Assembly: GCA_016208495.1 (NCBI GenBank)
Contig: JACQXX010000016.1
Span: 1-64,000, forward strand
Reading direction: 5' to 3'
Origin: Acidobacteriota bacterium
GTDB taxonomy: Bacteria > Acidobacteriota > Blastocatellia > Chloracidobacteriales > Chloracidobacteriaceae
Length of the DNA stretch: 64,000 nucleotides
Part shown: positions 1 to 64,000 of the stretch, one piece after another
Position numbering within the stretch: position 1 is the stretch's first letter
Layout: every line of letters starts with the position of its first letter
Notes under the pieces: generated by a model
The model's database searches: none
What the model saw: the letters and a program-made list of their open reading frames with translations, nothing else
Told to the model about the DNA's origin: nothing
Made by a program: the position numbers and the translations under genes

Positions 1-209
1 CAATCGCGCAAAAAAGATCTATCAACATCATACCAACACTCTCCTTTTTGGTGTCCACCACCGAATTTTCATTTTGTAAATGATACCAAAAATGAGAGTT
101 GTTGGTTATTTTTTCGTTTTTCTTACGTCGAACTCACGTTATTCAGTTCCAGGCATGCTGTCTGAACCTTTGTGGTTCAATGGGTTACACAACCGTTGAG
201 TTTAACTTT

Positions 210-770
210 ATGCGCTACGTGATTGTTGATCTGGAAGCCACCTGCTGGGAAAATACCCGCCGACCCGACCGGATGGAAATCATTGAGATTGGGGCGGTTC
301 ATCTGGCTTCGGCGGTGGGGCCTGATACGGATGAATTCGGGCGATTTGTGCGTCCGATTGTCGAACCAACCCTCAGCGACTTCTGCACCCAACTCACCTC
401 CATTACTCAGGCGGAGGTTGATGCGGCAGAGACGTTTCCAACGGTTTTTGCCGACTTTCTCGACTGGATTGGGCCAGAACCGTTTGTGCTGTGTTCGTGG
501 GGCGCCTATGACCTGGGTCAATTTCGCACTGACTGCCTGCGCCACAAGGTTCCCTTTCCTGAGACTTTTGAGCGGCATGTCAATCTGAAAAAAGAGTTTG
601 CGCGAGTGTTTGGAATCCGTCCGTGTGGAATGGCCAAAGCTCTGGCTCACGCGGGGCTCACGCTCAAAGGAACCCATCATCGCGGGATTAACGATGCCCG
701 CAACATTGCCAGACTGGCCGAACTGGTTTTGCCGCAACTTGAACAAACAGGTTTTATTGAAGGGCTGTGA
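210..770 (+). CDS. 3'-5' exonuclease, DEDDh (ERI1/KapD-like)
   Basis: A 186-residue protein with the DEDDh exonuclease fold. Exo I is VDLEATCW (D and E metal ligands, near residue 5), Exo II is around SWGAYDLGQF, and the C-terminal H...D pair lies in HHRGINDARN. Family members trim 3' ends of RNA or DNA with two divalent metals; the substrate cannot be told from sequence. The ATG at 210 is chosen because the fold starts directly there; an upstream in-frame ATG at 99 would add 37 residues unlike the family. It stands alone, with a methyltransferase 72 bases downstream. Single-domain length is normal for the family. Confidence 0.85.
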   Translation: MRYVIVDLEATCWENTRRPDRMEIIEIGAVHLASAVGPDTDEFGRFVRPIVEPTLSDFCTQLTSITQAEVDAAETFPTVFADFLDWIGPEPFVLCSWGAYDLGQFRTDCLRHKVPFPETFERHVNLKKEFARVFGIRPCGMAKALAHAGLTLKGTHHRGINDARNIARLAELVLPQLEQTGFIEGL

Positions 771-842
771 TAAGGCTCTCCTCCCAGATATGGCTTATTG
801 TTTGTATCCAGGGAACTTCAGTGCCAGAGTTAACCTCTTTCT

Positions 843-1526
843 ATGGCGGATTCTGTCGAAAAAATACAATCAGACTTCAACCGAATCGCACAGCTCACAG
901 AAAGCGATCCTCCGCATCCGATTCTGTATCAGGTATTTTTACTCCAACAAGTGCCGAAGAATTGCGCACATGTGCTTGATGTCGGATGTGGTACAGGTAA
1001 TTTTGCGCGGTTACTGGCAACACGTGCAGAACGTGTTACTGGCATTGATCTGTCTCCCGAAATGATTCGGATTGCTCGAGCACAACAACCAGTGCTGGAA
1101 AATATTGAATACCATTGCGGGGACTTCTTTGAATTTCCTTTTGAGACTGAATCTTTTGATTGTGTAGTGTCACTTGCAACGCTTCACCATTTTGAACTTC
1201 AATCAGCGCTGACACGAATGAAAACGATTCTCAAGCCGGGCGGTACGCTCATTATCCAGGACTTGCGGACTGATGCAACTTTGATTGAACGGATGTTATC
1301 TGTCGTAGCCCTGGGCGTCACGACCTGGCGAAACCTGTGGTACACAGGCCAGTTTCGTCAAAGACGCGAGAGCCGAACTGCCTGGCAGGAACATGCCCAG
1401 GGAGAACAGTACCTGACAATGAACGAAGTTAAAGAACTCTGTCATACGCTTCTGCCGGGAGCAACTGGCTATCGTCATCTTCTTTGGCGGTATTCGCTGG
1501 TGTGGACAAAGCCACTCTCTCAATGA
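843..1526 (+). CDS. class I SAM-dependent methyltransferase
   Basis: A 227-residue Rossmann-fold methyltransferase. Motif I is VLDVGCGTGNF (about residues 44-54), the acidic loop is GIDLSPEMI, and later strands carry the DCVVSLATLHHF and LKPGGTLIIQD signatures typical of Methyltransf_11/25 proteins. These enzymes transfer a methyl group from S-adenosylmethionine to a small molecule or lipid; the acceptor is not predictable. The C-terminal third is basic and Trp-rich. No obvious operon partner; the next intact gene downstream is a secreted protein about 500 bases away. Confidence 0.85.
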   Translation: MADSVEKIQSDFNRIAQLTESDPPHPILYQVFLLQQVPKNCAHVLDVGCGTGNFARLLATRAERVTGIDLSPEMIRIARAQQPVLENIEYHCGDFFEFPFETESFDCVVSLATLHHFELQSALTRMKTILKPGGTLIIQDLRTDATLIERMLSVVALGVTTWRNLWYTGQFRQRRESRTAWQEHAQGEQYLTMNEVKELCHTLLPGATGYRHLLWRYSLVWTKPLSQ

Positions 1527-1691
1527 CTGGATTGCTCTCTCATTGGGACAACAAAGTACCCAGTCGGCTGATAAATGGGCAATGAGAAACAGTGACGAAA
1601 ATCAAAAAGTGTGGGCAATGATGTCAATCATTTGCTACACTGCCCTGCCCTGAAAATGCGGCAAATCCATCTTTTCAAGGAGGATATGGTT

Positions 1692-1930
1692 ATGGATACC
1701 AACGAATTCGAGGAAATGTACTGCTTTTGAGCCCTCAAGCAAACGACGCAAGGGCTTCCCATCCGAAACCCACGTGAAGCGTGGGCATCGTGTTGTTCAC
1801 ACAGAGAAAGAGCTTCAGGAAAAACTTGGCCGAAACGACCTCTGCCCATGCGGCTCTGGTCACCGATTTCAAACACTGCTGTCTTGCCACCGGCAGGTTT
1901 GATGGCTCGCTCCGTGACCATTACTTTTAG
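1692..1930 (+). pseudogene. SEC-C motif protein, two frameshifts
   Basis: A good ribosome site (AAGGAGG, about 1677-1683) precedes ATG 1692. The frame runs [12 protein letters not shown] and stops at 1728-1730. Shifting by one base at the T-run 1725-1728 keeps coding up to [13 protein letters not shown]; a second one-base shift at the T-run 1867-1869 continues FKHCCLATG and ends at TAG 1930. The joined product of about 79 residues carries the SEC-C metal-binding signature (CPCGSG...CC) found at SecA C-termini and in many small proteins. Both lesions look like one extra T in a T-run, so recent decay and sequencing error are both possible. A strong terminator follows. Confidence 0.7.
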
Positions 1931-1948
1931 AGAATGAAACTGACTGAA

Positions 1949-1979
1949 GGTACACTCTGGCTCACAGAGTGTACCTTTT
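1949..1979 (+). terminator. Rho-independent terminator after SEC-C gene
   Basis: A perfect 11-bp stem (GGTACACTCTG at 1949-1959, CAGAGTGTACC at 1965-1975) with a 5-base loop, followed by TTTT. It closes the transcript of the SEC-C gene and separates it from the secreted protein that starts at 2032. Confidence 0.85.
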
Positions 1980-2031
1980 CCAAAAACTACACTGCCAAAG
2001 GCATTCAAACCACTGCTCAAGAAAGGGTTTT

Positions 2032-2532
2032 ATGAACCAGATCACTCTGAGAATAGTGTTGATATGTGTTTGTTTGATAACAGGTTCAGTGCCGGTCTTT
2101 TCTCAGGAACCGAATGCCGAAGTTCCCTTTTTGGGAAAGAAGCTGGAAGTGTACGAACTCCGTCCTGGGCTGGCTATTACTGTGATTCGAAATACAGCCG
2201 GTCATATCAAAAAGTATCACATTGTCCCAATTCACCTCACTGGCGAATCTATTGGTTCCTGGGTTTCTCTAAATGAGACAGTGGTCAAAGAACTTATTGA
2301 CGAACTGGTTCCTCGTGAACTCCGGGGAGCAAAAAATCAATTCCATGGCATAACTCTTTGCTCCGGTGGGTCCTGCTCAACTTACTATGGCTATGAGCGG
2401 GTTTCCATTCACTACATCTGGCCCTCCAGACCTTCAGCAAGTCAACCAGTTCTAACCATTGAGTTTCTGGATCAGGTTGAGGCTGGATCAGGAAATCAAC
2501 CAACTGGTCAGGCCGAGGCAAATTTCCAATAA
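2032..2532 (+). CDS. secreted protein of unknown function
   Basis: A 166-residue protein with a clear signal peptide: a short basic start, a hydrophobic core (about residues 5-18), and a likely cleavage near VFSQ-EP at 22-23. The mature part is a compact domain with no motif I recognise; it contains one CSGGSCSTYYG stretch with two Cys that could form a disulfide in the periplasm. ATG 2032 follows GAAAGGG at a suitable distance; a longer frame from 1969 would begin inside the terminator hairpin. Function unknown. Confidence 0.7.
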   Translation: MNQITLRIVLICVCLITGSVPVFSQEPNAEVPFLGKKLEVYELRPGLAITVIRNTAGHIKKYHIVPIHLTGESIGSWVSLNETVVKELIDELVPRELRGAKNQFHGITLCSGGSCSTYYGYERVSIHYIWPSRPSASQPVLTIEFLDQVEAGSGNQPTGQAEANFQ

Positions 2533-2555
2533 ATCCTGCCTTGTCAATTCCACTT

Positions 2556-2580
2556 TATCAACATATCTTCTTTGTTGATA
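2556..2580. promoter_or_regulatory. palindrome before antitoxin remnant, possible operator
   Basis: TATCAACA (2556-2563) and TGTTGATA (2573-2580) are perfect 8-bp inverted arms around a 9-base spacer, 16 bases before the start of the dead antitoxin copy. MazE-type antitoxins repress their own promoter through such palindromes, so an operator is plausible. The intact copy at 4341-4356 keeps the spacer and right arm but not the left arm, which weakens the idea. Confidence 0.35.
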
Positions 2581-2595
2581 CAAAAGAGTACCGTC

Positions 2596-2838
2596 ATGAA
2601 AATTCAGGTTCAAAAATGGGGCAATAGTCTTGCGTTGCGCATTCCTAAATCGTTTGCCATTGAGACCAAAATTGATCAAGGAACGATAGTGGAACTTTAA
2701 CTAATTGATGGCAAACTGGTTATCGAACCAGTTACCGAGATCAATTACTTACTTGATCAGTTATTGGCCAGAGTGACGGCGGAAAATCTCCACTCTGAAA
2801 TTGACTTCAGCTCGCCGGAAGGGAATGAGGTCTGGTGA
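2596..2838 (+). pseudogene. MazE/AbrB-type antitoxin, nonsense-mutated duplicate
   Basis: Over 81 codons this is a near-copy of the intact antitoxin at 4372-4614, in the same frame throughout. At codon 35 the intact gene has CAA and this copy has TAA (2698-2700), so only a 34-residue fragment with the N-terminal DNA-binding half could be made. The similarity begins about 50 bases upstream, near 2540, and runs a few bases past the stop. There the toxin's ATG has become CTG (GCCTGAGCTAT against GCATGAGTTAT) and similarity ends. This is therefore a decayed duplicate of the module with the toxin missing. Confidence 0.85.
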
Positions 2839-2915
2839 GCCTGAGCTATAACTGAGATGCTAAATATCCAACTAAACCATCTGGCCGCTCCTTTGGACTG
2901 GTACCAAAAACAGCG

Positions 2916-3215
2916 ATGCAATATCTTTCTCCTTTTCCTGGCTTTCGAAAAACATTGATCCTGGAGCGACGTGAAGAAGAACTTCGTCATGCAATAAAAT
3001 GCAATCTGAAGCTTGAGAAAATCCAACGAGCCGCAGAACGAGTTCGAACAGCGCACCTTCATCTATTAAAAGCGCTTCGCCACGAACTGGCTCCGTGTGA
3101 TGAAGCGAATGAAGCATCCCTTATCCGGCTGCAAAACCTATCCCGTGCATCTGAGGAGTGGGAGCACAAACCTGTTGAGACAATCATTCAAATGTATGGA
3201 GATGACCAGACCTGA
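2916..3215 (+). CDS. hypothetical protein, helical
   Basis: A 99-residue frame rich in Arg, Glu and Leu that should be largely helical (about residues 15-90). No family recognised. It is preferred over overlapping antisense frames because every intact neighbour between 2.0 and 8.4 kb lies on this strand, and its composition is protein-like. No convincing ribosome site precedes ATG 2916, and the frame is open back to 2856, so the true start is uncertain. It begins just past the truncated toxin-antitoxin duplicate. Confidence 0.4.
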   Translation: MQYLSPFPGFRKTLILERREEELRHAIKCNLKLEKIQRAAERVRTAHLHLLKALRHELAPCDEANEASLIRLQNLSRASEEWEHKPVETIIQMYGDDQT

Positions 3216-3284
3216 TCAAATCCAGGGGTTTTATGCTGTGGAGTGTGGCATCAAGTTATCGCACTCTTCTTGAAAGATTTTGAC

Positions 3285-3650
3285 ATGGGAACTTTTACCT
3301 GTGAATGTGGTCACGTAATTCGTGACACGACCTATCCAACTGATGGTGCCGGTATGCTTTACTGGGAAGCAGATCAGGAAGCGATACATGTTCAAGCAAC
3401 AAGCGCCGTGCGTGACTTTCTCGCAGTGCGTGCCAGTTATCAGCGGGATTGGTGGCTGAGATCTTTCTTTTCCACTGAGTATCCAGTTGACCTGGATGAT
3501 GCAGCTATCATTGATGATATTTACTCAAAATTTGCATTTGAGTATGGCCTGAGCGTGTACCAGTGCCCAAAATGTCAGCGAATATATGTGCAAAAAAGGT
3601 CATTTGAAAATCGGTGGATTGGGTACAAAACCGAGTTTGATACAAAATGA
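3285..3650 (+). CDS. hypothetical protein with zinc-ribbon cysteines
   Basis: A 121-residue protein beginning MGTFTCECGHVIRDTTYP. A CxC pair at the N-terminus and CPKC near residue 103 could together form one zinc ribbon; the middle is acidic. ATG 3285 is chosen because the first Cys pair lies directly after it; an upstream in-frame codon at 3243 adds 14 residues with no matching character. It ends 9 bases before the DUF4240 gene, so the two are very likely co-transcribed. Short paired genes of this type often neighbour polymorphic-toxin immunity genes, but no toxin is present here. Function unknown. Confidence 0.7.
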   Translation: MGTFTCECGHVIRDTTYPTDGAGMLYWEADQEAIHVQATSAVRDFLAVRASYQRDWWLRSFFSTEYPVDLDDAAIIDDIYSKFAFEYGLSVYQCPKCQRIYVQKRSFENRWIGYKTEFDTK

Positions 3651-3659
3651 GGAACCAAA

Positions 3660-4172
3660 ATGGAACGAGATGCCTTCTGGCAATTAATTAATACGGTTCG
3701 AACCGAAGCCAGGAATGATGAAACACAATTTGAATCAATCCTCATTCCTCACTTAGAGAAGCTGGAACTCACTGATTTGGTTGAATTTGACTATCATCTC
3801 AGAGAACTCGTCGCCCAGGCATATCTCAACCAACTCTGGGGTGCAGCCTACATTATCAACGGAGGTGCTTCGGGAGACGGATTTTATTACTTTCGGTCGT
3901 GGCTGGTGATGCAGGGCAAAGAGGTGTATGAAAAAGCGCTGACGGATCCAGATTCACTGGTCGAAGTCTGCGACCAGATCAATTCGGACGCTGAGGCTGA
4001 GGAAGTTCTCTATGCTGCAGTCAATGTGTATCGGGAAAAAACAGATGAAGACTTTGAGTCAATGATTGATCCGGGTGATATTGGGGAGGTCTGGCCGACA
4101 GATCCTGATTGGAAGGAAGAAGACCTGCCACAACTGTTTCCTCGACTCAGTGCACGATATAAAGATGACTAA
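3660..4172 (+). CDS. DUF4240 domain protein
   Basis: A 170-residue acidic protein starting MERDAFWQLI. The early FW..I segment, an EF..HLREL helix and the GDGFYYFRSWLVMQG core are hallmarks of DUF4240, a family of unknown function common in short, variable gene neighbourhoods. The remainder (roughly 85-170) is helical and acidic. It is the second gene of a probable two-gene unit with the zinc-ribbon protein. Its stop codon, TAA at 4170-4172, is also the first three bases of a dispersed palindromic element. Confidence 0.8.
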   Translation: MERDAFWQLINTVRTEARNDETQFESILIPHLEKLELTDLVEFDYHLRELVAQAYLNQLWGAAYIINGGASGDGFYYFRSWLVMQGKEVYEKALTDPDSLVEVCDQINSDAEAEEVLYAAVNVYREKTDEDFESMIDPGDIGEVWPTDPDWKEEDLPQLFPRLSARYKDD

Positions 4173-4276
4173 TACCATTTAGGGGTCAGGGTATCGGGGC
4201 CAGAGGTCAGGGAAATACAATTTTTTCAATAATTTAGCTATTTGCTCATACAAGGTCACCATTCCAAAATGGTATA
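4170..4276. repeat. dispersed element, TAATACCA family (copy 1)
   Basis: About 107 bp bounded by inverted ends: ATACCATTT on the left, AAATGGTAT on the right. Inside are G-rich text (GGGGTCAGGG, GGTCAGGG) and an AT-rich core with CAATAATTTAG. Related copies lie at 48318-48505 and 52635-52731, with a partial one at 34437-34478. The left end supplies the stop codon of the DUF4240 gene. Confidence 0.7.
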
Positions 4277-4371
4277 AGTCCGCTTTGACCGACTCAATCA
4301 CTCGCCAAATCACACCTTGTCAAATTCACACCGCCAGCGTATCTTCTTTGTTGATACAAAGGAGTCTTATC

Positions 4372-4614
4372 ATGAAAATTCAGGTCCAAAAATGGGGCAA
4401 TAGTCTTGCTCTGCGTATCCCTAAATCGTTTGCCGTTGAAACCAAAATTGATCAAGGAACGATGGTTGAACTTCAACTGATTGATGGCAAAATGGTTATC
4501 GAACCAGTTGCCAAAGCTGATTACGCGCTTGATCACTTATTGGCTGGAGTGACGGCGGAAAATCTCCATTCTGAAATTGACTTCGGCTCGCCGGAAGGAA
4601 ATGAGGTGTGGTGA
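4372..4614 (+). CDS. MazE/AbrB-type antitoxin
   Basis: An 80-residue SpoVT/AbrB-fold antitoxin. The N-terminal swapped-hairpin DNA-binding domain shows the classic KIQKWGNSLALRIPKS-like pattern and LIDGKMVIEPV; the C-terminal tail (about 50-80) is the acidic segment expected to wrap the toxin. It would neutralise the adjoining MazF and repress the shared promoter. ATG 4372 follows AAAGGAG. The stop overlaps the likely toxin start region (TGA 4612-4614, ATG 4617), the tight coupling usual for such modules. A nonsense-mutated duplicate lies 1.8 kb upstream. Confidence 0.88.
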   Translation: MKIQVQKWGNSLALRIPKSFAVETKIDQGTMVELQLIDGKMVIEPVAKADYALDHLLAGVTAENLHSEIDFGSPEGNEVW

Positions 4615-4616
4615 GC

Positions 4617-4949
4617 ATGAGTTATGTTCCACATCGAGGCGATCTTGTATGGCTCAATTTTGATCCCCAGGCAGGCCACGAACAGGCTGGAAAACGCCCA
4701 GCCGTTGTGATTTCTCCGCTAGCCTATAATCAGAAGGTTGGCCTGGCGTTGTTTTGCCCGATTACCAACCAGGTCAAGGGCTACCCATTTGAGGTGGCAA
4801 TCCCAGGTCATTTAAAGATCAAGGGGGTTGCTTTATCTGACCAGGTGAAGAGTCTTGATTGGAAAGCACGTCGAGTGGAGTTCATTGATCATCTCCCACA
4901 AACCACAATGGATGAAATCCTCAATAAAATCAAAACTTTAATTGGGTAA
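4617..4949 (+). CDS. MazF/PemK-family mRNA interferase toxin
   Basis: A 110-residue MazF-type ribonuclease. It shows the family pattern RGDLVWLNFDPQAGHEQAGK, followed by RPAVVISP, an FCPIT strand and a GVALSDQVKSLDW strand. The RGD Arg and the later Ser/Thr strand residues are positioned as in active MazF enzymes, which cut mRNA at short sequence motifs. ATG 4617 is used; in-frame GTG codons at 4608 and 4611 would overlap the antitoxin stop and are also possible. All conserved positions look intact, so the module appears functional. Confidence 0.9.
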   Translation: MSYVPHRGDLVWLNFDPQAGHEQAGKRPAVVISPLAYNQKVGLALFCPITNQVKGYPFEVAIPGHLKIKGVALSDQVKSLDWKARRVEFIDHLPQTTMDEILNKIKTLIG

Positions 4950-5011
4950 TCACCTGCTCTTTTCCAGGCCAGAAAAACACCGCAAAATGTGAAAGTGAGG
5001 AAAACGAAAAG

Positions 5012-5374
5012 ATGGTACTGACTGAACCTGAGATCCAACAAGTCATCAGTCAGGTAAAAACTGCGTTCCCAAATCTAACCGATTGGCAATTTAATAATGA
5101 AGAGAATGACGAGTACTTTGGATTTTCGATTTGGGCGTGTTATACCCTTGAACCTGAAAAGCTTAGGGCAAGACGTTTCTTTATCACGTTTGATACGTTT
5201 GATCTCACCTGGCGTGGGTATTTGAGCGTTGGGAAACCCGTCTATCTCTGGTCCAGCACTGAGGAAGGTGATGCTTTTTTGGTTGATACCGCCCCCTGTC
5301 AAACGATAGACGAAGCCATTCGCAAACTGAAAGCTCAAATCACAAACCTGCTCAATATTTTTTGCACCACTTGA
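5012..5374 (+). CDS. hypothetical protein, small acidic
   Basis: A 120-residue acidic, Trp- and Phe-rich protein (IWACYTLEPE, FFITFDTFDLTWRGYLSVG) with alternating strands in the middle and a helix at residues 95-115. It resembles the compact single-domain proteins often found as immunity or SUKH-like orphan genes, but I recognise no family. GAGG at 4997-5000 precedes ATG 5012. It sits 62 bases after the MazF gene and 28 bases before the DUF6155 gene. Confidence 0.6.
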   Translation: MVLTEPEIQQVISQVKTAFPNLTDWQFNNEENDEYFGFSIWACYTLEPEKLRARRFFITFDTFDLTWRGYLSVGKPVYLWSSTEEGDAFLVDTAPCQTIDEAIRKLKAQITNLLNIFCTT

Positions 5375-5402
5375 TTCCATCTCTTCCTCTTTCCATATCG
5401 CT

Positions 5403-5939
5403 ATGAAAAACAAGGATTTATCTATCACCACGTTGAAAAAGTACCTGAAAGGTGCTTCGCACGAACAACTTGTCAGTGAAATTGCTGAACTTTTTTCCAG
5501 GTTTGAGCCGGTGCGGGATTACTACCAGACCAAACTTGCACCGGAAGATACTTCCACCGTGATAAAGAAGTACAAGGCAATCATCAAAGATGAATTTCTC
5601 CCGGCACGTGGGTATGGGGAAGCCAGGCTTTCTGTCGCCAGAAAAGCCGTGATGGACTACAAGAAAATTGGTCCGCCCCCTACGTCACTGGCAGACCTGA
5701 TGCTGTACTATGTCGAAATTGGAGTTGGGTATACCAATGCCTATGGTGACATTAATGAGGCTTTCTACAACAGCATGGAAACCATGTATTTGAGAGCCGT
5801 CGAATTTATCGTGAAACATAATCTTGAAGACGTGTTTGAAGCCCGTTGCGAGCAGATTGTTGAGGATACCCAAAATATTGGATGGGGATTTCACGACACA
5901 CTCAACGAGATTTACAACGACACCTTCAAATCCTGGTAG
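5403..5939 (+). CDS. DUF6155 family protein
   Basis: A 178-residue, almost wholly helical protein. The opening LKKYLKGASHEQLVSEI, then LFSRFEPVRDYYQ, matches the pattern I know as DUF6155, a family of unknown function scattered through diverse bacteria. The central SVARKAVMDYKKIGPPP loop followed by a YVEIGVGYTNAYGDI helix is also typical. It is followed after 17 bases by another short gene with its own ribosome site, so the two probably form a unit. No catalytic motif is visible. Confidence 0.7.
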   Translation: MKNKDLSITTLKKYLKGASHEQLVSEIAELFSRFEPVRDYYQTKLAPEDTSTVIKKYKAIIKDEFLPARGYGEARLSVARKAVMDYKKIGPPPTSLADLMLYYVEIGVGYTNAYGDINEAFYNSMETMYLRAVEFIVKHNLEDVFEARCEQIVEDTQNIGWGFHDTLNEIYNDTFKSW

Positions 5940-5956
5940 TAGACAAGGAGAACACG

Positions 5957-6379
5957 ATGCCGAAAACCCCAAGTAAAGCAATTCGGGGATGGGTATCTTC
6001 ACCCCCAATCCCAGCCAAATCAAAGATGACCGATGATTTCAAAGTAGAAGTCACCAATGCCTGTGAAAAACTTATCGAGGAACTCAAACCCAAGCACATT
6101 AAGGAGCCTCCCGTGGATGCGACCTGGAATTACATCACCAATCTGTATCTTAAATGGCACCAGCGCTATTTATATTTCTGTGCTGAGTATACTTGCCCGT
6201 CACCAAATGCGATGGCTCCAACATTTGAAAGTCGTTTTGCCCGCTGGGAATATGTCGGTGACAATCGCTTTAACCTGGCTTACCTGAGGCATACAGGGCA
6301 GTGGTTTGAAACACACCAGAAATGCTCTTTGGATCAGTGCCTTAATGCCCTGCGCACCGACCCATTGTTTTTCCCATAG
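5957..6379 (+). CDS. hypothetical protein
   Basis: A 140-residue protein with a Pro- and Ser-rich start (SSPPIPAKSKM) followed by a helical domain (about 25-80) and a WEYVGDNRFNLAYLRHTGQW segment. No family recognised. AAGGAG at 5945-5950 sits six bases before ATG 5957, which fixes the start; an upstream in-frame codon lies inside the DUF6155 gene. It is probably co-transcribed with DUF6155 and may function with it. Confidence 0.7.
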   Translation: MPKTPSKAIRGWVSSPPIPAKSKMTDDFKVEVTNACEKLIEELKPKHIKEPPVDATWNYITNLYLKWHQRYLYFCAEYTCPSPNAMAPTFESRFARWEYVGDNRFNLAYLRHTGQWFETHQKCSLDQCLNALRTDPLFFP

Positions 6380-6519
6380 AGAGAACCTTCCGGCATACGG
6401 TTGACAGGGTTATGGTCTGCCATCAGGCTATGACCAAGAAACCATAGACATTCACTATCCTACCCGGCACGACACCCCCAAATCCTTTGAGCTGAGAAAA
6501 ACCGCTCACAGAGAACCCT

Positions 6520-7113
6520 ATGATCCGAATCATCAGCACAACCATTGCCCGTTGGTACTCAACACCCGTTATGGTTTGCTTTTTGATTCTGGCAACTGTG
6601 TTGCTCTGGGTGTTCAATTTTTCAAGCCTCCCAATTTCCAATTCTGAACTCATCAAACTGAGCGGCGGTCAGGGTTTGCTGGACCTGAAGCTGTATTATT
6701 CCGGTCACGAAGCGACTCAAATTTTGGCCAGTTATGGGGATGCTGGCCGTGCGTTTTATCGCAATTACCTGATCTTTGATTTCTTCTTTCCGCTGATGTA
6801 CGGCTTTGGGCTGGCGTGGATGCTGACGTTGATTGCCCGCAAAGCCTTTGGCCCCAACTCGCGCTGGATGCACGTCAACCTCCTGCCAGTCGGAATTGCC
6901 AGCGCCGACTACGTGGAAAACTTGTGTATTTTGTGGATGCTACAGGCTTTCCCGGAAAATAATCTCTGGGCTGGAACCGTGGCTGGAATAGCGACCGTCA
7001 CGAAACATATCCTGACAATTGGCACGTTGCGATGCATGGCCGTGGGCAGTGGAGCGCTGGTCGCTCGTCGGTATGGATTCTTTCAGCGGTGGCTCAAACC
7101 GCAGAACCTTTAA
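6520..7113 (+). CDS. integral membrane protein, unknown
   Basis: A 197-residue inner-membrane protein with about four hydrophobic helices: near 18-36, 83-105, 120-140 and 148-170. The loop after helix 1 contains LDLKLYYSGHEATQIL, and the second helix follows YRNYLIFDFFFPLMYG; this layout recurs in small uncharacterised membrane proteins. No transporter or enzyme motif is seen. A GAGAA sequence lies 5-9 bases before ATG 6520. The next gene starts 44 bases downstream. Confidence 0.7.
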   Translation: MIRIISTTIARWYSTPVMVCFLILATVLLWVFNFSSLPISNSELIKLSGGQGLLDLKLYYSGHEATQILASYGDAGRAFYRNYLIFDFFFPLMYGFGLAWMLTLIARKAFGPNSRWMHVNLLPVGIASADYVENLCILWMLQAFPENNLWAGTVAGIATVTKHILTIGTLRCMAVGSGALVARRYGFFQRWLKPQNL

Positions 7114-7156
7114 CTTTCCAATCACCTCAGTTGATTCATTCCCAACGGTCACAACC

Positions 7157-7543
7157 ATGAAAATACCAAAAGCCTTCCGCGTTGTTCTGGTCGTAATTGC
7201 AGTAGCTTTGCCTGGCGCCAGTGTCTTCTGGTATTGCAACTATGGTCCAACTGCTTTTGATCCAGTTGTTTGGCGACAAGGCGAGCAGGCTGAGTTTTCA
7301 CCGGATGCGCCGCGACTTCGGATGGCGGATCAACTGGTTCAATCAAAAGTACTGGTTGGGAAGCCGAAACCCGAAATCCTGGCAATGCTCGGCGCACCTT
7401 CGCAAACAGATAAGTTCAATGAGTACGACCTTGTCTACTGGCTTGGTGCGGAGCGAGGCTTCATCAGCATTGACAGCGAATGGCTGGTCCTCAAATGTAC
7501 TGAGAGTGGTATCGTGAAAGAAGCTCGCATTGTGCGGGATTAA
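7157..7543 (+). CDS. small exported protein, SmpA/BamE-like
   Basis: A 128-residue protein with an N-terminal membrane anchor or uncleaved signal (about residues 7-26). The C-terminal half has the pattern VGKPKPEILAMLGAPSQTD, close to the GMtk.eV...lG.P signature of the BamE/SmpA fold, followed by strands (DLVYWLGAERG, EWLVLKC). It could sit at the membrane facing the periplasm. There is no lipobox Cys at the expected place, so it is probably not BamE itself. ATG 7157 is chosen because the hydrophobic segment begins a few residues later. Confidence 0.6.
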   Translation: MKIPKAFRVVLVVIAVALPGASVFWYCNYGPTAFDPVVWRQGEQAEFSPDAPRLRMADQLVQSKVLVGKPKPEILAMLGAPSQTDKFNEYDLVYWLGAERGFISIDSEWLVLKCTESGIVKEARIVRD

Positions 7544-7577
7544 ACTACTTTTTCCCACCCCGAATTTCTGATGATGT

Positions 7578-8054
7578 ATGACTGCAATTCAATATCTCCA
7601 GGGAGACGCAACCTCTCCGCAAGCCAAAGGAAATAAAATCATTGCCCACATTTGCAATGATATTGGCGGTTGGGGGCGCGGATTTGTACTGGCGATTTCA
7701 CGCCGGTGGCCAGCTCCTGAAGCAGCCTATCGAACCTGGCACCGCGAGCGAGCCTCCAACGACTTTGCACTGGGCGCCGTCCAACTGATTCAGGTTGAGC
7801 CATATCTGTGGGTTGCCAATATGATTGGGCAACACGGAATGAAAACCGGAAGTAAAGGGCCTCCAATTCGGTACGAAGCCGTGGCCGAATGTCTCGGTAA
7901 ACTTGGGGATCTGGCAACCCTGCACTCAGCTTCGGTTCATATGCCCCGGATTGGCTGTGGGCTGGCGGGTGGCAAATGGGAACACATTGAACCGCTTATC
8001 AAACGCACGCTTTCTGAGCGCGAGATTGCCGTCTATGTGTATGACTTTGCCTGA
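7578..8054 (+). CDS. macrodomain protein (ADP-ribose binding/hydrolase)
   Basis: A 158-residue stand-alone macrodomain. Loop 1 is GDATSP, the substrate-stacking loop is HICNDIGGWGRGF, and the phosphate loop is MPRIGCGLAGGKW. The pattern is closest to the Poa1/TARG1-like group, which removes ADP-ribose from proteins or nucleic acids or hydrolyses ADP-ribose-1''-phosphate. No DarT-like toxin partner is adjacent, so a DarTG pair is not supported. ATG 7578 begins 34 bases after the BamE-like gene. Confidence 0.85.
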   Translation: MTAIQYLQGDATSPQAKGNKIIAHICNDIGGWGRGFVLAISRRWPAPEAAYRTWHRERASNDFALGAVQLIQVEPYLWVANMIGQHGMKTGSKGPPIRYEAVAECLGKLGDLATLHSASVHMPRIGCGLAGGKWEHIEPLIKRTLSEREIAVYVYDFA

Positions 8055-8116
8055 GGCATTTCTGGCTTTTGATGATTGATCCATTCTTTCTGAATTGAGC
8101 AACTGGGAGATCAACT

Positions 8117-8422
8117 ATGTGGCTGGAGATTGCAATTGTTGCCACAATTTTTGCCATTGGGAACATTCTGTTTGGGCACTTTGAAGTTGAAACACCAAAA
8201 TGGCGACGTGTGCTCAAAGTCTTTATTATTCTTGGGCTTACCGGGTTAATTTCAGCCACCGCTGGACGCCCATGGTCGTTTATCTTCATTGCCTTGCTGC
8301 TCCCTGGACCAATTGTAATTCACGTCTGGTGGCTACCGCGCCATGGCATCAACGGATGGACCGGCGAACCAAAAGAAAAATACTATGCACTGCGTGGCTG
8401 GAAGCTTCCCGACAAGAACTGA
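8117..8422 (+). CDS. small membrane protein, unknown
   Basis: A 101-residue protein with three predicted helices (about 2-22, 33-48, 52-74) and a basic C-terminal tail containing WWLPRHGINGWTGEPKEKYY. The tail motif recurs in small uncharacterised inner-membrane proteins, but I cannot name the family. GGGAGATCAAC precedes ATG 8117. Last gene of the plus-strand accessory stretch; a dispersed ACACGAAA-type repeat follows its stop. Confidence 0.65.
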   Translation: MWLEIAIVATIFAIGNILFGHFEVETPKWRRVLKVFIILGLTGLISATAGRPWSFIFIALLLPGPIVIHVWWLPRHGINGWTGEPKEKYYALRGWKLPDKN

Positions 8423-8460
8423 ACTCACACGCCACTTCCAAAAATCCCAAGACATTTTTA

Positions 8461-8488
8461 ACCACGAAATACACGAAAAACACGAAAA
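8461..8488 (+). repeat. ACCACGAAATACACGAAAAA repeat (copy 1)
   Basis: A 28-base string made of ACACGAAA-like units. An identical 28-base copy in the same orientation lies at 34095-34122. Each is in an intergenic gap and neither encodes anything. Confidence 0.75.
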
Positions 8489-8601
8489 GAATCAAATACT
8501 TATACAAATAATTTACAGATAGACAGCAATTCTTAGTTAGGAAATAAAGAAAGAGTACTTTTTTCCCCTCTGAAGCGAGGAGACTTCTGAGCCCAGAAAA
8601 T

Positions 8602-8641
8602 AAAAACCGGCTGGGCAAGCTCGAAAGCCGTCCCAGCCGGT
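8602..8641 (-). terminator. terminator of the minus-strand secreted-protein gene
   Basis: A 10-bp perfect stem (ACCGGCTGGG 8606-8615, CCCAGCCGGT 8632-8641). Read on the minus strand it is followed by TTTTTATTTT. It lies about 40 bases past the stop codon at 8680, after a short CATTCTT-type heptamer tract (8643-8680). Confidence 0.8.
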
Positions 8642-8679
8642 GAGTTCTTTATTCTTCATCCTCAATTCTTCATTCTTTA

Positions 8680-9549
8680 TCACCCTTCGTCATCGTCCAG
8701 GATCTTGATGTCGGTCTTAAACTGTTTGTAATTGGTATACCGGACTTCCATTTTCATCCGAATTGAAGAACCGCCTTCGAAATCAAGCGTGTCGAGCGCG
8801 TAGGTATAGGTTGGGAACCAGTACTTTCCATCAATATTTTCACGGTAGGTTTCAAATCGCGGGAAACGTTCCTTCCCTTCCGGCAAGGCTTTACCAAAGG
8901 TTTTCACAATCATCAAATCCTGGTCATCTACCCAGATACGGCCTTGAAACACCCGTTCACCGCCATCCCGTTCATACTTCGGGATGCTTTTTGGCCGCAC
9001 ATCAAAGACATAGGTATCAATTTCATCCAGGCGCTCTTTGCTGACATAGGTCACATTGTATTTGGGGAGGTCTTCGGTCGTGAGCGAGAACGGCTGGACA
9101 CTCGCCAGGTCGCGCAAATCGTTGGGTGTGATCAATAACCCCTGCAACGTTGATTGTGGGAACCGGACAATGCGTTCAGTCCGCCGGCCATCGTCGGTGA
9201 ACAAGATATCGGAGACTCGATAAAACTCGCCGTTCGGACGGTCGTCAAAATCCAGGGTTTGAATCCGGACTTCCTGGCGAAAGGTGTAGTTGGCACGGGC
9301 ATCGCGAAATTCAGATTCCTTGGCGGCAAACCGGCGGATGACTTCCTCGTTGGCCAGCGGGCTGCCTTTCTTCGCTGGTACCGGCGTTTTGGATTGTGAC
9401 ATCGGCGTTGGAAGCTCTCGTTCCTGACCGCCGTTCCCACTGGCGGATGTCAGTGAGTACTGTCCGGACAGCAACAAAACGATTCCACACAGAAATAACA
9501 CCACACGTTGCTTCATCCCAAAAGATGAAGGCACTTTCCTGGTCACCAT
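8680..9549 (-). CDS. secreted protein with LolA-like fold
   Basis: A 289-residue exported protein with a signal sequence (hydrophobic core about 15-30, cleavage near TSASG). After a Pro/Lys-rich linker (about 40-62) the mature region has NYTFRQEVRIQTLDFDDRP, DLPKYNVTYVSKERLDEIDTY-like strands and a GRIWVDDQDLMIVK strand. This is the layout of outer-membrane lipoprotein-sorting (LolA/LolB-like) domains that bind lipid acyl chains; function is inferred only. GAGGAG nine bases before ATG 9549 sets the start. The stop (TGATAA) abuts a heptamer tract and the terminator. Confidence 0.7.
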   Translation of the reverse strand: MVTRKVPSSFGMKQRVVLFLCGIVLLLSGQYSLTSASGNGGQERELPTPMSQSKTPVPAKKGSPLANEEVIRRFAAKESEFRDARANYTFRQEVRIQTLDFDDRPNGEFYRVSDILFTDDGRRTERIVRFPQSTLQGLLITPNDLRDLASVQPFSLTTEDLPKYNVTYVSKERLDEIDTYVFDVRPKSIPKYERDGGERVFQGRIWVDDQDLMIVKTFGKALPEGKERFPRFETYRENIDGKYWFPTYTYALDTLDFEGGSSIRMKMEVRYTNYKQFKTDIKILDDDEG

Positions 9550-9818
9550 AAAATCGGTCTCCTCAAAGAAAGAATTTTTTCGAATTGGGTAAAGAATGAT
9601 AAATGGTTGTGAGTCGCAGTTCGCAAGAGTTCGATTCTAACTGAAAACGGTTGAGGACCAAGTGCTTTCTGCAAGTCTCAAGATCAATGATTGAATCGCG
9701 GTTCGGATGTGGGCAAATCTCTGGATGTTGTCTTCACGAATTGTGTAAACTATGCGTATCGCGCTACCTTCTTTCGCTCTAACCCTTTCCCTGGACATCA
9801 CTTCCCCTGAATTGATTT

Positions 9819-10640
9819 ATGAAGACTTTGATCTGGTTTGCGGCACCTGGATTTGCATTGTTGATTCTGTTGGAAACCCTCTATGACTTCTGGCAAAAGA
9901 CCCACGAGTATGAAGTCAAAGACACCATGACCAATATCACACTCGGGTTTGTCAGCATGTTTATGGATATAGGCTGGAAACTGTTCATTCAGGTTCCAGC
10001 TTACTGGCTGGTGTATACCCTGACGCCGTTACGGATCCCCCAAACCTGGTGGTCGTGGGTCATCGTGATGATTCTGGTTGATTTTGCCTATTACTGGTTT
10101 CACCGTTTCAGCCACGAAAGCCGGTTTTTCTGGAATTTTCACGTGGTTCATCATTCAAGCGAGCATTACAACCTGAGCGTGGCTGTGCGCCAGAGCTGGT
10201 TTGGAGGTGCGGTGTCGTGGATATTTTATGCACCGATTGTCTTGATGGGGTTTGACCCGGTGATGATTCTCACATCCTACGCCATCAATTTGATTTACCA
10301 GTTTTGGATTCATACCAAATTCATCAAATCCCTCGGCCCGTTAGAAGCCATTCTCAACACACCAGCCCATCACCGGGTTCATCACGGTGTCAACGAGCCC
10401 TATCTCGACAAAAATTATGCCGGCATGTTGATCATCTGGGATCGAATGTTTGGCAGTTTTACACCTGAAATTGAACCGCCGCGTTACGGCATCATCAAGC
10501 CGCTCAGAAGCTTCAATCCGGTTTGGGCCAATTTTCATGCCTGGGTCGAAATGGTTGAAACCATGCGAACGCGTGTCGGGCTGAGTGAAAAACTGCGGTG
10601 TCTCTGGTCAGCACCAGCGATGCTGCCGAAAGCACAGTGA
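9819..10640 (+). CDS. sterol desaturase/fatty acid hydroxylase family protein
   Basis: A 273-residue integral membrane di-iron oxygenase. The eight-His signature is visible: HRFSH (about residue 95), HVVHHSSEH (about 109), and HHRVHHG (about 187) after an isolated His in WIHTKF. Hydrophobic helices lie near 5-22, 40-65, 75-93 and 130-165. Family members hydroxylate or desaturate lipids (fatty acids, sterols, carotenoids or hopanoids); the bacterial substrate is not known here. It is monocistronic, with an intrinsic hairpin just downstream. Confidence 0.88.
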   Translation: MKTLIWFAAPGFALLILLETLYDFWQKTHEYEVKDTMTNITLGFVSMFMDIGWKLFIQVPAYWLVYTLTPLRIPQTWWSWVIVMILVDFAYYWFHRFSHESRFFWNFHVVHHSSEHYNLSVAVRQSWFGGAVSWIFYAPIVLMGFDPVMILTSYAINLIYQFWIHTKFIKSLGPLEAILNTPAHHRVHHGVNEPYLDKNYAGMLIIWDRMFGSFTPEIEPPRYGIIKPLRSFNPVWANFHAWVEMVETMRTRVGLSEKLRCLWSAPAMLPKAQ

Positions 10641-10672
10641 CGACCGACACCCAAAGATCAGCCACAAGAAAA

Positions 10673-10707
10673 TCAGGGACGCATCAGATTCACGGGTGCG
10701 TCCCTGA
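10673..10707 (+). terminator. hairpin downstream of the hydroxylase gene
   Basis: A perfect 11-bp stem (TCAGGGACGCA 10673-10683, TGCGTCCCTGA 10697-10707) 33 bases after the hydroxylase stop. The T-run after it is weak (GCTGTTTGGG), so termination is likely but less certain. Confidence 0.55.
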
Positions 10708-10824
10708 GCTGTTTGGGCATACAAAAAACTGCAAATTGACAATGTTCAACGGGTTGTATACCTTTGCAGCCTGACTGCTCACACAAATACCCACCCCTCT
10801 CCCGCGAAGGAAACCTCAAACAAT

Positions 10825-13113
10825 ATGGCATTCGATAAAGAGAAATCTCTGAAGTTGGCTGGGAAGTATGTCCAGCAGGGCAAAATTGCCGCCGCCATCG
10901 AGGAATATCGGAAAATTGCCTATGCAGACCCCTACGATCTCAACATTTTAAATACCCTTGGCGACCTGCACGCCAAAAACAATCAGCCGGAAGAAGCAGC
11001 ACTCCAATTCCTGCGGGTGGCCGAATCCTATCGGGATTCGGGTCAGACCAACACGGCGATTGCGGTCTATAAAAAGATTCTCAAGCTCAATCCGTCAAAC
11101 ATTGAAATTATGTTGACGCTGGCGGATCTCTATACCAGGCAAAAGCTGCTGGTTGAGGCCCGTCAACTCTACCTTGGTTTGATTGACCTGCACCGACAGA
11201 GCGGGCAAAACCGACAGGCACTCCGGGTGATGGAACGCATTGCCAATATTGACCCGGAAAACGCGGTCTTGCGGTTTGAAATTGCAGCGGGGTATCACCT
11301 GGAAGGGTTAAATCAGGAAGCCTTTGAATTTTACCTGCAAGCGGGCCAGGAGTTTTTCCGCAAAGGACGCGACACTGAAGCCGTTCAGGCATTTCAGCGT
11401 GCCCTTTCGATCAATCCGGATTCCAAACCGGCGCGCAAATCACTGGTTGAGGTATTGATTCGCCAGGGTGAAATCAAAACGGCGCTGGGAATGCTTGATT
11501 ATCTGCTCAAACGAACCCCCGATGACATTGACCTGATCCAGTTGCTGGGACGGACCTATCTTGGGGCAAAAATGCTGGAATCAGCCGATGCCACATTTAC
11601 CCACCTGGTCACCATAGATCCAAATCAGTATGAATCCTTGCTGGAGGTGGGCCGGGCCTATGCGGACAACAAACAATTTGACCATGCCATCACGCTCATT
11701 GGTCGCTCTCTCGATACCCTGCTCGAAAAGAAGCAGAAGAAAAAGGCAACCGGGCTCCTCAAACAAATCCTCAAAGCAGACCCAAACTACCTGCCAGCGC
11801 TGAAATTGCTGGCCAATATCTATTCACGAGTCCGTGAAAAACGAAATCTGGTGGCCACGCTCAATGCCATTGTTGAGGCATCGCTTCGCCAGGGACTTCA
11901 AACCGAAGCCAGTTATGCCCTGCAACAGTTGATGGAAGCCGAACCCAAGGAAGCCGCCCACAAGGAACAGTTTGATACCCTGGAGAAAAGCGAAGACCAG
12001 GAAACTTCAACATCAGCCACCAATCCTGATTTTCCACCGGGATTCGAATCAGCCTCGGCACTCAGTTCCTGGCAGCGAACCTTTCAAACCGGTAGCCAGG
12101 AAAATCCTTTTGCGGCAGGGGGTGCGGCATCGCCCTTTGGAGGAGCATCACCGTTTACAACGCCAGCCAAACGCGAGTCAGCCGAGGAAATCAGCTATGA
12201 ATTCAGCGCTGAACTCCTGGAGCAGAGCATTGCCCAAAACCCGGAATTTGGGGCCGCCCGGCTGAAACTGCTTGAAGACATGGTGGCGGGGAACCCTGAA
12301 TACATCGAAGCCCGACTCAAGCTGAAAGAACTCTATTTGACAAGCCGTCTCAAAGAGCGGGCAGCCCACCAGTGTTTGGAAATTGCCCGACTCTATGACG
12401 CCAGGAATGAGCCCGAACAGGCGAAAAAACTCCGCGATGAAGCCTATACACTCCATCCCGGATTGAAAGACCAGATGGCCGTACCAGCAACTCCAGTTGC
12501 GGCACCAGCCCCTACGCCAGTTGAAAGCTTTGCTCCCGCGTCCACGGTGGAGCGCCCATTCCAGTTTGCGGCAATCGAATCCAAGCCGTCTGAAGAAACC
12601 AATACCGAAGTCATGCTAGCGTTGCTCGGCATTGCCAGCCGTCGTCAGTTTGACAAATTTCTGGATCGTGAGTGGCGGCGCGCGGCCCGAAATCACGTCC
12701 CGATTGCCCTGGTGATTGTGGATATTGATTATTTCCGCTCATTCCGCGAAGGATTCGGCAATCAAAAAGGTGATGATCATCTCAAAGCCATTGCCCAAAC
12801 CCTCAACGACGAACTCAAACGGCCTGGCGACCTCCTGGGATGTTATGACCATGATCAGTTGATTGTGTTACTGCCTGAAACCCCGCCGGATGGGGCATTG
12901 ATTGTGGCTGAAAAACTCCGCGCCAAAATCGAAGCCCTCAGCCTTCCAAACCAGCGCTCGCCGAAAGGTGTCACCACCATTAGTTTAGGTCTGGCGGCAC
13001 TGACCCCTCAACAACGCGCCACCGAAGCGTCATTGATTGACGCGGCTGAACTGGCGCTCTACCAGGCACAACGGGCTGGCGGAAACCGGGTTGTCAGCGG
13101 TCACCCTCTGTAA
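10825..13113 (+). CDS. TPR protein with degenerate GGDEF domain
   Basis: A 762-residue cytoplasmic protein. Residues 1-390 are about ten TPR-type repeats (AAIEEYRKIAYADPYDLNIL, LNTLGDLHAKNNQPEEAA); 390-460 is a Gly/Ser/Pro linker; 460-555 is a second TPR pair; 555-600 is Ala/Pro-rich; 600-762 is a GGDEF fold. The catalytic loop should read RYGGDEF but is CYDHDQL, so diguanylate synthesis is unlikely. RPGD upstream matches the I-site, suggesting c-di-GMP binding. The N-terminal half is paralogous to the protein at 54536-57847. A TTGACA...TATACC pair with a short 15-base spacer lies at 10736-10762. Probably a scaffold or c-di-GMP sensor. Confidence 0.85.
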   Translation: MAFDKEKSLKLAGKYVQQGKIAAAIEEYRKIAYADPYDLNILNTLGDLHAKNNQPEEAALQFLRVAESYRDSGQTNTAIAVYKKILKLNPSNIEIMLTLADLYTRQKLLVEARQLYLGLIDLHRQSGQNRQALRVMERIANIDPENAVLRFEIAAGYHLEGLNQEAFEFYLQAGQEFFRKGRDTEAVQAFQRALSINPDSKPARKSLVEVLIRQGEIKTALGMLDYLLKRTPDDIDLIQLLGRTYLGAKMLESADATFTHLVTIDPNQYESLLEVGRAYADNKQFDHAITLIGRSLDTLLEKKQKKKATGLLKQILKADPNYLPALKLLANIYSRVREKRNLVATLNAIVEASLRQGLQTEASYALQQLMEAEPKEAAHKEQFDTLEKSEDQETSTSATNPDFPPGFESASALSSWQRTFQTGSQENPFAAGGAASPFGGASPFTTPAKRESAEEISYEFSAELLEQSIAQNPEFGAARLKLLEDMVAGNPEYIEARLKLKELYLTSRLKERAAHQCLEIARLYDARNEPEQAKKLRDEAYTLHPGLKDQMAVPATPVAAPAPTPVESFAPASTVERPFQFAAIESKPSEETNTEVMLALLGIASRRQFDKFLDREWRRAARNHVPIALVIVDIDYFRSFREGFGNQKGDDHLKAIAQTLNDELKRPGDLLGCYDHDQLIVLLPETPPDGALIVAEKLRAKIEALSLPNQRSPKGVTTISLGLAALTPQQRATEASLIDAAELALYQAQRAGGNRVVSGHPL

Positions 13114-13114
13114 A

Positions 13115-13280
13115 TGACAAAGTGACTATATGACAAGGTGACAGGGTGACAAAGTGACAAGGTGACAGGGTGACAAGGTGACAAGGTGACCATATGACAG
13201 GGTAACAATATGAAATATAACAGGTTCTCAATGATCACCCTGTCACCCTGTCACCCTGTCTCCTTGTCTCGTTGTCCCCC
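13115..13280. repeat. TGACAAGG octamer array with inverted arm
   Basis: The left arm (13115-13205) is a run of 8-bp units TGACAAGG, TGACAGGG and TGACAAAG. The right arm (13234-13280) is the inverted version, CACCCTGT/CTCCTTGT. A 28-base unique centre separates them. It starts 1 base after the stop of the TPR-GGDEF gene and fills the gap to the sigma-factor gene. Sister arrays are at 15309-15513 and 24694-24860. Confidence 0.9.
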
Positions 13281-13394
13281 TATCCTGATCTCTACCTTTC
13301 TTTCCTCCGTCTTGTGGAACCTTTTCTTTCGCCCTGCGACTACATACCTGCTGATGAAACAGGTCAAACGCATGCGCGTCATTCACCCCAATTC

Positions 13395-13961
13395 ATGAGC
13401 AAAACCGACGAAGAACTCATGCGTGATTTTCAGCGAGGCGACGAAGCTGCGTTTGCCGTGCTGTACAATCGCTATCGAGTTCTGATTTATCGCTTTCTGG
13501 CACGCAAAATCAGCAACCCACCCCGCGCTGAAGACCTGACGCAGGAAGTCTTTATGGCGGTGGTGCAGCATGCGCGCGAGTGGCGTGAAGAAGCATCGGT
13601 CAAGACGTATTTTTACCGCATCGCCTTTAACCGCGCCGTCAGTGAACTTCGTCGCAGTGAACACAAGGTCATGGTCGCCGAACAGGACCACGACTCAGAA
13701 GACGGGCCGCCACCCAAAGAAGCCGTCAGCACCGACTCGCCAGCCCAGGACTATGAAACTCGGGAACGGGCACGTCTGGTTCGCGAAGCACTCAAGGAAA
13801 TTGACCCGGATTTCCGGGATGCGATCTTGCTCAAAGAGTATGAAGACCTGAAATATGAGGAAATCGCCGAGATTTTAAATGTTGCGGTTGGCACAGTAAA
13901 ATCGCGCATCTTTCGCGGCAAGCTGGAACTCAAAAAACGACTCGAACACCTTTTTACCTGA
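13395..13961 (+). CDS. ECF-type RNA polymerase sigma factor
   Basis: A 188-residue sigma-70 family ECF factor. Region 2 covers about residues 8-75 (LYNRYRVLIYRFLARKI, then EDLTQEVFMAVV). Region 4 covers about 130-183 (LKEYEDLKYEEIAEILNVAV, then GTVKSRIFRGK), with an acidic linker between. It would direct polymerase to promoters of an envelope or stress regulon. ATG 13395 starts just before region 2; the frame is open upstream through the octamer array, but that part is repeat-encoded. It is followed after 47 bases by its likely anti-sigma partner. Confidence 0.92.
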   Translation: MSKTDEELMRDFQRGDEAAFAVLYNRYRVLIYRFLARKISNPPRAEDLTQEVFMAVVQHAREWREEASVKTYFYRIAFNRAVSELRRSEHKVMVAEQDHDSEDGPPPKEAVSTDSPAQDYETRERARLVREALKEIDPDFRDAILLKEYEDLKYEEIAEILNVAVGTVKSRIFRGKLELKKRLEHLFT

Positions 13962-13981
13962 GGCCGGATTTGGATTTCCCC

Positions 13982-14004
13982 AAGCCCTAAGCCCTAAGCC
14001 CTAA
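13982..14004. repeat. CCCTAAG heptamer tract
   Basis: Three tandem CCCTAAG-type units in the 47-base gap between the sigma-factor stop and the anti-sigma start. It is a C-rich arm only, with no G-rich partner close by, and it occupies the position where the anti-sigma ribosome site would be expected. Confidence 0.7.
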
Positions 14005-14008
14005 AGTT

Positions 14009-15319
14009 ATGTCCGCTGAACACTCTGAAAAACAATTCGAAGCCTTTTGCGAAGACCTGGAAGCCTATGTTGAAGGCGCGCTTCCGGATGTGCGTCAGCG
14101 CGAAATCGAATCGTTTTTAAAAGATTCAGCCGAAGCCCGCGAACTCCTGGCTGAATTTCAGCAGGCGAACTCACTGTTTGCCGCTCCTGAATGGGACATC
14201 CCAGAACCACACCATCTCCCAACGGCTCAGGTTATCCTGGATCGAGCCCGCAAGCAGTTGCCCTTTTGGCATCGCTGGTGGCAACACGTGAGCGCTCTTT
14301 TGCCCAAACCCTTGACCTCGCCAGTTTTTGCCTCAGCCCTGGCACTAATGGTGCTCTTTAGCGCAACCTGGTATGTAGTGCGCCCGACATTTCTGTCAAA
14401 GCCGGAAATGACGGCGATGCAGAAAGATTCGGCGGCACCAGCGGTTGGAGCAGCACCAGCATCATCCACGGTTCCAGCGGCGCCCAGCAGCGAACCGACG
14501 GGTAGTACAGCCCGACCCGCAGAAGCTCCGGCTAAACAAGCGCCACCCGCTTCCCCGGCCCAGGCGGTGCCAGGTCCAACCCTGGGTGACGAACTGGATC
14601 AACCAGCCGCCGGTTTGAAAAAAGAAAAGTCCGCCATCGAAGGCCAGGCACATCCGCCATCTGGCGCCAGACTGGAAGAAAAGGCAAAAGCTGGTGAGGG
14701 TAAAAACGAACGCATGGATGCCGACGAGCTTGTGGCCCAAACCCAACCTGAAATGGCATCTGCCGCGCCCAAAAAAGCTGATGACTCAATTGCGTACAAC
14801 AAAGTAGCGGCACCTTCGCCACCGCCAGCACCAGGGGCAGCCGGAGCAGCCGGAGCCGGACCGGCCAAACCCTCAACCACCATTACCGCTTCCGAAACGG
14901 AATCACCTGACCGCAAACGGAAAGCGGCCTCTGAATTTCGAGCCAATGCTCCCAAACCAGCCGACCCAGGATCAGACCGGCAGCAGCTTCGTTCGGTGAC
15001 ACTGGTCCTGGTACCGCCTAACCCGGAAACCGCTCGCACCCGCGTGGCCTCGGTAACCCAACAGACCGGAGGACAGGTCCTGTCGTCCAGGCAATCTGGA
15101 ACAGCCTATTTGATTGTGACATCACGGATTCCGGCCTCCCAACTGGACGCCTATCTTTCAAAAATCCGGAGTTTGGGCACCATCACCAAACAACAACAAG
15201 AAGCCCTTTCAGCGGCAGCGCGTCGTGAAACTGATAAAAACCTGGGCCGTTCGAAAGATCTTCGTGATGACGAATCAGGCTATGTCACCGTGGTGGTTCA
15301 GATTCGATTGACAAAGTGA
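14009..15319 (+). CDS. anti-sigma factor with C-terminal DUF4349-like domain
   Basis: A 436-residue membrane protein. Residues 1-60 form a helical anti-sigma-type domain (CEDLEAYVEGALPDVRQREI) that should bind the upstream sigma factor; it lacks the HxxxCxxC zinc site. A single membrane helix lies at about 107-126. The outer part has a long Ala/Pro/Lys linker (about 130-325) and a DUF4349-like domain (330-436: SVTLVLVPPNPE, ending VTVVVQIRLTK). A periplasmic signal could release the sigma factor. The stop TGA (15317-15319) lies inside an octamer array. Confidence 0.8.
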   Translation: MSAEHSEKQFEAFCEDLEAYVEGALPDVRQREIESFLKDSAEARELLAEFQQANSLFAAPEWDIPEPHHLPTAQVILDRARKQLPFWHRWWQHVSALLPKPLTSPVFASALALMVLFSATWYVVRPTFLSKPEMTAMQKDSAAPAVGAAPASSTVPAAPSSEPTGSTARPAEAPAKQAPPASPAQAVPGPTLGDELDQPAAGLKKEKSAIEGQAHPPSGARLEEKAKAGEGKNERMDADELVAQTQPEMASAAPKKADDSIAYNKVAAPSPPPAPGAAGAAGAGPAKPSTTITASETESPDRKRKAASEFRANAPKPADPGSDRQQLRSVTLVLVPPNPETARTRVASVTQQTGGQVLSSRQSGTAYLIVTSRIPASQLDAYLSKIRSLGTITKQQQEALSAAARRETDKNLGRSKDLRDDESGYVTVVVQIRLTK

Positions 15320-15513
15320 CCACGTGACAAGGTGACCACGTGACAAGGTGACAGATTGGTTTTTCCAGGTCTGGAGAATTGGTTTACACAAAAAATAGGA
15401 CAAACCCAGAAAATTTGGACAGACCCTGTGAGTCATTTATATTTCATGTGGTTACCTTGTCACCTTGTCACCTTGTCACCTTGTCACCCTGTCACCCTGT
15501 CACCCTGTCACCT
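15309..15513. repeat. TGACAAGG octamer array with inverted arm
   Basis: The left arm (15309-15356) has units TGACAAAG, TGACCACG and TGACAAGG and begins inside the anti-sigma gene, supplying its last codons and stop. The right arm (15451-15513) is CACCTTGT/CACCCTGT and ends at the ATG of the methyltransferase. The centre shares TTATATTTCAT with the inverted centre of the 13.1-kb array, so the two are related elements in opposite orientation. Confidence 0.9.
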
Positions 15514-16170
15514 ATGCCCTCCCCACCTCCTCATCCTGATCTCCCGTACGGTTCAATTGCCAAAGGATATGACCGGGGAATGCGGTTCTTTGAGCGGCAT
15601 CTCTTCGGATGGCGGCGGGCTGAATTAATTCCCAAAGCGACCGGAGATGTCCTGGAACTTGGGGCGGGAACAGGTGTCAATTTGATGCTTTACACCAGTG
15701 CCCGCTCACTGGTGCTGACAGACCCAGACCCGTTGATGCTGGAGAAAGCCCGGACCAAACCCCGGTTGCCAGGGCTTGACGTTCAGTTTATCGAGGCTTC
15801 CGCCGAGCAACTTCCCTTTCCCGATCAGAGTTTCGACACCGTGGTCGCGACCCTTGTGTTTTGCAGTATTCCCCGCCCAACAGTCGCCCTGGCTGAAATT
15901 CGGCGGGTACTGAAACCTGGGGGTAAATTACTCCTGCTTGAACATATCCGCCCTTCCCCGCTATTGTTAGGATTCATCACTGATTGTTTGACACCGCTCC
16001 AAAAACGGCTCTGCGGCGGCTGTCATCTCAATCGTCGAACGGTTTCCACAATTCAGGCCCAGGGATTTTCAATCCAACACGTCAGATTTTCTAAATTTGA
16101 TGTTGTGGCAACCCTCGAAGCCACACTTTCTCATCCGAGTTCATCACCCATTGCTCGTTGGAAAACATGA
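15514..16170 (+). CDS. class I SAM-dependent methyltransferase
   Basis: A 218-residue methyltransferase of the UbiE/Methyltransf_11 type: motif I VLELGAGTGVN (about 47-57), acidic loop LTDPDPLML, FDTVVATLVFCSI, and LKPGGKLLLLEHI. The C-terminal CGGCHLNRRT segment is typical of phospholipid/quinone-type family members, but the acceptor is unknown. ATG 15514 comes immediately after the repeat array and lacks a usable ribosome site; a longer frame upstream translates the repeat itself (TLSPCH units) and is not credible. The later ATG at 15583 cannot be excluded. Confidence 0.85.
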   Translation: MPSPPPHPDLPYGSIAKGYDRGMRFFERHLFGWRRAELIPKATGDVLELGAGTGVNLMLYTSARSLVLTDPDPLMLEKARTKPRLPGLDVQFIEASAEQLPFPDQSFDTVVATLVFCSIPRPTVALAEIRRVLKPGGKLLLLEHIRPSPLLLGFITDCLTPLQKRLCGGCHLNRRTVSTIQAQGFSIQHVRFSKFDVVATLEATLSHPSSSPIARWKT

Positions 16171-16249
16171 AAGAATTCGGACTTTCAACTCACTTTGGGC
16201 AAGCTCTCGCGCTCGCGATTCATTCTATAAGCGATAAAGGCCACCCACC

Positions 16250-19200
16250 ATGAACAGCCAGGATTCGGCACGCCCCATAAGCCGTTTCTGCAGACCACAC
16301 CCTGTCTGGCGTGTGATCGTGCTCCTGGTGTCTCTGATCGGTCTTTCATCGCCGGGCCGGGCGCTGGAACCAGCCAAAAACATTACCCAATACATCCACG
16401 ATGTCTGGCAGGATGAACTTCCACAGGTGTCAGTGTTGACAGTCGCCCAAACCCAAGATGGGTATCTCTGGCTTGGCACCTATGAGGGACTGGTCCGCTT
16501 TGACGGCATTCAGTTCAGCGTCGTTCACCCGCAAAATCTGAACATTCCCAAAAGCAACGGGGTCTTTTCCCTGTTTGAAGATTCACAGGCCCGCCTGTGG
16601 GTCGGAACAGTTGGCGGAGGACTCCTGTGCCTCAAGAATGGACAATTTTCTGGCTATTCAATCCAGAACGGGTTGCCAGATAACAGCGTGCGCGCCATTT
16701 GCGAAGATCAAAAAGGCAATATCTGGATTGGAACGGAAGATGGTCTTGGGTTGCTTGAAAATGGCAAAATCCGGGTATTTACCACTCGGGATGGCCTGGG
16801 CAGCAATGTGATTCGGACCCTCTGCTGCGATCAGGCCGGAAGAGTCTGGGTTGGCACTATTGGCGGCCTCTCGTGCTTTGAAAATGGCGCCTTTACCTGC
16901 CTGACCACAACCCAGGGACTGCCAAACAATCGGGTGAATGCAATTTATGAAGACCGCCAACATACCATTTGGGTTGGGACCGAAGGCGGGGGCTTGAGTC
17001 GGTGGCAAAATGGTCACTTTCAGAACTACACGGCTCAGCAAGGGCTCGCCAACAATATCATTTTGTCAGTTTTGGAAGACCGGGATGGCAATCTGTGGAT
17101 TGGCACCGATGGTGGCGGGTTAAACCGGTTGAAAAAAGATGGGACCATCGCTCGCTTTTCGTCCAAAGATGGCCTTTCCCAGAATGCCGTTCGGTCACTC
17201 TTTGAAGACCGTGAGGGCAGTTTGTGGGTCGGCACCAGCAGCGGTCTCAATCGGCTTCGCGATGGGAAGTTTGTGACCTACACGGTCCAGGACGGGCTTT
17301 CAAATAACTACCTGCGGACGATTTTTGAAGACCGCCAGGGAACCGTCTGGCTTGGGAGCGAAGGTGGCGGGCTCACCAGCTTTCGAAATGGGGCATTTAC
17401 TTCCTACACCACCGACCAGGGGTTAGCCAGTAACCTGGTGCGCACCGCTTGTGAAGATCTGGAAGGCAATATCTGGGTGGGAACCAACACCGGGCTCAGT
17501 TGCCTGAAAAATGGAACGTTTACCACCTATACCACCAAAGACGGGCTGGCGAATGACAACCTGTATGTCATTTATTGTGATCGGGCTGGCCGCATCTGGA
17601 TTGGCACCGCCTTTGCCGGACTTAATGTGTATGAAAATGGCCGCTTTCATACCTACACCACCAAAGATGGGCTGGCCAATAACAGCGTGCGGGCGATTTT
17701 TGAAGATCGCCAGGGTGGGTTCTGGATCGGAACCAACAGCGGGCTCAGTTATTTCAAAAATGGTGTTTTCAAAAACTACACGACCCAAAGCGGAATCATC
17801 AACGACCGGGTCTTTGCCTTCTTTGAAGATACGGACGGATCAATCTGGATGGGCACCAATGGGGGGTTAGCCCACTTCGGCCAGGGCCGGTTTACCAATT
17901 ACACGACCAAAGACGGACTGTTTGATGATGTTGCTTTTCAGATTTTGGAAGACAATCAGGGCCAGTTCTGGATGGGGTGCAACAAAGGGCTTTACTGTGT
18001 TCCCAAACGGGCATTTGAACAGCTTGACCGGCGGGAAATTGCCGTGCTGCCCTGTGTGTCATATGGCAAAACGGATGGCATGCGGACCAATCAGTGCAAT
18101 GGCGGCTCACAGCCATCCGCCTGGAAAACCCGAAATGACAAACTCTGGTTTCCAACCGCCAAGGGTGCCGTGGTCATTGATCCAATGTCCATCAAATTAA
18201 ATCAACTGGCACCACCCGTTGTCATTGAGGCGGTGGTGCAAGGTTCTGAAAAATTTGTTCCGTCAACGTTCCTGACCTTTGAACCTGGAGAAAATCGGTT
18301 TGAGTTTCGTTATGCCGGGCTCAGTTACCTGGCCCCTGAAAAAGTTCGGTTCAAATGCAAGCTGGAAGGCTTTGACCCGACCTGGGTTGATGTCGGGACC
18401 CGGCGCGTGGCCTACTACACCAATTTGCCCGCCCGTACCTACACCTTCCGGGTCATGGCGTGCAATAACGATGGCGTCTGGAACGAAATTGGCACCAGCT
18501 TTCGCTTTCGATTAAAACCACCACTCTGGCAAACGTGGTGGGCTTATACACTGTACCTGCTTACGATTGCCGCCGTGATCTATGGCAGCGTGCAGTGGCG
18601 ATTGAACCAGTTACATCGCCGGGCGCTGTTGCTGGAAAGCAAAGTGGTTGAACGAACCCAGGAACTGGCCCAGGCTAACCAGCAGTTAGAAAGTTCACAA
18701 AAAGAAACCCTGTGGAAAAATGAGCAACTCCTGGTGGTCAATCAGGAAGTCGAGCGCAAAAACGAGCAACTTGACCGTAAAAACCGTGAGCTGGATACCA
18801 AAATTGCCGAATTGGCCAAAAAGAACGACGAACTGCTGGCGTCGCAAAAACAGGCGGATCGAATCTTTTCAGCCTTAGCCGAAGCATTACCCGGCACGGT
18901 GCTGGATGGCAAATATCGGCTCGATGAAAAAATCGGGAGCGGTGGGTTTGGCGCCGTTTTCCGAGCTGCTCACCTTGGCCTCAATCGCCCGGTGGCGATC
19001 AAAGTCTTTAAACCCAAACCTGGAAACGATTCACCGGAAGCGGTTGAGCGGTTTCGCCGGGAAGGAATTTCCGCCTGCCGGGTCAATCATCCCAATGCCA
19101 TCACGGTCCTTGATTCCAGTATTTCATCCGAAGGTATCGCCTATCTGGTGATGGAACTGCTGGAAGGCCACACGCTGACCAGCGAGCTGCAGCGAGCGGG

Positions 19201-20050
19201 GCGGCTCTCACTCAAACGATGCGCCGAAATCATCCTTCCGGTGTGCCAGGTGCTTGACGAAGCGCACCGGGCCGGACTCGTCCACCGCGATATCAAGCCT
19301 GACAATATCTACCTCCATCAAACCAAAGAAGGCGAAATCGTCAAAGTTCTGGATTTTGGAATTGCCAAGTTGATGGACGATACCAACGACTCAAATCTCC
19401 AAAATCTGACTGAAACGGGTGGCATTGTCGGTACCCCAACCTATATGTCACCGGAACGCCTGAAAGGTGATGAGTATGATGGACGGGCCGATGTGTACAG
19501 TTTGGGGATTGTGCTTTATGAAATGCTCTCTGGGCGAGTGCCCTTTCAGCCTTCCAGCCGAGGGGTGGTTGAGGTCATGCTCAAACATCTCAATCACCAG
19601 CCGCCGCCGTTGCGCGATACGTTGCCGGATTTACCAATCAGTGTTGAGTTTGTGGTCATGGCCTCGCTTCGGAAGGTGGCCACTGATCGCCCAAACGCGA
19701 TTGAGTTTGGAAACTTACTGTCCAGGGCCGTGGCTGAGAGTCTCGGGGTGGATCAGGAAGTATTTTATCGAAGCGGCCCCATTACCGCGCCACTCCCGCT
19801 TCCAACTCAGCAACTGGACAGCCAGCAAACCAACTATCACCATCTGGCTCATGCCGAAACACTGCATGGGGCATTTACCATGGAGGATCATCCCACGATT
19901 GTGGGGAATCGCTGGGACAAAGATGATACGCCGACTATCATCGGCCACCAGCCCCTGACAACCAATGTTATTTCGGAAGCCGCTTCGGAACGAACCACGG
20001 AGCGAAAACTCACTGAAAAAGTTATCCCCAAAGAAGAAACCCTGACTTGA
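16250..20050 (+). CDS. propeller sensor fused to Ser/Thr protein kinase
   Basis: A 1266-residue transmembrane receptor. The signal peptide covers about 1-39. Residues 55-615 hold 13 W(I/V/L)GT blades of the two-component-regulator propeller type; a Y_Y_Y domain lies at about 675-760, one membrane helix at 765-783 and a coiled coil at 790-880. The kinase domain starts at LDGKYRLDEKIGSGGFGAVF (about 884), with lysine K918, HRDIKPDN (D1014), DFG and GTPTYMSPERL all present, so it should be active. The tail (about 1160-1266) repeats HPTIVG and TPTIIG. Propeller-Y_Y_Y sensors normally end in a histidine kinase; here a eukaryotic-type kinase replaces it. An external ligand probably drives phosphorylation of Ser/Thr targets. 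Confidence 0.92.
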   Translation: MNSQDSARPISRFCRPHPVWRVIVLLVSLIGLSSPGRALEPAKNITQYIHDVWQDELPQVSVLTVAQTQDGYLWLGTYEGLVRFDGIQFSVVHPQNLNIPKSNGVFSLFEDSQARLWVGTVGGGLLCLKNGQFSGYSIQNGLPDNSVRAICEDQKGNIWIGTEDGLGLLENGKIRVFTTRDGLGSNVIRTLCCDQAGRVWVGTIGGLSCFENGAFTCLTTTQGLPNNRVNAIYEDRQHTIWVGTEGGGLSRWQNGHFQNYTAQQGLANNIILSVLEDRDGNLWIGTDGGGLNRLKKDGTIARFSSKDGLSQNAVRSLFEDREGSLWVGTSSGLNRLRDGKFVTYTVQDGLSNNYLRTIFEDRQGTVWLGSEGGGLTSFRNGAFTSYTTDQGLASNLVRTACEDLEGNIWVGTNTGLSCLKNGTFTTYTTKDGLANDNLYVIYCDRAGRIWIGTAFAGLNVYENGRFHTYTTKDGLANNSVRAIFEDRQGGFWIGTNSGLSYFKNGVFKNYTTQSGIINDRVFAFFEDTDGSIWMGTNGGLAHFGQGRFTNYTTKDGLFDDVAFQILEDNQGQFWMGCNKGLYCVPKRAFEQLDRREIAVLPCVSYGKTDGMRTNQCNGGSQPSAWKTRNDKLWFPTAKGAVVIDPMSIKLNQLAPPVVIEAVVQGSEKFVPSTFLTFEPGENRFEFRYAGLSYLAPEKVRFKCKLEGFDPTWVDVGTRRVAYYTNLPARTYTFRVMACNNDGVWNEIGTSFRFRLKPPLWQTWWAYTLYLLTIAAVIYGSVQWRLNQLHRRALLLESKVVERTQELAQANQQLESSQKETLWKNEQLLVVNQEVERKNEQLDRKNRELDTKIAELAKKNDELLASQKQADRIFSALAEALPGTVLDGKYRLDEKIGSGGFGAVFRAAHLGLNRPVAIKVFKPKPGNDSPEAVERFRREGISACRVNHPNAITVLDSSISSEGIAYLVMELLEGHTLTSELQRAGRLSLKRCAEIILPVCQVLDEAHRAGLVHRDIKPDNIYLHQTKEGEIVKVLDFGIAKLMDDTNDSNLQNLTETGGIVGTPTYMSPERLKGDEYDGRADVYSLGIVLYEMLSGRVPFQPSSRGVVEVMLKHLNHQPPPLRDTLPDLPISVEFVVMASLRKVATDRPNAIEFGNLLSRAVAESLGVDQEVFYRSGPITAPLPLPTQQLDSQQTNYHHLAHAETLHGAFTMEDHPTIVGNRWDKDDTPTIIGHQPLTTNVISEAASERTTERKLTEKVIPKEETLT

Positions 20051-20261
20051 AACAACCAGCGGGGCACGGTAACATAACAACCCTTTCTGTCTCGTCACCT
20101 TTCTGTTCAACAATCCAGTAATTCCCAAATTGAACTTCTTAAGAATGGAGGCAAAGGCAATCTACACGATGCGAGAATACACCGAACTGCGGGCAGGTTA
20201 ACCAGCAACGACCAACTGTCTGGCGCGCTTGCCCTGAAAGAAAACAACCAGGAGGTTTCTT

Positions 20262-20483
20262 ATGGGTAAGCAAATGGCACCGCTTGACGCTCTTTCTGAC
20301 CGCAATCGAATCGCCGAGATTGAAAGCACCCGCCCCAGTACGACGCGACTGGATTCAACTGACGATGACCTGCTTTCGGTGTTGGCCAAAGCCACCGAAA
20401 ATGTTCGCGCTCAACAGGTGTTTGCCTGGGAGCAAATCCGCCGTCAGTCCCAATACCGGGCAGCCGGATCACACTTTTGGTAA
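20262..20483 (+). CDS. small hypothetical protein
   Basis: A 73-residue protein with a strong ribosome site (AGGAGG eight bases before ATG 20262) and a strong terminator after it, which together make it a convincing single gene. It is polar, rich in Asp, Arg, Ser and Thr, helical near 35-65 (DDDLLSVLAKATENVRAQQV), and ends in aromatic GSHFW. I recognise no family and see no signal or membrane segment. It could bind a partner through its helix; function unknown. Confidence 0.7.
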   Translation: MGKQMAPLDALSDRNRIAEIESTRPSTTRLDSTDDDLLSVLAKATENVRAQQVFAWEQIRRQSQYRAAGSHFW

Positions 20484-20505
20484 ATCCACCAATCACTCAC
20501 TGAAT

Positions 20506-20560
20506 TTGAGGTTTCGGTGTAGGCAGCACTGTGGCTGCCGCCGAAACCTCAATTGTTTTT
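20506..20560 (+). terminator. Rho-independent terminator of the 73-residue gene
   Basis: Outer stem TTGAGGTTTCGG (20506-20517) and CCGAAACCTCAA (20541-20552), with an inner stem GGCAGC/GCTGCC (20522-20527 and 20534-20539), followed by TTGTTTTT. A strong intrinsic terminator 23 bases after the stop codon. Confidence 0.88.
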
Positions 20561-20681
20561 GGCCGGTGACTGCCGTTATCCATCAGAAAGTATTGCGCTT
20601 TTGAAACCGGGTGGTTTACAAATTGGGTTCAATCCGGCTCAATTCAGCCTCATCCAATTTTTCGCTCCCAGGTGCCCGCCA

Positions 20682-21044
20682 ATGACCCACGAAGAAATAG
20701 AGCGGACGATTCAGTTTTTGCTGGATCAAACAGCCAAACTCACCACCGACCTGGAGTGGGTGACCAGTTCGCACGCATCACTCCTCCATAATGTGGATCG
20801 GCTGGCAACCGTGGTCAGCAAGCTGGCCAATGCCGTCGAGAAAGTCATTGACATTCAGGAACAGGTGGCCGTTCGCGAAGCCGCCAGACCCGTCCAGCAG
20901 GCCGAACAGCAACGCCAGGTTGATGAAAAACTGGAAGATTTGTCAGAGCGAGTGGATATTTTCATTACCACCGTCGAACGCTATATCTCGGAAAAACAGC
21001 ATCGCCGCCGGATATCAAAAAAGTCGCCATCAGATGGCGAATGA
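20682..21044 (+). CDS. coiled-coil hypothetical protein
   Basis: A 120-residue, charged, fully helical protein: MTHEEIERTIQFLLDQTAKL, then heptad-like Leu/Val spacing through residue 105 and a basic end (HRRRISKKSP). It resembles short coiled-coil proteins that form filaments or act as adaptors; no specific family. ATG 20682 starts the helical part, while the upstream in-frame extension (from 20553) overlaps the preceding terminator and is unlikely. rsmD follows 102 bases on. Confidence 0.65.
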   Translation: MTHEEIERTIQFLLDQTAKLTTDLEWVTSSHASLLHNVDRLATVVSKLANAVEKVIDIQEQVAVREAARPVQQAEQQRQVDEKLEDLSERVDIFITTVERYISEKQHRRRISKKSPSDGE

Positions 21045-21146
21045 TCCCTTAAATGGAAATGAACCAGCGTTTCCCTGGGCAAAAATGGGCAAAAAATCGC
21101 AAATCATCCCGATTTATGCTAACGTGCGACGCTTTTGTGGAAAACC

Positions 21147-21698
21147 ATGCGCATCATTTCCGGACAATTCAAAGGCAGGCGGATCCGAACCGTTGATGGA
21201 CTCAGTGTCCGACCAACGTCGGACCGGCTGCGTGAAACACTCTTCAATATCTTGTCAACGCAGGTTGTGGAGGCCCGCTTTTTAGATCTGTGTGCCGGCT
21301 CAGGCGCGGTTGGAATTGAAGCCTGTAGCCGAGGCGCCAGTCAGGTCACCTTTGTTGAAAATGCACGGCATGCCGTCCGAATGCTGATTGACAACCTGAC
21401 CGCACTCGGGATTGAAGATGGCGTTGAGCTGATCCAGCGTGATGTACTCAAAGCGCTCAAGCAATTGATGACGGAAGAACGCGCCTACGATTTCATTTTT
21501 TTTGATCCGCCCTACGCCTCACCCGTCTATCAACCGGTGTTGAAACAACTGGGTGAAAGCAAGCTGCTGTCACCCGACGGATGGCTGGTGGTTGAGCACC
21601 ACGCCAAGCAAACGCTGCCGGAAACGGTGGGCCTGCTGCGCCGCTTTCGCGAAGTCCGCCAGGGCGAGACGTCGTTGAGTTTTTATGCCAATGTGTAG
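21147..21698 (+). CDS. rsmD: 16S rRNA (guanine(966)-N(2))-methyltransferase
   Basis: A 183-residue RsmD. The N-terminus MRIISGQFKGRRI and RPTSDRLRETLFNIL are the family signature; the SAM site is FLDLCAGSGAVGIEA (about 49-63) and the catalytic motif is FFDPPYASPVY (about 121). It methylates N2 of G966 in helix 31 of 16S rRNA on the assembling 30S subunit. ATG 21147 matches the conserved start. coaD, a common downstream neighbour, is absent. The stop codon TAG is the first unit of a 7-bp tandem array. Confidence 0.93.
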   Translation: MRIISGQFKGRRIRTVDGLSVRPTSDRLRETLFNILSTQVVEARFLDLCAGSGAVGIEACSRGASQVTFVENARHAVRMLIDNLTALGIEDGVELIQRDVLKALKQLMTEERAYDFIFFDPPYASPVYQPVLKQLGESKLLSPDGWLVVEHHAKQTLPETVGLLRRFREVRQGETSLSFYANV

Positions 21699-21835
21699 TC
21701 AGTAGTCAGTAGTCAGTAGTCAGTAGTCAGTAGTCAGTAGTCAGTAGTCAGTAGTCAGTAGTCAGTAGTCAGTAGTCAGTAGTCAGTAGTCAGTAGTCAG
21801 TAGTCAGTAGTCAGTAGTCAGTAGTCAGTAGTCAC
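21696..21835. repeat. AGTAGTC heptamer array, about 20 copies
   Basis: About 140 bp of near-perfect 7-bp tandem units (GTAGTCA) starting with the stop codon of rsmD and ending at a short inverted tail, CACTACTGACGACTGACC (to about 21850). It is the longest and most uniform array in the window, so it is probably young or actively changing in length. Confidence 0.95.
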
Positions 21836-21888
21836 TACTGACGACTGACCTGCTTTTATCCTCATTCTTTCCCTATACCCCACCCAAA

Positions 21889-22842
21889 ATGTCCCAATAC
21901 GTTCAACAAGTTGTCGATCATGTTCGGTATCAGCTTCATCAAGTGATTGTCGGTCAGGACGCAGTGATTGATCAGGTATTGATCGGATTGCTCGCTGAAG
22001 GACACGTGCTGGTTGAAGGCGTTCCCGGTACGGCGAAAACCCTCCTGGTCAAAACTCTGGGGATGATCCTGGGTGCCCATTTCAACCGCATCCAGTTCAC
22101 TCCGGACTTGATGCCGGCAGATGTGACCGGAACCAATATCGTCAATCTCAACACCGGGTTATTCACGCTCCGCCAGGGACCAATTTTTACGGACCTGCTG
22201 CTGGCTGACGAAATCAACCGCACCCCTCCGAAAACCCAGGCGGCGTTGCTCGAAGCCATGGAAGAACGGCAAGTGACGATTGATGGCGAACGGCATCCGC
22301 TCTCGCCGTTATTTATGGTTCTCGCCACCCAGAATCCGATTGAGTACGAAGGCACCTACCCCCTTCCCGAAGCCCAGTTGGACCGGTTTCTGCTCAAAAT
22401 CCTGATTGACTATCCGTCAATTGAAGAAGAGTTGCAGGTCATCAGCAACTGGAATTCCGGGTTTAATGCCAAGCGACTGCAGGAACTGAACCTGACACCG
22501 CTTTCTGATCTGGCTATTGTGAGCGAATGTCGCCGATTGGTGCGAGCGGTAACCGCCGAGCCTGGGATTCAACGCTATATCGTCAATATCATTCGCCATT
22601 CCCGAAACTTCATCCACCTGAGTTGGGGGGCCAGCCCCCGCGCGGCGGTTGCCCTGCTGATGTGCAGCAAAGCCAATGCGGCGATGCAGGGACGTGCCTT
22701 TATCACACCGGATGACGTCAAAACGGTGGTCAAACCCGTGCTCCGCCATCGCATCGTGCTTCATTCGGAGGCTCAGGTGGCGGGCATCACGCCTGATCAG
22801 GTGGTAGATGATCTGGTCGCACGGGTGGAAGTGCCAAGGTAA
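21889..22842 (+). CDS. MoxR-family AAA+ ATPase
   Basis: A 317-residue MoxR AAA+ ATPase. Walker A is GVPGTAKT (about 45-52), Walker B LLADEINR (about 104-111), sensor 1 [20 protein letters not shown] (about 144), and the C-terminal lid domain ends at 317. MoxR proteins act as chaperones for VWA-domain proteins and metal cofactor insertion. The usual partners (DUF58 and VWA/BatA genes) are not next to it: the following gene is hutU, beyond a repeat element. The TAA stop overlaps the left end of that element. Confidence 0.92.
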
Positions 22843-23019
22843 GGAAGAAAGTGGTTAGTGGTTAGTGGTTGGTTCTTAGTTCCTGGTTCTTCTTTGAAAG
22901 CATTGATTTCTAACCACTAACCACTCACCACTCACTACTCACCACTCACCACTCACCACTCACCACTTTCTTCCTTCTCCATTCTCAATTCTTCATTCTT
23001 CATTCTTCATTCTTCATTC
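22841..23019. repeat. GTGGTTA/TAACCAC heptamer element (copy 1)
   Basis: Inverted ends AAGGAAGAAAGTGGT (22841-22855) and ACCACTTTCTTCCTT (22962-22976) enclose GTGGTTA units, GGTTCTT-like units, a core ATTGATTTCTAACCAC and TAACCAC/CACTCAC units. A tail of CATTCTT heptamers runs to about 23019. Related copies at 39003-39147 (inverted) and 40867-41055 share the core TTGATTTCTAACCACTAACC. The left end holds the last two bases of the MoxR stop. Confidence 0.9.
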
Positions 23020-23026
23020 AAAACCT

Positions 23027-24676
23027 ATGTCACGAATTATTCGCGCCCCGCGGGGCACCACACTCAGTTGCAAGGGCTGGCATCAGGAAGCCGCCCTGCG
23101 GATGTTAATGAACAATCTGGATCCGGACGTTGCCGAGCGACCCGAAGCCCTGGTTGTCTATGGAGGAACGGGCAAAGCTGCCCGCAACTGGCAATGTTTT
23201 GATGCCATTGTGCGTAGCCTGCAGAGCCTCGAAAACGATGAAACTCTGCTGGTGCAGTCTGGGAAACCAGTTGGGATCATTCGCACGCACGAATTTGCTC
23301 CCCGCGTCCTGATTGCCAATTCAAATCTGGTTGGAAACTGGGCCAACTGGGATGAATTTCGCCGACTGGAAGAACTTGGCCTCCTGATGTATGGCCAGAT
23401 GACGGCGGGAAGCTGGATCTATATCGGCACCCAGGGCATTTTGCAGGGCACGTATGAAACCTTTGCCGCTGTTGCAGATCGCGATTTCGGCGGCACGCTT
23501 GAAGGAAAACTGGTGGTAACTGGTGGGATGGGAGGCATGGGTGGAGCGCAACCGCTGGCAGCCACGATGAATGGCGCCGCCTTCCTGGGTATTGATGTGG
23601 ATCCGGCCCGGATTGAAAAACGCATTCAGACTGGCTACTGCGACCGAATGACTTCCAATCTCGACGAAGCGCTCACCTGGCTTGACGAAGCCCGCTCCCG
23701 AAAATCACCGCTTTCGGTTGGTCTGGTTGGAAACTGTGCTGAAGTGTTGCCGGAAATGGTTCGGCGCGGGATTGTCCCTGATGTCCTCACCGATCAAACC
23801 AGTGCTCACGACCCGCTCAATGGCTATGTTCCCGCAGGTCTTTCGCTGGATGAAGCCGACACGCTCCGCCGTGAAAACCCGGTCGAATACGTCAAGCGGT
23901 CGCAAGCCTCGATGGGAACTCATATTCTGGCCATGCGGGCGCTGCAGGATCGAGGCGCCGTAACGTTTGACTATGGGAACAACCTTCGCAAACAGGCTGA
24001 AATTTCAGGGGTTACTGATGCCTTCAAAATTCCGGGCTTCGTCCCGGAATACATCCGCCCGCTGTTTTGTGAAGGCAAAGGACCGTTTCGCTGGGCGGCG
24101 CTTTCGGGCAACCCGGAAGATATTCGCAAAACCGACAGCCTCGTCCAGGAAATGTTTCCGCACAACGAGTCATTGCAACGCTGGATTCGACTGGCAAGTG
24201 AAAAAATCCACTTCCAGGGTCTTCCGGCACGGATTTGCTGGCTGGGTTATGGTGAACGGGCGGAATTTGGCGTGGCGCTCAATGAACTGGTTCGCCGTGG
24301 ACAGGTCGAAGCACCAATTGTCATTGGGCGCGACCATCTGGACTGCGGGTCGGTGGCGTCTCCGTATCGTGAAACCGAAGCTATGAAAGACGGGTCGGAT
24401 GCGATTGCCGACTGGCCGATTTTGAACGCGCTCGTCAACACGGCCTCGGGCGCCAGTTGGGTTTCGTTCCATCACGGCGGAGGCGTCGGCATTGGATACA
24501 GCCTGCACGCTGGTCAGGTCACCGTGGTGGACGGCACCGACGAATCAGCCAAACGCGCCGAGCGTGTGCTGACTAACGACCCGGCCATGGGCGTTTTCCG
24601 GCACGTTGATGCCGGGTATGAGGAAGCCGACCACACCGCCGAAACCAAAGGCGTGAAAATCCCGATGAAACCCTAA
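23027..24676 (+). CDS. hutU: urocanate hydratase
   Basis: A 549-residue urocanase, full length for the family. It converts urocanate to 4-imidazolone-5-propionate, the second step of histidine breakdown, with tightly bound NAD+. Visible signatures: the early [26 protein letters not shown], the Gly-rich NAD-binding [18 protein letters not shown] (about 165-182), [13 protein letters not shown] and the C-terminal [17 protein letters not shown]. It is not in an operon with hutH, hutI or hutG here, and no HutC-type operator is obvious. The start follows a heptamer tract with no clear ribosome site. Confidence 0.95.
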
Positions 24677-24693
24677 CCACGCTCCTCAAAAAA

Positions 24694-24860
24694 TGACAAG
24701 ATGACCAAATGACAGGGTGACAGAGTGACACGGTGACTTTTTGACAAGATGAGACAGTGATGATTTATCACCTTGTCATCCTGTCACCCTGTCATCCTGT
24801 CACCTTGTCATCCTGTCACCTTGTCATCCTGTCACCTTGTCACCTTGTCATCCTGTCAAT
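24694..24860. repeat. TGACAAGG octamer array with inverted arm
   Basis: Left arm 24694-24757 (TGACAAGA, TGACAGGG, TGACACGG units), right arm 24767-24860 (CACCTTGT, CATCCTGT, CACCCTGT units). It lies 17 bases after the hutU stop. The rest of the gap to the next gene (24861-25084) shows no gene, terminator or repeat that I can identify. Confidence 0.9.
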
Positions 24861-25084
24861 GAATCACCTTGCCACCCGGACGGCTTCCCTCTCTTTTGCC
24901 CTCAGCCAAACTCGGTTACAATCCCACCTGCTCTTCAGTGAGATGGGCACCTTCTGATTTTTGACTTCTTGCCTTTCTCTGTTCCCTCACTTGCCCAAAA
25001 AATCCTGCAAAATCTTTTGGTTCAGTCTGTTTCTTCCAGTGTACAGCCTGGGTGTGCGGTACCTGGTCTGTCGAGGTTTGAAGT

Positions 25085-28000
25085 ATGTCCCCCGCTCGAT
25101 TGGCTCGTGACTTTCTGCGTAATGGCTGGCAACCTGGAACACTCATCCTGGGGCTCCTGTTACTTAGCTCGCTTCCAGTGCAGGCACTTGATCGAACGAA
25201 AGCCATCACACAATATCGTCAAACAATTTGGACGAAAGAAACTGGGCTCCCCAATAACGCGATCCTCGCCCTGGCGCAAACGGGTGATGGATATCTCTGG
25301 TTGGGAACCTTTCAGGGACTGGTCCGGTTTGACGGAGTTCAGTTCACGGTCTTGAACAAAAACACCGTTCCAGAATTCAAAAATAATACCACATGGAAAC
25401 TGCTGGTCAGTTCGGAGGGCACGCTCTGGGTCGGTACCAACGGCGGCGGGCTCATGGCCTACAAAAATGGCCAGTGGAAAACCTTCACCCCCGAACACGG
25501 ACTGGCCTCTGAAATCATTTCGGCTTTATTTGAAGATCGCCAGAAACGACTCTGGATTGGCACCCGCAAAGGGTTGAATTATCTGTCCTTAGCGTCACCT
25601 GATCAAGGATTCCAACGAGTTGACACCCTGGATGGGAAAGCAGTCTCCGATATTCGGGCGATTGGACAATCCGCTGACGGCACCATTCTCCTGGGCAGCC
25701 AGAATACGCTGTTTCAAGTATCTAGCCACACCGGATCGCTGGCATTGACCACCTACCAAACCCTTGAGGGCCAAATCGTCGCGCTCTTTACTGACCGGAA
25801 GCAAAATTTCTGGATTGGCACCATCGGGGCCGGAGTGTACCAGGAACGACCCGATCACACCCTGACCCACTTCACCAATGCGAACGGATTCCCAGGTACG
25901 GTGGCGTCTGTCTTTTGTGAAGATCGGGACGGAAACCTGTGGATTGGCTCCGCTAAAATTGGATTGGTTCGGATTACGAACGGCACATTTACCACTTTCA
26001 GCCACTCAGATGGCCTCTCTGGCGAGGATGTGTCATCTCTCTTTGAAGATCGTGAAGGAAATCTCTGGGTTGGAACCTACCGGGATGGGCTGAATCAGTT
26101 CCAAAACGGGAAATTTCTCACCTACACCACCAAAGAAGGGGTATCACACAACCTCATCTGGCAAATTCAGGAAGCCTCAGACCACAGCCTCTGGATCGGG
26201 ACCAATCAGGGACTCACCCACCTGGCCAACGGCACCCTCACCAGCTTCACCGCGAGTCCTTTTAATTCAACGATCTACAGCATTTTACAGGATCAATCCG
26301 GAACCTGGTGGGCTGGAACGCAAAGCAATGGGCTCGTTCAATTTCATCCAGATTCCCCCACCCGCCCACTTGCGACCTTCACGACTCAAACCGGGCTGCC
26401 CAGCAATCAGGTTCGGGTTTTGTGTGAAGACACCCAGGGAAATCTCTGGTTGGGGACACCAGCGGGATTGTGCCGCAAAAGTGGAACGACGATTACAACA
26501 TTCACCACCGAAAATGGCCTCCCCTTAAATGTCATTCTGGCAATTACCTGTGCCAAAGATGGGAGTGTGTGGGTTGGAACCGATGGAGGCGGACTCATCC
26601 GGTTTCAAAATGGCCAGTTTACTACCTTCACACGAACAGAAGGTCTTCTAAGCAACGTCATTTTATCGCTGTATGAAGACGTAGACGGAATTATTTGGGT
26701 GATTACCAATGCCGGGTTGTGCTATGTGCAGGAAGGCAGACTACGAACTTTGAGTCAGCTTCCTGGCAATCAACCCGAAACACTCCATCAAATGATCGAA
26801 GACACCCAGGGAAATTTTTGGATTGGGAGTGGGAATGGAATTCTTCGAGTGAATCGCAAGGCATTGCTCCAGTTTGCTCAGGGGCAAACTTCAAGCGTGG
26901 AAACAGCGATTTTCACAGAGTTTGACGGCATGAAAACTGAGGAAACCAATGTCCCAGCCCTAGCCATGAGAGCGTCTGACGGAAGGCTCTGGTTCCCAAC
27001 CTTGCGCGGAATAGCCATGATTGATCCAGTCAACATACCGATCAATCAAGTACCTCCCACCGTCGTTATGGAAAGCGTCACGGCCAATGGAGAAGTCATG
27101 CGCCCAGGCCCAGACGAGCTGGCCCTGGCTTCGTTTCAGAATACCTTTGAAGTGACCTGTTCGATCTTGAGTTTTTCCGCCCCTGAAAAAAATCGCCTCA
27201 AGTACCGCCTGGCTGAACTCCAGTCACCGTGGAACGAGGTGCAAGGAAAACGCACCCTTTCTTTTTTCAATATTCCCGCTGGGAAATACACGCTCGAAAT
27301 TCTGGCCTGTAACAACGATGGCGTATGGAACACACTTCCCAACCGTCTGGCGGTTCACATTCAGACATCCCCCTGGCGTTCGCCCTGGGCAATTCTGGTT
27401 TACAGTGGAATTGTAATTGGGCTGATTTTCAGCACCACCCGCTTCCGTACCGGGTACCTGGTTCGACAAAACCAACGGCTTCAAATTCAAGTGGCTGAAC
27501 GGACTCGAAAACTGGCGGAAACCGCATTTCATTTGTGGCGGCAGCAACAGGAACTGGAGCACCAAAAAAATGTGCTGGCCGAAGCCAACCTGAAACTCCA
27601 GGAAATGGACCAGCTCAAAGCGAGCTTTACCGCCATGCTGGCTCATGATTTGAAGTCTCCGCTCAGCGTGGTCAAAACCGCGATTGAACTGTTGCAAATG
27701 GAATCTTCGATTGCCGCAGGTCCGCTGGCTTCTCTGCTCGAAGCCTCAGACCGCAGCCTGGATAAAGTCCTGACGTTGATTTCAGAAATGCTCGAAGTGT
27801 CACGCGCCGAAGCCCAGGAAATGAAATTGTCCTGTGCTCCGCTGGAAACCGAATCTTTTGTGCGTCAGTGCGTTGAGGATATCCGTGTCAGTGCCCAGAC
27901 TCGGCGGATTGCCCTCGAAATCCAGCTTGAACCAGGCTTACCGGCCATTTCGGCTGACCGTGGAAAATTGGAGCGCGTCTTTGCCAACTTGCTGTCCAAT

Positions 28001-28807
28001 GCCCTTAAATTTACTCCCAATGGCGGCAAAATTTCAGTTGCAGGCAGTGTCGAATCTGGAACTGGGGTTGAAATCGGTCAGCACTTCCTGAAAATTTCAA
28101 TCACCGATACCGGCGAAGGGATTCCCGCCGAAGACATTCCGTATTTGTTTGAACCGTATCGGCAATCAAAATCAACCAAAAAGCAGTTGGGTGTCGGTCT
28201 CGGGTTGACGATAGTAAGGCGCATCGTGGCAGCGCACGGAGGCAATATCTCAGTTCACAGCCAGTTAGGCGTTGGAACGTGTTTTACGGTGCTCCTGCCG
28301 GCTCTCCCGCCTGAAGCATCGTCTCTGGCCGAAGTATCACCGTCATCAGTGGTGACTGAAGATAAATCGTTTGTCTCCGCAGTCCCCAATGCGGCTGATG
28401 TCAACTCAATACCGCCCATTTCACCACGTGTTCTGATTGCGGAAGACAATCCGGTCAGTCAAAAAATCCTGGCCGCCCAGGTCAAAAAACTTGGCTATCA
28501 GGTCGAAGTCGTCAACAACGGACTCGAAGCCGTCAACGCCTTTGAAACATCGCGATTTGATGCCATTTTGATGGATTGCTATATGCCTGAAATGGATGGA
28601 TTTACCGCCACTCAGGCTATTCGTCGCAAGAAAAGCCATCGTTCCAACATCAGAATCATTGCACTGACGGCTGAAACAACCGTTGAAACAGTGGAAAAAT
28701 GTCTGCAAATCGGCATGGATGACTTTTTAGGAAAACCCTTTACCTTTGAGGATTTGAAGGCTTTGTTACAACGGTGGGTGCCAATTGTCGCGACCGAAGA
28801 GGGCTGA
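25085..28807 (+). CDS. propeller hybrid sensor histidine kinase/receiver
   Basis: A 1240-residue hybrid two-component protein. The signal segment covers about 18-35; propeller blades (LWLGTFQGL through FWIGSGNGI) span about 55-610; the Y_Y_Y domain is near 665-750 and a membrane helix near 760-780. The HisKA box is MLAHDLKSPLSVV (phospho-acceptor H854); the ATPase domain (about 955-1085) has DTGEGIP and GVGLGLTIVRRI; the receiver (about 1117-1235) has LIAEDNP, LMDCYMPEMDG (acceptor D1164) and a conserved Lys in FLGKPF. All catalytic residues are present. There is no AraC output domain, so signal leaves through phosphorelay. Its stop is the TGA of a GGGCTGA repeat unit. Confidence 0.93.
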   Translation: MSPARLARDFLRNGWQPGTLILGLLLLSSLPVQALDRTKAITQYRQTIWTKETGLPNNAILALAQTGDGYLWLGTFQGLVRFDGVQFTVLNKNTVPEFKNNTTWKLLVSSEGTLWVGTNGGGLMAYKNGQWKTFTPEHGLASEIISALFEDRQKRLWIGTRKGLNYLSLASPDQGFQRVDTLDGKAVSDIRAIGQSADGTILLGSQNTLFQVSSHTGSLALTTYQTLEGQIVALFTDRKQNFWIGTIGAGVYQERPDHTLTHFTNANGFPGTVASVFCEDRDGNLWIGSAKIGLVRITNGTFTTFSHSDGLSGEDVSSLFEDREGNLWVGTYRDGLNQFQNGKFLTYTTKEGVSHNLIWQIQEASDHSLWIGTNQGLTHLANGTLTSFTASPFNSTIYSILQDQSGTWWAGTQSNGLVQFHPDSPTRPLATFTTQTGLPSNQVRVLCEDTQGNLWLGTPAGLCRKSGTTITTFTTENGLPLNVILAITCAKDGSVWVGTDGGGLIRFQNGQFTTFTRTEGLLSNVILSLYEDVDGIIWVITNAGLCYVQEGRLRTLSQLPGNQPETLHQMIEDTQGNFWIGSGNGILRVNRKALLQFAQGQTSSVETAIFTEFDGMKTEETNVPALAMRASDGRLWFPTLRGIAMIDPVNIPINQVPPTVVMESVTANGEVMRPGPDELALASFQNTFEVTCSILSFSAPEKNRLKYRLAELQSPWNEVQGKRTLSFFNIPAGKYTLEILACNNDGVWNTLPNRLAVHIQTSPWRSPWAILVYSGIVIGLIFSTTRFRTGYLVRQNQRLQIQVAERTRKLAETAFHLWRQQQELEHQKNVLAEANLKLQEMDQLKASFTAMLAHDLKSPLSVVKTAIELLQMESSIAAGPLASLLEASDRSLDKVLTLISEMLEVSRAEAQEMKLSCAPLETESFVRQCVEDIRVSAQTRRIALEIQLEPGLPAISADRGKLERVFANLLSNALKFTPNGGKISVAGSVESGTGVEIGQHFLKISITDTGEGIPAEDIPYLFEPYRQSKSTKKQLGVGLGLTIVRRIVAAHGGNISVHSQLGVGTCFTVLLPALPPEASSLAEVSPSSVVTEDKSFVSAVPNAADVNSIPPISPRVLIAEDNPVSQKILAAQVKKLGYQVEVVNNGLEAVNAFETSRFDAILMDCYMPEMDGFTATQAIRRKKSHRSNIRIIALTAETTVETVEKCLQIGMDDFLGKPFTFEDLKALLQRWVPIVATEEG

Positions 28808-28990
28808 GAAAACCAGGGCTTGGGGCTCAGGGCTGAAGAACTAGTTTTATTTCATCCCTCATCCCTCATCCCTCATCCCTCATCCCTTTCTGTGCCCCGA
28901 GCTTGCGAGTCTTTCTGCCCCAAGCCCTCAGCCCTGGTTTTCTCAGCCCGACGTCTTCAGCCCGCTTTCTTCAGCCCGATATTCTTCTGC
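28801..28990. repeat. GGGCTNA heptamer element between convergent kinases
   Basis: Units GGGCTGA, GGGCTTG and GGGCTCA (28801-28838) are followed by CATCCCT heptamers (about 28855-28888), then the inverted C-rich arm AAGCCCTCAGCCCTGG to 28990. The left edge encodes the stop codon of the upstream hybrid kinase; the right edge encodes the last residues and stop of the convergent minus-strand kinase. There is no separate terminator in this 135-base gap. Confidence 0.9.
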
Positions 28991-31900
28991 CCCATTTTCC
29001 TGATACACCAGCGGCAACACGATATGAAAACAACTGCCGTGGCCTTTCCCGATTGATTCGGCCCAGATTCGGCCTCCGTGGGCTTCGACATAACTTTTGG
29101 CAATCGCCAGCCCCAGGCCAGTTCCCCGGGCGGAAAATTCAAAGCGGCCCGAAGTATGCGTTGACGGGTCAGGCGTGGTGTAAAACTTCTCGAAGATCTG
29201 CTCAATTTCCTCTGGATCAATCCCGATTCCGCTGTCCTTGATCGAAAGGTGAATGGTGTCCAGTTCCTGAACCAGCGTGACCTGAACTTCCCCACCGTCA
29301 TAGGTAAATTTAATTGCGTTTTGAATGATATTGATCAGGACCAGTTGTATCTTTTCAATGTCGCCAACCAGCGTGATTGATTCAGGAATGTTTTTGAGAA
29401 ATGTCTGGTTGCGCTGATCGATAAATGGTGACAACTCGACCAGAATTTCCTGAATAGCCGCTGAGAGATCAAACGTGGTGACTTTGAGTGACACGTTCCC
29501 TTCATTAATTTTGAGCATTTCCAGAATGTCATTAAATGTAATCACCATGCGATCAATCATCCGCTGGCAAGTCAGCAACGATCTCTTTTGGGCTTTGGTC
29601 AAGGGGCCCAAATACTCGTCAAGCAACGCCTCGCTATAGCCTTTGAGCACCGTGAGCGGCGTGCGGATTTCGTGTGAGGTGATAATCAGGAAGTTCGTCT
29701 TCATTTGATCGAGTTCCTGCAACCGCCGCGTGACATCGCGTTCCTGGTTATAGAGCCGTTCAAGTTCGCCATAGAGCGCGGCTTTTTCAATCGCAACCGC
29801 CGCCTGGTGCGCCAACGATTCAATCAACTGACAATCAGCCTGGGTAAACGGCAATCTTCCAGCCGGACGCCGCACATCAAGCACCCCGACTACTTTCCCG
29901 GTGCGTGAAATAATCGGCACATCCATCATGCCCAGGACATCAAATTTCTTGATTAAGGCATGGAAGGCAATTTCGTCTGAATGTTCTGAATCATTGACGA
30001 GCATCGGCGTCGCCGTGGCGGCGACCCGACCGGCGACGCCTTCGCCAAACTGGAAGACCAGCGGTTCATCAACCCAATGATCGCGCATCCACAGGCGGCG
30101 GAAGACAACCTGTTCACCTTCAATCAACCCAATGCCACCTGGCTCGCCTTCAATTAACTGGGCGCTTTCCTGGGCAATGTTTTGCAAAACAGTGTTCAAA
30201 TCGAGTGGCAGGTTGATGACCCGAATACTTTCGAGCAAATGCCGCAAACTGGAGATTCGTTCTTCCTGGAGTTGATGCAGGTGGGCAATTCGCTCCTCCT
30301 GCAATTGCCGCAAATGGGCGACTTTTTCAGCCTGTCGTCGTCGCAACGCCTGCACACGCCACGAATAAATGGCATAACCGATACCAAAGATCACCCCGGC
30401 ATAAAAGAAATATGCCCAGATGGTTCGCCACGGGGCTGGCAACACCCGAAAGGTTGCCGTTACCGGTCCGCTGATGTTTCCGGCATAATCCCTGGCCCAA
30501 ACCTGGAAGGTATAGTTCCCGTCCGGCAGCGAGGTATATTCTTTTTTGGTATCAATTTTCCATTCTGAACGCTGCTCGTCAAAGTTGACCAACTGGGTCT
30601 GGTAGCGGGTTTCGGCTTCGCGGAAATAGCTCAGCAGGGCATATTCAAACACCAGATTGTTTTCGTTGTACTCAAAGATCGCGTTCTGGGGCACACCGTT
30701 GGGTGACCCCTCAAACAGCTTTCCATTCAACAGTATGCGCTCAATCAGGAGTTGTTTTGGCGAGCGATCAATAAATTCGGTGCCTGGATCCAGCATTGCC
30801 GCCCCTTCCAGCGTCCCCGCCCAAATACAGCCATTCCGGTCCACCATGGCCGCCCCTTGATTGCACTCGTTGCTTGGCAGACCGTCATCAGTGGTAAAGG
30901 TGTAGAGCGAAAATTCATCTGGATTCCAGGCACGCAGCCTTTTTGGCGTCAGTCTGGCCACGCCCCGATTGGTAAATAAATACATGCGGTGCTGCTGGTC
31001 CTGGCAAATCTGGTTGATGGTGTTGTTGGGAAATCCAGGCAGGTTTTGGTCAGAGATGGTCCGCCATTGTAGGCCAGTCGAAGTTGGGTCAAATACGCTG
31101 ACCCCGCCACCACCAGTGCCAATCCAAAGCGTCCGATGGCCGTCACTCCCCATGGCTTCACACAAACTCCAGACAAAGTTATTGGCCAGACCGGAATTTT
31201 GGGTATCAAAGACCGTCCACTGGTTGTTGTGAAATCGCACCAGTCCTTTTCCATCGGTTCCAAGCCAGAGCACCTGTGACCCATCATCGGCTTTGGTGGC
31301 AACCAGCACCAGCACCTCGTCACTGGGGAGGCCCGAATTCTGGTGATTCAACACCGTCCAGTTGGTGCCTTTGATGCGAACCACACCGCCCCCAGCCGTC
31401 ACGACCCAGAGCACGGGTGTCCCGTCAGCGTCCACAGTTTGAGCCAGACTCCACACCAGGTTACTTGGGAGTTTTGAGTTTTCCGTCGTGTAAACAGTCC
31501 ACTGATTGCCACGCAGGCAGGCCAATCCGCCACCGTTCATGCCCATCCAGATGGCCTGACCACCACCTGGATCCCGACTTTGCAACAGGCAAAGCACTCG
31601 ATTATTTGGAAGACCGGAATTTTGAGTTGTGAAGCTGGTCCACTGGCCGTTTTCCAGTCGAGCCAGTCCGCCACCAGCCGTTCCCAACCAGAGTACCCGC
31701 TGGCCGGTCACGGATTGGGTCTCCAAAAGGCTCAGGATCACATTATTGGCCGTGCCAGCCGTGGCCGGCACGTAGGTGGTCCAGGTTCCCGAGCGCAATC
31801 GTGCCAGTCCATTGATCGTTCCAGCCCAGATGGTATAGGCCCCATCCGGTGACACCGATTTGTAAAGGCTCATCACGGCATCATTTGGCAAGGCTGACGT

Positions 31901-32899
31901 TTGTCGGTTGTAGCTCACCCATCGCCCATTCTGGTATCGCACCAGACCGCTGCCATAACTTCCAACCCACAGGGTGCGGGTTTGATCAGGTTCAATCGTT
32001 TCAACCAGTCCCAGGACCCGATTTTTGAGCAATCCAGTCTGCTGGGGATCAAAAACCGTCCACTGGTCATCGTGTATTTTGGCCAGTCCGCCTTCTGCCG
32101 TCCCAATCCAAAGTGCCTGTTTTCCAGGTGATTCGGTGGTTTCAAGCAAACTGAGAACCTGATTGTGCGGCAACGGCGACGTGCCGGTGGTAAAAGCCGT
32201 CCATTTTCCCTGAGCCAGTCGTGCCAGTCCCCCGCTGGTGCCCACCCACACCACAGCCGAACCATCCACGGCCTTTGTTTTGAGCAAACAGTTGACCGCC
32301 TTATGCGGCAAGCCGGAGTTTTCAGGGGTCAGCGTCTTCCACTGATTGTTTTCAAAAGTGGCAAGTCCCCCGCTCGTTCCAACCCACAACACACTGTTCC
32401 CAGCCGGCTCCCGAACTTCTTCAAAACAAAACACATTGTCAGTGGGCACGGCTCCGGTTTCTGTCGTGAAAGTTGTCCAGTTACCGTTTTGCAAACGAAT
32501 CGCCCCATTGCCCGTTGTCCCAAACCAGATGCTGCCATCCGAAGCGGCATACACCGTGCGGACATAGTTGGATCGCATCCGATTGGGCATATTGACCGTC
32601 GTCCAGCGATGACCGTTGTAGCAAGTTGCCCCATCCTGGGTGCCAGCCCAGAGATAGCCTTTTTGATCGGTGGTAAGCGATAAAATCGAATTTTGCGGCA
32701 ACCCATCCTGATTGCTAAAGATGTGCATCCCTGGCCGTCCGCCTGGAAACCCATCTGGTGTTGCTAAAGCGGGCACCTGTCCAGATGGCGCTGGCGGTAT
32801 CGGTACTGGCGTTGCTGACACAGACCACGACTCACCCCACCAGGAATAGCCCAGCAGGCACAACACCAACATGGGGGGAAGAAGCTGTCGGCGGTCCAT
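28943..32899 (-). CDS. propeller sensor histidine kinase with GAF domain
   Basis: A 1318-residue membrane sensor. The signal segment covers about 5-30; propeller blades of variant form LWVGTSGGLATF with longer inserts span about 55-650; the Y_Y_Y domain is near 740-810 and a membrane helix near 815-835. A coiled linker (HLRQLQEERI repeats) leads to a GAF domain (about 880-1030), then HisKA with SHEIRTPLTVLKGY (acceptor H1076) and an ATPase domain with DSGIGIDPEEIEQ and GTGLGLAIAKSYVEAHGG. There is no receiver domain, so a separate response regulator is needed; none is adjacent. The C-terminal tail RAEESGLKTSG and stop are encoded by the GGGCTGAAGA repeat. Full catalytic set present. Confidence 0.93.
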   Translation of the reverse strand: MDRRQLLPPMLVLCLLGYSWWGESWSVSATPVPIPPAPSGQVPALATPDGFPGGRPGMHIFSNQDGLPQNSILSLTTDQKGYLWAGTQDGATCYNGHRWTTVNMPNRMRSNYVRTVYAASDGSIWFGTTGNGAIRLQNGNWTTFTTETGAVPTDNVFCFEEVREPAGNSVLWVGTSGGLATFENNQWKTLTPENSGLPHKAVNCLLKTKAVDGSAVVWVGTSGGLARLAQGKWTAFTTGTSPLPHNQVLSLLETTESPGKQALWIGTAEGGLAKIHDDQWTVFDPQQTGLLKNRVLGLVETIEPDQTRTLWVGSYGSGLVRYQNGRWVSYNRQTSALPNDAVMSLYKSVSPDGAYTIWAGTINGLARLRSGTWTTYVPATAGTANNVILSLLETQSVTGQRVLWLGTAGGGLARLENGQWTSFTTQNSGLPNNRVLCLLQSRDPGGGQAIWMGMNGGGLACLRGNQWTVYTTENSKLPSNLVWSLAQTVDADGTPVLWVVTAGGGVVRIKGTNWTVLNHQNSGLPSDEVLVLVATKADDGSQVLWLGTDGKGLVRFHNNQWTVFDTQNSGLANNFVWSLCEAMGSDGHRTLWIGTGGGGVSVFDPTSTGLQWRTISDQNLPGFPNNTINQICQDQQHRMYLFTNRGVARLTPKRLRAWNPDEFSLYTFTTDDGLPSNECNQGAAMVDRNGCIWAGTLEGAAMLDPGTEFIDRSPKQLLIERILLNGKLFEGSPNGVPQNAIFEYNENNLVFEYALLSYFREAETRYQTQLVNFDEQRSEWKIDTKKEYTSLPDGNYTFQVWARDYAGNISGPVTATFRVLPAPWRTIWAYFFYAGVIFGIGYAIYSWRVQALRRRQAEKVAHLRQLQEERIAHLHQLQEERISSLRHLLESIRVINLPLDLNTVLQNIAQESAQLIEGEPGGIGLIEGEQVVFRRLWMRDHWVDEPLVFQFGEGVAGRVAATATPMLVNDSEHSDEIAFHALIKKFDVLGMMDVPIISRTGKVVGVLDVRRPAGRLPFTQADCQLIESLAHQAAVAIEKAALYGELERLYNQERDVTRRLQELDQMKTNFLIITSHEIRTPLTVLKGYSEALLDEYLGPLTKAQKRSLLTCQRMIDRMVITFNDILEMLKINEGNVSLKVTTFDLSAAIQEILVELSPFIDQRNQTFLKNIPESITLVGDIEKIQLVLINIIQNAIKFTYDGGEVQVTLVQELDTIHLSIKDSGIGIDPEEIEQIFEKFYTTPDPSTHTSGRFEFSARGTGLGLAIAKSYVEAHGGRIWAESIGKGHGSCFHIVLPLVYQENGAEEYRAEESGLKTSG

Positions 32900-33019
32900 A
32901 GCGTGTCAAAACTGTGTTGCTTTGAAGGGAAAGGAGCTTATTGAGTGCTTGAAAATGAATTGAGGTGAAGCGTGCCTGACGGGTGCCAGTCCAGATTGAC
33001 CTCGGCTGGAGTCCAATCA

Positions 33020-33267
33020 AGGGTGTTCATTCAGTCTTAACAATATGACAAGTTTTGTGTGGAATCCAGGAGTTATTTCATCTGGATAAGTACCGGAGGA
33101 GGCAGGGAGGGCAAGAAGACATTCGGATAATAAGAACAACTGATGGGTATCAGCCTGGCGGTTGATACTCAGTTGATGGTTCATTTTTGGTTTCTCAAGC
33201 TCGTTTTCAGGGCTTCCCAGGTTATGCCTTCATCAGGGTTTTGCTCATCCTCGGCAATGCGCCGATC
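33020..33267. other. intergenic, no gene recognised
   Basis: Left part of the 508-base gap upstream of the minus-strand kinase. It should hold that gene's promoter, but I see no clear -35/-10 pair. Short frames present look random. The right part of the gap is the palindromic element at 33268-33394. Confidence 0.5.
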
Positions 33268-33394
33268 TATAGCATTTCAGAAAATGATTTCGTTCAGAGT
33301 AACGCCTTCAGGCGTGAGATTTGCCGAGTGGGACGAACGATAAAACCCTCTCGTCTAAAGACGATACTCTGAACATTTTTCTGAAATGCTATAT
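33268..33394. mobile_element. 127-bp MITE-like element with TA ends
   Basis: Terminal inverted repeats start TATAGCATTTCAGAAAA and end TTTTCTGAAATGCTATA; with one small indel they extend to about 30 bp (GTTCAGAGTA inside the left, TACTCTGAAC inside the right). Two inner hairpins, ACGCCTTCAGGCGT and TCGTCTAAAGACGA, lie between. A TA dinucleotide at both edges fits the TA target duplication of IS630/mariner-type transposons. No coding capacity, so it would depend on a transposase elsewhere. Confidence 0.75.
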
Positions 33395-33407
33395 GGCTGT
33401 TCAAGCA

Positions 33408-33992
33408 TTATTTACACCCCAGGTACCCAGATGTAACAACTAACATTACATTCTTGTCTCCGTCAGGTCTAAAAGAGAGTAAATATGATCTATCTTCGTC
33501 TTCCTTGAGCTTGTTTCGGGGATATGCCGCAATCAATGCCCGGCGGACCTTTTCTTCCAACTGGTTAAATGAAAATCGAAAGAATGGAAGGTTGGGCTTC
33601 ACGCCCTTTTTGAGCAGTACTTTTTGAAAGATTGAAGTGTCAATCTCAGGAAAACCAACAACCTGTACCCTGGAAATGGTCACTTCCTCAATATCTTGGC
33701 GCAATGCTGTATCAAGCAACAAGATGCGTACCTTTTCTTCATCGGTAAATTGCAACTCAGCCTCGACATGGTCATATATTCCAGCAGCCTTCAATTCCTC
33801 TACCAGACACTCAATCGGAGCGCTCGTTTGGCCCTCAGGAAAGAGTTTGTCCTCAGGAATGATGTCCGTCCGACTGAAAATATAACGTGAGTGATATTCC
33901 GTGTTTGCCTCCACCTTAATGTAGAAAGACGCAGGGTGCTCAGACTGCAACGGATTGCAGCAAAGGATCAGGCACAGAAACAGTCGTAACAT
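33408..33992 (-). CDS. exported protein, possible POTRA-like region
   Basis: A 194-residue protein with a short signal peptide (MLRLFLCLILCCNP, cleavage near residue 14-18, with two Cys at its end). GGAGG six bases before ATG 33992 sets the start. The C-terminal half shows ISRVQVVGFPEIDTSIFQKV, then LLKKGVKPN and a helix LEEKVRRALIAAYPR. This is the strand-helix-helix pattern of POTRA domains in BamA/FtsQ-like proteins; the match is by eye only. It would act in the periplasm. No operon partner. Confidence 0.6.
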   Translation of the reverse strand: MLRLFLCLILCCNPLQSEHPASFYIKVEANTEYHSRYIFSRTDIIPEDKLFPEGQTSAPIECLVEELKAAGIYDHVEAELQFTDEEKVRILLLDTALRQDIEEVTISRVQVVGFPEIDTSIFQKVLLKKGVKPNLPFFRFSFNQLEEKVRRALIAAYPRNKLKEDEDRSYLLSFRPDGDKNVMLVVTSGYLGCK

Positions 33993-34094
33993 TTTTAACC
34001 TCCATTATTTGCCTGGTTTACTAAGGGACTGTAAAAATACAACTTCCCGTTTTTATCGAAAGTCACCCGGAGAGATCCAATTTCAGAACAGGAA

Positions 34095-34122
34095 ACCACG
34101 AAATACACGAAAAACACGAAAA
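34095..34122 (+). repeat. ACCACGAAATACACGAAAAA repeat (copy 2)
   Basis: Identical over 28 bases to 8461-8488 and in the same orientation. It lies in the gap between the POTRA-like gene and the cytochrome gene, just before a truncated dispersed element. Confidence 0.75.
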
Positions 34123-34155
34123 AGAAATCCAAAGACTTCAATGGGGTCTGAGCTT

Positions 34156-34430
34156 TTGTCGCTTTGGGCGCTACCACCGGATCATCGCCCCATCCTGCCT
34201 CGCGCTCGGATGGGCGCTGGAAGTTCGTTCAGTCTTTTCTCCCGCTGGGTTCCGCTCCCCGCGGTTCCAGCGCCCTCCGGGCGCGAACCTCTCCTGGCTC
34301 GAATTCCGGTGGGTGCGCCTCAAAGCAGGCTGCCCACCGGCTACTTTCCACCGCCCATCCGGGCGAAAACCGATTTGATTCGATTAAAGAACCTAAATTC
34401 CATCCCCCATTTATGGGGACTTGTACTCAG
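34156..34430. mobile_element. truncated copy of the TACAAGTCCCC palindromic element
   Basis: Matches the right two-thirds of the element at 51231-51595: TGTCGCTTTGG-type start, GGATGGGCGCTGGA, TTCCAGCGCCC, CCACCGGCTACTTTCCACCG, CGCCCATCCGGGCGAAAACC, and the end TTATGGGGACTTGTACT. The left outer arm is missing. It carries no gene. Confidence 0.8.
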
Positions 34431-34436
34431 TTAAAT

Positions 34437-34478
34437 AAACTCAGAACGACTGACGACTGGCTACAAACTGGTATTACT
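34437..34478. repeat. partial TAATACCA-family element
   Basis: Read on the minus strand: TAATACCAGTTTGTAG then CCAGTCGTCAG, matching the left end of the copy at 52635 (ATACCAGTTTGTAGTCAG). It begins with the TAA stop of the cytochrome gene and ends where the TACAAGTCCCC element begins. Confidence 0.55.
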
Positions 34479-34983
34479 TCAAATTCAGAGCCGGTTTGGT
34501 TTGGCCCCGGTGGCAGGTGGTGCAATTGACAATCGGGTTAGGGCCTTTCAGGTTTTTGATGTTCTTTAACTGCTCGTTGTTGATCGTGCTGGTCATTTTG
34601 ACCATCTCGCGGGCAATCAGCTTTTCCGTTTTATCGTCTTTTTCCCACTGGTCAAGCGTGTGGCAATGGGTGCAATCCACTCCAAGTGCGCGGCTATAGC
34701 CCATATTCATCATCACCACCAGTCGCCCGGCAGGGATTCCTTTTAACAATTGAATATTTTTGAAGACTTCCTCTGCCGGTTTGTTTTCCTGGCCAGCAAT
34801 TTTTTTGAGCAAGTCCTGAACAATCTTTTCCTTATCAATGGTTTTTGCCGGTTCCTGCACAGGAACCGACGGCGGATTTTGCGCGGCAGTCACTGAAAAA
34901 CTGGTCAAACTTTGGGATTCATTCATAAAGACGAATGCAATCCAGAGAAAAAGACACACGCCAACAACCAGACGTTTGAGCAT
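34474..34983 (-). CDS. dihaem c-type cytochrome, reaction-centre cytochrome family
   Basis: A 169-residue exported cytochrome. An N-terminal hydrophobic segment (about 5-22) serves as signal or anchor. Two haem motifs, CTHCH (about 110) and CTTCH (about 157), are present, and KNIQLLKGIPAGRLVVMMN with methionines ahead of the first motif resembles the photosynthetic reaction centre cytochrome c subunit (CytoC_RC). Non-phototrophic Acidobacteriota carry many such proteins. It would shuttle electrons in the periplasm. ATG 34983 starts just before the signal segment. Its TAA stop is shared with a dispersed element. Confidence 0.85.
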   Translation of the reverse strand: MLKRLVVGVCLFLWIAFVFMNESQSLTSFSVTAAQNPPSVPVQEPAKTIDKEKIVQDLLKKIAGQENKPAEEVFKNIQLLKGIPAGRLVVMMNMGYSRALGVDCTHCHTLDQWEKDDKTEKLIAREMVKMTSTINNEQLKNIKNLKGPNPIVNCTTCHRGQTKPALNLK

Positions 34984-35052
34984 GGGGTTGGAAACTCCTG
35001 CAAGTAATATGTTGTGTGGCCTGGAATTGAATTGTGGGGCTGAACAATGCTC

Positions 35053-35228
35053 GGGCTCAGGGCCTGGGGCTGCAAACACCAGGGCTTGGGGCTGAAGAAG
35101 TTGGGCTCAGGGTATTGAACCCGTTTTTTTCAGCCCCGAGCTTGCGAGTCTTCAGCCCCAAGCCCCATAAGCCCTTAGCCCTGGTTTTCTCAGCCCGACT
35201 TCTTCAGCTCAACTTCTTCAGCCCGATG
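35053..35228. repeat. GGGCTNA heptamer element, inverted relative to 51.1 kb
   Basis: The G-rich arm (GGGCTCA, GGGCCTG, GGGCTTG, GGGCTGA units) runs 35053-35120, then core GGGCTCAGGGTATTGAACCC, then the C-rich arm to 35228. The core is the reverse complement of one in the 51101-51230 element, so the same element occurs in both orientations. Its right end encodes the last residues and stop of the adjoining histidine kinase. Confidence 0.85.
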
Positions 35229-38200
35229 TCTCAAGTCGGTCAGTTCACTGGTCATGGTGTCTGGACGCAGACCAAGGGGAAGCACAATGTGAAAGGTGCT
35301 GCCGGTTCCGACTCCGTTTGATTCAGCCCAGATCTGACCGTTGTGGGCTTCGACATAGCTTTTTGCAATTGCCAGCCCAAGCCCTGTCCCGCGGGCTGAA
35401 AACTCAAAGCGTCCTGACCGATGCGTCGAAGGATCCCGATTCGTATAAAACTTATCAAAAATGTGGGTCAGGTCCACCGCATCAATCCCAATACCAGAAT
35501 CCTGGATCAGGATATGAACGGACCCGGCTTCCCGGGTGACAACAACCTGAATTTCACCATGGTCTGGGGTGAACTTAATTGCATTTTGAATGACATTGAT
35601 CAAGACCAACTCAACTTTTTCGCAGTCTGCCGAGATAGTTAACTGATCAGGGATTTCGACTTTCACCTGTTGTTTGCGTTGCTCAATAAACGTGTTTAAC
35701 TCAGCCAGCACGTTGCTCACAGCGGTATTCAAATGAAATACTTTCGGTTTGAGCGTCATCTGGCCAGCGTTGATTTTGACCATTTCCAGAATGTCGTTAA
35801 AGCTACGAGTCAATCGGTCAACCATCCGGTGACAGGTGGTCACCGACACTCGTTGGGCTTCGGTCAGGGGACCAAGATATTCATCCAGCAATGCCTCGCA
35901 ATATCCACGCAGGACCGTGAGCGGCGTCCGCATTTCGTGCGAAGTGACAATCATGAAATTGGTCTTCATCTGGTCCAGCTCTTTGAGCTTGCCCGCAAAT
36001 TCGTGTTCCTGTTTATAGAGCTTTTCGAGTTCGTTCATTGACTCGACAATGACCAGGTTTTTGGCTTCCAGTTCATTTTTCTTTTCTTCAACCACTCCAT
36101 AGAGTGCCGCATTTTCAAGCGCCACCGCCGCCTGATTGGCCAGAGATTCGACCAGTTGCCGATCATTGTCGCTAAAGGGTGGGGATCCTGCCCGATGACG
36201 GATATCAAGCACTCCCACCACCTGACCATCACGTGACACAATCGGCACCTCCATCATTCCTTCGACCTGGTAGACATCAAGCGTCTCAGGTTGGGTGATA
36301 TATGGTGAGTGGCGCGGATCATCCACAATCATGGTTTGTTTCGTCTCGGCAACTCGACCGGCAACCCCTTCACCGATTTTGAACGTGAGCAGGCTATCTT
36401 CCCAGTGGTCGGTGGCCCAGAGACGGTGAAACCGAACCTCGTCTCCTTCGAGTAAGCCAATCCCTCCCGGTTCGCCACCTACCAGCCGGGCGCTTTCTTC
36501 GACGATATTTTGCAAAACAATTGTCAGGTCAAGCTTGGAATTGATCAGCCGAATACTTTCCAGCAATTGCCGCATGCCCTGTAATCGTTCTTCGTGAATC
36601 TGAGACAGATATTCGACCCGCTGTTGCTGAAGCTGGCGCAGATGTTCCAGTTTTTGCTCCTGCAACTGTTGCAAATGGGCAATGCGCTGTTCTTCGCGGA
36701 GCCGCAATCCACGAATCCGCAGCAGGTAACCGCCGTAAATACTACCGCTCACCAGGAAAATTCCAGCCAGTTGAAACCACCAGGCATTCCAAAACGGAGG
36801 CTTGATGGTGAATTCAATCGTGGAAACCTGGCTCCACACCCCAGAAGCCGCTTTGGCTTTGACCAGAAACCGATAGTCACCCGGCATCAAATTGGCATAG
36901 CGGGCAATCCGGTTGGCTGTTTCCAGAGACCAGGTACTGTCAAGACCTTCAAGTTGATAGCTGTAGCGAATCGCGGTTTCATCCGTGAACGACAAACACA
37001 AAAATTCGAAAGAAACGTCATTTTGATGATGAGAGAGTACCGGCAACCGAAACCGGGTCGCCTCAGTTTGTGAGATGAGCTGAACCGGCTTTTCTTCAAC
37101 CAGCACCGGTGCCAGTGCCAATCGTGGGATCATGGCTCGCGCAACATCAAGTGCCGTTTGGTATCGCACCACGCCTTCGCCAGTGCCAAACCAAATGGTT
37201 CCATCACGCCGCCGGAGGGCCAGCCCAAACCCAATATCATCACTGGCTAACCCATCTTTGGTCGAATAATTGCGGAAAGTTTGGCCATCATACGCCGAAA
37301 TCCCACGGGTAGTGCCAATCCATAACTTTCCATCACCGCTCACAATTGCCCGCACGGCATTACTGGGCAACCCGTCATTGGTGGTAAAGCTGGTAAAGGT
37401 CGTGCCCACCAGCCGGGATAAGCCACCATCCGTTCCGACCCAGAGGGTGCCAGTCGGATCAAAATAGGCATATTGCGCCCGATTTCCAGGCAAGCCCTGT
37501 CCAATCCGGTAGTGTGAAAACTGGGTTCCATCAAAATGGCTCAACCCTTTGTCAGAGGAAATCCAAATGGAACCATCCGGCCCACGAGTCAAAGTATTGA
37601 TCGGATTTTGGAGCAATCCCTGGTTCGTTGTCATCAAGGAAAATTTCTGGCCGTCATACACGGCAATTCCGTTGCTGGTGGTTGGATAGGAGCCAAACCA
37701 GATTCGGCCTTGTTGATCTTCGCTGATGGCAGTCACGCGTTCGCGTAATCCCATTTGCTGACGAGTGAACGTCTGAGTTTTTTGACCATCCAGACAGGTA
37801 ACGCCGTTGTACCCGCCAACCCAGATGCGGCGATGTGAATCAGCAAACAGCGACCAGAGTGTTTCTTCAAGCAAGCCTTCCTTGATTCCCAAATGCCGGG
37901 TGGCGCCGGTTTTTGGGTTTAGCGCAAATAATCCGTTGGTGGCGGTGGCAATCCACACCTGTTCATCCGGGGTTTCAGCAATTCCCGTAATCCGCCCATC
38001 ACCAAGACCATGGGCGGCAGTATAGCTGGCAAACACTTCGCTGCTAAATCGAAAGGCTCCGTTTGACTGAGTCCCAAACCAGAGATTCCCTTCGTAATCT
38101 TCAAGCACCGCTGTCAACATATCGTTCGGAATCCCATTGGCCCGATCAAAGATTTTGACGCCATCTGGATCAATTCGATTGATTCCACCGCCAAACATTG

Positions 38201-38987
38201 CGCACCAAATGCGATGATATCGGTCAATCAGAATCTTGCCGGCTTGAGGGCTGTTGAGCCCGTCTTTGGTGGTGTAGGTGCGAAATGTGGTTCCATCAAA
38301 AAAGCAGGGGCCGCCGTTGGTGGCAAACCAAACCCCACCAAACGGGTCAATATCAACATCAAACGCACTCTCTCCGGGCAGCCCGTCAGCCAGGGTATAT
38401 ACTGTCGCCGTGGTGCCGTTAAATTTTCCGACTCCTCCGCCACGAGTCACAAACCAGACTGTTCCAGCCGAATCCTGGGCCAAACTCCAGATAGGCCAGT
38501 TGGGGAGCCCGGCTTCTTTCCCGAAATGGACAAACCGTTGGCCATCAAAGTGGCTTAACCCGGCGGCGGTACCCAGCCAAAGACTTCCATCTGGTGACTC
38601 CAACCCCGAGTAGACATGATCATCCAGCAACCCTTGAGCCGTGGTGTAGTTCGTAAATTTTCCCTGCTCAAAACAACTCAGGCCGCGCATGGTACAAAAC
38701 CACAGGCGGCCTTTTCGATCCTCAAAGATAGTCCGAACGCTACTATCCGCCAGTCCTTGTTGAACGCCAAACGTCGTGAAATTGGCGCCATCATAGCGAC
38801 AGGCACCGCTGTCAGTCCCAAACCAGATATAGCCCTGGCGATCCTGATACAGGCAATAAATAGTATTCCCTGGCAACCCCATGCTGGCGGTGTAGGACGT
38901 AAAGCGGTAAATCTGCGCAACTGTCTTGTCAGGCGACAAGAGCCCAATCACAAACGCACAGATGAGCAGAAGTCCATTCCAACGCAT
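35190..38987 (-). CDS. propeller sensor histidine kinase with GAF domain
   Basis: A 1265-residue paralogue of the kinase at 28943-32899. The signal segment covers about 5-25; propeller blades (YIWFGTDSG, RLWFCTMRG, LWVGTDGG and others) span about 30-590; Y_Y_Y about 645-725; membrane helix about 735-755; coiled HLQQLQEQKLEHL repeats; GAF about 815-970; HisKA SHEMRTPLTVLRGY (acceptor H1017); ATPase domain with DSGIGIDAVDLTH and GTGLGLAIAKSYVEAHNG. No receiver. ATG 38987 is preferred; an in-frame TTG at 38999 is possible, and neither has a clear ribosome site because a repeat lies just upstream. The tail RAEEVELKKSG and stop come from the GGGCTGAAGA repeat. Confidence 0.92.
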   Translation of the reverse strand: MRWNGLLLICAFVIGLLSPDKTVAQIYRFTSYTASMGLPGNTIYCLYQDRQGYIWFGTDSGACRYDGANFTTFGVQQGLADSSVRTIFEDRKGRLWFCTMRGLSCFEQGKFTNYTTAQGLLDDHVYSGLESPDGSLWLGTAAGLSHFDGQRFVHFGKEAGLPNWPIWSLAQDSAGTVWFVTRGGGVGKFNGTTATVYTLADGLPGESAFDVDIDPFGGVWFATNGGPCFFDGTTFRTYTTKDGLNSPQAGKILIDRYHRIWCAMFGGGINRIDPDGVKIFDRANGIPNDMLTAVLEDYEGNLWFGTQSNGAFRFSSEVFASYTAAHGLGDGRITGIAETPDEQVWIATATNGLFALNPKTGATRHLGIKEGLLEETLWSLFADSHRRIWVGGYNGVTCLDGQKTQTFTRQQMGLRERVTAISEDQQGRIWFGSYPTTSNGIAVYDGQKFSLMTTNQGLLQNPINTLTRGPDGSIWISSDKGLSHFDGTQFSHYRIGQGLPGNRAQYAYFDPTGTLWVGTDGGLSRLVGTTFTSFTTNDGLPSNAVRAIVSGDGKLWIGTTRGISAYDGQTFRNYSTKDGLASDDIGFGLALRRRDGTIWFGTGEGVVRYQTALDVARAMIPRLALAPVLVEEKPVQLISQTEATRFRLPVLSHHQNDVSFEFLCLSFTDETAIRYSYQLEGLDSTWSLETANRIARYANLMPGDYRFLVKAKAASGVWSQVSTIEFTIKPPFWNAWWFQLAGIFLVSGSIYGGYLLRIRGLRLREEQRIAHLQQLQEQKLEHLRQLQQQRVEYLSQIHEERLQGMRQLLESIRLINSKLDLTIVLQNIVEESARLVGGEPGGIGLLEGDEVRFHRLWATDHWEDSLLTFKIGEGVAGRVAETKQTMIVDDPRHSPYITQPETLDVYQVEGMMEVPIVSRDGQVVGVLDIRHRAGSPPFSDNDRQLVESLANQAAVALENAALYGVVEEKKNELEAKNLVIVESMNELEKLYKQEHEFAGKLKELDQMKTNFMIVTSHEMRTPLTVLRGYCEALLDEYLGPLTEAQRVSVTTCHRMVDRLTRSFNDILEMVKINAGQMTLKPKVFHLNTAVSNVLAELNTFIEQRKQQVKVEIPDQLTISADCEKVELVLINVIQNAIKFTPDHGEIQVVVTREAGSVHILIQDSGIGIDAVDLTHIFDKFYTNRDPSTHRSGRFEFSARGTGLGLAIAKSYVEAHNGQIWAESNGVGTGSTFHIVLPLGLRPDTMTSELTDLRHRAEEVELKKSG

Positions 38988-39002
38988 AAGGATAATCAAA
39001 TC

Positions 39003-39147
39003 AGAATGAAGAATCCTTTTAGTGGTTAGTGGTTAGTGGTTAGAAATCAATACTTTCGAAGAAGAACCAAGAACCAAGAACCAAGAACTAACCACTAGCT
39101 ACTAGCCACTAGCCACTAACCACTAACCACTTCTTCATTCTTCATTC
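39003..39147. repeat. GTGGTTA/TAACCAC heptamer element (copy 2, inverted)
   Basis: Ends GAATGAAGAA (39004-39013) and TTCTTCATTC (about 39138-39147), with GTGGTTA units, core GTTAGAAATCAATACTTTCG, AGAACCA units and ACCACTA units inside. The core is the reverse complement of that in the 22.8- and 40.9-kb copies. Read on the minus strand, its right end encodes the C-terminus of LarC. Confidence 0.88.
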
Positions 39148-40486
39148 CCAAAAAGGCAGTCAGGGCGGCTGATTGCACAACCATCAACGGAACCTGAGCT
39201 TCCAGCGCCTGCCGGTGACAATCGTCATATTCAGGCATCGCTTTCAGCACTTTTCCATTCGACATCGCAACTTTCATCCGAATCGGTCCAAATTCAGTCT
39301 CAACCGTAAGTATCTGACGATCCAGAATCTGCCGGTCAACCTTGTAAGAGCGAACACCAAGGGTGGTTGTCTCACGCAGCACCAATCCCGTCAATTCTTT
39401 CACAAGATGATCCTGGCACAGCACGGTTAACAAAGTGCCAGGACGGTTTTTCTTCATTTGAACTGGTGTGTAAAAAACATCAAGCGCGCCCTGAGTCAAC
39501 AACAAATTCATCACATGGCCAAAGACCTGGGGGTTCATATCGTCTATGTTGGCTTCGAGTACTGTGATGGATGACGCCAGGGCCCGAGCAGTAGGGTGGA
39601 CAATCGGATGAACTGATTTTGATTCCTCCGTTTGGCCGACCATCAGCCGTAACATATTGGGAAACCGTGGGAAATCGCGACCGCCAGCTCCATATCCAAT
39701 TTTTTCAGGTGTGAAATTTGGGATTCGTGAGTAGTGAGAACACAAAGTCGTCACAATCGCTGCCCCGGTTGGCGTCACAAATTCACCTTCGATATCGAGC
39801 GAATAAATTGGGACGCCTTTGAGCAGTTCGGCAGTGCCCGGCGCCGGGATTGGATAGCGTCCGTGGGCACACTTGACAAAACCGAAGCCAACCTGGAGCG
39901 GAGAGGCCACAAACTGCTCAATTTCAAGAAGTTCAAAACCAATACATGCCCCAACAATATCAATAATGGCATCAACCGCACCGACTTCATGAAAATGCAC
40001 CTGAGCCGGAGACACACCGTGAACCTTGCCTTCAGCTTCGGCAAGCCGCCCAAAAATGGCTTTGGCCTGCTGAGTAACCCACGTGGAAAGTCCAGCGTTG
40101 TCAATCAGATGATGAATATCGGCGACGGTTCGATGGGCGTGAACATCAGCCTGAACCTGACCATGAGTCGCCTGGATGTGGTCGGCAGGGATATGGGAAT
40201 GTTCGTGATGTGAGTGATCGTGGGAATGGGTTCCGGTGGACTCGTGATGGTGATGACTGGTATCAAGCGGTGCTGGTTTTTCGAGTTGGCCATTGATCGT
40301 GACATCAAATTTGACTCCGGAAATCTGGGCTCGCGAAACAGATTGAACCGACAACTCATAGTCGCCAAGATCCAGCTTGCGCAGCTCCCGTTCAAGCACT
40401 TCAAAATCAACCCCGAGATGCAGGAGCGCCCCGATGGTCATATCTCCGCTGGCACCGGCAAAGCAATCAAAGTAAAGTGTTTTCAT
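39116..40486 (-). CDS. larC: nickel pincer cofactor biosynthesis protein LarC
   Basis: A 456-residue LarC (DUF111) protein. The start MKTLYFDCFAGASGDMTIGA is the family hallmark, as are VHFHEVGAVDAIIDIVG and EANIDDMNPQVFGHVM. A His-rich stretch at about 75-125 (HHHHESTGTHSHDHSHHEH) fits nickel storage or delivery. LarC inserts nickel into the pyridinium dithiocarboxylate cofactor of lactate racemase-type enzymes. larA, larB and larE are not in the window. The last residues GMKNEEVVSG and the TAG stop are encoded by a heptamer repeat, so the native C-terminus may have been different. Confidence 0.93.
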   Translation of the reverse strand: MKTLYFDCFAGASGDMTIGALLHLGVDFEVLERELRKLDLGDYELSVQSVSRAQISGVKFDVTINGQLEKPAPLDTSHHHHESTGTHSHDHSHHEHSHIPADHIQATHGQVQADVHAHRTVADIHHLIDNAGLSTWVTQQAKAIFGRLAEAEGKVHGVSPAQVHFHEVGAVDAIIDIVGACIGFELLEIEQFVASPLQVGFGFVKCAHGRYPIPAPGTAELLKGVPIYSLDIEGEFVTPTGAAIVTTLCSHYSRIPNFTPEKIGYGAGGRDFPRFPNMLRLMVGQTEESKSVHPIVHPTARALASSITVLEANIDDMNPQVFGHVMNLLLTQGALDVFYTPVQMKKNRPGTLLTVLCQDHLVKELTGLVLRETTTLGVRSYKVDRQILDRQILTVETEFGPIRMKVAMSNGKVLKAMPEYDDCHRQALEAQVPLMVVQSAALTAFLGMKNEEVVSG

Positions 40487-40497
40487 GGGATTTTGAA

Positions 40498-40860
40498 TTA
40501 TGAATCAGTGACAACCTGTAACCTGAACCTGGTACGAACTAACCGACACAAGATGACTACACTTCCGACCATCCATACCCAACCTGCAGCGTACAAAATC
40601 GGCCCCCCACGATTCCACCGCACTGCCTCAGTCCAATGTCCGCTTGAGAGCGCGCAAAAACTACGGGTCATGCCACAGAAAAGGCAACCACTGCAGTGGG
40701 TTCGTGGCAACCAGGGATGCCCGCTGCTCAGCACGGTTTCATAAGATACAAACGACCCGGCCAGCGTCAAGGCCACCACCACGGTAAACACCAGGAACAC
40801 CCATCGCAGGGCGTCCCACCAGTCTTTCAGCGTTGGCCAGGTACTTCTTGGGTTGGACAT
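40498..40860 (-). CDS. DUF2752 membrane protein
   Basis: A 120-residue protein with two membrane helices (about 19-38 and 85-108). The loop between them has CSGCLFCGMTRSFCALSSGH, matching the C.GCG.TRA conserved centre of DUF2752, a family of unknown function common in Bacteroidota and Acidobacteriota. It ends 11 bases upstream of larC on the same strand and is probably co-transcribed with it. A heptamer element sits immediately upstream of its start. Confidence 0.8.
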   Translation of the reverse strand: MSNPRSTWPTLKDWWDALRWVFLVFTVVVALTLAGSFVSYETVLSSGHPWLPRTHCSGCLFCGMTRSFCALSSGHWTEAVRWNRGGPILYAAGWVWMVGSVVILCRLVRTRFRLQVVTDS

Positions 40861-40866
40861 AAGGTA

Positions 40867-41055
40867 AGAATGAAGAAGTGGTTAGTGGTTAGTGGTTAGT
40901 GGCTGGTTCTTGGTTCTTGGTTCTTGGTTCTTGGTTCTTGGTTCTTGGTTCTTGGTTCTTCTTCGAAACTATTGATTTCTAACCACTAACCACTAACCAC
41001 TAACCACTAACCACTAACCACTAACCACTAAATCTTTTCTTCATTTTTCATTCAA
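40867..41055. repeat. GTGGTTA/TAACCAC heptamer element (copy 3)
   Basis: Starts GAATGAAGAAGTGGTTAGTGG, continues with seven or so GGTTCTT units, core CTTCGAAACTATTGATTTC, then CTAACCA units, and ends TTCTTCATTTTTCATTC. The right end holds the stop codon (TGA within TGAATGAA on the minus strand) of the GYF-like gene. Same orientation as the 22.8-kb copy. Confidence 0.9.
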
Positions 41056-41645
41056 AAACAGCCGCCACCGAAGAACAGGCGAATCATTCCAATGACGAGT
41101 GCGGCCCCAGTTAATAAAATTCCAACCATGGCTTTGTTCCGGGCCTGGGGATTTTTTTCAGTAGCCAGTGGAATCAAACAGATCACCAGCGAGACCAGTC
41201 CGACTAAAATTGTGATCCAGTTCACCCATCCCAGACAGGGCACCAACCCAACGACCATCAACGAGGCGGTAATCACCCCGAGCACCATTCCGATCTGAGG
41301 CAGCTTCGTTGGGCTGGGAGCGGAGCCGAGGGGCATCGGTCCAGATGGGTAAACAAGGTTGGGCGCGGGTGGTGGTGTGTAGGGTGACGAACCGGTGGGA
41401 TTGGTCGAATATGGAGATGACGGTGGGTAGGGAATTTGCTGGGTAGCAGCTTCGGTCCATCCAGACGATCCAGGTTGTGCCATTGGATCAGGTGGAAAAA
41501 AGGTACTTAATGGCATCCACTGTGAGGACTGGGAATACCGCCCCAGATCATTTGGAGAAAGCTCCCCTCGCCGCAACCTGTCGGCAATGTCAGCTTCATC
41601 AAACGGGCCAAGTTCCTGATTATCTTTGTAAATAAGGAGAGGCAT
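41052..41645 (-). CDS. GYF-like domain membrane protein
   Basis: A 197-residue protein. The first 55 residues form a GYF_2-like domain (MPLLIYKDNQELGPFDEADI, then RRGELSPNDLGRYSQSSQW), which binds proline-rich peptides in other proteins. A Pro/Ser/Tyr-rich linker (about 55-110) and three hydrophobic helices (about 120-142, 147-165, 175-193) follow, as in DUF4190-type membrane proteins. AAAGGAG 11 bases before ATG 41645 supports this start over a longer frame that runs into a repeat arm. Confidence 0.75.
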   Translation of the reverse strand: MPLLIYKDNQELGPFDEADIADRLRRGELSPNDLGRYSQSSQWMPLSTFFPPDPMAQPGSSGWTEAATQQIPYPPSSPYSTNPTGSSPYTPPPAPNLVYPSGPMPLGSAPSPTKLPQIGMVLGVITASLMVVGLVPCLGWVNWITILVGLVSLVICLIPLATEKNPQARNKAMVGILLTGAALVIGMIRLFFGGGCF

Positions 41646-41682
41646 TGAGGTTGAAGCTCCTTTGGAGATACGAGCGAAATAG

Positions 41683-41899
41683 AGCGAGTGGCGAGTAGCA
41701 AGTAGCGAGTCGTAAAACAACGATTCTTTATTATGACTCAGTATTCAAGGTTAAGCGCCCAAATTCAATCTGGATCAGGCAAAATTGCCTGGGTTCCAAC
41801 CTGCTTCTCACAGTTTATGATTCGCGACGCAACTCTTCGAGTGTTCAATCGCTTTTTACTACGCGCGACTCGCTACTCACTGTTGATTCACGATTCACC
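41683..41899. repeat. GAGTAGC heptamer inverted pair
   Basis: The left arm (41683-41712) holds GCGAGTAGCAAGTAGCGAGT; the right arm (41868-41899) holds ACTCGCTACTCAC and GATTCACGATTCACC. About 155 bases of unique sequence lie between, with no gene. The right arm contains the stop codon and last residues (GES) of NrdR. The left arm lies upstream of the GYF-like gene. Confidence 0.7.
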
Positions 41900-42406
41900 T
41901 TTTTTGGTCTTCCGACTTGATTTGGCCGGTGAGGTTGTGGATTCGAGTGACGTCGGGTTTTTCATCAAGGATTTGAGTTCCTCCATAAACTCCGTGACAT
42001 CTTTGAATTCAAGGTACACCGAAGCAAAGCGGACGTAGGCAACTTTGTCGAGTTCCTTGAGTCTGCGCATAATCATTTCCCCGATTTTTTCGGTTGATTG
42101 CTCCCGATCACGTGACTCCTGCACAAAGGTTTCAACTGCCACCACGATGCTTTCAAGCTTCGACATACTGATTGGTCGTTTTTCACAGGCCCGAAGCAAA
42201 CCAGCCAGTACTTTCTGGCGGTCAAAAGGTTCACGGCGACCATCTTTTTTGACAACCATGTAGGGAATTTCATCAATTCGCTCATAAGACGTAAACCGCC
42301 GCTCGCACTTGAGGCATTCTCGACGACGGCGAATGACATCACCTTCACGGCTCTCGCGGGAATCAACAACTTTATCCTCCAGGTGTCCGCAAAATGGGCA
42401 CTTCAT
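41888..42406 (-). CDS. nrdR: transcriptional repressor NrdR
   Basis: A 172-residue NrdR. The zinc ribbon is at residues 3-34 (CPFCG...[10 protein letters not shown]), followed by the ATP-cone domain ([20 protein letters not shown], about 50-140). NrdR senses ATP/dATP and represses ribonucleotide reductase genes at NrdR boxes. No nrd gene is in the window. The C-terminus is longer than minimal NrdR by a basic tail ([10 protein letters not shown]) whose end is encoded in a repeat arm. Confidence 0.95.
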
Positions 42407-42567
42407 AGTACAGAGATCCCTTTCTGTGCGGCAGGATCTGCCGACAAAGGAATGGCAGGAAGACCGCCGTCTGCCGGTTAATTTCGATCAATCGTGTTGT
42501 GGGTGGAAGGAACAGGGCTGGTGAGGAAAGTGTAATCGTGGAAGGACAGTTTGAACAGTTTTGATTT

Positions 42568-42846
42568 GGGGGCTGAAGAAACCAGGGCTCAGGGCTGAAG
42601 ACATTGGGCTTGGGGCTGAAGAAACCAGGGCTCAGGGCTCAGGGATCAGGGCTCAGGGCTGAAGACATTGGGCTTGGGGCTTGGGGCTGAAGAAACCAGG
42701 GCTCAGGGCTGAAGACATTGGGCTTGGGGCTTGGGGCTTGGGACTGAAGAAAAAGGGTTAAATGCCTTAAGCCCGGCGTCTTCAGCCCTCAGCCCCAAGC
42801 CCTGGTTTTCTCAGCCCCAAGCCCTCAGCCCGACTTCTTCAGCCCT
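42568..42846. repeat. GGGCTNA heptamer element, long copy
   Basis: The G-rich arm (42568-42745) is built from GGGCTGA, GGGCTCA, GGGATCA and GGGCTTG units interspersed with AGACATT and AGAAACC. The C-rich inverted arm (42780-42846) reads CAGCCCTCAGCCCCAAGCCC. It abuts the TAG stop of the acyltransferase. It makes up most of the 438-base gap upstream of nrdR; the remainder (42407-42567) probably carries the nrdR promoter, but none is evident. Confidence 0.9.
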
Positions 42847-43834
42847 AATACAGACCTGGGTCGCCTTCAGGGCGGGTTTTCCAGCGGCGATGAATCCACA
42901 GCCATTGTTCAGGATGAGCCTGCACTTTCCGCTCAATGATTTTCATGAACCGGGCGGTGTTTTCTTCGATATCGTGTTTGGAATCACCGGTTTCGATCAA
43001 CTCCACGGCTGGATCAAACTGCAGGCGATATCGTTTTTGATCAGCTTCCCAGATCAAAAACCCTGGGACGACAGGTGCGCCGGTACGCAAAGCCAACGTT
43101 GCCAGCATCGGAGTTGAACAGGCGGAAAGACCAAAAAAGTCACAAAAGACGCCCTGATTGCGGACCATATTTAAATCAGCCAGGACACCGACGGTTTCAC
43201 GATTGCGCAAAGCGGTCAAAATAGCCCTGGCTGATCCATTTTTGTCAATGGTGTGGTTGCCGGAACAGGTCCGGTACCGATTGACCAGCGCTTCAATCAG
43301 CGGGTTGTCAATCCGGCGAACCAGAATGTTCATCGGATGCCCATACAGGGCATGTGAAAAAGCACTGAGTTCCCAGCTTCCAAAGTGACCGGTTAGAACC
43401 AGAACTCCTTTTCCGTGGGCCTGGGCCGACTGAAAATGCTCCAATCCATCATACACAACCAGGGATCGAACCATTTCAACGGTGAGTTTCGGAAGCTGGC
43501 TGAATTCGCCAAGCTGCCGGCCAAGACTGTGAAGGGACTGCTTGAGGATGGTCTTTCGTTCAGCAACGGTTTTTTCAGGGAAAGCGAGCTCCAGATTGCG
43601 CAATCCCACCCGATGTAATCGTGGAATACAGAAGAAAATAAACGCGGCCAGTTGCTCTCCGAAGAAGATCGCAGCCTGACGAGGCAGGCATGTCAGGCCC
43701 TTGAGAATTGTCCAGACAATTGCATATTGCACCCATTCAATCGTTGAAACTCTGGGAGCGGTTTTCGCTGGAGCTTTTTCGGATGGAAGTGATTTGGCGG
43801 TTAGATTGAGCTTGGCGTTTTCAACATCAATCAT
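42845..43834 (-). CDS. lysophospholipid/lipid A acyltransferase (LpxL/HtrB-like)
   Basis: A 329-residue membrane-anchored acyltransferase. Residues 1-35 are polar; a hydrophobic anchor lies at about 50-72 (GEQLAAFIFFCIP). The catalytic HxxxxE is in VLTGHFGSWELSAF (about residue 150), followed by NILVRRIDNPLIE, DLNMVRNQGVFCDFFG and PVVPGFLIW. LpxL-type enzymes add a secondary acyl chain to lipid A at the inner membrane, which fits the LPS export genes later in the window. The start ATG 43834 is followed by a longer-than-usual polar N-terminus. Confidence 0.85.
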   Translation of the reverse strand: MIDVENAKLNLTAKSLPSEKAPAKTAPRVSTIEWVQYAIVWTILKGLTCLPRQAAIFFGEQLAAFIFFCIPRLHRVGLRNLELAFPEKTVAERKTILKQSLHSLGRQLGEFSQLPKLTVEMVRSLVVYDGLEHFQSAQAHGKGVLVLTGHFGSWELSAFSHALYGHPMNILVRRIDNPLIEALVNRYRTCSGNHTIDKNGSARAILTALRNRETVGVLADLNMVRNQGVFCDFFGLSACSTPMLATLALRTGAPVVPGFLIWEADQKRYRLQFDPAVELIETGDSKHDIEENTARFMKIIERKVQAHPEQWLWIHRRWKTRPEGDPGLY

Positions 43835-43912
43835 GGATGTGGAGTGCGGGGGTTTGACACCGCTGTGACACCGGGCGGGTTGACGGGGCCGAAGCCGGAA
43901 CCCCCATTATGA

Positions 43913-44899
43913 CTAGAGTTCGGTAAAGACCCCCATGCACCGGAATTTTTCATACCGCTTTTGCAACAGATCCTGGACAGAAAGGGGTTTGAGTTCGGCA
44001 AGCTGGCGTTCCAGACAGGGTTGAAGCAGTTTCGCTGTCCGCTGGTGATCGGTATGTGCCCCTTCCCCAGGCTCAGGAATCACTTCATCAATCAGATTGA
44101 TGGCTTTGAGTTCCTGCGCCGTGATTTTCAGACTCGCCGCGGCCCGGTCAGCCTTGGCAGCATCTTTCCATAAAATCGCGGCACAACCTTCGGGAGTAAT
44201 AACCGAATACACCGCATTTTCCAGCATGTTGACGCGGTCCCCAACTCCAATTGCCAGGGCGCCGCCAGAACCGCCTTCGCCAAGAACTGTGATGATGATC
44301 GGCACCGGCAACCGGGCCATCTCAATCAAATTGCGGGCAATTGCTTCGGCCTGACCGCGCTCTTCGGCATCAATCCCAGGATAGGCACCTGGGGTGTCAA
44401 TCAAACTGAAAATCGGACGGCCAAACTTGGCGGCAAACTGCATCGCCCGGAGCGCTTTGCGATAGCCTTCAGGTTTGGGCATGCCAAAGTTGCGATACTT
44501 GCGGTCCTCCATCTTTCGCCCGGTCACATTGGCCTTCTGGTGGCCAACAACCAGTATCGGTTCACCCTGAAAACGGGCAAAGCCGCAGACCATGGCCGGA
44601 TCATCCGCATATCGGCGATCACCATGCATTTCCTGAAAATCGGTAAAGAGTTCCTGAACCAGTTCCAGCGTATATGGACGTTCTGGATGACGGGCCAATC
44701 GAACCTTTTCAATCGGGGTCAATCCTGGGGGAGTTGCCGTCGCACTTCCCAAAATTTGTGTTTGAAGCGACTGGATGCGCTCCCGCAAAGTATCAAGTTC
44801 CTGCTCGTGTGACGGAGTCGTTGGATGAGAGGCCAGGTGAGCTGCCTGTTTTTCCAAATTTTGTAACTCAGCCAACAGTTGCGATTTCTGTGTAGCCAT
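43913..44899 (-). CDS. accA: acetyl-CoA carboxylase carboxyltransferase subunit alpha
   Basis: A 328-residue AccA, close to the usual 315-320. The N-terminal helical pair (LLAELQNLEKQAAHL) is followed by PERPYTLELVQELFTDFQEMHGDR, GHQKANVTGRKMEDRKYRNFG, PIFSLIDTPGAYPGIDAEERGQ and VLGEGGSGGALAIGVGDRV, the CoA-binding core. With AccD it transfers the carboxyl group from biotin to acetyl-CoA, the first step of fatty acid synthesis. ATG 44899 is chosen since MATQKS begins the family-type helix; an upstream in-frame start adds 31 unrelated residues. accD is not in the window. Confidence 0.95.
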   Translation of the reverse strand: MATQKSQLLAELQNLEKQAAHLASHPTTPSHEQELDTLRERIQSLQTQILGSATATPPGLTPIEKVRLARHPERPYTLELVQELFTDFQEMHGDRRYADDPAMVCGFARFQGEPILVVGHQKANVTGRKMEDRKYRNFGMPKPEGYRKALRAMQFAAKFGRPIFSLIDTPGAYPGIDAEERGQAEAIARNLIEMARLPVPIIITVLGEGGSGGALAIGVGDRVNMLENAVYSVITPEGCAAILWKDAAKADRAAASLKITAQELKAINLIDEVIPEPGEGAHTDHQRTAKLLQPCLERQLAELKPLSVQDLLQKRYEKFRCMGVFTEL

Positions 44900-45443
44900 A
44901 GCAAAACATTCCCGCAGACAGTAATAATGCCCGGGATGGGTGAAATCCCCCTCCCGTTTCGCTGAAATTCGCGACGAGTTGCCCACTGGCACACCTCAGG
45001 GGTTCCCGTTGAACTGGTGTTTTTCAACCCACCAGGCCGAAGGAATGTCCTGAAACAACGTCAGAAGTGATGATGTGTAGCAGCGGATGTGGCCACCGGA
45101 TGTACTCAGAAGCGAAGTATCTGATTGAGGTTGTGAGCAGGTGAGACTCTACGCCGCCTTGCCAGATGCGTCAATGCTTCTGTTCGACCGCTTCTGGCCA
45201 ATCAATCTGATCCTCACTCAAAGGACTCCGATTCATTCGGCACAGACAGGCACAGGACGGGAGCTTGGGATGATCACCATTCAATCGGGCAAAAAGTTTT
45301 GGGTGGTTGCAATTCGAAAGGGCTTGGATTACATTTTGCCCACTTTCCAGGCAATTCAAGCCACTCCAGCCACCGAGAGCTGAACGGAACTCAAGTTACA
45401 ACAGCAACATTATTCACATTTTATTGAGCGAGGTGTTTCGCAT
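44900..45443. other. intergenic, no confident gene
   Basis: This 544-base gap between the minus-strand accA and the plus-strand LysW-like gene must hold both promoters. An 80-codon frame at 45141-45383 lacks a ribosome site and any recognisable feature. No repeat family seen elsewhere in the window is evident here. Confidence 0.5.
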
Positions 45444-45644
45444 ATGCCAAGAGGAAGTTGCCCTGAATGTGGGGCCGATGTTCACGTGAGTGAAGAGATT
45501 GATAAGGGAGAGTACACTGAGTGCGATGAATGTGGCGCCGAACTCGTCGTGGTTGGGCTCGATCCAGTTGAACTGGATTTGCGCGAAGACTATGAAGACG
45601 ACGAAGACGACGACTACTATGATGATGACGACGAAGACGAATAA
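45444..45644 (+). CDS. LysW-like zinc-ribbon carrier with acidic tail
   Basis: A 66-residue protein with a LysW-type zinc ribbon: CPEC (residues 6-9) and CDEC (about 27-30), followed by GAELVVVGLDPVELDL. LysW is the amino-group carrier in the AAA route to lysine and ornithine; it ends in EDWGE, and the last Glu carries the substrate. Here the end is an uninterrupted acidic run (DDEDDDYYDDDDEDE) that finishes in Glu but lacks the EDWG motif. It may be a LysW variant or an unrelated zinc-ribbon protein. No lysX, lysZ or argC-like gene is near. A bacilliredoxin gene follows 69 bases later. Confidence 0.7.
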   Translation: MPRGSCPECGADVHVSEEIDKGEYTECDECGAELVVVGLDPVELDLREDYEDDEDDDYYDDDDEDE

Positions 45645-45713
45645 GGACTTGTCCCTGACTGTCCCTGTTCACGTTATCATTGATCAGGCTAAGCTTTTAG
45701 AAGAAGGAACCCT

Positions 45714-46172
45714 ATGCTTTACGGATATGACATGGGAAAAGCAGTTCAGATGATGCGTGAAGAGTTAACTCATCACGGCGTTCGGGAGCTGCGAACCCCA
45801 GCCGAAGTTGATCAAGTCCTGTCTCCTCGTCAGGGCACCGTGCTGGTTGTTGTCAATTCAGTGTGTGGGTGTGCCGCCGGGGCCGCTCGGCCAGGCGTGG
45901 TTCAAGGACTGCAAACCGCAGCCGCACAGCCAGATCACGTGACAACCGTTTTTGCTGGCCAGGACCGCGAAGCTACGGAACGCGCCCGAACTTACTTTAC
46001 CGGCTTTGCCCCATCATCTCCATCCGTCTGGCTTTTGAAGGATGGTGAAGTGGTGTTTAAGCTCGAACGCCACCAAATTGAACATCGCAGCGCACAGGCA
46101 ATTGCCGCCGAAATTGTCAAAGGGCTCAACACGTATTGTGCTCCGGCCCAACAGGCGGTCAGCGGCGACTAA
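45714..46172 (+). CDS. BrxA/BrxB-family bacilliredoxin
   Basis: A 152-residue thioredoxin-fold protein of the YphP/YqiW (bacilliredoxin) family. The active-site CGC lies in VVVNSVCGCAAGAARPGV (about residue 51), followed by FAGQDREATERAR, SSPSVWLLKDGEVV and the family-specific ERHQIEHRSAQAIA. Bacilliredoxins remove bacillithiol from mixed disulfides on proteins, so the organism may make bacillithiol. GAAGGA precedes ATG 45714. It is probably co-transcribed with the LysW-like gene. Confidence 0.9.
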   Translation: MLYGYDMGKAVQMMREELTHHGVRELRTPAEVDQVLSPRQGTVLVVVNSVCGCAAGAARPGVVQGLQTAAAQPDHVTTVFAGQDREATERARTYFTGFAPSSPSVWLLKDGEVVFKLERHQIEHRSAQAIAAEIVKGLNTYCAPAQQAVSGD

Positions 46173-46526
46173 CCAATCTGAGTGCCAGAACAGGTCAGGT
46201 GTGGCACAGGCTGGTGTTTGGTAAAGCTTTTATCTGGGGATCCAGATGAATCCAGTTCCCAGACGGAACTCACCTCCTTAAGCTGTTGATCAGTCAAGGC
46301 TTGAAGGCGGGCTCGTCCCCAGTACCTCGTAGTGGCGCGTGCGGTTTAAAAACACACTGGCCTGTGATTGCCCAGTATCAAGAAAAAACTGCTCCAAAAG
46401 GATTTGATCTCCCCTTTTCAACCAAAAGGGAGCGCACGTACCAATATCATTTCCCGCTGTTCGCCTGTTTGCCGTCACGCTCTGAGCAGACAGGCGATCT
46501 TTCTATGGCCCCACAATCTGCCAGTG
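46173..46526. other. intergenic, no gene recognised
   Basis: A 354-base gap between the bacilliredoxin and cmk. The cmk frame is open back to 46368, but the extra residues do not look like the family and lack a ribosome site. No repeat or terminator is evident. Confidence 0.45.
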
Positions 46527-47300
46527 ATGGGAACATCAGGCAGCACAGAGGCCATCAGTCATGGAAAAGTGTCAAGTATCCCCCGTAATCACCTCGTGAT
46601 TGCCATTGACGGCCCGGCTGGAGCCGGTAAAAGCACCGTCGGTAAAATGCTGGCGGCTCGGCTGGGCGCGCTCTATATTGATACTGGCGCGATGTATCGG
46701 GCAATTGCCTGGTTGGGATTGCAAGCCGGGGTGCTCCACCCAGGAGAACATACCATCCCGCTCACGCAATCCCAGGAACAGGCACTTACCAATCTGGCCA
46801 ATACCACCCAGGTTCGATTAACTGGTGATCCGTTTCACTTGAGCGTCTGGGCAAATGATGAAGATGTCACGACAGCAATCCGAACCATTGAGGTAACCCG
46901 CTATGCCTCGGTCGGTTCAGCCGTTCCTGGAGTCCGAACGGCCATGGTGGCCCAACAACGGCACATGGGTGCAACCGGAAGTGTTGTCCTGGATGGACGG
47001 GATATCGGAACCTATGTCTTTCCCGACGCCAGTTTCAAATTCTTCCTGGATGCATCAGTCGAGATCCGAAGCCAGCGGCGGTATGCCGAATTACAAGCCA
47101 AAGGTGATCGCACTCCCCTGGATGTCATCCAGGCCGAAGTCATCGAGCGGGATCATCGAGATCGGACCCGAGCCATGGCGCCGCTTCTCCAGGCAGATGA
47201 TGCCATCTACATTGATACATCTGGCTTACCACCGGAAAAAGTTGTGGAGTGGATGGTCACGGTTATTTCACAAGCACCATGGCCTCCCCCAGAACCATAA
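46527..47300 (+). CDS. cmk: cytidylate kinase
   Basis: A 257-residue CMP/dCMP kinase. The P-loop is IDGPAGAGKSTVGK (about 28-40), then YIDTGAMYRAIAW, the CMP-binding insert, LDGRDIGTYVFPDA, FFLDASVEIRSQRRYAEL and the lid RDHRDRTRAMAPL. It phosphorylates CMP and dCMP for nucleotide salvage. The start is uncertain; ATG 46527 leaves a 25-residue lead before the P-loop. The stop TAA (47298-47300) lies inside a MITE-like insertion; without that element the frame would end LARDER at 47505. Confidence 0.92.
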   Translation: MGTSGSTEAISHGKVSSIPRNHLVIAIDGPAGAGKSTVGKMLAARLGALYIDTGAMYRAIAWLGLQAGVLHPGEHTIPLTQSQEQALTNLANTTQVRLTGDPFHLSVWANDEDVTTAIRTIEVTRYASVGSAVPGVRTAMVAQQRHMGATGSVVLDGRDIGTYVFPDASFKFFLDASVEIRSQRRYAELQAKGDRTPLDVIQAEVIERDHRDRTRAMAPLLQADDAIYIDTSGLPPEKVVEWMVTVISQAPWPPPEP

Positions 47301-47485
47301 GCGCCAGGATAAGGGAACAGAGCCCGATCTGGACAAGGGGATACAAGCGGACAAGGGGACACGGAGAAAAAACATTCTCCCGCTCCCAACATCGGGTGGA
47401 TAATCTCCTTGTCTCCTTGTTTCCCCAGCTCCTTGTCTCAAACAGGCTCCCATTTCCTTATCCTGGCGCTTATGTCCCCCAGAAC
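47286..47485. mobile_element. MITE-like element with 19-bp ends and 10-bp target duplication
   Basis: Perfect 19-bp terminal inverted repeats: CATAAGCGCCAGGATAAGG at 47296-47314 and its complement at 47456-47474. They are flanked by a 10-bp direct repeat, CCCCCAGAAC, at 47286-47295 and 47476-47485. Inside are GGACAAGGGG units and the inverted CTCCTTGT units, the same type of text as the octamer arrays. There is no open frame of note. The insertion truncated and re-terminated cmk. Confidence 0.9.
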
Positions 47486-47651
47486 TGGCAAGAGATGAAA
47501 GATAAAATCAATCCAAAGATTTCTCTTTCGCCCTCAGCCCTGAACCGGCACGACGTATTTCCCGCGCAACGGGGCTAAGCGGTGAGCACCGAGCGCCCCC
47601 CCTACTGGAAACAGCAATGCCGCAACCTTCCCCTGGTCCACACTCACCTTT

Positions 47652-48317
47652 ATGTTCACGGGAATCATTGAAGAATTGGGAACGGTTCAACGGCTGGAGC
47701 GTCAGGCTTCAGGCGGCCAGGTTTTGATTGGCGCCAAACGGGTACTCGAAGCAAGCCATTGTGGCGACAGCATTGCCGTGAACGGTGTATGTTTAACGGT
47801 CACTGCCTTTGGTGACCAGTGGTTTACCGCCGACGTCTCGGCTGAAACGCTGGCCAAATCTAATCTAGGCTGGCTGGCACCAGGAAGTGTCGTCAACCTG
47901 GAACGAGCTCTGGCCCTTGGCCAGCGGCTTGGAGGGCACATCGTTCAGGGGCACATTGATGCCACCGGTACGTTCCTGAGCCGAAAATCCATGGGTAATT
48001 CAATGGTGATGCGATTTGGCTTCCCTTCGACGATTGGGCATTACCTCGCCCTCAAAGGCAGTATCGCGGTCAATGGCGTCAGTTTAACAGTGGCTGAATT
48101 GAGTGAGCAGTGGTTTGAGGTTGCGGTCATTCCGACGACACTCAACTGGACCAACTTACCGAAATTGCAGAGCGGGGATGTTGTCAACCTTGAAACGGAT
48201 GTACTGGCAAAGTATCTGGAGCGGCTTTTGGATCGGAAACAATCCGGGAGTCCCTATGATGCAACCTCATCAGCATCGTCGTTGACGCTCGACCGGTTGC
48301 GAGAGCTTGGATTTTAA
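47652..48317 (+). CDS. ribE: riboflavin synthase, alpha subunit
   Basis: A 221-residue riboflavin synthase with two lumazine-binding barrels. The N-barrel (1-97) starts MFTGIIEELG and has GDSIAVNGVCLTV and SAETLAKSNLG; the C-barrel (98-200) has GGHIVQGHIDATG and GSIAVNGVSLTV. The enzyme forms riboflavin from two 6,7-dimethyl-8-ribityllumazine molecules as a trimer. No FMN riboswitch is recognisable upstream. The gap to ribBA is filled by one dispersed element, so the two genes were probably closer once. The TAA stop abuts that element. Confidence 0.95.
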   Translation: MFTGIIEELGTVQRLERQASGGQVLIGAKRVLEASHCGDSIAVNGVCLTVTAFGDQWFTADVSAETLAKSNLGWLAPGSVVNLERALALGQRLGGHIVQGHIDATGTFLSRKSMGNSMVMRFGFPSTIGHYLALKGSIAVNGVSLTVAELSEQWFEVAVIPTTLNWTNLPKLQSGDVVNLETDVLAKYLERLLDRKQSGSPYDATSSASSLTLDRLRELGF

Positions 48318-48505
48318 CACCATTTAGGGTTTAGGGTTCGGGGTTTGGAAAAATGCAGTTTTTCCAATAATTTAACCTTCTCTCATTCGATAAAATGAGT
48401 ACCAAACGGTGGCATTCCAACCACAAATCAGAAAAGAGGAGGGTGACCCTGAACCCCGAAATCCTGCTGAACCCCGAACCCTGAACCCCGAAACCCTAAA
48501 ATGGA
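48318..48505. mobile_element. dispersed element, TAATACCA family (copy 2) with heptamer arms
   Basis: Inverted ends: left CCATTTAGGGTTT (48320-48332), right AAACCCTAAAATGG (48491-48504). The left arm carries GGGTTTA/GGGTTCG heptamers; the right arm carries TGAACCC heptamers. The centre (TTTTTCCAATAATTTAACC) matches copy 1 at 4170-4276. It occupies the whole ribE-ribBA gap, from the base after the ribE stop to four bases before the ribBA ATG. Confidence 0.85.
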
Positions 48506-48508
48506 ACT

Positions 48509-49648
48509 ATGTCACCTTTTTCCACTATTGAAGCAGCGCTTGAAGATCTTCGAGATGGCAAGCTGATCATTATTGTTGACGATGAGGATCGTGAAAACGA
48601 AGGCGACCTGGCCTGTGCCGCCGAAAAAGTCACTCCAGAGTTGATCAATTTTATGGCGCGGCACGGACGCGGCCTGATCTGTCTGGCCCTGACCGAAGAG
48701 CGATGCGATGAACTCCAGTTGCCGCTTCAGGTTACCGACAACACCTCCCGGTTTGGCACGGCCTTTACCGTCACCATCGAAGCCCGACATGGGGTCACCA
48801 CTGGAATTTCAGCCGCTGATCGTGCCACCACCATCCTGACCGCCATTGATCCACAGACCACGCCCAAGGATCTGGCTCGACCTGGCCATACCTTTCCCTT
48901 GCGTGCCCGGCGAGGTGGGGTGCTGGTCCGGCCAGGACAAACCGAGGCCAGTGTTGATCTGGCTCGATTGGCGGGACTCAAGCCAGCCGGAGTCATTTGT
49001 GAAATTCTCAACGACGATGGCACAATGGCCCGCCTTGCCCAACTTCAGAACTTTGCCCAGGAACATAAACTGAAAATAGTTTCCGTCGCGGACTTAATCC
49101 GCTATCGTCTAACGAACGAAGTTCTGGTCAAAAAGACCGCTGAAGCAACGATTGAAACTCCTTACGGATCTTTTCAAGCCTGTTCGTTCCGTAGTGAAGT
49201 CACCCACGAAGTTCATTTGGCGCTGGTGAAAGGCAATATTACCGCCCAGGACTCAGTGCTGGTTCGAGTTCACTCACAAACAGTTTTGGGAGATGTCTTT
49301 GAAGATACCCAGGATCCAGCCGGCAGTTGGCTCCGGTCAGCGCTCAAACACATCGCGGAAGAAGGGTGCGGGGTTTTATTGTATTTGCGGCAAAGCGATG
49401 GCGGTGAACATCTTGAAAAGCACCTGCGCGCTCACCGGGAAGCTCAGCCTGGACAGCCAGTCAACTTCTCTCATGGCAACAGCAGTGATTATGGAATTGG
49501 TGCCCAGATCCTGCGCGCATTGGGCCTTCATAAGATTCGAGTACTCACAAACCATCCAATGCGGTTGACAGCCATTGAGGGATTTGGATTAACATTTGTC
49601 GAAGCGGTACCGATTCATCCCTCTCACGAAATACCAGTTCAACGGTAA
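48509..49648 (+). CDS. ribB: RibBA-type protein: DHBP synthase with degenerate GTP cyclohydrolase II
   Basis: A 379-residue fusion. Residues 1-200 are an intact 3,4-dihydroxy-2-butanone-4-phosphate synthase: [40 protein letters not shown] and TEA are all present. Residues 205-370 follow the GTP cyclohydrolase II fold ([35 protein letters not shown]), but the three zinc cysteines are replaced (T258, D269, A271) and the QEGRGIGL loop reads QSDGGEHL. The second activity is therefore unlikely. It should supply the four-carbon unit for lumazine; a separate RibA is expected elsewhere. Confidence 0.9.
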
Positions 49649-49794
49649 AGCCCTTTGCTGGCTGTAAGTTACAGGTTTATCCCCCCTGAACCAGCCTGTC
49701 TTGACAAAACACTGCACCGGGTGAAGCCAACCAAAAACTTGCCCCGAACCGACAAAAATACACAATTTGGGATCCAGCAACTAAGGAGTTTTAC

Positions 49795-51093
49795 ATGGCA
49801 CAGATCGACACAAGTCGTTCAGAAAAGCTTTTTCAGCGTGCACAGACAGTCATTCCGGGCGGAGTTAATAGTCCAGTGCGAGCATTCCGAGGTGTGGGTG
49901 GGACACCGTTGTTTATTCGCTCGGCCCAGGGTCCATATTTGACTGATGTTGATGGCCGGCGATTTGTGGATTACATCGGCTCCTGGGGACCGATGATCCT
50001 TGGCCATGCCCATCCAGAAGTCCTTGAAGCCCTGCGAAAAGCCCTGGAACGCGGTACGTCCTATGGAGCGCCGACTGAAATTGAAGTCGAAATGGCGGAG
50101 TTGATTTGTTCGATGATACCGTCAATTGAAAAGGTTCGGATGGTTAGCTCCGGTACCGAAGCCACAATGAGTGCGATTCGCTTAGCTCGCGGGTACACCG
50201 GACGCAACAAACTGGTCAAATTTATTGGGTGCTATCACGGACATGGCGACCCGCTCCTCGTCAAAGCTGGTTCTGGAGTTGCAACCCTGGGATTGCCTGA
50301 CAGCCTCGGCGTTCCACCAGAAACGGCGCAACATACAATCGCTGTTCCGTTTAATGACCTGGATACACTTCGTCAGGTATTTGAAACCTGGTCCAACGAT
50401 ATTGCCTGTGTCATTGTGGAGCCAGTCGTCGGGAATATGGGGTGTGTGGCCCCACAACCTGGCTACCTGGAGGGCTTGGGGGAATTGACCCAAACCTATG
50501 GCGCCGTGCTGATTTTTGATGAAGTCATGACTGGATTCCGGCTGGCACACGGTGGAGCACAGGAGCGGTATGGAATTAAGCCGGATCTGACCACCTTAGG
50601 CAAAATCATGGGCGGTGGGCTGCCAGCCGCAGCCTATGGTGGAAAAAGAGAGATTATGGATTGTGTTGCTCCGCTAGGCCCGGTGTATCAGGCCGGAACA
50701 CTCTCAGGCAACCCTCTGGCAATGACGGCAGGACTGACCACGCTCAAACTCCTGCAGCAACCAGGTGTCTATGACAATCTGGAACGGCTCTCAAACAAGC
50801 TGGTCCAGGGCCTACGTCACGCTGCCGATAAAGCTGGGTTTAAAACCGTAATTAACTCGGTTGGGTCTATGTTTACGCTGTTTTTTACGTCAACACCGGT
50901 CACGGACTGGGAGACAGCCAAAACCAGCGATACCCAACTATTTGCCAAATTCTTCCATGCGATGCTGGCTGAAGGAGTCTATTTCCCTCCCTCGCAATTT
51001 GAAGCCGCCTTTTTTGGTTTGGCGCACACCAACGAAATTATTGACTCGACAATTGCCGCTTCCGAACGAGCATTTGGGAAAATGAGAAACTAG
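49795..51093 (+). CDS. hemL: glutamate-1-semialdehyde 2,1-aminomutase
   Basis: A 432-residue PLP enzyme of the class III aminotransferase type, normal length for HemL. Signatures: [19 protein letters not shown] near the N-terminus, [52 protein letters not shown], and the PLP lysine K270 in [18 protein letters not shown]. It converts glutamate-1-semialdehyde to 5-aminolevulinate for haem in the C5 pathway. AAGGAG before ATG 49795 fixes the start. No other hem genes are adjacent. Confidence 0.96.
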
Positions 51094-51100
51094 AACGAAC

Positions 51101-51230
51101 CAGGGCTGAAAAAACCAGGGCTGAGGGCTGAAGACTCGAAGACTCGGAGCTGAAGAAAACGGGTTTAATACCCTGAGCCCGATGTCTTCCGCCCTGGTTT
51201 TTTCAGCCCGACTTCTTCAGCCCCAAGCCC
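51101..51230. repeat. GGGCTNA heptamer element
   Basis: Units GGGCTGA and GGCTGAAGA (51101-51155), core ACGGGTTTAATACCCTGAGC, then the C-rich arm TCAGCCC/AAGCCCT to 51230. It starts 8 bases after the hemL stop and joins directly to the palindromic element at 51231. The core matches the reverse complement of the 35.1-kb copy. Confidence 0.85.
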
Positions 51231-51595
51231 TTAGTACAAGTCCCCATAAAAGAGGGGTGAAATTCGACTGCTCGCTGGGGAAAAATTGGTTTTCGCCCGG
51301 ATGGGCGGTGGACAGTAGCCGGTGGCAAGTGTCGCTTTGGACACGCGGCCACCGGACAGAGTCGCCCGTAAGGTTTGCGCCCGGATGGGCGCTGGAGGTG
51401 TGGTTAGGTTACGTTTCCTGTTGAGTTTCAGTCACTTGCTCACGATTCTGGTTCCAGCGCCCATCCGGGCGCGAAGCGGAGGCTGACCGATGACCGGAGG
51501 GTGCGCCGCAAAGCCGGCTGCCCTCCGGCTACTTTCCACCGCCCATCCGGGCGAAAACCGAAATTCCATCCCTTATTTATGGGGACTTGTACTTA
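51231..51595. mobile_element. 365-bp nested palindromic element (TACAAGTCCCC family, full copy)
   Basis: Outer arms: TAGTACAAGTCCCCATAAA at the left and TTTATGGGGACTTGTACT at the right, with imperfect pairing extending about 85 bp inward (GGTTTTCGCCCGGATGGGCG against CGCCCATCCGGGCGAAAACC). An inner perfect 20-bp pair, GCGCCCGGATGGGCGCTGGA, lies at 51377-51396 and inverted at 51453-51472. No protein-like frame. A left-truncated copy lies at 34156-34430. Confidence 0.85.
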
Positions 51596-51794
51596 GGGAC
51601 CCAGAAGAAAATAAAATCCCACTGAAATCGGGTTCAGGGTTCAGGGTTCAGGGTTTCGGCGATGAGTTGACTGATCCCACTCAAGATGAAGACTGGGGAA
51701 CTGGCGGGTACCACGCAACGTGGAGTATCTGGCACCCTGGTGGTATGATATTTCCATCCGACTCCCTTAGCCCTGGTTTTTTTCAGCCCGACAC
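51596..51794. other. intergenic, short heptamer tract only
   Basis: Contains GGGTTCA heptamers (about 51630-51655) and a short C-rich tail, AGCCCTGGTTTTTTTCAGCCC, that abuts the stop of the minus-strand xthA. The T-run in that tail does not lie in the correct orientation for a clear xthA terminator. No gene is evident. Confidence 0.5.
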
Positions 51795-52586
51795 TTATTC
51801 TCGATTGAACCCAACTACCACGGGTACATGGTCTGAAGGCTTATCTTTCCCCCGCTCATCCCGATCAATCCGCGTCAGGGCACACTGTTCCACCAGTGGT
51901 TGGGTAACCCAGACGTGATCAATCCGCCAGCCACGGTTGCGTGGGAAAGCCGTCGTTCGATAATCCCACCAGGTATAAAGTTCTGGCTGATCAGGATGTT
52001 GCTGCCGCACCAGGTCAACCAATCCCCAGGTTTCCCACCGTTTCAGAAAAGCATGTTCCCGCGAATGAAACATAACCGATTCGCGATACTTGTCTGGTTC
52101 AAATAGATCCAGGTCACCTGGAGCAATATTGAAATCGCCACATACCAAAAGCGGCGTTTGCGGCGTGTAGGTGGTGGTGAGGTATGTCTCTAACTGCTCT
52201 AAAAATTGCATTTTATAATTAAATTTTGGATCTTTGGGTGATTCGCCACCATTTGGAATGTACACATTCACCAGGCGGATTCCCTCAAAGGTGGCAGCCA
52301 GTAGACGTCGCTGAGCATCGGCTGGCTCATTGGGGAACCCTCGCTGCACATCCTCAGGTTCATCAAGGGAAAGCATTGCCACACCGTTGTATGATTTTTG
52401 CCCATAATAGGTTGCGGTATAACCAGCTTCTTCAAATGGGTCAACCGGAAATTCAGCATCTTGCACTTTGGTTTCCTGTAAACACAATACATCTGGCGAA
52501 TGCACCCGCAACCAGTCAATCACGTGTGTTAAACGCGAACGAATTGAATTTACATTCCAGGTGGCAATGGTAAAGGGCTTTGTCAT
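51795..52586 (-). CDS. xthA: exodeoxyribonuclease III
   Basis: A 263-residue ExoIII/AP endonuclease. Motifs: TIATWNVNSIRSRL at the N-terminus, LCLQETKVQDAEFP (metal-binding Glu), YIPNGGE, VCGDFNIAPGDLDL (catalytic Asp and Asn), TWWDYR, GWRIDHVWVTQPL and PSDHVPVVV (catalytic His). It cuts DNA at abasic sites and degrades 3' ends in base-excision repair. GGAG ahead of ATG 52586 supports the start. Monocistronic on the minus strand between plus-strand genes. Confidence 0.95.
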   Translation of the reverse strand: MTKPFTIATWNVNSIRSRLTHVIDWLRVHSPDVLCLQETKVQDAEFPVDPFEEAGYTATYYGQKSYNGVAMLSLDEPEDVQRGFPNEPADAQRRLLAATFEGIRLVNVYIPNGGESPKDPKFNYKMQFLEQLETYLTTTYTPQTPLLVCGDFNIAPGDLDLFEPDKYRESVMFHSREHAFLKRWETWGLVDLVRQQHPDQPELYTWWDYRTTAFPRNRGWRIDHVWVTQPLVEQCALTRIDRDERGKDKPSDHVPVVVGFNRE

Positions 52587-52634
52587 TTTATTTTCTCCAG
52601 TGACATAAGTCCGCGATGGACAGAATTTGAATTT

Positions 52635-52731
52635 ATACCAGTTTGTAGTCAGGAGTCATTAGTTCACTAACTTCAATTGATTGAATTACTTGACTATTTT
52701 CTAATACGATCACTTCATTCCAAAATGGTAT
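52635..52731. repeat. dispersed element, TAATACCA family (copy 3)
   Basis: Ends ATACCAGTTT and AAAATGGTAT, 97 bp apart. The AT-rich interior (TTGATTGAATTACTTGACTATTTTCTAATACGATCACTTCATTCC region) lines up with copy 1 near 4225-4275. It occupies the gap upstream of xthA; 52732-53062 contains no gene I can support. Confidence 0.65.
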
Positions 52732-53062
52732 TATTTCTTTTCGTTTTTGAGGAACTTCACCGCTCAGGTCCGAAAGCGTAAACTGAACTGTTTTGCCGGG
52801 AACGGTATGCGCGAAATACGCGGCTGGTTGTCTCAGACGAAGGGCTGGAGGTAAGAACCACCTGAATTCAAATGGTTTATCATTCCTTAGCCCCAAGCCC
52901 TTTAAAGAAAATCCCCCAACCGTTCCGTGAAAATCTGAAGCTGGCATATGACTTGCACGCGCAGTTGACGCCGAGGTTTCCCGCGAAAGCTCCGGCTCAA
53001 CCCATCTCAAGGCGGCTCATCCCAGGGTGACCGCCTTGAAACCTCAACTGGAACTGGTGCCT

Positions 53063-53518
53063 ATGCTGATTGCTCAATCCAGATTTTGCTTTGCGTGCGG
53101 AACTTTGATTCAAAAACAACCACTCCAACCCAGATTTGGGGTACATCACCTTTTCCGTTGGCGTACCTGTGAAAATTGCGGGGTATCTCTTTCATTTTCC
53201 TTCTGGTATCCTTGGTTCGTTGGAGGCTGGGTAGGTTTTCTTGTTGGACTCGGAATCGTGCTCTGGCAAAACTCAACACCTCAGCCGTTGCAGTTTCCAC
53301 GATTGACAGCCGGTTTGGTTGATCAGACCTTACCCCCATCAACCGCTAACTCCGCCACGGAAATCCCCCACGACCCCACCCATCATTCTCAACCCGCAGA
53401 TGAGTCTCATGTTTGTGGAGCGAAAACCAAAAGCGGTAGACCCTGCCGTCGCAAAGTCAGAGGCGCCCAAGGCTATTGCTGGCAGCATCGGAAGTCAACA
53501 GACCTGTTCCAGCACTGA
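53063..53518 (+). CDS. zinc-ribbon membrane protein with C-terminal Cys/His motif
   Basis: A 151-residue protein. CFACG and CENCG (about residues 9-13 and 36-40) make an N-terminal zinc ribbon facing the cytoplasm; one membrane helix lies at about 50-68 (FVGGWVGFLVGLGIVLW). The tail has CGAKTKSGRPCRRKV then GYCWQHR, a compact C-C-C-H metal-site pattern found repeated in small bacterial proteins. Function unknown. The start is uncertain: ATG 53063 is used, and in-frame GTG 53027 would add 12 residues. rnhB starts 116 bases downstream. Confidence 0.65.
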   Translation: MLIAQSRFCFACGTLIQKQPLQPRFGVHHLFRWRTCENCGVSLSFSFWYPWFVGGWVGFLVGLGIVLWQNSTPQPLQFPRLTAGLVDQTLPPSTANSATEIPHDPTHHSQPADESHVCGAKTKSGRPCRRKVRGAQGYCWQHRKSTDLFQH

Positions 53519-53634
53519 TGAGGGAAGAGCGTTGGCAGGACTTGAGGTCTGGAAAGTAACTGGGATGAGTTTACGGCAATTGGTTAAAGAGGACCAACCG
53601 CATCATAAACCGAGGCGGGTAATTTTGAATCTGG

Positions 53635-54363
53635 ATGGCAGATATGTATCAGAAGAAACTATTTGAATCTGAAGAAGCCATCACCCTTCAATCACCACCT
53701 GAATCCCCTGGGATCCAGGAAACGTGCACAACCCGTTTGGAACAGGCCATTTGGGCACGAGGGTACAAAAGTCTGGCCGGAGTAGATGAAGTTGGTCGCG
53801 GTGCCTGGGCAGGTCCAGTGATTACAGCCGCAGTGATCCTGGACCCAGAACAGATTCCAGCCGGGCTCAATGATTCAAAAAAACTGTCGGCAGCCCAACG
53901 TTTGAATCTGGCTGAGCTTGTCAAAGAGTCGGCACGTGGGCTGGCTTTTGGGACTCAATCAGCCGCTGAAATTGACACTTACAATATCCTTGAAGCAACA
54001 CGCCGGGCAATGATGCTGGCCATTGAGGAGCTTATCCCTGGGCCTGACTTTCTTCTCATTGATGCCGTACACCTTCCGAAGGTAAAGATTCCAGCCCGGT
54101 CAATTATTCGTGGTGATGCCCAATCGGTCTCCATTGCGGCGGCTTCGATTGTGGCAAAAGTATATCGCGACCAGTTGATGACGGCTTATGATACAGAGTT
54201 TCCGGGTTATGGATTTGCACGACACAAGGGATATGGGACAGCCGAGCATCAGGTAGCACTGGACAAACTGGGGCCCAGCTTGATTCATCGTTTAAGTTTT
54301 CGCGGGGTGGTAAAAAAAGAAGCCAATTTCGGATTATTATCGCCCGTTTCACCATCCTTTTGA
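53635..54363 (+). CDS. rnhB: ribonuclease HII
   Basis: A 242-residue RNase HII. Metal-binding residues appear in GVDEVGRGAWAGPVITAAVIL (DE, about residues 51-52), LLIDAVHLP and the later AASIVAKVYRDQLM, with the family helix FARHKGYGTAEHQVAL. It cleaves RNA in RNA-DNA hybrids and at single ribonucleotides in DNA. The N-terminal 40 residues are longer than in minimal RnhB and polar. ATG 53635 or 53644 could be the start. Length and motifs are otherwise normal. Confidence 0.93.
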   Translation: MADMYQKKLFESEEAITLQSPPESPGIQETCTTRLEQAIWARGYKSLAGVDEVGRGAWAGPVITAAVILDPEQIPAGLNDSKKLSAAQRLNLAELVKESARGLAFGTQSAAEIDTYNILEATRRAMMLAIEELIPGPDFLLIDAVHLPKVKIPARSIIRGDAQSVSIAAASIVAKVYRDQLMTAYDTEFPGYGFARHKGYGTAEHQVALDKLGPSLIHRLSFRGVVKKEANFGLLSPVSPSF

Positions 54364-54535
54364 AATCCAACTCAATGCGATTGGATTTCCGCTAACTGCT
54401 TTATAGAGTGTAATTTCCCAAGAGTTTTCATACTGGTGGCGCGGTTGACAATGCCCTACCAGTATGCTAGCTTGCCATTCCGGTCTTCGACCTCCACCTC
54501 GACCATCTCTGTCCCACTGCTGCGGGAGAAGCGCC

Positions 54536-57500
54536 ATGTCCTTTAGCAAAGCTAACGATTTAAAAAGAGCCGAAAAACTCGTTCAGCAAGGGAAAATTGC
54601 GGCTGCAATTAAAGAATACAGCAATCTGGTTGCCGCCAACCCCAGTGACATTATGTTGCTCAATACGCTGGGCGATCTGTGTGTTCGCGACGGGCGGATT
54701 GATGAGGCTATTCTTTACTTTACCAAGATTGGCGAAAACTACAGTAAAAATGGCTTTACCCTTAAAGCCATCGCCATGTACAAGAAAATCTACAAACTGG
54801 CACCCAATAACCCTGAAATTGCTTATAAATTGGCCGAACTGTACGCCAAGCAAGGGTTAATTGTTGATGCCCGCAAACAGTACATGGAAGTGGCTGATGC
54901 CTATACCCGGGCTGGCCGTACGCAGCAGGCGCTCGATGTCCTTCGTAAAATCGCTGATTTAGACCCTGACAATGTGTCGGTTCGCCTCAAGCTGGCTGAG
55001 CGATACCAAAGCGAACGCATGAACGATAAAGCCCACGAAGCCTACATTGCGGCTGGGGCCCAACTGCAACGCAAAGGGAATCTGGAAGAAAGCCAGCAAT
55101 GTTATATGAAGGCGCTGGGGGTTGACCCATCGAGTAAACCGGCGCTCAGCTCTCTGGCCAATATTTTCATCCAGTTAGGTGACCCGCAACGGGCGATTTC
55201 AATGCTGAATCGGGTGATTGACAACAACCCAAATGATCCCGATCTGGTCACATTGATGGGCCGCACTTATTTAAGTGCGGAAATGCTCGATGATGCCGAA
55301 AAGGCATTTCTCAGGCTTCATGATATTGATAAGACACGATTTGAGTACTTGCTTCAACTCGGCAGGAAATTTGCTGACCAGGGTCAGTTCAACCGGGCGG
55401 TAGACACGGTTACCGCCTGCATTGACACCGTTATTACCCGACGTCAGGAATCAAAAGCAATTGATTTGCTGGATGCCATCATTGAACTCGACCCGTATCA
55501 CATTCCAACCTATCGGTGCTTGAAAACGATTTACACCCGCATGGGTGAGGACAATAACCTCAGTAATGCCCTCAATGGGTTGGTTGAAGCCGCACTGCAT
55601 CATCAAGAGCGGGAAACAGCCGGTGAGGCGTTGCGCCAACTGGTTGAACTTGAGCCAAATGATTCGTCCCATCGGAGACGGCTCGAATCGCTCGGGCTCA
55701 GCACGGCAGTCAAACCGACTCTGGTGGACCGCGATTCACCAGCAGCCAGCTCACTCACACCCAAACTGGGTCCTGGCATTGGAAGCACGGCTGATTTCAA
55801 ATTTGGCACCGACCTGTACCCGGATAGCAATCAAAGCTTCACCGGACTGACATCGGGAACCGGATTTACCTCAGGCACCGGCTTTTCCGCTGATTCAGGG
55901 TTTTCACCAGAACCACCAGCTCAGGGATTTGGGGGATTTGGAGCACCACCACCTCCGACTTTTCCAACTCAGGAAGGACCAACCGGATTTACTGGCTTTG
56001 TCTCAGGAAGTCAGTTCTCAACACCTGATCGGAACGTGGGAAGTCCGAATTTCTTTGCGACTATTCCGCCACCAATTTCTGCCGGACCAGATATTCAAAA
56101 GTTACTGATGGATGCTGACCGGTATGCCAGCCGTGGGTATGCTGATCGGGCAGCCGAGATTTTGAGGGAAGTCACTTCACTCGATCCACATCACCTCGAA
56201 GCCCGGCTCAAACTCAAGGACATCTATCTCAGCGGCGGATTAAACACCGAGGCGGCGGAGCAATGTCTGGCCTTAGCGCATATTTATGATGCGGCTGGTG
56301 ATTCAGCCAAGGCTCAAAAAATGCTGACCGAGGCATTTTCACTGAATCCCAATGCCACCCCAGGAACACCTCAGCCACCAGTCACGGTCAAGGCCCCAGA
56401 AGATGCGATTGAAATTGATATCAGTGGCGGCTTTGACGGAGGCATTAGCGGCAGCTTTAATTCCTATGCTCAGCCATCACCACCACCGCCACCACCACCG
56501 GTCTTTGAGGATCATTTTTATTCTGGGGCACCACACCATGTAGCTCCACCGCCAGGCGATCTGAGTTTTGCCCCGTTGACGGATACCTCGCACATTCAAG
56601 ATACCCTGCGTGAGGAACTGGAAGGTGTGGACTTTTATCTGAGCCAGGGATTCACCGACTTAGCCGCTGACACGCTAAATCGTCTCAACGCACAATTCCC
56701 AAATCATCCCGAAATTCAGTCCCGGATGGCGAAACTGGCCCCACCGCCGATTGTGGGCTTACCACCAGCGCCACCATCTTTCGATTTTTCAACCGCCATG
56801 GGGTCTCCAGGACCATCGGCTTTTGCTCCGCCACCGTCTCCAGAATATGATTTTGGTGGACCAGGTGGATTTGGAGCACCACCAATTCCAGCCGGGCCAG
56901 TTCCTGGTCCCTCTCCATTTTCAAACGCCCCAGGTTCAGGTGGATTTATGCCTGGGGGCTCATACCCAGGCGAAATGCCACCAGCAGCTCCGATAAGTGC
57001 ATTTCAGCCCCCAGTTGCACCTCCACCCGTGGAGTTCCGGCCTCCAGCCGCACCTCCACCAATCGAGTTTCAGCCTCCGCCGGCTGGAGCGAACTTGTTC
57101 GGGTCGCCATCCGCCCCTGTGCCACCACCAGCCTACGACCTGACACCGCCGCCACCGCCACCGTCAGCCTATGACATGAGTTCGGCAATGATGGCTGGTC
57201 CGCCTTCGGTTGACTCATTAATTGAAAGCCTCATCACTGACATTGGTGACAGTCTGGATGGAATTGACGATTTGGAAATGGTCAATCGGGTTACGGGCGC
57301 ACACCAAACGGCACCGCCGCCGCCGCCACCGGCTTCACTGGCAGCACCAGCATCAGTGGATCAAGGATTGTTTAGGGGGCTTGAGGAGTCTGGACTTCAA
57401 GATATTTTTGATGAATTCAAAAATAGTATCGAACAAGAAGAAGCCGAGGAAGTTCCTGACTTTGAAACCCATTACAACCTTGGGCTGGCCTATAAAGATA

Positions 57501-57847
57501 TGGAACTCTTTGACGAAGCGGTTGAAGAATTTCAAACGGCGATCAAGGCAACGGATCCGCACGCTCCTGACGGGCACTATTTCCAATCCTGCAACATGCT
57601 TGGGCTGTGTTTTATGAGCAAAGCAATGTACCCGCCAGCCGCAGTCTGGTTTAAGCGTGGGTTAGACGCTCCGGGTCGAAGTGAGGACGAGTATCAAGCC
57701 ATGCGCTTTGATCTTGGGTTAGCTCACGAAATGCAAGGAAAACTGGAAAGTGCGCTTGAGTTATTTGAAATTGTGTATGCCATCGACATCAACTATCGTG
57801 ATGTTGGAGAGAAAATTAAGGAAATTAAAGAAAAGCTTCGAAAATAG
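54536..57847 (+). CDS. large TPR protein with proline-rich linkers
   Basis: A 1103-residue cytoplasmic protein. Residues 1-400 are about ten TPR-type repeats clearly paralogous to the TPR-GGDEF protein at 10825 (both begin with a VQQGKIAAAI helix, then LNTLGDL). Residues 400-525 are Gly/Ser/Phe-rich; 525-610 is a second TPR pair; 640-990 alternates Pro-rich runs (PPPPPPP) with short helices; 990-1103 is a final TPR unit (EVPDFETHYNLGLAYKDMELF). There is no enzymatic domain. It probably scaffolds a multi-protein machine. GGGAGA precedes ATG 54536. A hairpin overlaps its stop codon. Confidence 0.85.
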   Translation: MSFSKANDLKRAEKLVQQGKIAAAIKEYSNLVAANPSDIMLLNTLGDLCVRDGRIDEAILYFTKIGENYSKNGFTLKAIAMYKKIYKLAPNNPEIAYKLAELYAKQGLIVDARKQYMEVADAYTRAGRTQQALDVLRKIADLDPDNVSVRLKLAERYQSERMNDKAHEAYIAAGAQLQRKGNLEESQQCYMKALGVDPSSKPALSSLANIFIQLGDPQRAISMLNRVIDNNPNDPDLVTLMGRTYLSAEMLDDAEKAFLRLHDIDKTRFEYLLQLGRKFADQGQFNRAVDTVTACIDTVITRRQESKAIDLLDAIIELDPYHIPTYRCLKTIYTRMGEDNNLSNALNGLVEAALHHQERETAGEALRQLVELEPNDSSHRRRLESLGLSTAVKPTLVDRDSPAASSLTPKLGPGIGSTADFKFGTDLYPDSNQSFTGLTSGTGFTSGTGFSADSGFSPEPPAQGFGGFGAPPPPTFPTQEGPTGFTGFVSGSQFSTPDRNVGSPNFFATIPPPISAGPDIQKLLMDADRYASRGYADRAAEILREVTSLDPHHLEARLKLKDIYLSGGLNTEAAEQCLALAHIYDAAGDSAKAQKMLTEAFSLNPNATPGTPQPPVTVKAPEDAIEIDISGGFDGGISGSFNSYAQPSPPPPPPPVFEDHFYSGAPHHVAPPPGDLSFAPLTDTSHIQDTLREELEGVDFYLSQGFTDLAADTLNRLNAQFPNHPEIQSRMAKLAPPPIVGLPPAPPSFDFSTAMGSPGPSAFAPPPSPEYDFGGPGGFGAPPIPAGPVPGPSPFSNAPGSGGFMPGGSYPGEMPPAAPISAFQPPVAPPPVEFRPPAAPPPIEFQPPPAGANLFGSPSAPVPPPAYDLTPPPPPPSAYDMSSAMMAGPPSVDSLIESLITDIGDSLDGIDDLEMVNRVTGAHQTAPPPPPPASLAAPASVDQGLFRGLEESGLQDIFDEFKNSIEQEEAEEVPDFETHYNLGLAYKDMELFDEAVEEFQTAIKATDPHAPDGHYFQSCNMLGLCFMSKAMYPPAAVWFKRGLDAPGRSEDEYQAMRFDLGLAHEMQGKLESALELFEIVYAIDINYRDVGEKIKEIKEKLRK

Positions 57848-57862
57848 CAGGGTCGAAGCTTT
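57832..57862 (+). terminator. hairpin overlapping the TPR gene stop
   Basis: AAAGCTTCGA (57832-57841) and TCGAAGCTTT (57853-57862) form a perfect 10-bp stem around the TAG stop. There is no T-run after it, so it may be an mRNA-end stabiliser or a weak terminator rather than a canonical one. Confidence 0.4.
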
Positions 57863-57928
57863 CAAACAGGTACTGCCAGACCTGGCTTCCATCTGTGAAC
57901 TCCCTGCCATTGCGTTGATCAATTACCT

Positions 57929-58213
57929 GTGTCTGCCAAGCTCACTGTTGTTTTTTATATTCTCATTTGTTTTGAAATCGGGGCGTTGTTGATCATCCTT
58001 CCCTGGTCTTCCTACTGGAATGAGAACTTTTTTTTGTTTTACCTCACCAGCTACTTCCACTCTGACATATTCCTCCAATTTATGCAGAGTGGATATGTGC
58101 GTGGCGCCGTCACCGGACTGGGCATTATCAATGTGGTGATGGGGTTCCTAGAAATCCTGCACTTTCGCCAAACGGTTGATACTATCCTGCAATCGGCTCC
58201 AGCCAAGAAATAA
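57929..58213 (+). CDS. small membrane protein, unknown
   Basis: A 94-residue protein starting at GTG 57929. Two membrane helices (about 5-26 and 58-78) flank a loop with SSYWNENFFLFYLTSYFHSDIF; the second helix begins YVRGAVTGLGIINVVMGFLEI. The VRGAVxGLGxxN pattern recurs in short uncharacterised membrane proteins, which supports a real gene despite the GTG start and lack of a strong ribosome site. It lies 81 bases after the TPR gene and may be its co-transcribed partner. Confidence 0.65.
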   Translation: MSAKLTVVFYILICFEIGALLIILPWSSYWNENFFLFYLTSYFHSDIFLQFMQSGYVRGAVTGLGIINVVMGFLEILHFRQTVDTILQSAPAKK

Positions 58214-58418
58214 CAGGCTGTCTCAACCCATCGCACACTTTTTGACTCAAATGGCATCCTGCCGTCCCTGATTCGATCCAGGCTGCTGGAAATACAGGGA
58301 TTTTTGTTCTCCCCACATTCATTCCCAGATTGTTCTCCCACCAAGCAATGGTCATATGTCCGAGGCCCTTCATTGCAGAATTTGAAGTTGCAAGCCGCTG
58401 CCTGAAACCCAAATCATT

Positions 58419-59054
58419 ATGCAGATTTATCTCATCTCTGACCGCCGGGCATTATTTGCACCAACAGAATCTTTTTCAGAAGACCAGGCAAGAAAACGAT
58501 TACTCAGGCTGGGAGAATTAGCAGCACTCATGCAGGTGGATTATTTTCAGTTACGAGAGAAAGATCTTTCTCCTCGAACCTGCTTTGAGGTGGCTCAAGA
58601 ACTGGCCGCGCTTTTTCACAATACCTCCACCCGTTTGCTGGTCAATGATCGAGTTGATATTGCCTTAGCGGCTGGCGCTCAGGGTGTTCACCTGACGTCA
58701 ATCTCTCTCTTGCCAGCCCATATTCGCCCCTGGGCTACCGCAAATTTGACAATTGGCATCTCAACCCACACCCAGGAAGAACTACACCGCACGTCACCAG
58801 GCGCCACGTTTGCCGTGTGCGGGCCAGTATTTGAAACTCCAGGAAAACCTCGGCTTGGGCTAGAGCCATTGAAACAAATCATTCATACTTCCCCTGTACC
58901 GGTATTTGCGTTGGGGGGAATAACCGTGGACAATGCGGTTGAGATCAAACAAACTGGAGCGGTTGGTGTCGCGGGGATCCGGCTTTTTGCCCAGGCCGCA
59001 TTTCAAGGGGACACTGAATTCGGTGATCTTATTTCTCATTTAAAGGCGCTATGA
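58419..59054 (+). CDS. thiE: thiamine phosphate synthase (ThiE/TenI family)
   Basis: A 211-residue TIM barrel. YLISDRRAL, DYFQLREKDLS, RLLVNDRVDIALAAGAQGVHL, VCGPVFETPGKP and VFALGGI match ThiE, which joins HMP-pyrophosphate to the thiazole phosphate. The usual GVHLGQxD after the fourth strand reads GVHLTSISLLP, so TenI (thiazole tautomerase) is an alternative. Linkage to thiD favours ThiE. No THI-box riboswitch is recognisable upstream. The stop overlaps the thiD start by four bases (ATGA). Confidence 0.8.
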   Translation: MQIYLISDRRALFAPTESFSEDQARKRLLRLGELAALMQVDYFQLREKDLSPRTCFEVAQELAALFHNTSTRLLVNDRVDIALAAGAQGVHLTSISLLPAHIRPWATANLTIGISTHTQEELHRTSPGATFAVCGPVFETPGKPRLGLEPLKQIIHTSPVPVFALGGITVDNAVEIKQTGAVGVAGIRLFAQAAFQGDTEFGDLISHLKAL

Positions 59055-59863
59055 AAACTATCTTATCAATTGCAGGACTTGACCCTGCCGGGGGGGCTGG
59101 ACTTCTTGCAGATCTCAAAACAATTGGTGCTCACGGACACCATGGCGTGGGTGTTTTAACAGCGGCCACTGCCCAAAATACGGCTGGCGTCAAAAGTTTT
59201 TACCCGCTCACACCCGAAGCAGTGGTAGCCCAACTTGATGCCCTTCACGAAGATATGGTGATGGCTGGTGTCAAAACCGGCATGCTTGGAACTGGACCGA
59301 TTGCTGAGGCAATTGCTGGCTGGTTTCATCAACACTGGACAAGCCCTCTGGTGGTGGACCCAGTGCTCGTTGCGAGCAGTGGTCACCTTTTATTTGATCT
59401 TGAAGCGATAGATGTCATTCGTAAAAGGCTTCTTCCGCTGGCAACGGTGATTACTCCAAATCTCCCTGAAGCTGCCACACTCACCGGACGGACAGTTGAA
59501 ACACTGTCTCAGATGGAGGATGCTGCCCGTGAACTGTATACCTTTGGTCCTCGATATGTCCTGATGAAGGGCGGTCACCTGACCAACGAAGCCATGGATA
59601 TTCTCTTTGATGGAGAGCAATTTCATTATTTTCCGGGGACTCGACTCGAAGTCTACACCCATGGCACTGGATGTACATTATCTGCAGCCCTGGCATCACT
59701 TCTTGGAAGTGGGTTTACCATTGTCGAAGCTGTTAAACGGGCGAAAGCTTATGTTCGCTTTGCCATGCAACACACTCTCAAAGTAGGCAAAGGAAAAGAC
59801 TTATTAGGGCATCTTCCTTTGGATTTGCTCCGTGAACATAACACTAATATTACCTCTGATTGA
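59051..59863 (+). CDS. thiD: hydroxymethylpyrimidine/phosphomethylpyrimidine kinase
   Basis: A 270-residue ribokinase-fold enzyme. SIAGLDPAGGAGLLADLKTI (substrate site), GVLTAATAQNT, KTGMLG, VVDPVLVASSG, TPNLPEAATLTG, VLMKGGHL and the anion-hole/base motif GTGCTLSAALAS are all present. It phosphorylates HMP twice to give HMP-PP for thiamine synthesis, the substrate of the overlapping thiE product. Translationally coupled to thiE. Family-typical length. Confidence 0.95.
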   Translation: MKTILSIAGLDPAGGAGLLADLKTIGAHGHHGVGVLTAATAQNTAGVKSFYPLTPEAVVAQLDALHEDMVMAGVKTGMLGTGPIAEAIAGWFHQHWTSPLVVDPVLVASSGHLLFDLEAIDVIRKRLLPLATVITPNLPEAATLTGRTVETLSQMEDAARELYTFGPRYVLMKGGHLTNEAMDILFDGEQFHYFPGTRLEVYTHGTGCTLSAALASLLGSGFTIVEAVKRAKAYVRFAMQHTLKVGKGKDLLGHLPLDLLREHNTNITSD

Positions 59864-59923
59864 TCACTCAATCGAAAGCACTTCTGTAACTTCGACTACT
59901 TTTCTACCTGGGCCCATGGGTTA

Positions 59924-62359
59924 ATGCTTATGTCGTTTTCGCTCCCCAAACTCTTTAAATACCTATCCCTGGCTGTGTTTCTTGGCGTAGTGGTCTATCT
60001 GGCCATTCAACTCAGCTCCAGGAATAACCCATTGCGACCCAAAAAATCAACTGACCTTCCAGTGCAATTTGTGGGGGTGTCAAATGATTTTCGATATGTC
60101 CATCGAGATCAAACTGTTGATCGGCTCATTTTGACGGCGGCAAAAGATACAGCCTTTACCAATGGGCAACATCAACTGGAAGAAGTGAAGCTAGAAACAT
60201 TTGGCCAGGATGGAAAGCCACTTGGGGTCTTGACATCAAAAACGGCAGATTATGACAGCCAATCCCAGGTAGCCGTTTTTAAAAAAGATGTACTGGTTGT
60301 AACCACAGATGAACTGGTGGTCCGGACAGAGGAAATGAAGTATGACCAGGCCGCCAATGTTACCTCGACAGAATCACCTGTCACGTTTACACGCAAAAAT
60401 ATCACTGGAACTTGCCTTGGAGCAAAACTTGATTCAACCACAGGTCGCTTTGTGATGAACCAACAGGTAAAAATCACCATCGCTCCAGAATCAGCCACTC
60501 CGACAGCGCCAATGCCTCAAAGTGGCGGCTCAACCTCAACTCTCGTTCAGGCAACACCTCCCAATCAAAGCAATAAAGGCAAGACAGAGAAGAAGAAGGA
60601 GAAAAAAGAGAAGAAGGAAAAGAAGGAGAAAAAAGCCAACCGATTGAAAGAAAAAGAAGGTCATGCAGCCCCGGCCCAATCAACTTCAACATCACCAGCC
60701 ATCACCACTCAAGTACCGACCACCATTACTGGAGATCATGCCGAGTACTGGAAACCTGAAAAACAGGTCTATCTCACAGGGAATGCGATTGTCCTGCAAG
60801 GAGGAAACGAACTCCGCGCAGATAAAATGACTGCCTTCCTGGATGACAATCAACGGATTCAGAAACTGGAGACCCGAACCAGATCATTTTTGAAGTCAGC
60901 CGAAAAGCAAGGGCAAGTTGAATCCCAGGATATGGACATTACTTTCAGTAGTGAAGGGGATGTTCAATTCGCAGTGGCCACTGGCAACCCGGTGGTGAAA
61001 TCTTTTGAAGGCTCTGCCTCCCGCGAAGTAACTGGCGACCGAATTGAAGTATCGTTTGCCAAAGCAAATGAAATCAATGCCTTACAAGAATTCACCAGTA
61101 CAGGAAATGCACGCATGGTCCTGGCAGCCCCGCCCGTTTCCCCTCAGGATCCGCAACCAGCCCAAAAAACGCTCACGGCGAACCAAATCCAGGTGAAAAT
61201 GTACCCAGATGGCCGTTTTGCTGAAACAGCCAGTGCCAAAGGGGATGCAATCTTGACAATTTTGCCGGCGGTCATTACGCCACGAGCTGATCAGAAACAA
61301 CTTCGGTCACCTGAAATGAAAGCCCTGTTTTTTGAAACAGGCAATTTGATCCGGACTTTTATGGCCGACGGAGGGGTCCAGCTTGAGATCACCCCCTTGG
61401 AGCCTAACACTCAACGCTTCAAGCGTACCAGTCGAAGTGATCGAGCAACGGTTCAATTTGACCAGGTTGCCAGTGATATAAGCTCTGTCGAACAAGAAGG
61501 AAATTTCCAGTTTGAAGAAGGCAAGCGACAAGCACGGGCACAAACCGCAACCTACCTTAAATCCAAAGAAATCGTTTACCTGCGTGGAAACCGACCTGCG
61601 ATTTGGGATGATCTGGCTCGAACAGAGGCTCAGGAAATAGAACTCTCAAATTTGATTCCAGAACATGAAGCCCGCGGAAATGTACGCACGACATACTATA
61701 GCCAGGAAAGCACTGGCCAGGCGACTCCTTTTGGGAAAACCAAATCGCCGGTTTTTTTGACAGCACACCACGCCCATGTAAATACACAGATAGGCAAAGC
61801 AACCTATCAAGGAGAAGCTCGTGCCTGGCAGGATGATAACTTTATTCGAGGTGATGTTATCGAGTTGTTTCAAACTGAGAAACGCATGACAGCCAGTGGA
61901 CAGGTCTCCTCAGCGCTGTACCAGATGGAACGGACCGACACCAAAGGGCAAAAACAGGTTGTCCCAATTTTTGGGAGTAGCGAGTTCTTTTCTTATAACG
62001 ACTCCAAGCGTCAGGCTCGCTATGAACGAAATACCCGCCTCGTTCAGGGAGAAGATACCTTGAGTGCAGACAGCACAGACATTTATCTTGCAGCAAAAAC
62101 CAACCAGGTGGAACGCCTGATGGCTCAGGGTAAAGTTGTCTTGACGCAACCTCAGCGGCGTGGAACTGGTGATCAGGCAGAGTACACGGCATCTGATGAC
62201 CGATTCGTCTTAGTTGGTAATATGGCTAGAGTTGAGGACATGGCGCAGGGGACGACAACTGGACCTCAATTGACTTTCTTAAGGTCGGATGGTAGTGTGT
62301 TGGTCACCGATCAACGACAAACCCAGCGAATCCGTACAACTCACAAAATCAGCAAATAG
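59924..62359 (+). CDS. LptC/LptA-like LPS transport protein, fused
   Basis: An 811-residue protein. An N-terminal membrane helix (about 10-28) anchors it; residues 45-200 look like an LptC domain (the [22 protein letters not shown] strand series). A Lys/Glu linker follows (about 219-245, built of KKEKKE units). Residues 265-800 are repeated OstA/LptA-type strands ([20 protein letters not shown], then [17 protein letters not shown], and later [18 protein letters not shown]). It would extract LPS from the inner membrane and bridge the periplasm. lptB lies just downstream. Usual LptC is about 190 residues and LptA about 180, so this is a fused, expanded form. Confidence 0.88.
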
Positions 62360-62378
62360 TCAGATTGAAGTGGGCCTT

Positions 62379-63194
62379 GTGTCAGATACTCATCACAAAA
62401 CACCATCTAGCGCGATTTCTTCCGATCCTTCAAATCAAACTCCAACTCAAGATACCGATCAGCCCACACCTGGTGACTCCCTTCGTGTGGAAGGATTAAA
62501 TAAAGCCTATCGTGGTCGTGAAGTGGTCCGGGACGTCTCAATCCACATTCAACAAGGCGAGGTCGTGGGATTACTGGGCCCAAACGGAGCTGGGAAAACA
62601 ACGACCTTTTACATGATTGTGGGCCTTGAACGACCAGACAAAGGGGTGATTACGCTGGGAGATCAAGCAATTACCTCCCTTCCAATGTATCTTCGAGCGC
62701 GGAAGGGTATTAGTTATCTGCCTCAAGAACCATCTATTTTCCGCAAGCTTACTGTTGAAAAAAATATCCTGGCTATTCTTGAAACACTCCGTGTTCCAGG
62801 TCAAATTCGCGCTGAAATTTTGGAATCATTGCTCAGTGAACTTGATATTGCCCACGTCCGACATACACCAGGATATGCTCTTTCGGGAGGTGAGCGAAGA
62901 CGAGCTGAAATTGCTCGATGTCTGGTTATTGAACCAAAATTCATATTATTGGATGAACCATTTGCCGGAATTGATCCCAAAGCAGTCGTCGAAATTCAAA
63001 ATATCATCTCCCGCTTGAAGGCTCGTAACATTGGAGTTCTGATTACTGACCACAATGTTCGCGAAACTCTAGCAATTACTGACCGGGCCTATATAATAAG
63101 CGAGGGCAAAATATTCCGATCTGGAACCCCCCAGAGCCTGACATCAGATGAAGAGGTGCGTAAGATCTATCTGGGTGAAAATTTTAGAATGTAG
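62379..63194 (+). CDS. lptB: LPS export ABC transporter ATP-binding protein
   Basis: A 271-residue ABC ATPase. Walker A is [11 protein letters not shown] (about 67-77), the Q-loop [17 protein letters not shown], the signature [16 protein letters not shown], Walker [15 protein letters not shown], and the H-loop is [11 protein letters not shown]; these LptB-specific variants are distinctive. It powers LPS extraction with LptFG. A 38-residue polar lead (Ser/Thr/Pro-rich) precedes the domain. The start is GTG 62379 or GTG 62370, both just after the upstream stop. Followed by rpoN, the common order. Confidence 0.93.
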
Positions 63195-63259
63195 CCTCCC
63201 CAACCGCCTCCCTTTCATTAATCTGCTTTCCCATTCTATTAATCAAGTGAAGATGTCAT

Positions 63260-64000
63260 ATGTCTATTAAGCCGATTCTTGCTCCCAAAAATGAACAACG
63301 ACTTGGATTGGTCTTAACTCCTCAAATGCGACAACGCATTGAAATGTTAAGCATGACCTCACTTGAATTGAGCGATATGGTATCAACCGAGATGGTCGCA
63401 AATCCGGTTCTTGAAGAAGTGCTCCCCAATGAACCGGCAGAAGGTTTGACCATCACAGATGAGCAACTGGCATTTGGGGAACGCCCCATTGACGGAGCCC
63501 CTCAGCCACCTGACCCAACGATTGATTTCTCACTTGATTACCTGCCTGACCCGGTGCCATTGCACACCTCTGATGTATCTCCCACAATTCCAGAAATCCA
63601 GTCAGATGAAGTTACTCGAGAAGAGGGTGGGCAGGAACCTGAGGTCAATCCTGATCCATTTCAGGAAATTGACTTTGGAGCTGAATTTGAAAATTACCTC
63701 GACCCAGGGTACAAAACTTTTGAGCATGAAGACTCTGATCAGCCGTCCTTTGAAAACCTTCTTACTAAAAAACCAACTCTCGCAGAGCACCTATTGTGGC
63801 AATTAAACCTCACTCGTACTCCAGAGGAAATCAGAGCTGCAGCTGAAGCCATTATTTGCAGTCTGAACGTCAATGGCCATTTAGCTGACCCATTGGAAGA
63901 AATTGCAGCATTGGGTCCCTGGTCCATGACAGTAGTTGAGAAAGCCAAACGATTGGTCCAATCTCTTGATCCAATTGGAGTTGGCTCAACGAATGTCTTG
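63260..64000 (+). CDS. rpoN: RNA polymerase sigma-54 factor, N-terminal part
   Basis: The frame from ATG 63260 stays open for 247 codons to the window edge. It begins with a sigma-54 region I: LVLTPQMRQRIEMLSMTSLE then VANPVLEEV. An acidic region II (about 55-165) follows, then the start of the core-binding domain, LAEHLLWQLNLTRTPEEIR, CSLNVNGHL and LVQSLDPIGVGS. Sigma-54 needs AAA+ activators to open promoters. The C-terminal DNA-binding part, including the RpoN box, lies outside the window. Position after lptB is the usual arrangement. Confidence 0.95.
   Translation, partial: MSIKPILAPKNEQRLGLVLTPQMRQRIEMLSMTSLELSDMVSTEMVANPVLEEVLPNEPAEGLTITDEQLAFGERPIDGAPQPPDPTIDFSLDYLPDPVPLHTSDVSPTIPEIQSDEVTREEGGQEPEVNPDPFQEIDFGAEFENYLDPGYKTFEHEDSDQPSFENLLTKKPTLAEHLLWQLNLTRTPEEIRAAAEAIICSLNVNGHLADPLEEIAALGPWSMTVVEKAKRLVQSLDPIGVGSTNVL

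Follow-up and report, generated by a model that had tools for sequence, protein, structure and literature searches.

The 64,000-nucleotide stretch of acidobacterial DNA analysed here (the window) carries an open reading frame (16250..20050, + strand, open from ATG, 1266 aa) in which a sensor of the hybrid two-component (HTCS) kind is followed by an intact Hanks-type Ser/Thr kinase. We consider the product to be, quite probably, a receptor Ser/Thr kinase that arose as one output cassette was exchanged repeatedly; for this receptor we infer dimerization, a ligand, kinase activity and substrates. Fifteen such propeller–Ser/Thr kinase fusions are present in the genome (8.4 Mb, 177 contigs; 54 places with a Y_Y_Y signal and 122 Pkinase matches), a family that was not part of the earlier note on this DNA. 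If this reading is correct, a single gene family has repeatedly crossed the divide that separates two-component from Ser/Thr kinase signalling, with a defined junction as the crossing point.

Architecture of the protein

The gene and the parts of its product are as follows.

16250..20050, +: whole gene, propeller/Y_Y_Y receptor Ser/Thr kinase, 1266 aa
16298..16366, +: N-terminal hydrophobic segment, about residues 17–39 (hydropathy peak at residues 18–40), presumably of signal-sequence or anchor type
16370..18199, +: Reg_prop propellers, about residues 41–650 (Pfam, motif spacing, model, PDB match 4a2l)
18326..18511, +: Y_Y_Y (Ig-like) domain, residues 693–754 (Pfam)
18539..18610, +: putative transmembrane segment TWWAYTLYLLTIAAVIYGSVQW, about residues 764–787 (conserved WWA..Y in alignment A1; helix in model)
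18617..18850, +: signalling-helix-like start LLESKVVERTQEL (residues 794–806) and coiled coil to residue 867 (alignment A1, model)
18851..18922, +: cassette entry motif QADRIFSALAEALPGTVLDGKYRL, residues 868–891, nearly invariant in the family
18914..19705, +: Hanks-type Ser/Thr kinase domain, about residues 889–1152, with K918, D1014 and D1035 present (Pfam, structure matches)
19730..20050, +: C-terminal tail, 106 aa, with AETLHG, DHPTIVG, DTPTIIG and EETLT

Pfam identified Reg_prop (9.6e-77, nine stretches), Y_Y_Y (2.8e-12, residues 693–754) and Pkinase (2.1e-46, residues 889–1105) in the protein. It detected neither HisKA nor HATPase_c there, both of which the same scan found in three paralogues in the window, and no receiver or AraC domain. 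Thirteen WxG-type blade motifs recur at a spacing of about 41–43 residues in the Reg_prop region, where 14 blades across two propellers are expected. In a sequence search against solved structures, residues 42–761 matched the periplasmic sensor of BT4663 (PDB 4a2l, 1.3e-67), a hybrid system described as sensing heparin/heparan sulphate. The AlphaFold model of the sensor (pLDDT 80.7), built from only four sequences, matched the fold of 4a2m (3.4e-43) with TM-scores near 0.45, and thus does not fix the arrangement of the two propellers.

The Bacteroides HTCS proteins BT4663, BT3049 and BT4673 share the sequence and fold of this sensor, its N-terminal position and the predicted transmembrane helix leading to the output, whereas here a Hanks-type Ser/Thr kinase replaces the HisKA, HATPase, receiver and AraC domains. 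The two Reg_prop propellers and Y_Y_Y sensor that typify BT4663 are therefore present in a protein that lies outside the HTCS class, since the HisKA/HATPase_c transmitter, like the receiver, is absent. The sensor nevertheless most likely works like that of an HTCS. Segment 764–787 has a hydropathy below 1.5 alongside its conserved WWA..Y helix and is predicted to insert in the membrane, which homology to HTCS supports. The long coiled coil proposed in the earlier note before the kinase appears as a single helix (about residues 791–878) in the AlphaFold model of the coiled coil/kinase part (pLDDT 89.5), and its length differs among the paralogues in alignment A1.

The kinase itself retains the PF00069 fold with its catalytic Lys, HRD and DFG: GSGGFG at 896–901, K918 within VAIK, H1012-R1013-D1014, D1035-F-G and GTPTYMSPE at 1061–1069, such that the G-loop, activation segment and PE motif are all intact. 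The earlier note's account of a propeller/Y_Y_Y sensor with a Ser/Thr kinase output, its numbering of K918, D1014 and DFG, and its view that the catalytic residues are intact all agree with these results; an inactive kinase, which it had set against its own reading, finds no support in the sequence. In the search against solved structures, residues 882–1147 best matched PknA/PknB, and the kinase model matched PknB 5u94 (1.2e-25, TMt 0.89).

This kinship raises the question of whether the protein is simply one more receptor Ser/Thr kinase like PknD or PknB, its resemblance to histidine kinase sensors having no special meaning. PknD and PknB have the kinase at the N-terminus and the sensor at the C-terminus. 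Both PknD and other propeller or PASTA receptor kinases are transmembrane Hanks-type kinases, and PknD of M. tuberculosis also has an extracellular, six-bladed propeller, such that propeller receptor kinases are already known (PMC2877116; PMC6213207). However, the domain order is reversed in the protein described here, whose sensor precedes the kinase, is of the HTCS kind with 13 blade motifs in two propellers plus Y_Y_Y, has BT4663 as its best match and is interleaved with histidine kinase sensors of the same genome (see below). We therefore think it unlikely that the PknD/PknB comparison accounts for the protein.

A mechanism can be proposed by homology to BT4663, for which a scissor-like movement has been reported in signal passage (PMC8534201). 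The extracytoplasmic unit of double propeller and Y_Y_Y would bind a ligand, perhaps a glycan, and the signal would reach the Hanks-type kinase by way of a single transmembrane helix followed by a coiled coil that forms a parallel dimer. Ligand binding may alter how far apart the two transmembrane helices in the dimer stand, and the coiled coil would then alter how the two kinase domains meet, leading to trans-autophosphorylation of the activation segment and, subsequently, to phosphorylation of Ser/Thr in substrate proteins. Threonine motifs in the C-terminal tail may be sites of phosphorylation or docking. A [PE]T[VIL] pattern, picked after inspection, occurs 22 times in the tails of the 15 paralogues against 4.8 ± 2.1 expected, and is not enriched in other Ser/Thr kinase tails or histidine kinase proteins. 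Among 19 hold-out tails the excess was modest (12 versus 6.2 ± 2.4, p 0.02), and we regard this enrichment as a lead only.

Probable exchange of outputs under related sensors

Profile A1, which spans the Y_Y_Y-to-kinase region, was combined with fetched genome regions to gather 62 propeller/Y_Y_Y proteins from the genome, with outputs that are Ser/Thr kinases in 15, histidine kinases in 35 and other in 12. The 15 propeller kinases head the profile list for this genome, and seven kinases that lack a propeller also have the coiled coil and a recognizable QADRIFSALAEALPGTVLDGKYRL entry motif; below these seven the score steps down from 476 bits to 425 and on to 324 bits. The motif, at the end of the coiled coil and the entry to the kinase, is almost invariant in the family, and 19 proteins from two other genomes carry it too. 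What precedes the kinase cassette in the seven differs:

L231: multi-TM (multi-pass membrane) domain
L232: 7TMR-DISM
L233 (461–2188, −), L234 (1239–2639, +), L235 (890–2272, −) and L236 (726–2147, −): receiver domain, then coiled coil and Ser/Thr kinase cassette
L237: coiled coil only

Thus, in this genome the cassette is also placed behind a 7TMR-DISM sensor and behind receiver domains. From their domain order, L233–L236 are possible response regulators whose output is a Ser/Thr kinase, which would link His-Asp to Ser/Thr phosphorylation directly.

In a kinase tree, the cassette kinases form one clade against the other Ser/Thr kinases of the genome (support 100/100), which also holds two related kinases with no coiled coil (L238 and L239) and a long-branched one (L240). 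The sensors are not sorted by output. In a tree of 55 sensors, obtained by a quick search under a simple model, there are three deep, well-supported clades, each with both Ser/Thr kinase and histidine kinase members. The Ser/Thr kinase label changes 11 times on this tree (shuffled mean 13.4), at least six changes being forced by strongly supported branches, counts that can be inflated because repeat-rich propellers align poorly and may recombine with one another. Monophyly of the kinases by sensor clade was rejected for clades II (p 0.033) and III (p 0.016) and not for clade I (p 0.09); within sensor clade III alone, one Ser/Thr kinase group was borderline and not rejected at 0.05 (p 0.059). 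That sensor and kinase were joined separately at least three times is robust, and larger numbers depend on the alignment of the repeats. No recent swap of outputs was caught in the sensor tree, in which the histidine kinase sensor nearest to that of the gene described here is only 48% identical within the genome.

A single ancient fusion of propeller and Ser/Thr kinase, followed by duplication only, would explain the one kinase clade, the presence of this architecture in every genus sampled from the family and some neighbouring pairs in the sensor tree. It is nevertheless improbable, more so than the PknD/PknB reading, as a single clade of all Ser/Thr kinase sensors was rejected (cost 1329 log units, p-AU 8e-66), those sensors being spread with histidine kinase sensors over the three clades, and the same cassette is found on receiver and 7TMR-DISM proteins. 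Instead, a cassette comprising the end of the coiled coil, QADRIFSALAEALPGTVLDGKYRL and the kinase would have repeatedly replaced, or been replaced by, histidine kinase outputs under related sensors, as the incongruence of the two trees supports. The junction lies after the histidine-kinase-like signalling helix at 794–806, which suggests that the exchange reuses one coiled-coil conduit. Since the outputs are interleaved in the sensor tree, sensors of this class have repeatedly become linked to either phosphorylation system; the earlier proposal that one type of external signal can be routed into both is thus partly supported, for the class of sensor, and the signals themselves may differ.

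More tentatively, and with somewhat less than even confidence, we suggest that in this order a single cassette of signalling helix and Hanks-type kinase acts as a plug-in transmitter, swappable with HisKA/HATPase under several sensors and also used behind receivers. If so, a single Ser/Thr phosphorylation network would receive input both from His-Asp phosphorelays and from sensors at the surface. The related sensors, whose outputs are of either kind, together with the same kinase behind receivers, form a natural test set for whether a Hanks-type kinase can be driven by a coiled coil as a histidine kinase is.

The kinase part might alternatively be a pseudokinase scaffold that binds only ATP or partner kinases. 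We rejected this very improbable reading, as the catalytic motifs are intact both here and in the paralogues checked: the Lys, HRD, DFG and PE positions are kept in 15 of 15 propeller kinases of the genome (alignment A1), and Lys, HRD and DFG in all 19 from two related genomes.

Distribution and relation to known systems

Every genus sampled from the same family (g1–g4) has proteins with both propeller and kinase parts, as does a second family of the order (G011 and G013). An assembly chimaera of a propeller gene and a kinase gene, conceivable in a 177-contig draft, is scarcely credible and was rejected in view of the 15 paralogues and the full-length orthologues in other genomes, two-contig ones included. 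Among 396 genomes of the phylum, with four candidates scored in each, a profile match running from Y_Y_Y through the kinase was confined to this order, and in a set of 199 genomes the top propeller matches from outside the order end near residue 780–885; so few candidates per genome make absence outside the order weak evidence. No match was found at 1e-80 in the phylum of the Verrucomicrobiia genome, and in that of the Planctomicrobium genome 3 of 149 genomes matched at 1e-85, in the kinase part only. The A1 scan of named genomes picked up chiefly generic kinases, because its patterns fell on HRDIKP and DFG, and 0 of these 80 loci had a propeller.

Two of 146 genomes in the phylum of Hyalangium (Myxococcota) have the propeller with the same kinase cassette: G508 at 602 bits across the whole profile, and G461 at 411 bits in the kinase part. 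Propeller kinases with this cassette were located in two genomes of the Myxococcota group at L318 (1004–4525, +) and L319 (3530–6790, −), and may reflect horizontal transfer or misbinned contigs. G201 (family f38), a distant genome within the window's own phylum, encodes a propeller, Y_Y_Y and a divergent kinase joined by a linker of another kind, which contains a zinc-ribbon-like CPSCG segment; this is probably an independent fusion. A probably independent propeller/Y_Y_Y–Ser/Thr kinase fusion with a zinc-ribbon-like linker was observed at L320 (1700–5668, −), in a GC-rich genome of the window's phylum.

The fusion is therefore conserved among the genera sampled in the order, and rare outside it. 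The earlier note had set against its own reading the chance that the architecture is common and already described; it is common only within the order. Within the searched literature, which was incomplete and limited to open-licence papers, we found no description of an HTCS propeller/Y_Y_Y sensor with a Ser/Thr kinase output, of a 15-copy expansion, or of cassette exchange among sensors and receivers. Neither "propeller plus Ser/Thr kinase" nor "shared sensor" is new in principle, as the propeller of PknD is known and a published account describes a CHASE2 sensor common to histidine and Ser/Thr kinases in Nostoc (PMC1262709). The CHASE2–Ser/Thr kinases differ in their sensor, and repeated exchange within the paralogous family of one genome does not figure in the passages cited.

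Neighbourhood of the gene in the window

The following genes lie near the kinase gene, the three paralogues being listed for comparison.

15379..16170, +: methyltransferase gene, just upstream of the kinase gene
25085..28807, +: paralogue, HisKA/HATPase/receiver output (Pfam)
28943..32899, −: paralogue, GAF/HisKA/HATPase output (Pfam)
35190..38999, −: paralogue, GAF/HisKA/HATPase output (Pfam)

In G001, a homologous methyltransferase gene (65% identity) is found immediately upstream of two propeller kinases arranged in tandem, which supports orthology with the G001 protein that is 57–59% identical to the one described here. The 5′ part of the methyltransferase reading frame is a translated octamer repeat, and its true start is therefore probably later than 15379. 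All three histidine kinase paralogues that had been described as next to the gene are real, but they lie 5–19 kb downstream, behind genes for an AAA ATPase and urocanase that are unrelated to them, and two are on the opposite strand; they thus share its neighbourhood rather than one operon.

Several further features of the window were observed. Tandem arrays of 7- and 8-base repeats lie between genes (21695–21834, 15454–15513, 24768–24858 and 40877–41031), one array type consisting of 20 perfect copies of GTAGTCA. Repeats of the GGGCTGAAGAA type occupy gaps at 42570–42738 and 51103–51122, and related sequence ends both the gene at 35190–38999 (−) and the L085 Ser/Thr kinase gene, which share a C-terminal GLKKSG/ELKKSG. 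Finally, a TPR protein with a GGDEF domain is encoded at 10825–13113 (+), adjoining a gene for a sigma-70-type factor and a DUF4349 gene.
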